This document shows, piece after piece, positions 1-30,536 of a stretch of DNA of 30,536 bases. Origin of the DNA: a virus. The DNA is taken from the IMG/VR virus record IMGVR_UViG_3300017751_000128, positions 1-30,536 of that record. One strand, written 5' to 3'. Made by a program: the position numbers and the translations under genes. The notes below the pieces were generated by a model, which did not search any database, had not been told where the DNA came from, and saw only the letters and a program-made list of their open reading frames with translations. The stretch's first letter is position 1, and every line of letters begins with the position of its first letter.

Positions 1-94
1 GATGTATTGTAACTTGTGTCCATTTTGCAAGACAAAAGCCGCAACCAACTTTATCTAGTTTTTCCTTAACTTCAATTGGTTCACCTTTGATCAT
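1..94 (-). CDS. N-terminus of probable radical-SAM (twitch-type) protein, cut by window edge
   Basis: Only the first 31 codons are present; the gene runs off the left edge. It starts at ATG 94 inside a TAATG overlap with the stop of the glycosyltransferase-like gene upstream, so the two are translationally coupled. The visible protein has a short charged start followed by the motif VGCGFCLAKWTQVTIH. From memory, a GCGFCLAKWTQVT motif near the start is characteristic of twitch-domain radical-SAM proteins of marine T4-like phages. The catalytic CxxxCxxC cluster of that family would lie further downstream, outside this window, so the enzyme class cannot be confirmed here. Its place at the end of a run of three glycosyltransferase-like genes suggests a joint role in modifying a sugar or protein surface (inference). 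Confidence 0.55.
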   Translation of the reverse strand, partial: MIKGEPIEVKEKLDKVGCGFCLAKWTQVTIH

Positions 95-1014
95 TAATTT
101 TCCTTATCAATGAACTGTTGATTGCCACCTCTGCTTGGATTTTGATAAACAGTTTTAAAAAATTGACTTTGTTCTTCATTGAAAGGTTGAATAGCAATAG
201 GAGCATCTAAGTCATTTATTAACTGACCGCCGTAATTATAAATTTCATCATGCAACACATCTGCAGGCATTTCATCTCTTCCGCCCCACAAATCATTTAA
301 GTATTCAAAATCTCTTACATTCACATAATCCCAATCACTAAGCATTGTCATAGCAAGTCCTTCTCTGGCTCCTAATATTGCCCAACTACCGTTTTTAACA
401 TCTGCACCAACCATTAACCAAATCCATAGTCTATGTAAATTTTTCCAATGACCGTTTAGAAATTCTTCTTTAGTTGGCTTCACTCCGCGATCAAGTGCCA
501 TTTTTACGCCTTCTCTAAATCCAGCTCGCCATGCTTGATGCGGTGTTTCATTATTATGAACATCTGAATAACAACTATTTTGTTGAATATATTGTAAGTC
601 CCAACAGAAATCAACTTGTGCTTGTTTATTATCAGGATCAGCATTTTCATGTGTTTTCATATCTAAAACATACTGCTTTGGCCAACATTTTAATCCGCCA
701 TTTCCATACAGTAATCCATTAATAGCATTTTTGCCACACCAACTAATTACACTATGCTCTAAGTCTGTGTGTTCATCAAAATCTAACACTTGATTAATAA
801 AGTCTTGACGTATAGTATTGTCACCGTCTACTGTAATAAAACGCTCTGTTTCGCTTAATTTAGCACACGCTTTATGTGCGGCATCTGAACCTTCTACACC
901 GTGTACACGTTTTGCCCAAGGAACTTTTGTTAATAGGTCTGCATAATTTTTATCAGCATTTGGTTCATCATAACTTAAATAAATTATATCTACTTCTGCA
1001 ATTTTTACTTTCAT
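94..1014 (-). CDS. Glycosyltransferase-like protein with DGD motif
   Basis: This 306-residue protein opens with a hydrophobic strand and YDEPNAD, then has an HGVEGSDAAHKACAKL helix and the segment FITVDGDNTI. The acidic DGD at residues 63-65 sits at the end of a beta strand, as the metal- and nucleotide-sugar-binding DxD motif does in GT-A glycosyltransferases. The long Trp- and Asp-rich C-terminal half (WAILGAREG, YLNDLWGGRDEMP) matches no family I can name. I recall similar proteins in marine cyanophages annotated as glycosyltransferase-like. The start ATG overlaps the upstream stop in a TAATG junction at 1014-1016, and the stop in turn overlaps the start of the radical-SAM candidate. The sugar donor and acceptor are unknown. 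It could transfer sugar to virion fibres or to host surface glycans (inference). Confidence 0.6.
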   Translation of the reverse strand: MKVKIAEVDIIYLSYDEPNADKNYADLLTKVPWAKRVHGVEGSDAAHKACAKLSETERFITVDGDNTIRQDFINQVLDFDEHTDLEHSVISWCGKNAINGLLYGNGGLKCWPKQYVLDMKTHENADPDNKQAQVDFCWDLQYIQQNSCYSDVHNNETPHQAWRAGFREGVKMALDRGVKPTKEEFLNGHWKNLHRLWIWLMVGADVKNGSWAILGAREGLAMTMLSDWDYVNVRDFEYLNDLWGGRDEMPADVLHDEIYNYGGQLINDLDAPIAIQPFNEEQSQFFKTVYQNPSRGGNQQFIDKEN

Positions 1015-1553
1015 TATAACTCCTTATACATACAAGTTGCCATATCACTACTTGCATAGATACTATATGCATCTTTAATGTTAATCATCTGTTCTTTAGG
1101 GTCAGCAATATTAAATGTAGCCATATCATACAATATGTGCGGATCACCTTTCTTTGTAAAACTAAAAGTAATCTCTTTTTGAAGATCTACATTTGTTGTT
1201 TTCATTGTATCTAATAATTCAATACCTGTACTAATATAACATCTTTTAGACTTTTTGTCAACCGTTAAAAGTAAATCATACATAGCAGATTCATCTGCAG
1301 GCATAATTTCTGTAAATTGTTCTGTGTGTTCAATATAAATATTCTTTTTAAGAACAAATGCTTTATCAGTCCTGTTATACGCTACAACATAGTCAGTCAT
1401 GTTTGCTTTAAAAGTTTTTATAGGTTCAATCTCTTCTTCGGTAACCTCAAAATACTGATATCCTTCTTCTATGCTAGGTCCAATACTAAAAATTTCACCA
1501 GTCTTTTGATTAAAACAAACATACTGCGGAGTATCTATTTTAACATGTTGCAT
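1014..1553 (-). CDS. Conserved-looking protein of unknown function (179 aa)
   Basis: I do not recognise a domain. The start is set at ATG 1553 (protein beginning MQHVKIDTPQYV) because GAGGAG lies 5 bases upstream. A longer frame begins at TTG 1568 but that codon has no spaced ribosome-binding site. The N-terminus has FNQKTGEIFSIGP and an acidic EVTEEEIEPI stretch, followed by alternating beta-rich segments; there is no signal peptide or membrane segment. It overlaps the preceding glycosyltransferase gene by 19 bases and its stop forms a TAATG junction with the next glycosyltransferase-like gene, so it belongs to that cassette. Its two neighbours suggest an accessory role in the same modification, or an unrelated small virion protein. 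Neither can be shown from sequence. Confidence 0.75.
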   Translation of the reverse strand: MQHVKIDTPQYVCFNQKTGEIFSIGPSIEEGYQYFEVTEEEIEPIKTFKANMTDYVVAYNRTDKAFVLKKNIYIEHTEQFTEIMPADESAMYDLLLTVDKKSKRCYISTGIELLDTMKTTNVDLQKEITFSFTKKGDPHILYDMATFNIADPKEQMINIKDAYSIYASSDMATCMYKEL

Positions 1554-2332
1554 AACATCTCCTCGCAAAAACTATTTTCTGTATAGTGAAAAATTCCATG
1601 CTGTTTATAATTGCCAACTTTTAATTCGTCACTAATATAATATGGCACAGTATCAGTCCAAGTATCGGTTGGGTTATCCCATCCTTGTACTTTACTTTTC
1701 ATATGTGTAAAAGATGCAGAATTAATATTGTAGTCTTGTATATTGCAATCAAGTAATGCAACAGCATGATTTACATCCATACTACTTAATTTAGGACTTT
1801 GCTTAGGAACATATACTTGATAATATTTTTCAAAGTTCTCACACACTCTATTTAATACTTTATAATAATCTAATGCTGTGTCATCTTTTTTAAAATAATG
1901 AAAGGCACAATATATATTAGGTAAATTATTTGCTGTAAATGCTTTTCTATAGAAATCATTTGTAATAATATTACCTCGATAATCACTTACTTTGCTTACA
2001 AAGCCTATACTTTTTTCTGCAAAGTATTTCCACCAATGCGAAACATCTGATAAAAATATCATATCAGTGTCTAGTACAACTGTTTCATCATATGGAGTTA
2101 AATGAAATACTTTCCATCTGTGTTCTGTTTTATAAAAACTTTGTGAGTGTTTGTCATGCCACGGTACTTCTATAATTTTATCAAACACACTTTTATATTC
2201 TTCTGGAACTATGTCACTTGTTACTATTGACACATTTTTAATTGATTGTGTTTTCTTTATACTCAATGCACACAAATATGCTTGACGCACATAGTCATCA
2301 CCCATAGCTACCATAATATATCCCTTATCCAT
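1535..2332 (-). CDS. GT8-like glycosyltransferase (second of a pair)
   Basis: This 265-residue protein has a GT-A-type layout. An N-terminal strand (GYIMVAMGDDYVRQAYLCA) is followed by an alternating alpha/beta region and the segment TPYDETVVLDTD, whose DTD motif at residues 88-90 would bind metal and the nucleotide-sugar diphosphate. The C-terminal half carries SSMDVNHAVAL and a final GIFHYTEN segment, reminiscent of the second metal-binding His region of GT8-like enzymes. GGGAG lies 9 bases before ATG 2332, which supports this start over the internal Met7. The gene overlaps the first glycosyltransferase by 8 bases (ATGGATAA). The two proteins share the SPYD/TPYD-x-T-LVLDTD core, so they look like diverged duplicates. 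The cellular target is unknown; fibre or host-glycan modification is inferred from position. Confidence 0.72.
   Translation of the reverse strand: MDKGYIMVAMGDDYVRQAYLCALSIKKTQSIKNVSIVTSDIVPEEYKSVFDKIIEVPWHDKHSQSFYKTEHRWKVFHLTPYDETVVLDTDMIFLSDVSHWWKYFAEKSIGFVSKVSDYRGNIITNDFYRKAFTANNLPNIYCAFHYFKKDDTALDYYKVLNRVCENFEKYYQVYVPKQSPKLSSMDVNHAVALLDCNIQDYNINSASFTHMKSKVQGWDNPTDTWTDTVPYYISDELKVGNYKQHGIFHYTENSFCEEMLCNMLK
1559..1564 (-). promoter_or_regulatory. Ribosome-binding site deciding the start of the 179-aa gene
   Basis: GAGGAG on the minus strand is separated by 5 bases from ATG 1553. It lies inside the last codons of the upstream glycosyltransferase gene. It favours ATG 1553 over the in-frame TTG at 1568. 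Confidence 0.75.
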
Positions 2333-3149
2333 TTATAAGTTCTCCCAAACTAAACTTATTCATGACATGTACATTACAGTCTTTTGTTGATGCTAAAATA
2401 TATTCTCCTACATATTTTTCTTTTTGTATTAAGAATGTAATACAATCATCTTTGATAGCTTTGACAATATCCCTATCTAATGTATAAAACATCTTACCCG
2501 GTAAAGTCTTTGCCCAATTATCGTCTTTGAATCCGTTCATTATATGTATAGCAATACTAAACACATGATCGTTTCTAAAGTTTCTGCTTCCTAAATTATA
2601 TACTTGTTCGTAATGTTTCCAATTATCTACTAAGTGTTTCAACAGGTCAAAGAATATTTTTGTTTCTTGTGTTTTTGTAAAACAAAAGCAAGTTGCCCAA
2701 TAAAAAGGAATACCAGTATTATTAATATAATCAAATTCTTTATGCTTACGCCAACTACACAAATCAATTCCTTTTTTATATATTTGAAAACTATGTAAGT
2801 TATTAAATGCATTTTTAAATACATCGTTACAAATTATGTAATCTGTATCAAGGACAAGTGTAGTATCATAAGGAGATAATTCATAACTTTTTACTCTGTC
2901 GTTATTTTTAAATAATAATCTTTGGTGATGTAGAGAGCCATTATAATAACGCTTTACGTTACTATTATCATCTGCTATTTTAATTACTTGATCAAATACT
3001 TTATTGCTGTTAAGACTTTGTGGCGTAGACGTAACTAAGGTAGTTGGAAGATTTAAATGTTGTTTTACACGCTTTGCAAGGAATTCTGCTTGCTTTAAAT
3101 AGTCTATTTTTCCGTTATTATGTGCGAAGCATAGTACACCATTAGACAT
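2325..3149 (-). CDS. GT8-like glycosyltransferase (first of a pair)
   Basis: The protein has 274 residues from ATG 3149. A TTG one codon upstream also extends the frame, but ATG with AAGG about 9 bases upstream is the likelier start. An N-terminal GVLCFAHNNGKIDYLKQAEFLA segment resembles the sugar-nucleotide strand and helix of GT-A enzymes. The segment LSPYDTTLVLDTDYI carries the DTD motif at residues 101-103. The later GSRNFRNDHVFSIAIHIMNG segment aligns in position with SSMDVNHAVALL of its neighbour, including the DH/NH pair. It overlaps the 115-residue gene by 8 bases (ATGTCTAA) and the second glycosyltransferase by 8 bases. That identical spacing at both ends suggests the pair arose by duplication and is co-translated. 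Substrates are unknown. Confidence 0.7.
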   Translation of the reverse strand: MSNGVLCFAHNNGKIDYLKQAEFLAKRVKQHLNLPTTLVTSTPQSLNSNKVFDQVIKIADDNSNVKRYYNGSLHHQRLLFKNNDRVKSYELSPYDTTLVLDTDYIICNDVFKNAFNNLHSFQIYKKGIDLCSWRKHKEFDYINNTGIPFYWATCFCFTKTQETKIFFDLLKHLVDNWKHYEQVYNLGSRNFRNDHVFSIAIHIMNGFKDDNWAKTLPGKMFYTLDRDIVKAIKDDCITFLIQKEKYVGEYILASTKDCNVHVMNKFSLGELING

Positions 3150-3489
3150 CAACTAAACCTTCTACACTACGCTTGGTGCTTAGAGCTTTATATTCGTCTA
3201 AGTACTTGTTAGTTGCATCTGTATATTGTTGCATTGCTTTTGACACAAAGTCAACAACACTGTCTATTTGTATTGGTGTATAGTTATCATCAACTATGAC
3301 TGTTTTCTCTATACCGCCCTTACTAAGCATGAAAACAAAATTTAGAAGTTCTTTGGTAATTGTAAATTTGCCATTATCGGAGTACATTACAAGCTCGTCA
3401 AGATACTTTTCATGTAATATACGTTTTTGTGCATTAAGAGTTGCGGTAAAATTAGAAAAATCTAACGCTTTTTCTAGTGCTTCGTCCAT
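3142..3489 (-). CDS. Conserved small phage protein (115 aa), function unknown
   Basis: This mostly helical, charged protein contains ALDFSNFTATLNAQKRILHEKY near the start, a central ITKELLNFVFMLSKGG and a TKRSVEGLVDV end. I recall small proteins of cyanomyoviruses with the same LDFSN...LN.QKR, DDN..PI.I and RTVEGLVD signatures, always near tail genes and without an assigned function. TAGGAG lies 9 bases upstream of ATG 3489. A TAAATA box stands 26 bases upstream of the start, so this gene may be the first of the glycosyltransferase transcript. It has no membrane segment or signal peptide. An assembly or chaperone role for the fibre proteins upstream is possible but unsupported. Confidence 0.75.
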   Translation of the reverse strand: MDEALEKALDFSNFTATLNAQKRILHEKYLDELVMYSDNGKFTITKELLNFVFMLSKGGIEKTVIVDDNYTPIQIDSVVDFVSKAMQQYTDATNKYLDEYKALSTKRSVEGLVDV

Positions 3490-3512
3490 AGTTATACTCC
3501 TACTTTAGTATT

Positions 3513-3522
3513 ACTATTTACT
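3513..3522 (-). promoter_or_regulatory. Candidate late promoter box before the 115-aa gene
   Basis: The minus strand reads GAGTAAATAGTAATAC, with TAAATA at 3520-3515 in the 34-base gap between the 304-residue and 115-residue genes. TAAATA is the core of the T4-type late promoter (TATAAATA) recognised by a gp55-like sigma factor. Its distance from the start codon (about 26 bases) matches the boxes before gp6 and the 496-residue fibre. It would drive the downstream glycosyltransferase cassette. Confidence 0.45.
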
Positions 3523-3523
3523 C

Positions 3524-4438
3524 TTATAGGTTGTCTGTATTGTTGAAAGTTGGCGCTGATATGTTAACACTACTAGAGTTGTTAGGTCTATTAAGCTGTG
3601 CTGTGCTTGTTGTAGTCGCTGTAACAGCTTCGTCAAAATTTGGATTACCTGTTTTATCTTCGTTAAACGTAACTCTGAATGTTAAAACTGCTCCACTTTT
3701 TTTCGCTTGGATCAAATAGTCGTTTTGACTATATGCACTTGCTGTTTTGTTAAAAATTGTTACAAAACTAGTTGGCAAGTTTGAATAGCCATAGTTTGTG
3801 CCTGTTGAACCATTACTTGTAGTTGCTCTACCAAACACAACTGTACCAACACTTGTCATTAAGTTACGCCAATCATTATTGATTGTTGTGTTACCGGATC
3901 CAATTGATCCACTTAAATTTACAGTACCGCCTGCATTAAAAAATACACGCATATGATCTGTACCACTAATTGTAGTTGTTGATCCGTCACCGTTAGTAAC
4001 TGAATATCCACCAAAGGTTACTGTGAATGTAGTATTGATGTCTGTTGACCAACTTGAAGATCTTGAACTAGATGTACCAGATTGCAAGCCTAACTGACTT
4101 GCCGCCGCATTTAATCTTGCCGCTTGTGCTGTTGTACTTAATGTTTCATACTGTACGTAGCCTTCTTTGTTAGTAGAATTTGAATCTAAAATTGTGTCAC
4201 CTACACTAGGCTGTGCAATCTCAACTGGCGCCGTTCCTGTTTGATGCAATCTAATCTTAGTCATGTCAGTAAACAAGTTTGTCATGTCTTGAGCTGTTAC
4301 TGTTGCACCTACTGCAACTGTGCTACTTGCTCTAGCCTGACCATAACCTTCGTCACCTGATCCTAGACCAATCACTGCCGCAATTCTTGCTTGAATAATG
4401 TTATACCGCGCCGCGGTAATTGTATCGCCTACTGCCAT
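3524..4438 (-). CDS. Virion structural protein of marine T4-like phages (304 aa)
   Basis: The protein starts MAVGDTITAARYN, continues with DEGYGQARASS, DMTNLFTDMTKIRLHQTG and a Ser/Thr/Asn/Gly-rich beta-type C-terminal half. I recall cyanophage structural proteins with the same MAVGD.ITAARYN...GYGQ...DM..LY.D....R.HQTG signature. The composition (abundant T, S, N and G, very few charged residues after residue 100) is typical of extended beta-structured tail or fibre proteins. AAGGAAG lies about 5 bases before ATG 4438. A weak TATAAGTA box overlaps the stop of the upstream fibre gene. It follows the three fibre paralogues and probably works with them at the distal tail, but it lacks their N-terminal module. 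Confidence 0.7.
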   Translation of the reverse strand: MAVGDTITAARYNIIQARIAAVIGLGSGDEGYGQARASSTVAVGATVTAQDMTNLFTDMTKIRLHQTGTAPVEIAQPSVGDTILDSNSTNKEGYVQYETLSTTAQAARLNAAASQLGLQSGTSSSRSSSWSTDINTTFTVTFGGYSVTNGDGSTTTISGTDHMRVFFNAGGTVNLSGSIGSGNTTINNDWRNLMTSVGTVVFGRATTSNGSTGTNYGYSNLPTSFVTIFNKTASAYSQNDYLIQAKKSGAVLTFRVTFNEDKTGNPNFDEAVTATTTSTAQLNRPNNSSSVNISAPTFNNTDNL

Positions 4439-4454
4439 ATTACTTCCTTTTTAA

Positions 4455-4462
4455 TACTTATA
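4455..4462 (-). promoter_or_regulatory. Weak candidate late promoter box (TATAAGTA)
   Basis: TATAAGTA differs by one base from TATAAATA, and it includes the TAA stop of the 496-residue fibre gene. It ends 17 bases before ATG 4438. The mismatch falls in the most conserved part of the box, so this is the least certain of the five candidates. Confidence 0.25.
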
Positions 4463-5948
4463 CTTTAAGTACACACTCGATTAGTTTTTCTGATTCATCA
4501 TCACTAGCTTCTAGTGCAATACCAACTAACGCTGTAGTTTGTACTGTTGAGCTTACTCCATCTTCCCAAGCGTAAACTGCTTCACCTTTCTTAACAATAC
4601 CTTTTACTCTTACTGGAACACGACCTTTAAGACCAATTGCTTGGCCTTCTGCTTCGCTATTCATTAAGTATGCAGGTTCTGCTGAAATTACACCAATACA
4701 CATTGAACTTGCTTTTGCAGGTCCTGCTTCATGCTCTTCGTGTGTGCATACTTCCATAGCTGTTCCTACCGGATGTTCTTCTGCTGTAGTATATTTCTCT
4801 GCCAAGTCAGCATATCTTGCACTTGTTGAAACACCGTTAAACACGTTAGCAGAAATGTTACCGCTTGAATCACGTACTGCAACTGTGTTATTAGTTGGAT
4901 TTACATCACCTGTTCTATAATTTGATCCAACTTGTAGTGCAATCGCCTGTGTTGCTAATCCGTTAAATGAAGTAGCATACATGTTTCTCCATTTATAGTT
5001 TGCGTCACCAATGTCAAAAGTTCCTGTTATTGTTGGAATAAGTCCAGTTGCTTGTATACCTAATACTTCTGTTGATACTCCACCGGATGATTTAACTTTA
5101 AATCTAATTTTTTGTCCTACTGTGTTTTCAATAATACCTTCGTTACCTGCGCCAGATGTATCAATGTAAACTGCTAAGTCATTTGCCGCACCAACTGTCA
5201 GACCTGCATCGGAAAATCTAACAATATCACCAAATGAACTTTCTTCTCCTGGTGTGTTTTGTACAAACTGTGAAGCAAGCACTCCGCCAAGTCTTTCAGA
5301 GTTTGTTGCTGTACCGTGGTATCTGTGTGCTGAACTTGTCACACCGTTTGTAGCATTTGTTGTGTTTCTTAGGGTTAATCCTTGATGTACTACATCAAAA
5401 CCTGATATAACATTTGCTGGATCTGTAGTATCAATTGTAAATTCTGAATTACTTACAATAAAAACCACACCATCATCAACAGTACCTTTAATTACAGTTC
5501 TGTTTACTTGATTGTTATCACGTATTTGTGCAGTTACCATAGCACTTACTGTAGTACCTATTGACTGTGGACCAATTAGGACAAATCCACCGTCGGCATT
5601 TTGTGCATATAACTGATTGTTACCGCTATCCCACCAAAAATCACCTGTTGTTAAACCAACTGGTTGGGTAGTAGCAACTTCTGCTCCGCCTGTTGTTCTA
5701 AATTTTGTTCCATCGTAGAACTTTAATTTTTTTACTGAATTATCAAACCAAATCTGTCCAGATAATGGACCAGCTGGCTGACTTGCACTAGAAAAGTTTT
5801 CTAGTAAATGGATAAAGTTTTCGTTTTGAATTTCACCATAACCAGCATAGTTCTTACCTACTAATTTAAGTGAAGTACTCTGGTCAATGGTTCCGTCTTC
5901 GACCGTTACTAACGACCCTCCATTTGTTAAATTTATTACGTATGCCAT
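4458..5948 (-). CDS. Tail fibre-like protein, paralogue 3, with YADLAE-type C-terminal domain
   Basis: This 496-residue protein shares the N-terminal module of the next two genes upstream. It has MAYVINLTNG, a GKNYAGYGEIQNENFIHLLENF segment, two GQIWFD / GDFWWD repeats followed by LKFYDGT or NQLYAQN, and a GF-x-V-x-x-GL segment near residue 190. The central part is a low-complexity, repetitive beta region. From about residue 375 a distinct domain begins with ARYADLAEKYTTAEEHPVGT and contains IGVISAEPAYLMNSE and GRVPVRVKGIVKKGEAVYAW. I recall this YADLAE...PAYLMNS...GRVP domain as a common C-terminal cap of marine phage fibre proteins. It may be a folding or receptor-facing head (inference). 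TATAAATA lies 27 bases upstream of the start. Confidence 0.8.
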   Translation of the reverse strand: MAYVINLTNGGSLVTVEDGTIDQSTSLKLVGKNYAGYGEIQNENFIHLLENFSSASQPAGPLSGQIWFDNSVKKLKFYDGTKFRTTGGAEVATTQPVGLTTGDFWWDSGNNQLYAQNADGGFVLIGPQSIGTTVSAMVTAQIRDNNQVNRTVIKGTVDDGVVFIVSNSEFTIDTTDPANVISGFDVVHQGLTLRNTTNATNGVTSSAHRYHGTATNSERLGGVLASQFVQNTPGEESSFGDIVRFSDAGLTVGAANDLAVYIDTSGAGNEGIIENTVGQKIRFKVKSSGGVSTEVLGIQATGLIPTITGTFDIGDANYKWRNMYATSFNGLATQAIALQVGSNYRTGDVNPTNNTVAVRDSSGNISANVFNGVSTSARYADLAEKYTTAEEHPVGTAMEVCTHEEHEAGPAKASSMCIGVISAEPAYLMNSEAEGQAIGLKGRVPVRVKGIVKKGEAVYAWEDGVSSTVQTTALVGIALEASDDESEKLIECVLKV

Positions 5949-5974
5949 TTATTAACCCCTAATTGTGTTATATG

Positions 5975-5982
5975 TATTTATA
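5975..5982 (-). promoter_or_regulatory. Candidate late promoter TATAAATA
   Basis: This is an exact match to the T4 late promoter consensus TATAAATA, 27 bases before ATG 5948. The TAA inside it is the stop codon of the 613-residue fibre gene, so promoter and stop codon share bases. It lets the third fibre paralogue be transcribed apart from the first two. Confidence 0.6.
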
Positions 5983-7819
5983 TCAAACTACCCGGAGTCA
6001 AGTCTTGGACATAACCCCATGCTCCTGATGAAATTCTAAATAATTTAAGTGTTCTTGTTACTGTAGATGTAATAGCACCAGTAGCATCATTAAATGTAGC
6101 ACTTTGAATAACACTTACAGAGCCATCATCGTTGCCGCTATTATCTTTTTGCTGTACTAGTATTGTATTTTCATTAAATGCAGTGTTCAAAGCAGAACCT
6201 GTAAGTGTCGCTGTAGCACCTGTAGTGGTTGTACAGTGTATTCTAGCTTCAGTACCGTTTTGTTTTGTGTTTGCCGGTGAAATATCATTTAAAATTGTAG
6301 CTATATTTGTATGCTGTTGTGCAGTTCCTGCTGTTCCTAGTCCTGTAACGTCTAATGCTAGTGCTATCACTTCTAAATTAATGCTACTATCAACATAATT
6401 TTTAGTTGCAACATCTTGTGCCGCTGTTGGATCACTAACATTTCTAATTTGTCTTGATGTGACTAAGTTAATATTACCGGCCGCTGTAATGTTCATACCG
6501 TTTCCGCTTCCATCTACAGTGGTTGTAGATAAAGCATTGCCGCCTGTAAAGCTAAAACTACCAATATTTGCTGTTGTTAATGCACCAACACTTGTAATAC
6601 CAACTGCTGATGATCCTGTAATAATATCAACCCCGTTAAATTTAAGTGAACTTGCTCCAGTTAAGTTTACGCTTACATTAGATGTCCATGAGTTTGTATT
6701 GTTACGCCATAAAAATTCTTTTGTACCGTTTGAAGATGCAACTGTTATACCTGCTTGGTCAACTCCTGCGTCGTCAAGCAACGTACTATCGTCACCTTTT
6801 GCTAATTCTATACTTTTATCTCTAACTAATAATTTTTGTACATCAAGTTCTGTTGTCTCTCCGTCAACAATTAAGTTTCCGGCTACTCTCATGTTGCCAC
6901 CAACGTCTAATGTTTCTGTTGGACTAGTGTTAAAAATACCAATTCTGCTATTTGATGAATCAATCGTCATTGCATCAGTCTTACCACTGCTGGTAGTCAT
7001 TCTAAATGTGTAGTTTTGTCCTGATACTTGGTTCTCATTAACAACACCTTCTGATGTTACTTTTGTAACATTGTTGTCTGTAAGTCCAATTGTAAGTCCT
7101 AAATTGTTTCTAACTGTTAATGCACCTGATGTTGCATCATCAGAGTCACTTGCAAGGAACTGTGCCGCTGTTCTTGAAACATTATTACTGTCAACTAGTG
7201 CTGATGTTCTAGACGCTGTGCCAGCAAATACAAAATCTGAGTCAACAACATTAAATCCTTTTACAACATCGCCTGTAAATCCTGGAATTGTATCTACGTT
7301 TTGCGGAGTAAATGGAACTTTACTCCATAAGCCTACAAATGTACCACCTACCCAGTACTTAACAATAGTTCTACTTGTACCTGTGTTGTCTAGCACGGTT
7401 ACAACTTCAGGTCCAGACTTACCTTGGAATGCATTGTAAATTGGGCCTGCTAATTCTAAATCAGTGCCATCAAAAAAGTATAATTGATTTGCATCATTAT
7501 CAATCCACATGTCACCTGCAACCATTGTAGGTTGCTTAGGTTGTACAATAGGTCCTCCACCTGTTGTCCAATCAGTACCTGTATAAACTTTTAATCTACT
7601 GTTTGATGAATCCCACCAAATTTGTCCTGCTAGTGGATTAGATGGCGACGATGCGTTTGCAAAGTTTTCAAGCATCTTAACAAAGTTTTCGTTAATTGCT
7701 TCACCAAAACCTGTGTAGTTTTTTCCAATTAATGTAATATCAGTGCTTGTTACATCAATTTGTCCGTCTGCTAAATTTACAAGTAAAGCACCCGTAGTCT
7801 TATTAATCTGATATGCCAT
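5978..7819 (-). CDS. Tail fibre-like protein, paralogue 2
   Basis: This 613-residue protein starts MAYQINKTTG and carries the family module: LIGKNYTGFGEAINENFVKMLENFA at about residues 30-55, then GQIWWD...LKVYTGTDW and GDMWIDNDANQLYFFDGTDL repeats, then a GFNVV segment near residue 190. The middle has NRIGIFNTSPTETLDVGGNMRVAGNLIVDG, a phrase typical of phage fibre shafts. DVATKNYVDSSI near residue 467 is a motif common before fibre knobs. The last 150 residues form a Thr/Asn-rich beta domain without collar or YADLAE signatures. Its ATG is one base after the stop of paralogue 1 (TAATATG), and no good ribosome-binding site is visible, so it depends on coupled translation. The function is inferred as distal tail or fibre structure. 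Confidence 0.78.
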   Translation of the reverse strand: MAYQINKTTGALLVNLADGQIDVTSTDITLIGKNYTGFGEAINENFVKMLENFANASSPSNPLAGQIWWDSSNSRLKVYTGTDWTTGGGPIVQPKQPTMVAGDMWIDNDANQLYFFDGTDLELAGPIYNAFQGKSGPEVVTVLDNTGTSRTIVKYWVGGTFVGLWSKVPFTPQNVDTIPGFTGDVVKGFNVVDSDFVFAGTASRTSALVDSNNVSRTAAQFLASDSDDATSGALTVRNNLGLTIGLTDNNVTKVTSEGVVNENQVSGQNYTFRMTTSSGKTDAMTIDSSNSRIGIFNTSPTETLDVGGNMRVAGNLIVDGETTELDVQKLLVRDKSIELAKGDDSTLLDDAGVDQAGITVASSNGTKEFLWRNNTNSWTSNVSVNLTGASSLKFNGVDIITGSSAVGITSVGALTTANIGSFSFTGGNALSTTTVDGSGNGMNITAAGNINLVTSRQIRNVSDPTAAQDVATKNYVDSSINLEVIALALDVTGLGTAGTAQQHTNIATILNDISPANTKQNGTEARIHCTTTTGATATLTGSALNTAFNENTILVQQKDNSGNDDGSVSVIQSATFNDATGAITSTVTRTLKLFRISSGAWGYVQDLTPGSLI

Positions 7820-7820
7820 A

Positions 7821-9902
7821 TTAGCCCCCGACTCCCGTATAGATAATATATTTGACTGTTAAGAACGGGTTCATAACATTGTATGGAGTTCCAAGCTCTG
7901 TAATATCAAAAGTTTCAAATTCTTCTAAACCTGTGTTTAGATTGTAAGCAATGTTTCTTCTGTTTAACACACCACCTGATGATGTTCTAGCTTGTCCTGC
8001 TCCTGATCCTGTTGGAGCATCATATGGTATTGTATCAGCATCTTGCTGAACGCCACTGTCGTCAAGTATTACATAAAACTGAGCACCTTTTGGTGATCTT
8101 AAATCGTGTTCGTGTTCTGGTAAGTTTTTAACATCAATTGCTCTACTTTCAACACCTGATGCTAGTCCAACTGTATCAGCGTTTGCATCTGATACTCTAT
8201 TTGCACTTGTTCCGCCTAAGTTATCAGCACCTAGTGGGAACCTACCTCTAAAGTCAGGTAGTCCAAAAAATCCTGATGTAACTTGGCTTTGATCTTTAAA
8301 TTGATATTGTACTGAATTATATAAATTTAAGTAATCAGCAATTCTAACTTCTGTTCCATCACATAACAACCATCCTGCTGGTGTGTTAACACCGCCAAAT
8401 GGTACAATAGTTCCAATTGGTATAACTGGAACACTGCTTACTAGTGCGGCTTGTGAAATTTTAAATACACCTGTATCATCACCTGAAATTCTGTTGATAA
8501 TAATTTCATCATCATTATTAGGTTGTGTAGCAAGTGTCTTGTTAGCAATAAACGTGTTACTGATTGCTGTGTTAAATGTTTTTGTAGTTCCTCCAACTTG
8601 TCCATCAAATGTAATTTGATTAGAACTTACGTCTCCTGTCAATTGGAATGTTGAAGCACTTGTAAGTTTATTTGCATTTGCGGCTCCACCTGTAACTGTA
8701 CCTGTTATGTTACCTACTACATTACCTCTAAATTCAACTGCATGCACTTGTGACCAGCGTCTATCACTTGTGCCTAATGAATATGTTTGTGTTGCTATAG
8801 GTGCAACTGCACCTACTGTACTGGTTCCTGCAACATTTAAATCTGTTCCTACAAATAATTTTTTAGCAATACCTACGCCGCCGCTAATCTTAACTGCACC
8901 TGTTCCTATACTTGCACTGTCTGTAGTACCTTGCACAATTAAGTTTGCACTTGCTTGTATAGAACCTGCAACATCTAATGCTTCTGCAGGTGATAGTGTA
9001 TTAATACCAACTTTTTCAGTTGAGTCAATTCTAATTACATTTGCTTGTACACCTAAGTTATTAACCTTAAAGTCAATAGGTGCACCCGATGTTAGGTTAG
9101 TTACAACTCCCGATGTACCTTGTACGTCAAATGTAACAATAGCGTCCTGTCCTACTTGTATACCTGAGTTATTACTAATTGTTAATTTTTCTGATGATGT
9201 ACTTGCAACATCACTTCTTAAAAAGTTACTTGCCGCAACACTTGCACCTGATACAACTAAGTTTTCTGCTTTTTCACTGGTACCTAGATATTTTGCTATT
9301 CCGTCTCCGCCAATATTTGCTGAAGATAAATTCAAGCCAGGTTGGATAATTGTAAATCCTGTGATTGTACTTTTTGGTTGAAATGTTCTTGTTGAATAAA
9401 TTGCAATAGGACTTCCGCTAACTTCAAGTTGCAGGATTGTATAAAGTACTTCATCTTTACCTGTAACTACCTCCGGCTTTGCTCCTGTTAGCAAACCGTC
9501 ACTATACTCTGGTCCAACAAGTGTCCAACCACTACCTGTAAAAATATACAACTGATTGTTATCTGTATCTGACCAAAGATCGCCTTGCAGTGCATTTGAT
9601 ACCTCTGGTGCTGTGCTTCCTTTTTTAAGTCCACTAGCATTTACCCAGTCTGTGCCATCGTACAATTTTAATGTATCAATGCCTGTTGAACTGTCATACC
9701 ATAGCTGTCCTTGTATTGGATTTCTTGGTGCTGATGTATTAGCAAAATTTTCTAATTGCTTTAAAAAACTTTCTGCAATAACTGACCCATAACTAGTTGT
9801 GTTACGTCCAGGAATATCTAGACTTGTTTGCTGATTAATTGTATTATCTTCTATTGAGATAGTACCCTTGTTAGTATCTGAGTAGTTAATTGTATAAGCC
9901 AT
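7821..9902 (-). CDS. Short tail fibre-like protein with phage tail collar domain, paralogue 1
   Basis: This 693-residue protein begins with the shared module (RNTTSYGSVIAESFLKQLENFA, GQLWYD, GDLWSD, NQLYIFTGSGW). It continues with shaft-like repeats such as KVGINTLSPAEALDVAGSIQ. From about residue 494 a phage tail collar domain (Pfam family Phage_Tail_Collar) is clear: IPIGTIVPFGGVNTPAGWLLCDG, then LPDFRGRFPLG near 545, NLPEHEHDL near 590 and a NPFLTVKYIIYTG end. In T4 the same domain type occurs in gp12, the short tail fibre that binds host lipopolysaccharide. The HEHD histidines resemble the metal-binding HxH of gp12, which binds zinc or iron in the trimer head. The start overlaps the stop of the 203-residue gene (TAATG, 9902-9904). 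It is the best candidate for the receptor-binding short fibre. Confidence 0.85.
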   Translation of the reverse strand: MAYTINYSDTNKGTISIEDNTINQQTSLDIPGRNTTSYGSVIAESFLKQLENFANTSAPRNPIQGQLWYDSSTGIDTLKLYDGTDWVNASGLKKGSTAPEVSNALQGDLWSDTDNNQLYIFTGSGWTLVGPEYSDGLLTGAKPEVVTGKDEVLYTILQLEVSGSPIAIYSTRTFQPKSTITGFTIIQPGLNLSSANIGGDGIAKYLGTSEKAENLVVSGASVAASNFLRSDVASTSSEKLTISNNSGIQVGQDAIVTFDVQGTSGVVTNLTSGAPIDFKVNNLGVQANVIRIDSTEKVGINTLSPAEALDVAGSIQASANLIVQGTTDSASIGTGAVKISGGVGIAKKLFVGTDLNVAGTSTVGAVAPIATQTYSLGTSDRRWSQVHAVEFRGNVVGNITGTVTGGAANANKLTSASTFQLTGDVSSNQITFDGQVGGTTKTFNTAISNTFIANKTLATQPNNDDEIIINRISGDDTGVFKISQAALVSSVPVIPIGTIVPFGGVNTPAGWLLCDGTEVRIADYLNLYNSVQYQFKDQSQVTSGFFGLPDFRGRFPLGADNLGGTSANRVSDANADTVGLASGVESRAIDVKNLPEHEHDLRSPKGAQFYVILDDSGVQQDADTIPYDAPTGSGAGQARTSSGGVLNRRNIAYNLNTGLEEFETFDITELGTPYNVMNPFLTVKYIIYTGVGG

Positions 9903-10513
9903 TATTCACTAAATCCTGATAAACTTTGTACACGCACAGTATAGTCAATTTGAATTAACCTATTCAAACTTTTTTGTACTGGGTGGAAAATTACATGTGT
10001 CAACAGTCTACCTTGTCCTGATGGACTATAACTTACTAAGCCTAATTCATCAAATACATATAAACTATTAGCGTCGGTTGCATTATCAACAGCATCTTGT
10101 CCTGATGGTTCACCGTAATCAAGTAAACAACTTACAACAATATCTGTATAATTTGTACCACTTACATGCCTTGATTCGATCTTATTTCTTGCAGGGTCTG
10201 TGTTATTAACACTTCTGTCATCTACAACTTTAATAAATGTTTGGTTATAAAGGCTAGCGTTTGTTCCTGTACTGTTAGGTGTAAGGTATGTAATAATTCC
10301 AGTTGGGTCAATACTAGTTCCTCCGTTACCAAATGTCATTTGATAAACAGTTCCTTGTCCTGCGTTAGCTAAACTTTCTGCAAGTGAAATACTCATATTC
10401 TCGTAGTGAATAGCATTGCGTTTATCGACTATTACTTCGCCTGTATTAGCGTCAGTAATCTTAATATGTCCTTGGAGCATTACTCCGTTTTCTTCTTTTA
10501 TGTTGTTAATCAT
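9902..10513 (-). CDS. Virion structural protein (203 aa) conserved in marine T4-like phages
   Basis: The core reads GHIKITDANTGEVIVDKRNAIHYENMS, FGNGGTSIDPTGIITYL, FDELGLVSYS and HVIFHPVQKSLNR-x-I-x-IDYTVR. I recall this pattern from short cyanomyovirus structural proteins located between the wedge and fibre genes. The regular beta-rich pattern and the IDYTVRVQSLSG end fit a baseplate or fibre-attachment subunit. It does not resemble T4 gp8 (334 residues) in length or motifs. Two starts are possible: ATG 10513, with AGGA 7 bases upstream, or an internal ATG 11 codons later (MLQGHIKI), with GGAG only 2 bases away. The first has the better spacing. A TAAATA box precedes it within the 3' end of the giant gene. 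Confidence 0.75.
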   Translation of the reverse strand: MINNIKEENGVMLQGHIKITDANTGEVIVDKRNAIHYENMSISLAESLANAGQGTVYQMTFGNGGTSIDPTGIITYLTPNSTGTNASLYNQTFIKVVDDRSVNNTDPARNKIESRHVSGTNYTDIVVSCLLDYGEPSGQDAVDNATDANSLYVFDELGLVSYSPSGQGRLLTHVIFHPVQKSLNRLIQIDYTVRVQSLSGFSE

Positions 10514-10525
10514 ACCTTTGTCCTA

Positions 10526-10538
10526 TACTGTATTTATT
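10526..10538 (-). promoter_or_regulatory. Candidate late promoter box before the 203-aa gene
   Basis: The minus strand carries AATAAATACAGTA here, a 13-base sequence also found exactly before gp6. The TAA of TAAATA is the stop codon of the 5,024-codon gene. It ends 18 bases or fewer before ATG 10513. It would let the 203-residue and fibre genes be transcribed without reading through the giant gene. Confidence 0.55.
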
Positions 10539-13500
10539 TGGGTAGCTCCACCTTTTCTGCCTTAAAGAAACGTGCTACCAAACTTTTCGCATCATTAAGT
10601 GAAATTCCTGGATCTGACCAGCGTTTTCCTTGTCTTCTGACAATTTTTATCTTAGCATTCACTGCTGGTGTATTTAACAGAGTTACACTTGCTGTGGTGC
10701 CATCTACTGAAAACTCTGCTGGTGCAGTTTCATCAGCTTCAGGAGAATCTTGATCTAACGCAGGATTAAACATTTGTATTGCATTTTTACGCAATCTTTT
10801 ACCTGCAACGAATATTTCAAACTCATTTACACTTTTTGGTGTAAATCCTAACGGAAATACTGCTGTAGAACCATCACCTGTTTGCTCATCTATAATAGTT
10901 TGATCTGCATAAGGTGCTGTTTGTGTTGGTCCTTGGTTATATACATCACTACCTGCTTCATGTACAGCTGGAGCACCTGTTCCTAGTGTTCCCCTTTGAA
11001 TTTGACGTAAAACATTACCTTGTTTGATCAAGTATTCAATTCTTTCACCATTAATGAACAAAATACCAGGCATACTGCTATTTTTATCAGGTGTGCTAAT
11101 ACTGCTTGCATCATCTAATAAGATTTCCTTGTCTAATGTTAATAGATCTTTAGCAAGTTTAAGCGGAGCAGTATCTCCAAGTCTTTTGTAAATATTTCTA
11201 TTTAAAATATCTTTAAATTGGCTGAATCCAAAATTAGATTGGATTTCACCTTGTGAACTAAATTGTAATACTTCTATAACATCATCATCTGCAAATGACC
11301 CGTTATATTTTACAAAGTTTCTATCATCAGTAAGTTTATAGTCAACACTTGGTGTTTGTAGCACTCCGTTTATTGTTAACCAAACATATTGTGCATCAAT
11401 TGCTGGATATCTTAATTTAATTAGGCCTGCTTTAATATGATTAAATTGTATGTGGTCATCAGTACCTACTGTAATTGTGCTTCTAGCAATAACATCAAAG
11501 TTTTGTCTTTCAAAATCCATACTATCATGTTTATTAAATGTATATACTGTTAATTTTTGTCCATCTGCAGGTGCTGTGTTAAGCAGTAAATTTGCTCCAC
11601 TGTCGACCCATGTTAAATTAGAATTAATAAGTTGCACATCGCCAAACGCATAATCTCCGTCTGTTCTAATATACACTTCTAATATATCACCTTCGCGACC
11701 AATTCCTGGCTCTAAAATAATACTACTGTTTGCAGGACGCAGATTATATTCAACTGCAATAGTAAGTTCTTTGCCATTAAGTAATATTAGTATGTCTTTA
11801 TCTTGGAAACTTCCAATTGGTGCTTGCCATACTTCTAAGAAATATTCTCTCTGTGCAAGTGTACAATTAAATGATTGATTATATCCAGGATTCAATATTG
11901 TATTATCTAGTTTTACAATTACATTATGACTGTTAGGTAATGAGCTATACGGTGTTTTATCTAAAGTAAATATTTTTGTACTTCCGTCGCCTATAAATTC
12001 AGTAGTTTCAATTTTACTAAAACTATCAATAGAAGTATATATTGCATAGCTAATGACACTATTATCAGGTGGTGCACTACCAAATACTATCATTGCCTTT
12101 GGATCTTGATCTGTGCTATCACCACTAGATGTAAGCACTGACTCAACAGCTACACCATTTACTGTTGCATAGTAATCTAAGTCAGTACTATAATGTATTT
12201 TAGTTACAAAAGCATTAGTACTTCCGTCGCCTCTAAATTCACTTTGTTCTATAGCATTTTTTCCGTTGCCACTAATAGAAACAATATTAACATCTTGATT
12301 TGCACTAGGAATAGTTTTGAAAGATACTGTTTTTGTTTTATAGTTTACAGTATACGATGATTGTGATTGAAGCACTTCATTAAGTTTTACAAATAAACCT
12401 TCTTTATTTTGTGGTTGTATTCCAAAATTATAATTGCCTGTAACACCGTCTGTTCTATAAGAATTACTTGAGAGTGTGCTTCCGCCATCTTTAGGTCTAC
12501 TGAATACTCTAATATTAACCGAATCTAGTACTTGTCCAGGAACTTGCTCCTCTGGTCCTTTACTAGTCGTAGGTGATACAAAGTCATCTCCGTCAATTAT
12601 TATTTCTTCTGGATTGATACCTCTTGCTTGTGTAAATGCAAAGTCGCCGCCTGTTAATACAGTATCATAAGACCTTGGATCTGGTAAGAAAGATCCGTCT
12701 GAAGTTGATTTTCTAAATACTAAAACATCATTTAAAGTAGTAGGAATAATTTCTTCATCTAATAAAACTGTATCTGCTAATATGCTATCGTCATCATATA
12801 AAGCAACTCCTGTTTGTCCTGCACCTGTAATACTTTGCATAACTGCATTTATATTAGTAACAGGATTTGCTGTGCCAAAATTAGGATCATCTATTCTCAC
12901 ACCATTTTTATAAACATTGTAAATCATTCCTGAAACTAAAGGACTAGCAAAATTTAAAACCCTTGTGCTATCGTCGCCAATTTGGAATATTTCGTCTTCA
13001 AATGTTGTATCAAAAGTATCATAGGTAGTTGTAAACCATTCGTCTGAGTCCCAACCACTTCCTGAACCAAAGCTGAAACTACTTACTTCTACTCCGCCAT
13101 AGTCTATACCATCTAATAGTTGTGAAAGGTCATTTCCGTACATACCTGATGTAGGATTATAATAAAGATTAATCCTATCTTGTGCTTGTAGTAACTCTGG
13201 TGCTTTGTTGTATGTTATTGTAACAGTTTTATTTTGTGCTAAAGAATTAGTAAATGTAATACGTCCATTACTTCTTGTGAAACCTTTAGTGTCGGTAGTA
13301 ACATTACTAAATGTATACTCACTACGCAATGACTCTAAGCCGTCAACTGTAACAGTAATCTGTGTTGACTTTAACTGCATTGGCCATTTTAAATCAAATA
13401 TTTGTTGATCTAATGTTGATGTAAAAGTTTGCGTTTCATTTAGTGTTTGGAATAGATAAGTTCCTGTAACTCTGTCAAACTTGCATCTTATATGTGCAGT

Positions 13501-16500
13501 TTTAGATTTTCCTTCTCCTAGTATAGCACTTAATCTAGCAACACTTCCGTCATCACTTGTAGTACCTACAATTTGTATTGTAGGAGCTGTTAGGTATCCG
13601 CTACCTGCGTTTGTAACTTTTACACTAGTAACTCTTCCGTTACCAATAAATGCTTCAGCTTTCGCTCCAGTTCCGCCGCCGCCGGAAATTATAATTTTAG
13701 GCGCAACTAAGTATCCGGAACCTGCATCTGCAATACTCAAAGATTTAATTTGATATCCTAAGTTATCTAACCAATGTTTGCTTGGATAATTTTGTAAATC
13801 TGATGTTCCTTCAATAATTTCGCCGTCTATAACTTTAACACTTTGCGGAACAATCTTACCTTCATCTTCGTTATAGTATGGTGCAAGATCAAAATCTGTA
13901 ATTACATTATTTGCAGGATCTATTTTTTCGTAAGAACTTAGATACTCTCTTATCTTAGTTTTATATGGCTTCATTTCTTCTACATAATCTTGGTAACTAG
14001 GTAAACTATCATTTTGGAATGTTACTTTTTGTTCTAGTTCTCCAATGTTATGTTTTGCTTTTACAAAACTTGTTTTGAATGCCCAGTCAACATTAGGTTG
14101 CTCTGTAAATACATATCGTACGCTTGCAAAGAATAATTCATTCCAGTGAACAGCAAGATTATCAACAAATATATCAGCCTTCAAAATTTCTAATATTTTT
14201 CTAAATTCTGTATTTGGCTCAGTATCGTAAAATATTTTATCAAAACTTGCACCATCAAATGCTGTGTTACTTGCATTTACATCATAAAGACTATTTTTAA
14301 ATCCAATAGTTCCGTTTTCTCTACCAATTGTTTCATAAGCTAGTGTATAGTCTTGTGTTTCTAATTCAGCTATCTTTTTAAGTAACAACCATCCGCCAGT
14401 ACCTACATTGTTTATTTTAACAATGTCGCCTATTTGATCATTTAGGGCATATATTTGATAGCTTGCGTCTAATGTATGATTTATAAATGTAAACTGATTA
14501 TATGATATTGCATACCAATCTTTGTATTCCCAATATAAGTTTATATCGTAACTTTGTGTAAAAGTTCTTAGGTACTCTACACCGTCCCATTGATATACTG
14601 CCCATTTGTTATTAATTGTTTCATCATTCTTAACAAGAACTGCAAACTTTCTTACTGTAATAGAAACATTATTTGTATAATCTCTACCACCATTTATAAT
14701 ATCAACGCTAGAAACTTTTCCATTATCATCTATATTAAGTTTTAATTCACAACCTGATCCTTCTTTATCACTTATAACATAAGTTGGTTCATTAATATAT
14801 CCTTGTCCAGGATCATTTATTATAACATTTATAATTACACCGTTTTCAACTTCTAAAGTTAGACTTGCTGGTTTCACTCTAGCAATACTTACAAATCCTA
14901 TCTCACCAAAAGTGTCTGCGGTAGTATCATAAATTCCTGTAGCTAGTGTTGGTTGTGGGTCAAAACCTGTTAATTTAGAAAGATCAAATTCGTCAACAAT
15001 TAAAACTTTGCTTAAGGTATTATTTGTTCTTTCAATAAATTGTTTACGTGCTTCTGTTCTATTTATAAACCAACTCTGTCTTGGTTCGTTCAATGCGCCG
15101 TAACGAAGTTTTATAGGCAAGCCTATGTCTGGTACAGGTCTATCGTTTCGGTCAAATCCTACTAGACTATCGAACCATTTTTGTTCTATTTCTGAATTAG
15201 GTATACTTGTTTCAAGACCGTCACTGATCAATTGGTATTCTAAATGCGTAGGCTGTTCTTGATTATCAATAGTCCACCAATTAAAACTAATCGCAGTATC
15301 TTTATCTTCAATAAATGAAGCACAGTTATATATTGCATATCTATCTGCGCCTAACATTGCAACAAATCTATATCCCATATCAGCAGGTACAGTAATGTAA
15401 TTTATAACATCAGAACAAGTAGTAATTCTATCCGGCACATTTGGCAATGTAGATTTATTAAACACCCAATAGTAATAATAATTTGTAAATGTTTCAGAGT
15501 TTTTATTATATCTTCTTCTTACACTATAAACACTATCGCCATATTTACTTGTGCCACTTACACCTCTTGCAATTCCTGCTTCTGTGCCAACTAAATTATC
15601 CCATTCACTTGGTAAAAGAGTAGATTCTACCCATTCATAAACTTCAACACTGTTTCCTGGAAACAACGTGTTAAAATTTGCTGTTGCTTCACTAATTGTT
15701 CCTTGATGATGATTAATAAATTTTGCACTATCTATATCCCACCATAACTTACCAATCCATTCATCGCTGATATAATTTAAAGTATCAGCTGTAATTGTTG
15801 TATCAGTAGAAACTGTATACCTTGCAGGATCATAACTTGTTTTGAAACTTAGTTCTTGTTCAGCAGGGCCTGCAATTTTTCCTTGTATTGGATCAATATA
15901 ATCTAAGTATGTTAGCAGACTATTAGTATCTTTATTGTATAAGTATAAACCTTTAAATTTGCTTGTATCTGCAGGTAAAATAGGTGTTCTTGTAATTGTC
16001 CAAGATTTCATGTCTGCTGGCTTACGATATTCTGCAACTAATCCTTTATCTAGTATACTACTTTCAGGAACTTGTTGCTTAGGTAATCCAATATAGACAT
16101 GGTTTTTACTTACAAGTAATCTGTTACCAAAATCTTGTGTGTCTAGATTGTATGTAAAGTTCTGACTATAAAGTAATGTGTTGTTAATTGTTTCATATAT
16201 TGTAACAACTCCGCTACCTGTATCAACTGTTTGAAACTTAGAAGAATTATTATCAAATGACGTTGCTGTTGGATTAAGTCCAGATAACGGATCTAAAACA
16301 TATAGCTCATTTTCTTTAAGTTCTTTGTAAGTATCAAAAGATGTAGAACTTACCATAGTTCCGCCTCTAGATGCTACAGCTAAAGTATCTCCATCGAAGT
16401 CAAGTTTTGTACCAAATTGTACATTAGGCTTTGTATCTATAGGACGTAATGTCTGAGAGTATACAAAAGTATCACCACTTTGTATGTAAAGATACACTGC

Positions 16501-19500
16501 TCCGCCATCATCTACTACGTCACTATTGAAAGGTGCTCCAACGGCTATTTTTCTACCATCTGCTGATACTGCTATTGTTGAACCAAAATCTTCTGTTAGG
16601 TTAAAGGGTTCTAATATTTGTGAATATTCATAATTAGTACCGTTTAATCTATATACAACAACTTTTCTGTTTGCTATACTACTATCTATACCTAAAGTTA
16701 CTCCATCTTGTTGGATTTCATATACACTTGTATATACGGAATTAGCAATTAACACTTCGCCATCATTACTAACATCAAAGTCAGAACCAAATGTTTCTAA
16801 GTTGTTTTGTTCTAATGTGCTTTCAACTAGAGAAAAGTTTGTATCATTAGGAACATAACCTAATAAGTCTAATCCACTTGTTTGTGCAGTCCATTGACTT
16901 ACATCGAATGTTCCTGGAATTAAGTTTGTATTTGCTTTGTATACTGTATCTCCAAATCTAGCATATTCATTTTCAAAATAAGTTGCAGAAACACTAAAGT
17001 GACCTCTATAATTTTTCTGCACAGATAAAGCCCAGTCATCTGTAGAATTTTTATTAACAAAATATATTCTGCCTTGATTTTCTTCTGATCCATCTCCTTG
17101 AGCATGAATATAAAGTTTGTAACTATCTGAATCTGGCTGTACAAATCTTAGTTTAGTACCTAACTGTCTGTTATCTGCACTATTTGGAACAGTAAAATAA
17201 TCTATAAGGCTGTATGTTACACCTTTAATTTCGTATATTGCAAAAGTACCTTGTTCAGATAATCCTGTGCTATACCCTTCAGCAACAACAGGAATGTTAT
17301 AAACTCTTGTCCAGTCTAAATTAATAGATGATGGAGGATTAGCACTGTCAGTAATACCGTCTATTGAATAAGATGTATACACCCAATATTCTAAATCTCG
17401 TAAATAGTTTATTCCGCTTTGCACTATAGGAATATTAGTACCTGTATCAATAACAATGATAGGTCCTGAAATAGTATTTTCCATGTGTGCAGAATTAATA
17501 GGCCCCATAGTTCTTGTAGCAGGTCCAAGACCTGGAACATTCTGTACAAAGGTTGCATTTGAATTTACACCAAAATCTGATCCTACAGCCCAGGCGCCGC
17601 TTTTGTTTTTTAAATAAATTTTAGCAGTAGCAAATGCTCTTTCAATATACGCAATAGTCGCTGTAGATCCTGTTGCTGTATCTGTTAGTGTGTCTCCAAT
17701 ATTTGGTATAAAAGGATCACCATTTAAATCAAAGTTTGTTAATCTTACCTCAATATAACCGTTCCATATATCTGCAACTGTATGTTCGGTACTGTTAATA
17801 TATGTTGATGACAATCCTATAGCAGAAGGATCTTGCACTAGTCCATTAACACGGATTGTGTTAAGCCATACTCTAGTTTTATCGCCTATAGAAATACTAT
17901 TACCGTGTGTTAGCGGAGTTCTTAGCCACCACTTACTATCAAGCACTTGTATATTGCTTTGTCCCTGTGTATGTGATAGTATTCCAAACTCAGATGCTCT
18001 TGTTGGATTAGCTAAATTTTGTAATTGTTTAGTATCTAGTATGTTACTAAAGAAAGGATTATTAACAGTATTATTTTCTAATGTAATATCTTGTATCACA
18101 AGATTTGCATTTGTTTCTGTAAGATTGTTACTTGTGAATGTGCTACCTACATTGACATACCACCAACCTGTATGATAGTCGTCTGTGATTTGTAATACTT
18201 CTACATAATCTCCAATTAAAATACCGTCTGCGTAAATTTTTCCTGTGCCTTGAAATGCACCATTTACATCTTTAATGTAAGCTGTCATTTCATTTTCGTT
18301 GTTTGTTCTTCTATATTGTATTGTTGCCCTACAAGTATCTGTGGTAATATCTGTACCAGCATTTGGCACACTTAATGCACTTTGAATATGAATTATGTGT
18401 TGTACTTTATCAACTATAGTATGATTTCCGTTTAACAAAGATTCAGTAATTACACTATCATTATTAAAAGGCTCTATACCTGCTTGTGCAGTAGTTGTAT
18501 ATTTGTTCCATTTTAAAGTTAGAATGTCGCCTGGCTTAGTTCCTTCAAACTGTTCTTTTTCTGCTCTAATTAAAATATGATCTGTATCTGAATTAGCACC
18601 TAATGTATAATCGCCTCTTACAATATATTCAATTTCTGGATATTGTTGTGAAGCAGAATCATAATCATTTTCTTTGGCTTGTTGATTTGATGCATGATTG
18701 TTGTAAGTTTGTAATGCATCTGCTTCTACATCTCTTGCGGCCTTCCATAACTGACTAGAGTATAAAACAATATCACCTTGCGTATATGGTTCATTCTTAT
18801 TATAATCTCCTTTTAGTCTACTTTTAACATTAGAAGCATGTGGTGAACCAATTGCAAGATATTTGCCATCTGGGCTTACTGCAACACTTTGTCCAAAGCC
18901 ACCGTTTGAATCAAATAAGAATGATTGTTCATCTATTTGCTGTAAAAATCCAAAATCTGTATTATCACTTGGTCTTTGATATATGTAAACACTACCATTT
19001 AGATCTTTTGGTGCTGTAATTGCTATGCGGTTGTTATTACTAGTAACACTAAAGGCTGTACCAAAATCCTTTTCAGTGGAATCTAAAACTCCTGCGGCTG
19101 TGTTTACAATGTTAGGTTTTAATTCAAATATTTCTCTATTCTTTAAAACAATCCAGCGACCTGTATCGTCATCATCTACCCATAGTGTGCTATTTTGATT
19201 AGATACATTAAGACTGTCATTTGCTAAAGCAAGTGTTGGAAGTCTAGCCTGCTTGAATTGTGTAATATAACCATTAACTTCTGTAGTGTCATCTGTAGCT
19301 TCAATGTCTTCGCCTTCTGTACTTTCTAAAGTTATTATATTAAGAGATACGCTATCTACTTTATAATACCCGTCGGTAGCATCTGAAATATCATTAATTC
19401 CGATAATATCACCTTTTGCAAAAAATACAGATTTATCAACAGTAATAGTAAATTTGTTAGATTGACTTTCTGTAACTTTAGTAATTCTAAAATCTGTTGG

Positions 19501-22500
19501 TTCTAATTTATAAACATTCCAAGTTTGCTGTGTTTTATCTAAAGCTGTCCAAATATAACTATTCGTAGGAATTGTATTTTGTGTAATTAAATCATCATAT
19601 GTTTGAAGACTAATACCAACGTCGGACGGATTAACATATCCAGCTGTTTTAGTATAACTATTTTCTTCATTGAAGTATTTTGTAGGTAAAGGTTTATGGT
19701 CGTAATCTTTTGGCTTGACATATATTGAATTTCTATCTAACCTATAAATTAAACTTGTATCTTGTGGATTAATTCTATCTACTAATTCTATTTGCTGAGG
19801 CTCTTGCCTATACTTAGATTCATCCAATACAAAATCAAATTGTTCATCTCCTGTAGATGCTCCATAACGTCCTGCACGTACTGCCCATTCTTCAAAAAAT
19901 TCTAAACTATCTTTATTTGCACTTCCTAGCTTATCAAATAGTTTTATTAATACATTCTTAGTACCTTTATCCTGAATAGCACCTTGGAAGAATTTGTACT
20001 GACTTACATCGTCGTTAATAATATTTTCAAGATACTTTCTTTTTTGATATCCTGTCGCATGCTGTGCAAGTTTTTGTTGTTCAATATCAAAGTTATCTGA
20101 ATCTAGATCATAAAAGTCTGAAAATTGTTTTGCTTTGTAATCAAAATTAGGTAAAAGTTTTTGTTCAGGTTTTTCATCTAGTAATACCCAACCTGTATCA
20201 TTAAATAATTGCGTTCCTGTTACATTTGTTGTTGCAACATAAAAATATTGTTTATATTTTATAAGCGACCCTATTTTATAATCTTGGTATGGTAACCATT
20301 CTGTAACAACAGCATCATCAAAAATAAAGCCTGGAATATTATACGATCCGTTCCAGTCGTCTGAACGATATCCTTTTACTTTTATTCTTTCTTGTCTATA
20401 TCCTTGAGCTCTATTATAGATTACATCTCCAAATACAGTTTTATTATCAATAATAACTGCATGCTCGTGTTGAACTAAAGGAATTTTTAAATGATATATT
20501 CCATCATTAGTATTTTTTACAAATATTCCAAAATCGTTAGTATTATCTCTTTCTGTGGTAGCAAAATCTGCTAGTAATCTTTTTCCATCTGCTTTTAATA
20601 AACTATAATCATAAAAATTATCATATATATCATCTACTACATTAAATGGTTTACTAAATTCAATATTTCTAGCACTAGGACTTACAGTAAGTATAGTTCC
20701 GTTATCCCAAGATTGTGTTGTCCAGAATAAAAATTCTTTAGCACTAAGTCTCCAATTTTCAACTTCCTCAATTTCTTTATTGAAGGTATCAAATTTAAAT
20801 CCTGATCTTATAAGATATTCCTGATATCCCATCATAAGATCTACAACTTCTTGTTTTTCACTAAACAATGTACCATATGGCATTTCTTGTACAACAGTTT
20901 CAAAATTAGTAGACAGATAAGCTGTTGCTCCTCCTTCTTCAGGAAGTTCTGGCAACTTTTGATAATTATCTTGATTAAAACTATCACCTGCTGTATGACT
21001 TATCTTAACTCTATAATAGTTGTCTGATACTTCTACAATTTGGCCAGGTTCATAACTTTTTCCTTCTGTCCATGTTAAGAAGTTTTCACTAACTCCGCCA
21101 ACATTGATTACTCTGTCGCTATTTTTCCGTCTTACTGGATAATATTTAAATACAGGATTATCTTTATCATAACCTTTTACAATATATCCAGATGGAGATA
21201 TTTCAATAATCATACCACTGTAAGATAAAACGTCAGTAGGAATACTTTTAGTTAATTGTATTTTATAGTTTTCTTCTGGAACAAAAACATTTCCTTCATT
21301 TGTAGGAGTTCTAGCATCTAGTATAAGTCTAAATTTGGACTTCTGAGTAAATCCTCCAATCTTTGAAGCTAATTTATTTTCTATGTTTTTAATATTTGAT
21401 TTATATTCAGTAAATCTAAGTGTATCATTACCTGCAAGGTAGCCTTGAATATAGTTAATTATACCCGATGTAAACACTCTTTCACTATCAGTTGCACTGT
21501 TAGGAAATTTTAATTTACTTAATTCAATTCTCTTACTTGTATCTCTGTAAATTAATTCTCCCGCACCATTACGTGCTATCCTACTACGATCAAATGCTAA
21601 ACCAAAAAATTGTGCAGGCTGATTCAAAGCCCAAGATATCATTAAACTGAACGGATAGTGAGAACTTCTTCTCCACGCAGTTTCTACAGGTCCTTCATCA
21701 CCAAACTTAAATTGATTACCATATGTTGTAGTAATATTTCCTCTAGAATAACCTGTTCCACTAGGGGGTATTAAATTACCACTTTCGTCAACAGGGATAT
21801 AATTAAAAATATCTGTATTTTTAAATTTGTTTCTGTATGTTACTTTTGAACCTGCTGTGCCTCTAACAACAGCATTAGCCATATCTTGCCAAAGCAACAA
21901 ATTATTACTTGTATAAGGGGCTGTACCATATTCTGTATCAAACCAATCAGGCTTTTCTTTAAAACCTAATATTTCCCATGGATGGCTATGAGGTCTATCT
22001 GTATTGTAAAAGTCTTTGTATATAGCACGCCAAAAACCAGCTAAGGGTTTGTCATAAGGATCAGATGCCATTCCATAATAATATGTGAACCCATCTCCTG
22101 AACGATAAATCGTATTCGATACATAATCCGGTGTGCCTACAGTCTGTAACCAAACATTAAATTCTGATATCATAGTTTTGGAAACTTGTGTTCTAGAAAA
22201 TCCTGTATTTCTATTTTTGCTGTCTACATAATCTACAATATCTAAAATATTTTCGTCATATGTCTGTTTTATATTATTATAAATTCGTTTTTCTATATCT
22301 AGTAGAAGATTATCTCTAAAGTCGCCAAAACATTTCCACAAACTACCATCATGCCCTTGTAACATTGGTTTTGCTTTTGGATATTCTTCTAATAATTGTG
22401 TATCATTAGTTGCATGACTCATTGCACTATTTGGCATATAAAATAATGTATTAGTTCCTGTAAATAAGTGTGTATGAGTTGCCCCAGTTCCGCCGTTTCT

Positions 22501-25500
22501 TATATCCTCTTGAGATGCCGATACTTCATCTGTAAACAAAGGATAGAACCATCCAAGTTTGCCTTTATATGATTTAGTTGTGGTTGTATCTCTACCATAA
22601 ATTTTCCAAGGGCCTGTTACATCCGTAGGTGTTTTTATGTATGTGTCATCTAAAAATATCTCAGGAGTAAATCTAGGATATAATCCTAATTTTGTAGGTG
22701 TAGGAGGTATCCAGCAACCGTCTGTAGTTTTATATTCATAAACATCTAATATGTCTCCTGCATTAGGAGCGTTTAATAAAGTTAAAAATCCATCAGTACT
22801 AATAGTGTAATCTTCATATAATAAAAGTTGTTTTTCATTAAGGTATGCTAGTACAGCTTTTTCAGATAATTGTGTAAAATCTATTCCGCTTGTTAAACTA
22901 AAAATTGTTTGTGATTGGTCTTCAATAATATGACTTACTTTTGTATCTCCACCATGTGCTAACATATCACTAAAGTAAAAAGGATCACTATTAGTTTTAT
23001 TTGCATTAAGTTCTGTTAGAACTTTATCAACATGTATTTTTTCAGTACCTTCAAATCCTAACTCATTTGCTATTCTTAAAAACTCTCTTTTAAATTTAAG
23101 ATATTCTATACCAGAATATTTAATTGCTTCTATAGAATCATAATCTTTATCTGTCAAGTTGTATAAAGCAAGATTGACCGGACCACTGTGTTGTACAAAT
23201 TTCAAACCAAATTTTGATGCATTTCCTAAATCTCTTAAATTACTTGTTCCAGGAAATATGCCTTCAAATCCATTTACATTATCAACAATGCTGTCAACAT
23301 GGTCTAACACTTCCCCTAATGTAAACGTAGTAACATTTTCATTTTGCGGATTTTTTTCAAAGTTTATTGGAAATTCATAATATCCAACACCTTCTCTTTT
23401 AGGTGAACTAGATGTTGTTTTTAAAACTAGTTTGTCATCTGCTGTTAGTTCTTTATCAAATGTTACATAAGCATACCCGTTGACTCTGTTTATTGTGTAG
23501 TCAATCCCATCTCGTTTACGATTACTATTCACATAAACTTTTATGTCTAAATCATTTAAGTCTCCGCTGTTAGTATAAACGTCGACAATAAAGTTATTTG
23601 TCCTTGCGGTAACTGTTGTTTGTTTAACAACAGGCTGTACTGATTTTGTTGGTGCTTTTGTCCAACCAGAAACATTTGTAAACGTTGTTCTATCAGTATA
23701 CTTTCTTAATAATGCAGTGTCTGTGCTAACAGTGAATACATCTGCAATTTCGTCATATTGATAAGTATCTGCTAATAAATTAAAATCAAAAACAATATCA
23801 CCACTATTTTCGATAGTTCTATAACTTAATGGAAATCCTAATTCTGTATCATTAGCACCTGTGCCAACTTTATAACTAAAAATTTTATTTCCTGCAAACG
23901 TGCTTGACTCTAATGTATTAATCTGTGCTCCTGCATCGTTATACATATCAAATAATGGTTGTTGATTTACTTTAGTCTTATCTTGTGTTTGCTTCCATGT
24001 AGTTCCATTATAATAGAAAATTTTTCCTTTAAAATTACTACCTGCTTTAACTAATACTGTTTCATCAATTAACGGAATTGTATCTGTAGTTTCTTTTAAG
24101 GCAAGCTGTAAATTTCCGTTTTGATTTATAAAATTAACCTCGTATATTTTTCCTGCAACAAAACTGTCTGGGTCTGCTGTGAATAACACACGCATGCCTG
24201 TAACTAATTCTACTCCATCTACAAAGTAACCAACTTGTCCTTCAATATTAGAGAACACATCTGTTGTAACTGTATCAACTAGGTCTACTGATGTCTTTGA
24301 TTGTGTTCCAAAATTGTAAAGTTTTAATCCTGCGTCAAACTCGATAATGGGCCTTGTTGCTCTATATGTTTGGTCTAAAACTGCTGACATATTATTAATT
24401 TCAGCAATATTTTCTATTACACTTTTATGTGTCCATTTATTATATCTTGCCCATTGATTTCCATCCTTGGATGCTCTATTAATTACAATATAGTCTTTTA
24501 GAGAAGCATAAGAAGTAGCATCGCCAAATGGCAGTGACGCAAATCCTTGTGCGTCAAACTCAGTAGATATATCTGACAAATAATCAGCAGTAATAACTAA
24601 GTCTTCTTCAGAAATTAATTTAATTGAATCTCCGACACCTTCGACATACCAATTACCTTCTCCGTATTTGGCTGGTGTAATTTCTCCGTAAAATTTTATC
24701 TTCATGCCATTAGTTAAACTATAACCATTTTGCATAGTGTAAGTTTTTTTACCAATTATATCTGATCCTACATCAAGTTGTGTATTATCTCTAATATCTT
24801 TGATAACAATAAGTCCTGTAGTTTCAATATCGTTATCGTTTGTGTAGTAAAGAAGATCAGGAGCTTCAAGATCTATTTCCCAAGTTATAGACCCTTGTTC
24901 AACTTTCTGTTGGCTTACTCCTTCATTATAAAGGTTTGTATCATCTTCAATACTAGTATTTGTTCTAATACTAAAGGGCATATCAACTGTGTCAATATCA
25001 AAGTTATATGTTTGTCCTCTATATAATGTTAATGTTGGATTACTTACTTTGTTCTCTTCGCTGAAAATATAAGAATTATTATCTACGTTGTCCTGCATCT
25101 TTACTGCAAAAGTACTTGTAATATTCCTTGCAGTGCCATATACTGGAATTTCATCTGGTCCTGCTGGAAGCCAATAATATTCTCTAAAGTTTACAAACTT
25201 GTCCCAATTGATGTGAGGATCCCAAGCGTAATATTCTTGCGAACTATATTTGCTGTGATCTGCATTATCAGCATTTCTAATTTTACTAGAGTTTACATAA
25301 TCTCTATAATCTCTGTAAAATTTAATATTATCCAAACCGTCTGTGATTGTAGTAACAGGTTCTAGCTGATAATTTTCTCTAGTTTTTGTTATATCTGAAA
25401 CATAGTTATCAGATGCTTTGAATGCTTTGGCATCTCTACGACCAATGAATCCATCAACCTTTTCTACAACACCCGGTTGCATTAATTGGTCTAATGTACT

Positions 25501-25608
25501 ACTTAGGAATTTTTTATTTGCTGTGCTTCTAAAATACCTCGGTAGTAGGTCTGATGTTTTTCTTTTGCTATTTCCATTTGTTGGAATTGGGCTTTCATCT
25601 TGTGCCAT
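10534..25608 (-). CDS. Giant multidomain baseplate/tail protein (5,024 aa) in the gp7 position
   Basis: One frame of 15,075 bases fills half the window with no stop or frameshift. It starts in a TAATG overlap with gp6, where T4 has gp7 (1,032 residues). Visible parts, with approximate residues: a Tyr/Trp-rich N-terminus with LLPRYFRSTANKKFLSSTLDQ and DPHINWDKFVNFREYYWLP (1-150); a cupredoxin-like domain (190-270); helical wedge-like regions such as NIINDDVSQYKFFQGAIQDKG (near 1,860); FG-GAP-like propeller blades (near 2,181, 2,234, 2,937, 3,006, 3,061 and 3,160); four W/Y modules resembling CBM5/12 (near 1,513, 1,771, 2,266, 2,875); GSGY repeats (3,590-3,655 and 3,951-4,030); and GDGST modules in the C-terminal 1,000. 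It has no signal peptide or membrane segment. I infer a wedge protein enlarged with surface-exposed beta modules. I recall very large structural proteins in this position in marine T4-like phages, but cannot confirm the length is typical. Confidence 0.8.
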   Translation of the reverse strand: MAQDESPIPTNGNSKRKTSDLLPRYFRSTANKKFLSSTLDQLMQPGVVEKVDGFIGRRDAKAFKASDNYVSDITKTRENYQLEPVTTITDGLDNIKFYRDYRDYVNSSKIRNADNADHSKYSSQEYYAWDPHINWDKFVNFREYYWLPAGPDEIPVYGTARNITSTFAVKMQDNVDNNSYIFSEENKVSNPTLTLYRGQTYNFDIDTVDMPFSIRTNTSIEDDTNLYNEGVSQQKVEQGSITWEIDLEAPDLLYYTNDNDIETTGLIVIKDIRDNTQLDVGSDIIGKKTYTMQNGYSLTNGMKIKFYGEITPAKYGEGNWYVEGVGDSIKLISEEDLVITADYLSDISTEFDAQGFASLPFGDATSYASLKDYIVINRASKDGNQWARYNKWTHKSVIENIAEINNMSAVLDQTYRATRPIIEFDAGLKLYNFGTQSKTSVDLVDTVTTDVFSNIEGQVGYFVDGVELVTGMRVLFTADPDSFVAGKIYEVNFINQNGNLQLALKETTDTIPLIDETVLVKAGSNFKGKIFYYNGTTWKQTQDKTKVNQQPLFDMYNDAGAQINTLESSTFAGNKIFSYKVGTGANDTELGFPLSYRTIENSGDIVFDFNLLADTYQYDEIADVFTVSTDTALLRKYTDRTTFTNVSGWTKAPTKSVQPVVKQTTVTARTNNFIVDVYTNSGDLNDLDIKVYVNSNRKRDGIDYTINRVNGYAYVTFDKELTADDKLVLKTTSSSPKREGVGYYEFPINFEKNPQNENVTTFTLGEVLDHVDSIVDNVNGFEGIFPGTSNLRDLGNASKFGLKFVQHSGPVNLALYNLTDKDYDSIEAIKYSGIEYLKFKREFLRIANELGFEGTEKIHVDKVLTELNANKTNSDPFYFSDMLAHGGDTKVSHIIEDQSQTIFSLTSGIDFTQLSEKAVLAYLNEKQLLLYEDYTISTDGFLTLLNAPNAGDILDVYEYKTTDGCWIPPTPTKLGLYPRFTPEIFLDDTYIKTPTDVTGPWKIYGRDTTTTKSYKGKLGWFYPLFTDEVSASQEDIRNGGTGATHTHLFTGTNTLFYMPNSAMSHATNDTQLLEEYPKAKPMLQGHDGSLWKCFGDFRDNLLLDIEKRIYNNIKQTYDENILDIVDYVDSKNRNTGFSRTQVSKTMISEFNVWLQTVGTPDYVSNTIYRSGDGFTYYYGMASDPYDKPLAGFWRAIYKDFYNTDRPHSHPWEILGFKEKPDWFDTEYGTAPYTSNNLLLWQDMANAVVRGTAGSKVTYRNKFKNTDIFNYIPVDESGNLIPPSGTGYSRGNITTTYGNQFKFGDEGPVETAWRRSSHYPFSLMISWALNQPAQFFGLAFDRSRIARNGAGELIYRDTSKRIELSKLKFPNSATDSERVFTSGIINYIQGYLAGNDTLRFTEYKSNIKNIENKLASKIGGFTQKSKFRLILDARTPTNEGNVFVPEENYKIQLTKSIPTDVLSYSGMIIEISPSGYIVKGYDKDNPVFKYYPVRRKNSDRVINVGGVSENFLTWTEGKSYEPGQIVEVSDNYYRVKISHTAGDSFNQDNYQKLPELPEEGGATAYLSTNFETVVQEMPYGTLFSEKQEVVDLMMGYQEYLIRSGFKFDTFNKEIEEVENWRLSAKEFLFWTTQSWDNGTILTVSPSARNIEFSKPFNVVDDIYDNFYDYSLLKADGKRLLADFATTERDNTNDFGIFVKNTNDGIYHLKIPLVQHEHAVIIDNKTVFGDVIYNRAQGYRQERIKVKGYRSDDWNGSYNIPGFIFDDAVVTEWLPYQDYKIGSLIKYKQYFYVATTNVTGTQLFNDTGWVLLDEKPEQKLLPNFDYKAKQFSDFYDLDSDNFDIEQQKLAQHATGYQKRKYLENIINDDVSQYKFFQGAIQDKGTKNVLIKLFDKLGSANKDSLEFFEEWAVRAGRYGASTGDEQFDFVLDESKYRQEPQQIELVDRINPQDTSLIYRLDRNSIYVKPKDYDHKPLPTKYFNEENSYTKTAGYVNPSDVGISLQTYDDLITQNTIPTNSYIWTALDKTQQTWNVYKLEPTDFRITKVTESQSNKFTITVDKSVFFAKGDIIGINDISDATDGYYKVDSVSLNIITLESTEGEDIEATDDTTEVNGYITQFKQARLPTLALANDSLNVSNQNSTLWVDDDDTGRWIVLKNREIFELKPNIVNTAAGVLDSTEKDFGTAFSVTSNNNRIAITAPKDLNGSVYIYQRPSDNTDFGFLQQIDEQSFLFDSNGGFGQSVAVSPDGKYLAIGSPHASNVKSRLKGDYNKNEPYTQGDIVLYSSQLWKAARDVEADALQTYNNHASNQQAKENDYDSASQQYPEIEYIVRGDYTLGANSDTDHILIRAEKEQFEGTKPGDILTLKWNKYTTTAQAGIEPFNNDSVITESLLNGNHTIVDKVQHIIHIQSALSVPNAGTDITTDTCRATIQYRRTNNENEMTAYIKDVNGAFQGTGKIYADGILIGDYVEVLQITDDYHTGWWYVNVGSTFTSNNLTETNANLVIQDITLENNTVNNPFFSNILDTKQLQNLANPTRASEFGILSHTQGQSNIQVLDSKWWLRTPLTHGNSISIGDKTRVWLNTIRVNGLVQDPSAIGLSSTYINSTEHTVADIWNGYIEVRLTNFDLNGDPFIPNIGDTLTDTATGSTATIAYIERAFATAKIYLKNKSGAWAVGSDFGVNSNATFVQNVPGLGPATRTMGPINSAHMENTISGPIIVIDTGTNIPIVQSGINYLRDLEYWVYTSYSIDGITDSANPPSSINLDWTRVYNIPVVAEGYSTGLSEQGTFAIYEIKGVTYSLIDYFTVPNSADNRQLGTKLRFVQPDSDSYKLYIHAQGDGSEENQGRIYFVNKNSTDDWALSVQKNYRGHFSVSATYFENEYARFGDTVYKANTNLIPGTFDVSQWTAQTSGLDLLGYVPNDTNFSLVESTLEQNNLETFGSDFDVSNDGEVLIANSVYTSVYEIQQDGVTLGIDSSIANRKVVVYRLNGTNYEYSQILEPFNLTEDFGSTIAVSADGRKIAVGAPFNSDVVDDGGAVYLYIQSGDTFVYSQTLRPIDTKPNVQFGTKLDFDGDTLAVASRGGTMVSSTSFDTYKELKENELYVLDPLSGLNPTATSFDNNSSKFQTVDTGSGVVTIYETINNTLLYSQNFTYNLDTQDFGNRLLVSKNHVYIGLPKQQVPESSILDKGLVAEYRKPADMKSWTITRTPILPADTSKFKGLYLYNKDTNSLLTYLDYIDPIQGKIAGPAEQELSFKTSYDPARYTVSTDTTITADTLNYISDEWIGKLWWDIDSAKFINHHQGTISEATANFNTLFPGNSVEVYEWVESTLLPSEWDNLVGTEAGIARGVSGTSKYGDSVYSVRRRYNKNSETFTNYYYYWVFNKSTLPNVPDRITTCSDVINYITVPADMGYRFVAMLGADRYAIYNCASFIEDKDTAISFNWWTIDNQEQPTHLEYQLISDGLETSIPNSEIEQKWFDSLVGFDRNDRPVPDIGLPIKLRYGALNEPRQSWFINRTEARKQFIERTNNTLSKVLIVDEFDLSKLTGFDPQPTLATGIYDTTADTFGEIGFVSIARVKPASLTLEVENGVIINVIINDPGQGYINEPTYVISDKEGSGCELKLNIDDNGKVSSVDIINGGRDYTNNVSITVRKFAVLVKNDETINNKWAVYQWDGVEYLRTFTQSYDINLYWEYKDWYAISYNQFTFINHTLDASYQIYALNDQIGDIVKINNVGTGGWLLLKKIAELETQDYTLAYETIGRENGTIGFKNSLYDVNASNTAFDGASFDKIFYDTEPNTEFRKILEILKADIFVDNLAVHWNELFFASVRYVFTEQPNVDWAFKTSFVKAKHNIGELEQKVTFQNDSLPSYQDYVEEMKPYKTKIREYLSSYEKIDPANNVITDFDLAPYYNEDEGKIVPQSVKVIDGEIIEGTSDLQNYPSKHWLDNLGYQIKSLSIADAGSGYLVAPKIIISGGGGTGAKAEAFIGNGRVTSVKVTNAGSGYLTAPTIQIVGTTSDDGSVARLSAILGEGKSKTAHIRCKFDRVTGTYLFQTLNETQTFTSTLDQQIFDLKWPMQLKSTQITVTVDGLESLRSEYTFSNVTTDTKGFTRSNGRITFTNSLAQNKTVTITYNKAPELLQAQDRINLYYNPTSGMYGNDLSQLLDGIDYGGVEVSSFSFGSGSGWDSDEWFTTTYDTFDTTFEDEIFQIGDDSTRVLNFASPLVSGMIYNVYKNGVRIDDPNFGTANPVTNINAVMQSITGAGQTGVALYDDDSILADTVLLDEEIIPTTLNDVLVFRKSTSDGSFLPDPRSYDTVLTGGDFAFTQARGINPEEIIIDGDDFVSPTTSKGPEEQVPGQVLDSVNIRVFSRPKDGGSTLSSNSYRTDGVTGNYNFGIQPQNKEGLFVKLNEVLQSQSSYTVNYKTKTVSFKTIPSANQDVNIVSISGNGKNAIEQSEFRGDGSTNAFVTKIHYSTDLDYYATVNGVAVESVLTSSGDSTDQDPKAMIVFGSAPPDNSVISYAIYTSIDSFSKIETTEFIGDGSTKIFTLDKTPYSSLPNSHNVIVKLDNTILNPGYNQSFNCTLAQREYFLEVWQAPIGSFQDKDILILLNGKELTIAVEYNLRPANSSIILEPGIGREGDILEVYIRTDGDYAFGDVQLINSNLTWVDSGANLLLNTAPADGQKLTVYTFNKHDSMDFERQNFDVIARSTITVGTDDHIQFNHIKAGLIKLRYPAIDAQYVWLTINGVLQTPSVDYKLTDDRNFVKYNGSFADDDVIEVLQFSSQGEIQSNFGFSQFKDILNRNIYKRLGDTAPLKLAKDLLTLDKEILLDDASSISTPDKNSSMPGILFINGERIEYLIKQGNVLRQIQRGTLGTGAPAVHEAGSDVYNQGPTQTAPYADQTIIDEQTGDGSTAVFPLGFTPKSVNEFEIFVAGKRLRKNAIQMFNPALDQDSPEADETAPAEFSVDGTTASVTLLNTPAVNAKIKIVRRQGKRWSDPGISLNDAKSLVARFFKAEKVELPK
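11978..12240 (-). repeat. Two 23-base near-identical repeats exactly 240 bases apart
   Basis: The segments 11978-12000 and 12218-12240 differ at one base and are offset by exactly 240 bases (80 codons). They encode EF(I/R)GDGST at the head of two consecutive beta modules of the giant protein. A diverged third module (TGDGSTAVF) starts near 10890. The spacing shows tandem duplication of an 80-residue unit. Confidence 0.7.
13561..13745 (-). repeat. GSGY repeat pair in the giant protein
   Basis: Two adjacent units encode ADAGSGYLVAPKIIISGGGG and TNAGSGYLTAPTIQIVG, separated by an AKAEAFIGNGRVTSVKV linker. This unit recurs in diverged form at 14655-14825. I recall such GSGY...P.I.I repeats in many large marine phage structural proteins, probably as short beta-solenoid or beta-sandwich stalk units. 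Confidence 0.65.
14655..14825 (-). repeat. Diverged GSGY-type repeat pair in the giant protein
   Basis: NDPGQGYINEPTYVISDKEG, then DNGKVSSVDIINGG, then RDYTNNVSITV follow the same pattern as the pair at 13561-13745: an (S/G)GY turn, a Pro-strand, an NGKV-turn and a second G-x-x-Y turn. They lie about 360 residues before the clearer pair. Confidence 0.5.
16080..16800 (-). repeat. FG-GAP-like propeller blades (second group, four)
   Basis: Four units in the giant protein carry FGS/FGT/FGN followed by a strand and a turn: TFGSDFDVSNDGEVLIAN, EDFGSTIAVSADGRKIAVGAP, VQFGTKLDFDGDTLAVAS and QDFGNRLLVSKNHVYIGLP. Each is followed by a VY-x-Y or LYVL strand. This is the pattern of integrin-type FG-GAP beta-propeller repeats. 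Confidence 0.6.
18830..19070 (-). repeat. FG-GAP-like propeller blades (first group, two)
   Basis: Two units read DFGTAFSVTSNNNRIAITAP, followed by GSVYIYQR, and GGFGQSVAVSPDGKYLAIGSP. They match the four blades at 16080-16800 but lie about 670 residues earlier in the protein. The six may form one propeller interrupted by a large insertion. Confidence 0.6.
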
Positions 25609-28600
25609 TAGTATCCATAGCCTCCACCGCCGCCGCCGGAGCTACCTCCGCCGCCACTTGATCCGCCACCGCCCGAGCTACTTGAGCTACTTGAGCTACT
25701 TGAACTACTTGAGCTTGACGTATTAGTTGTTGTGCTACTAGTACTTGTACTTGTAGTTGTTAATGCTTGACTTTTTATACCTGTATTAGTTGTGCCTGTT
25801 GATGTAATAACATTTCCTGAGGCTTGTATTCTTGATGCTGTTACAGAGTCAATAATTTCTACATCATCAACTGTTGCATCGTTTATAAAGATTTCATTAT
25901 TTTCGGCTTTAACTTCATACAAGCTACCAAAGCCCTGTGTAGCTTGTTTTGGTACAAGTAAAATATTAACTGCATCTGGAGAAATACTATTCATAATAAA
26001 AGTTGCTAATTCAGTAAAGTGGAAACTATCACCAAAGTTCCAATTAGCTAAACCAAAGAATCTATTTACTGCACTGATTACATTAGTTTTTAACTCATTA
26101 CCGTTAACTACTTCTCCTGAATTAGGAACAATTTTAAAAGTTGCTTGTAGATTATCTTGTGCATGTACACCAAACAACGGCTTATAAGTTACAGGATGAT
26201 AAATTACTTCATCACTAATAGATTTATATTCATTTATTTGTCCGCCATAGTTCTGAAATAATTCATCTGAGCTAGGAGGTAATGGCATTGTACCTATTAC
26301 ACCTTTAAGATAGTTTCTAAAGTTTACATCGTAAGATCTAGTTAACATATAGATATCAATAATATTACTTGCACTAGGATCGATCCTGTTGCTTTGATCT
26401 GCACTATGTACATACTGAAATTTTAAATCTGAGCGTCCTACATGTGCTTTATAATCTGCAGACACAGTAAGTAAATTATTATTCAATATTTTAAAATTAT
26501 CATTATCTGTTACATAAAAAATTTGTCCGTCGCTATATTGACTATATGCACCTATCTCTATTTCTGTCTTAACTACATTAATAGAACTTCCTTGATCATA
26601 AAAATTATATTTGCTAAATCCTTGATCTGATGATTCTTTCTTTAAGAAAATATATTTTGTATCTGGATTTGTTTGTGGTGCTACAACATTTATAAAAATA
26701 TCTGGATCGTCTACACTACCATCGTCATTCAAATCAAAAAAGCTAACTTCTACTTTTTTACTATTAACATATCCGTCTGCATTCCTAAATTCTTTAACAA
26801 TCTCCCAATTGATATCATTGTTAAATGCATCAAGGGAATCAGGCTTAGTATTAAAATTCATTATTGCTACTTTATCTTTTACTAACTGTCCTGTTTGTGA
26901 ATCGTAAATTTTTGACTGTCCGTCAAAGTAAAAACTCAACTCTTTATCACTTTCAAATATATAACGTAATCCTCTATTAGTAACAGTATATTTTTCGCCA
27001 TTTGTTTCAAACAATATTAACCAACTAGAGTCAAGTTGATTATTTGTAACGTCACCTGTTTTACCATTACTAAAAACATCTACTGTATTAAGGTTTTCGT
27101 TAATAATTACTCGCCAATTTCTGTTAACCTGATCATATCTTAAAGCAAAAGTTTTATATGCAAATACTTGGTCAATAATTTGTGCCCTTACATCAGTTGA
27201 AATGTCTTTTACTATTTTAGGTTTGACTTCTTCTAAAACACTATTTTCAGGTAAAATATCATTGAACACAAGTGGGCCTTCTCCAGTTACGCTATCTAAA
27301 GTTGTTCCTGCTCCTTTTGCACTTATAACTTTGACCCATTTATAACTACTAGCACCTTTTGCTTTGCCATCACTAGTTAATAATCCTTTGCCAATAAAAA
27401 AGAAGCCTGCGGGCGGTTTAAATTTTAATAAAGCACCTGCCTCTACATACTTTAATGAACCTCCTGTAAAAGTACCTACTTGAAACGGAACATCATTTAA
27501 ATTCTGTAATAGTCCTGTAGAACTATTTGTTGTTTTTGTAGACTGTTTAAATCGTGCATTTAGGTCACTAACAATAATTTTAGCATAATTTCCAAAGTAG
27601 TAATTGCTTATTGCTCTGCTTTTAATTATAGGTAAAATTGTATTTTCTATATTCCCTTCAATGTCAGTTTGTGTTGCAAACGTAAATGAAGTTTTATTTT
27701 CATACTGCTCTTGATACAGTACGCCATCTGATCCATATAAATTTGTACTAGAGTATTTTCCAGTAACATCTTTTAAATCAAAGTATCTGCTAATACCACT
27801 TGTTGTCCTATTAGTAGATTTAACTTTTACAATCTCTTGATTTGTTGTAAGAGGAACAATATTATAATCTTCGCCGGTGACCATTCTATTTTGTGTATAG
27901 TATGTTTGCGGAGCATTTGATCTAATACTAGCTGTAGATTCGCTTGTAGTTGCATTGTTAACTGCTTCTTTAAGTTCAAGTCCTAGAGTAAGTGTTTCGG
28001 TTGTTCCTGCTTTGCTTACGTATGGTAAACTTACTGTTATATTTGTAAGTTCAGCAGGTGCTATATTAAGTGTTTTATTTGCACTTGTTCTATAATAAAT
28101 CCTAAATGAACCAGTAGGTAAATTTCCAAATGTTCCGTCAGCAAAAACTAAACTAATTTCATCATTGCCTCTAGTTTGCACTACATAATAATCTTTAATC
28201 TTTTTAATTAAACTGTTGTAAATTGCGTTGTTACCTTCAGTTGAATTTACTTGTGTCCAAATTTTATCTGCAAAACCTTGTGTGTCTAACCCGTACAACC
28301 AAACATCTGTATCGTTAATATTTTGTGCCTCAATAGCAATCTTTTGATTAGCTGATGGACTTGCAACATTAAATTCATTAGATTGCATTTTTCCTTGTCT
28401 AAAATGTAAAAAATATCCGGAGTTAGAACTGTTAGCGCCACGCCCGTCTTCTCTATACAAAAATGCTAAACTAGTTCCTGGAACAGGATTTTCTTCAATA
28501 ATATTATTCAACTCTGTATCAATACCTGTTGATACAACTTCAAACTGCGTAGGTGAGCCGTTCACTGCTTTTGTGAATCCAAATATAGGAACATCATCTT

Positions 28601-29177
28601 GTCCGCCATTAACTCTATATTGCTGTGTTAGGACACCATTTATAACTTTACTTTGTGCAGGCTTACCAATTGTTCCGTTTTGCGGAAGTGCTGAATTAAG
28701 CACACGTCTAAATTGTTCTGCCCAATTTGAGTTACTAGGATCGTTCCATATAATTGTTTGTTCAGCTAAATTACTGCCGTTGCTATCTACGAGACTTTCA
28801 GTTGTGCTAACTGTTTCAAATTTTAATAGACCGTTTGCCGCCTGGTTACGTCTTGGATTGTATGAAAGCATACGTGCTAAACGTAGAACTGATTCTCTAC
28901 GTTCTGCTAATTCTAAAAAGTTTTCTCTTGCGTTTAGATCAACTCTATAACTTATATTTTGTCCTAAAAACGCAATCATATCGATTAATGCAAGATACTC
29001 TGATGTATCAATATAATCGTTAAAATCTTCTGGGTAGTTTTGCCTTAGATAGGTGATCATTGCACGTCTTAACGTGTCAAAATCATAGCTACGAAATTCT
29101 GCATTCCGATAGCTTTGGTATACTTTTGTCCAATCTTCTGCAAGTAGCAGTCTATTTTGTCTGTCGGTTGATGACAT
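25608..29177 (-). CDS. gp6: Baseplate wedge protein gp6, enlarged, with Ser/Gly-rich tail
   Basis: The N-terminus is typical of marine T4-like gp6: LLAEDWTKVYQSYRNAEFRSYDFDTLRRAMITYLRQNYPEDFNDYIDTSEYLALIDMIAFLGQNISYRVDLNARENFLELAERRES. In T4, gp6 forms the inner wedge ring with gp7 and gp25 and drives the hexagon-to-star change of the baseplate. Here the protein has 1,189 residues against 660 in T4; the extra length lies mainly in the middle and C-terminal regions. A later MPLPPSSDELFQNYGGQINEYKS and VNRFFGLANWNFGDSFHFTEL segment fits the gp6 wedge core. The last 60 residues are poly-Thr/Ser followed by GGGGSS repeats and GGGYGY, with no counterpart I know in T4 gp6. AAGGA lies 6 bases before ATG 29177, and the stop overlaps the giant gene (TAATG). 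Confidence 0.9.
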   Translation of the reverse strand: MSSTDRQNRLLLAEDWTKVYQSYRNAEFRSYDFDTLRRAMITYLRQNYPEDFNDYIDTSEYLALIDMIAFLGQNISYRVDLNARENFLELAERRESVLRLARMLSYNPRRNQAANGLLKFETVSTTESLVDSNGSNLAEQTIIWNDPSNSNWAEQFRRVLNSALPQNGTIGKPAQSKVINGVLTQQYRVNGGQDDVPIFGFTKAVNGSPTQFEVVSTGIDTELNNIIEENPVPGTSLAFLYREDGRGANSSNSGYFLHFRQGKMQSNEFNVASPSANQKIAIEAQNINDTDVWLYGLDTQGFADKIWTQVNSTEGNNAIYNSLIKKIKDYYVVQTRGNDEISLVFADGTFGNLPTGSFRIYYRTSANKTLNIAPAELTNITVSLPYVSKAGTTETLTLGLELKEAVNNATTSESTASIRSNAPQTYYTQNRMVTGEDYNIVPLTTNQEIVKVKSTNRTTSGISRYFDLKDVTGKYSSTNLYGSDGVLYQEQYENKTSFTFATQTDIEGNIENTILPIIKSRAISNYYFGNYAKIIVSDLNARFKQSTKTTNSSTGLLQNLNDVPFQVGTFTGGSLKYVEAGALLKFKPPAGFFFIGKGLLTSDGKAKGASSYKWVKVISAKGAGTTLDSVTGEGPLVFNDILPENSVLEEVKPKIVKDISTDVRAQIIDQVFAYKTFALRYDQVNRNWRVIINENLNTVDVFSNGKTGDVTNNQLDSSWLILFETNGEKYTVTNRGLRYIFESDKELSFYFDGQSKIYDSQTGQLVKDKVAIMNFNTKPDSLDAFNNDINWEIVKEFRNADGYVNSKKVEVSFFDLNDDGSVDDPDIFINVVAPQTNPDTKYIFLKKESSDQGFSKYNFYDQGSSINVVKTEIEIGAYSQYSDGQIFYVTDNDNFKILNNNLLTVSADYKAHVGRSDLKFQYVHSADQSNRIDPSASNIIDIYMLTRSYDVNFRNYLKGVIGTMPLPPSSDELFQNYGGQINEYKSISDEVIYHPVTYKPLFGVHAQDNLQATFKIVPNSGEVVNGNELKTNVISAVNRFFGLANWNFGDSFHFTELATFIMNSISPDAVNILLVPKQATQGFGSLYEVKAENNEIFINDATVDDVEIIDSVTASRIQASGNVITSTGTTNTGIKSQALTTTSTSTSSTTTNTSSSSSSSSSSSSSSSGGGGSSGGGGSSGGGGGGYGY
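25621..25716 (-). repeat. Tandem Ser/Gly codon repeats at the 3' end of gp6
   Basis: A 9-base unit (gagctactt on the plus strand) runs four to five times with one substitution from 25675 to 25716, coding for serines. It is followed toward the gene end by GC-rich GGN repeats (25621-25674) coding for GGGGSS units. The GC richness and short period contrast with the AT-rich neighbourhood and suggest expansion by replication slippage. Confidence 0.8.
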
Positions 29178-29183
29178 TGATTA

Positions 29184-29188
29184 TCCTT
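29184..29188 (-). promoter_or_regulatory. Ribosome-binding site of gp6
   Basis: AAGGA is separated by 6 bases from ATG 29177. It confirms the gp6 start and lies in the longest intergenic gap of the window. Confidence 0.65.
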
Positions 29189-29198
29189 CTATAAGCTC

Positions 29199-29212
29199 TA
29201 CTGTATTTATTA
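29199..29212 (-). promoter_or_regulatory. Candidate late promoter box before gp6
   Basis: The minus strand reads TAATAAATACAGTA, about 27 bases upstream of the gp6 start, in the 63-base gap after gp25. The 13-base core AATAAATACAGTA recurs exactly before the 203-residue gene. I infer a T4-type late promoter that starts the gp6-giant gene transcript. No terminator-like hairpin is visible between gp25 and this box. Confidence 0.6.
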
Positions 29213-29240
29213 CAAACGATAATACTAGTAGTTAATTGTG

Positions 29241-29675
29241 TCACACCAATCCAACATTTTTATCAAATTGTAGCCTTAAACTTTCGCTAATATTATAATC
29301 TAAGTACATTAACGTACATTCAATTTGTAATCCTGATTCGAATTCAGTTACTTGTATTGCTGTAGCTCTAGTTCTAGGATCATAATTCACAATATTTGTT
29401 ACATTTGTTGTAATGGCATCTTTAAGTTCTGTAGTTAAAGGTTCAAACAATGCGTCCCATATAATACAACCAAACGTTGGGTCGGATAGTTTTTCTCCTT
29501 GTCGAATATTAAGGTGATTAAGTAGATTTTGCTTAATTAATGAAATATCAAACTGCTGGAACGTGTTGTTCTCTGGATTGACTGTGCTGAATCCCCTATA
29601 GGCTTTTTGCTTAATAGGTGGGGCTTTTTCTCTTTTAGGAGTTACTTTAATTGTTTTGTATAAATCTTGCGCCAT
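29241..29675 (-). CDS. gp25: Baseplate wedge protein gp25
   Basis: This 144-residue protein belongs to the GPW/gp25 family. The core runs STVNPENNTFQQFDISLIKQNLLNHL, IRQGEKLSDPTFGCIIWDALFEPLT, and a C-terminal strand set VNYDPRTRATAIQVTEFESG / LQIECTLMYLDYNISESLRL. The EKLSDPTFGC-x-(I/L)WD segment is the hallmark of the family. The protein sits at the inner baseplate, where it holds the gp6-gp7 wedge and contacts sheath initiation; its relatives occur in P2-type phages (gpW) and type VI secretion (TssE). T4 gp25 has 132 residues, so the length is normal. It follows the PAAR gene by 17 bases and precedes gp6, an order seen in cyanomyoviruses rather than in T4 itself. Confidence 0.92.
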   Translation of the reverse strand: MAQDLYKTIKVTPKREKAPPIKQKAYRGFSTVNPENNTFQQFDISLIKQNLLNHLNIRQGEKLSDPTFGCIIWDALFEPLTTELKDAITTNVTNIVNYDPRTRATAIQVTEFESGLQIECTLMYLDYNISESLRLQFDKNVGLV

Positions 29676-29692
29676 AATAATATTTACCTATT

Positions 29693-29989
29693 CTAAGGAC
29701 CAGCAAAAACTGTATCGCTTCCTGTTGAAACACTTGTACAAGCTGTTATAGCATCTCCTACTCGTCCTACTCCTTTACCATTAGCAAACACTTCCGTACT
29801 GCCTGTTGTAATAGGCTTTGCATGTGTACCGCACGGTGCTGGTGGAACATCATGAGATGTGTTGTTATCGTCTTGTCGAGATACTCCTGTTCCGTTTACA
29901 AATACATCACCACTACACTCATCTCTTTTTGGTGTTGAGCAATGTGGAACATCTTCGTCTACGCTATCACCCCTACATACTGCCGGCAC
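29693..29989 (-). CDS. PAAR-like spike-tip protein
   Basis: The protein has 98 residues from GTG 29989, giving MPAVCRGDSVDED, the usual MPAV-x-R start of phage PAAR proteins. GGAG 7 bases upstream supports this over a TTG six bases further up. Two half-repeats of the type VFVNGTGVSRQDD and VFANGKGVGRVGDA alternate with Cys/His segments (PHCSTPKRDEC, PPAPCGTHAKP, TACTS), consistent with the metal-binding PAAR fold. PAAR proteins cap the central spike of contractile tails; T4 gp5.4 is the equivalent. The start lies 17 bases inside the preceding 67-residue gene. With the lysozyme-like protein upstream it marks the baseplate hub and spike module. Confidence 0.88.
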   Translation of the reverse strand: MPAVCRGDSVDEDVPHCSTPKRDECSGDVFVNGTGVSRQDDNNTSHDVPPAPCGTHAKPITTGSTEVFANGKGVGRVGDAITACTSVSTGSDTVFAGP

Positions 29990-30176
29990 GTTCAATCTCC
30001 ATTAATTTTTGTAATTTTGAATTCCATTGTTCTATTTCTTGGTGTTGTTCTTCAGTGTGCGGACCTTCAGGAATTTCAGGTCTAAACTTAATTACATGAT
30101 CAAACTCATTAGGTATATCTTCAAAGTTATTAAATGTTTGAAGTTGTCCATCTATCATTATAACAAATTCATGCAT
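29973..30176 (-). CDS. Small conserved protein between tail lysozyme and PAAR genes (67 aa)
   Basis: The sequence reads MHEFVIMIDGQLQTFNNFEDIPNEFDHVIKFRPEIP, then PHTEEQHQEIEQWNSKLQKLMEIE. I recall near-identical patterns (HE...IDDIP.EF.HVIKF.P.IP.GPHTEEQH.E...W) in cyanomyovirus genomes at this place, without a known function. The N-terminal half is beta-like and the C-terminal half a charged amphipathic helix. Both ends overlap neighbours: its ATG lies in a TAATG with the lysozyme stop and its end overlaps the PAAR start, so all three are co-translated. A chaperone or adaptor role in spike assembly is a guess from position. Confidence 0.8.
   Translation of the reverse strand: MHEFVIMIDGQLQTFNNFEDIPNEFDHVIKFRPEIPEGPHTEEQHQEIEQWNSKLQKLMEIERAGSM
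29997..30000 (-). promoter_or_regulatory. Ribosome-binding site deciding the GTG start of the PAAR gene
   Basis: GGAG stands 7 bases before GTG 29989, within the coding sequence of the 67-residue gene. The TTG at 29995 would have only one base of spacing, so GTG is preferred. Confidence 0.6.
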
Positions 30177-30536
30177 TAAAATGGTCCTCCTGATGCAGGT
30201 GTATCTATTGTTGCGGATCCTTCACCAGTATCAATTGCTGTTGGTGGTGTTACATCAGCCAATGGTGTCAAATCACCATTTTTAATTTGTTGCCAAAGTC
30301 CTTGACCTATTTCTATTCTCAGTGGTGTCTTTGATCCTGGATTAGCGTAACCAACAGCATTTTGAAATTGTTTTCCTAGACTAGTAAAATTAGTATCGGT
30401 CCAAGTAATAAACCTTGCCTTTGGTCCTTTGGTCAAATAAGCAACTGCTAGTTTACAAGCAACTTTAGGATCATTTGCTAATTCTGGATTTTTGTAAATA
30501 TCTACTCCAGCAAATCCTCCGTATAATTTATAATTA
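30176..30536 (-). CDS. C-terminus of a GH19-like lysozyme, probably the gp5-type baseplate hub/tail lysozyme
   Basis: The gene enters from the right edge; the last 119 codons are visible. The frame is open to the edge, so the TTG at 30436 is not a start. The segment NYKLYGGFAGVDIYKNPELANDPKVACKLAVAYL resembles the C-terminal half of GH19-like (chitinase/lysozyme-type) phage enzymes, which have NY-x-x-YG-x-x-x-G-(I/V)-D-x-x-x-NPELA-x-DP-x-VA. Then come Gln- and Ile-rich stretches (GQGLWQQIKNGDL) and a Pro/Thr-rich linker ending in SGGPF. In T4 the hub protein gp5 carries a lysozyme; its neighbours here (PAAR, gp25, gp6) fit that place. The catalytic part and any OB or spike region are outside the window, so a separate endolysin cannot be excluded. 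Confidence 0.6.
   Translation of the reverse strand, partial: NYKLYGGFAGVDIYKNPELANDPKVACKLAVAYLTKGPKARFITWTDTNFTSLGKQFQNAVGYANPGSKTPLRIEIGQGLWQQIKNGDLTPLADVTPPTAIDTGEGSATIDTPASGGPF

Follow-up and report, generated by a model that had tools for sequence, protein, structure and literature searches.

A 5,024-residue protein in the gp7 slot of a marine RaK2/Atu_ph07-like myophage and its probable role as a baseplate-wedge organiser

In phage T4, the baseplate wedge gene gp6 is followed by gp7, which encodes a protein of 1,032 aa and whose start overlaps gp6. The viral DNA analysed here (IMG/VR record IMGVR_UViG_3300017751_000128, 30,536 nt, referred to as the window) carries in the same slot a single gene of 15 kb. 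Is its product an enlarged gp7, another wedge protein that took over the position, or an appendage that happens to be encoded there? A preliminary description of the window considered it a wedge protein that had grown by the addition of surface modules, which might make up a large external structure of the baseplate or an additional fibre-like appendage.

The giant gene and its surroundings

On the minus strand, 10534..25608 forms one uninterrupted frame that starts with ATG, encodes 5,024 aa and occupies 49% of the window, confirming the intact 15-kb single frame of the preliminary description, which had put it at half of the DNA. The computed mass of the protein is 563.6 kDa and its pI 4.7. 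Codon-position composition is even from one end of the ORF to the other, and the ORF listing contains no frame of more than 105 aa wholly inside the gene. The stop of gp6 and the start of the giant are joined as a TAATG overlap, likewise as described before. Two contigs from other samples encode the same protein, with 100% identity over both slices searched, and the ORF is therefore no assembly artefact; over the whole gene, one of the two, contig L007, differs in 10 of 15,075 nt. The genes around the giant, given in the direction of reading, are:

29693..29995, minus strand: PAAR spike-tip protein (PHROG, Pfam)
29241..29675, minus strand: gp25 baseplate wedge / sheath initiator, GPW_gp25 (PHROG, Pfam)
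25608..29177, minus strand: gp6 baseplate wedge subunit, 1,189 aa (phrog_10646, phrog_219)
10534..25608, minus strand: giant gp7-slot protein, phrog_10938 member (ORF, PHROG matches, relatives, dN/dS)
9902..10513, minus strand: 203-aa protein, phrog_11259 (PHROG)
4458..9902, minus strand: three tandem fibre genes, 693, 613 and 496 aa (shared N-terminal domain)

The order PAAR - gp25 - gp6 - giant - 203-aa protein - fibres supports the gp7 position assigned to the giant earlier. The identity of gp6 is clear-cut (E 2.8e-281, PHROG profile). Its C-terminus (25608-25755) forms a Ser/Gly low-complexity tail with a tandem repeat at 25675-25715; the length and make-up of this tail vary among relatives, many of which end in GYGY, GYSY or similar. 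The three fibre proteins have a common N-terminal domain of about 90 aa (41-54% identity) and differ behind it, one carrying a tail collar domain and another a Peptidase_G2-type match below the cut-off. They are likely to be receptor-binding fibres. Near the left end of the window, at 1535-3152, two adjacent genes may be glycosyltransferase-like; only the first of them has a family match (phrog_1903, unknown function).

Relatives in cultured and marine phages

By its sequence, the giant belongs to phrog_10938, a "virion structural protein" family of jumbo myophages. Three slices match the family with E values of 1e-129, 1e-100 and 6e-81, matches were obtained for 31/31 core segments, and tblastn with the giant identified matches in 89-91 phage records. 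Members of phrog_10938 are located behind gp6 in Atu_ph07 (gp180, 4,449 aa), Phosso (4,555 aa), PA5oct (gp355, 3,857 aa), PBECO4 (gp538, 3,333 aa) and RaK2 (gp465, 3,326 aa), all of which exhibit the order small wedge gene - gp6 - giant. Adjacency to gp6 is not universal, because the SCTP-2 giant (gp140, 3,807 aa) lies near 127.8-139.2 kb and the gp6 match at 231-235 kb, about 90 kb apart. On the other side, the giant is followed by the 203-aa protein and by fibres with the shared N-terminus in Phosso, Atu_ph07, PA5oct and SCTP-2. Judged by its description, ORF361 of RsoM2USA, a 2,541-aa "structural protein" beside wedge genes (PMC8504454), probably belongs with these giants as well.

Presence in virions is supported for two relatives by mass spectrometry. 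In phAPEC6, gp245 was detected with 17 unique peptides, beside the baseplate wedge protein gp244; the gp245 mass of 381.88 kDa is predicted from sequence, not observed (PMC7247149, Table 1). The PA5oct record marks gp355 as ESI-MS/MS-detected. The tail map of phAPEC6 is at about 25 Å (PMC7247149), and literature searches found no RaK2-like phage baseplate solved at residue resolution.

A search of IMG/VR with a conserved block of the protein yielded at least 591 related stretches, of which 80 loci were kept, 39 with a complete ORF. All 39 complete ORFs are open end to end (4,452-5,343 aa), and the interruption in related phages for which they were inspected was found in none; in the core blocks, they share about 44-82% identity with the window protein. 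In nearly all complete relatives, the giant is located directly behind a gp6 of mostly 1,140-1,220 aa, and the TAATG junction is kept by most, a few having TAAATG or a short gap. In one locus (L130, 1279-6567), the ORF preceding the giant is 1,763 aa long instead of the usual ~1,180, a possible expansion or fusion of gp6. Comparison of the window giant with four relatives (NG86) gave dN values of ~0.12-0.15 and dS values of ~1.1-1.2, dN being far below dS in all four blocks with an approximately tenfold synonymous excess. The giant is thus under purifying selection along its full length and, as hundreds of relatives carry it too, is a real, conserved tail-baseplate protein.

The size and position of the window giant are not new. 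Giants in the gp7 slot, some of them larger, are already known from cyanomyophages: gp7 of P-SSM2 has 5,195 aa and gp101 of Syn9 6,076 aa. Since gp7 of P-SSM4 reaches 7,312 aa (L163 3145-25083; the largest gp7-slot frame among those compared), the size of the window protein is not exceptional. For pelagimyophages and cyanomyophages, gp7 was argued to be missing, with VrlC in its place (PMC7029224). In HTVC008M, gp055 (L164 4436-7486), annotated "head closure Hc2" and situated directly after gp6, has a match to phrog_17744, the family of the gp7 core, with an E value of 5.8e-22, which is at odds with the published absence of gp7 there (PMC7029224).

Conserved cores and a marine-clade module

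Alignment with the cultured jumbo relatives and 35 divergent marine members revealed two conserved cores, residues 1-2000 and 3200-3960, on either side of a variable centre (2000-3200). From the N- to the C-terminus, the following parts can be distinguished:

19609..25608, minus strand: conserved N-terminal core, residues 1-2000 (alignment; AF2)
20944..21081, minus strand: CBM5/12 (type-3 chitin-binding)-like domain inside the core, residues ~1510-1555 (profile, Foldseek, Pfam)
19801..20175, minus strand: most conserved segment, residues 1812-1936, candidate gp7/gpI-like wedge core (alignment)
16009..19086, minus strand: FG-GAP beta-propeller, residues ~2175-3200 (Pfam and blade motifs)
17359..18711, minus strand: variable insertion between propeller blades 2 and 3, residues ~2300-2750 (member comparison)
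13729..16008, minus strand: second conserved core, residues 3201-3960 (alignment; AF2)
10534..13728, minus strand: C-terminal array of beta modules, residues 3961-5024 (PHROG, motifs, AF2, Foldseek)

The N-terminal core is common to RaK2, PBECO4, PA5oct, SCTP-2, Atu_ph07 and Phosso, with residues 1001-1100 being lineage-specific, and its part from 1080 to 1960 was modelled by AF2 with a mean pLDDT of 79.8. Conservation is highest at residues 1801-1900 (68% identity). The segment 1812-1936 carries an invariant F..G....KG and E, with a KG[T/S] core, and has low pLDDT, much of the candidate core lying at 32-58. In the second core, a helical block at 3801-3900 shows 61% identity; the AF2 model of residues 3195-4210 has a mean pLDDT of 76.4.

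The variable centre is taken up by the propeller, which comes with CBM5/12 modules; its blades lie near residues 2182, 2239, 2940, 3008, 3065 and 3160, part of them called by Pfam and the remainder being motif matches. The window FG-GAP_2 match scores 38.1 bits (Pfam curated cut-off 23), and FG-GAP is present in 32/33 marine members (Pfam, E <= 0.01). An insertion of about 450 aa comes and goes within the propeller, and 10 shorter members mostly do without residues 2300-2750. A further CBM5/12-like domain, that in the conserved core near 1510-1555, matches chitinase and deacetylase ChBDs by profile (E 0.001-0.003) and ChBD-type domains by Foldseek with a probability of 1.00 but an E value of only ~0.1. 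In the window, CBM_5_12 falls below the Pfam curated cut-off (19.8 vs 26.2 bits, E 7.9e-4); across the marine members it was identified in 23/33 (Pfam, E <= 0.01; best 1.6e-13). FG-GAP was not detected in the corresponding parts of the Atu_ph07, Phosso, PA5oct, SCTP-2 and RaK2 giants. The marine-clade propeller/CBM module is the distinctive feature of the window protein.

The C-terminal 1,064 residues consist largely of beta modules with AGSGY and GDGST motifs. These modules resemble tail fibre families (PHROG), and structure prediction, which reaches residue 4210 only, gave weak fold matches to the N-terminus of TSP4 and to short chains from portal-tail complexes. Residues 4001-5024 gave no tblastn match in the phage collection. 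Two further elements of the preliminary description are borne out by this anatomy: the modular, mostly beta-rich build is supported by Pfam and the AF2 models, and growth by the addition of surface modules is visible in the propeller and CBM5/12 region of the marine clade, which was not detected in the cultured jumbo relatives, and in the variable insertion of ~450 aa.

A proposed wedge role, its alternatives and known baseplates

Descent from T4 gp7, the wedge protein whose slot the preliminary description assigned to the giant, found no support when parts of the giant were compared with T4 gp7 by profile and by Foldseek, as it had proposed. The T4 gp7 profile has no significant match in any part of the giant, nor does a sliding-window scan with a core profile of T4 and cyanophage gp7. 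Profile-profile comparison with the gp7 core gave a probability of at most 4% at the candidate core and of up to 8% for unrelated scan windows. Sequence and profile searches showed no similarity of the protein to the gp7 families phrog_964, phrog_17744 and PF23786. No gp7 family is among the Pfam matches of the KG core, PF23786 not being listed, and its matches to PF05396 and ILEI are below the cut-off. A search for PF12604 gave no match; PF09684 (Tail_P2_I) matches in none of 11 records and is uninformative as a bridge, as T4 itself fails it. With AF2, the surrounding domains were modelled well but the KG core poorly (much of it at pLDDT 32-58), and among the 50 PDB matches listed by Foldseek for each of the models 1080-1960 and 3195-4210, there is no recognisable T4 gp7. 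Matches of the first model to phage Milano (8fqc_Q1, P1) were discarded, with rmsd values of 12-15 Å and a length that fits a tail spike N-terminus, not a wedge. Those of the second model to 9f4a_AT/AS and 5iv5_B, chains of ~648 residues from T4-like baseplates that are probably gp6, were not accepted either, being too weak with E values of 0.009-0.18 and an rmsd of 18 Å.

Nevertheless, the giant is the protein that follows gp6, and searches with phrog_17744 and the T4-type profile identified no other gp7 in six large, possibly incomplete, related contigs and no T4-type gp7 in Atu_ph07, PA5oct, SCTP-2 and RaK2. It is therefore proposed that the giant fills the gp7 slot and, in a marine myophage of the RaK2/Atu_ph07 type, probably serves as the outer organiser of the baseplate wedge. 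This role is favoured by the co-linearity with gp25 and gp6, the membership in phrog_10938, the two conserved cores and the presence of relatives in virions. Against it stand the facts that neither T4 gp7 nor any gpI-type protein is matched significantly in sequence or fold, that the AF2 confidence of the KG core is low and that the SCTP-2 giant is located apart from gp6.

In known baseplates, a gp7-type protein completes the (gp6)2-gp7 wedge (PMC10457771, PMC10811340), and in T4, XM1 and Milano the outer parts of this chain carry the receptor-binding proteins (PMC3004832, PMC10457771, PMC10811340). By analogy with T4 and other phages, from which copy number, contacts and surface exposure are taken over, probably six copies would be present per virion, one with each gp6 dimer, amounting to ~3.4 MDa in total. 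The cores at 1-2000 and 3200-3960 would hold the gp6 dimer and the wedge together, while the C-terminal beta array and the 203-aa protein may carry the trimeric fibres. The propeller/CBM module might face outward and touch glycans of the host surface, as suggested by its domain types and its variability. Were such binding to occur, the point of contact between the cell and a baseplate with a 560-kDa subunit would be explained, and uncultured marine phages would have a host-range determinant open to testing. Through this family, a marine phage lineage that is widespread (at least 591 IMG/VR stretches) is linked to the RaK2-like baseplate.

The giant may be a genuine homologue of T4 gp7 that has diverged very far, its KG core at 1812-1936 corresponding to the gp7/gpI core and the rest having been added around it; this refines the wedge-organiser explanation instead of excluding it and is a tentative possibility, at somewhat less than even chances. 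This segment is more conserved than any other in the protein, position and gp6 partner agree, the best local match of the segment to the profile of T4 and cyanophage gp7 coincides with the KG[T/I] motif (P 0.01 for the single comparison), and the T4-only profile selects the same place. However, the probability is only 4%, equal or better scores occur in other windows of the giant, Tail_P2_I and PF23786 provide no link, and the predicted fold is of low confidence. Rather speculative, and doubtful on present evidence, is the idea that an independently evolved, non-homologous protein took the gp7 role in the wedge of RaK2-like and marine jumbo phages, the marine branch adding host binding by insertion of an FG-GAP propeller whose carbohydrate-binding modules can be swapped; cells would then be recognised by the wedge as well as by the fibres.

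Two other readings depart from the wedge organiser. The giant could be a separate tail-fibre or appendage protein that merely lies in the operon after gp6, another protein doing the job of gp7. It has no detectable gp7 homology, its C-terminal modules resemble tail fibre families, the same-slot protein of Syn9 (6,076 aa) is annotated "putative fiber", VrlC was argued to stand in for a missing gp7 in pelagimyophages and cyanomyophages (PMC7029224), and the SCTP-2 giant is not beside gp6. Yet the coupling to gp6 is tight in nearly all relatives, an alternative gp7 was not found in the large related contigs, fibre genes with a shared N-terminal domain exist separately downstream, and the same-slot giants of cyanophages do carry a gp7 core, making this explanation unlikely. 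Far less probable still is a polyprotein that is cut post-translationally into several baseplate and fibre proteins. A protein built of modules, with conserved blocks set apart from variable ones, would suit it, and processing into smaller chains is compatible with the phAPEC6 table, as the published masses are predicted from sequence. On the other hand, the scanned slices contain no Pfam protease match, with slices and weak matches leaving room for one, and reports of cleavage were not found in the literature consulted.

As a putative wedge organiser, the window protein resembles T4 gp7 in the order PAAR - gp6 - gp7, in the overlap with gp6 and in its presumed role. In contrast, gp25 is located elsewhere in T4, and T4 gp7, present in six copies (PDB 5IV5), is five times shorter and has no detectable sequence or fold similarity to the giant. 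With the giants of cyanomyophages it shares the single frame directly after gp25 and gp6 and some C-terminal modules that match the same kind of PHROGs. The cyanomyophage proteins carry a T4-type gp7 core (phrog_17744), whereas the window family has no match to it; consequently, giant wedge-slot proteins exist in at least two lineages, only one of which has a detectable gp7 core. Compared with the jumbo giants of phrog_10938, the window protein is longer, differs in its C-terminal array and possesses the FG-GAP propeller and CBM5/12-like modules, neither of which was detected in the giants of Atu_ph07, Phosso, PA5oct, SCTP-2 and RaK2. It shares with the jumbo giants the conserved cores, at roughly 25-35% identity, with most of them the slot after gp6, and with four of them the 203-aa neighbour and the fibre N-termini.
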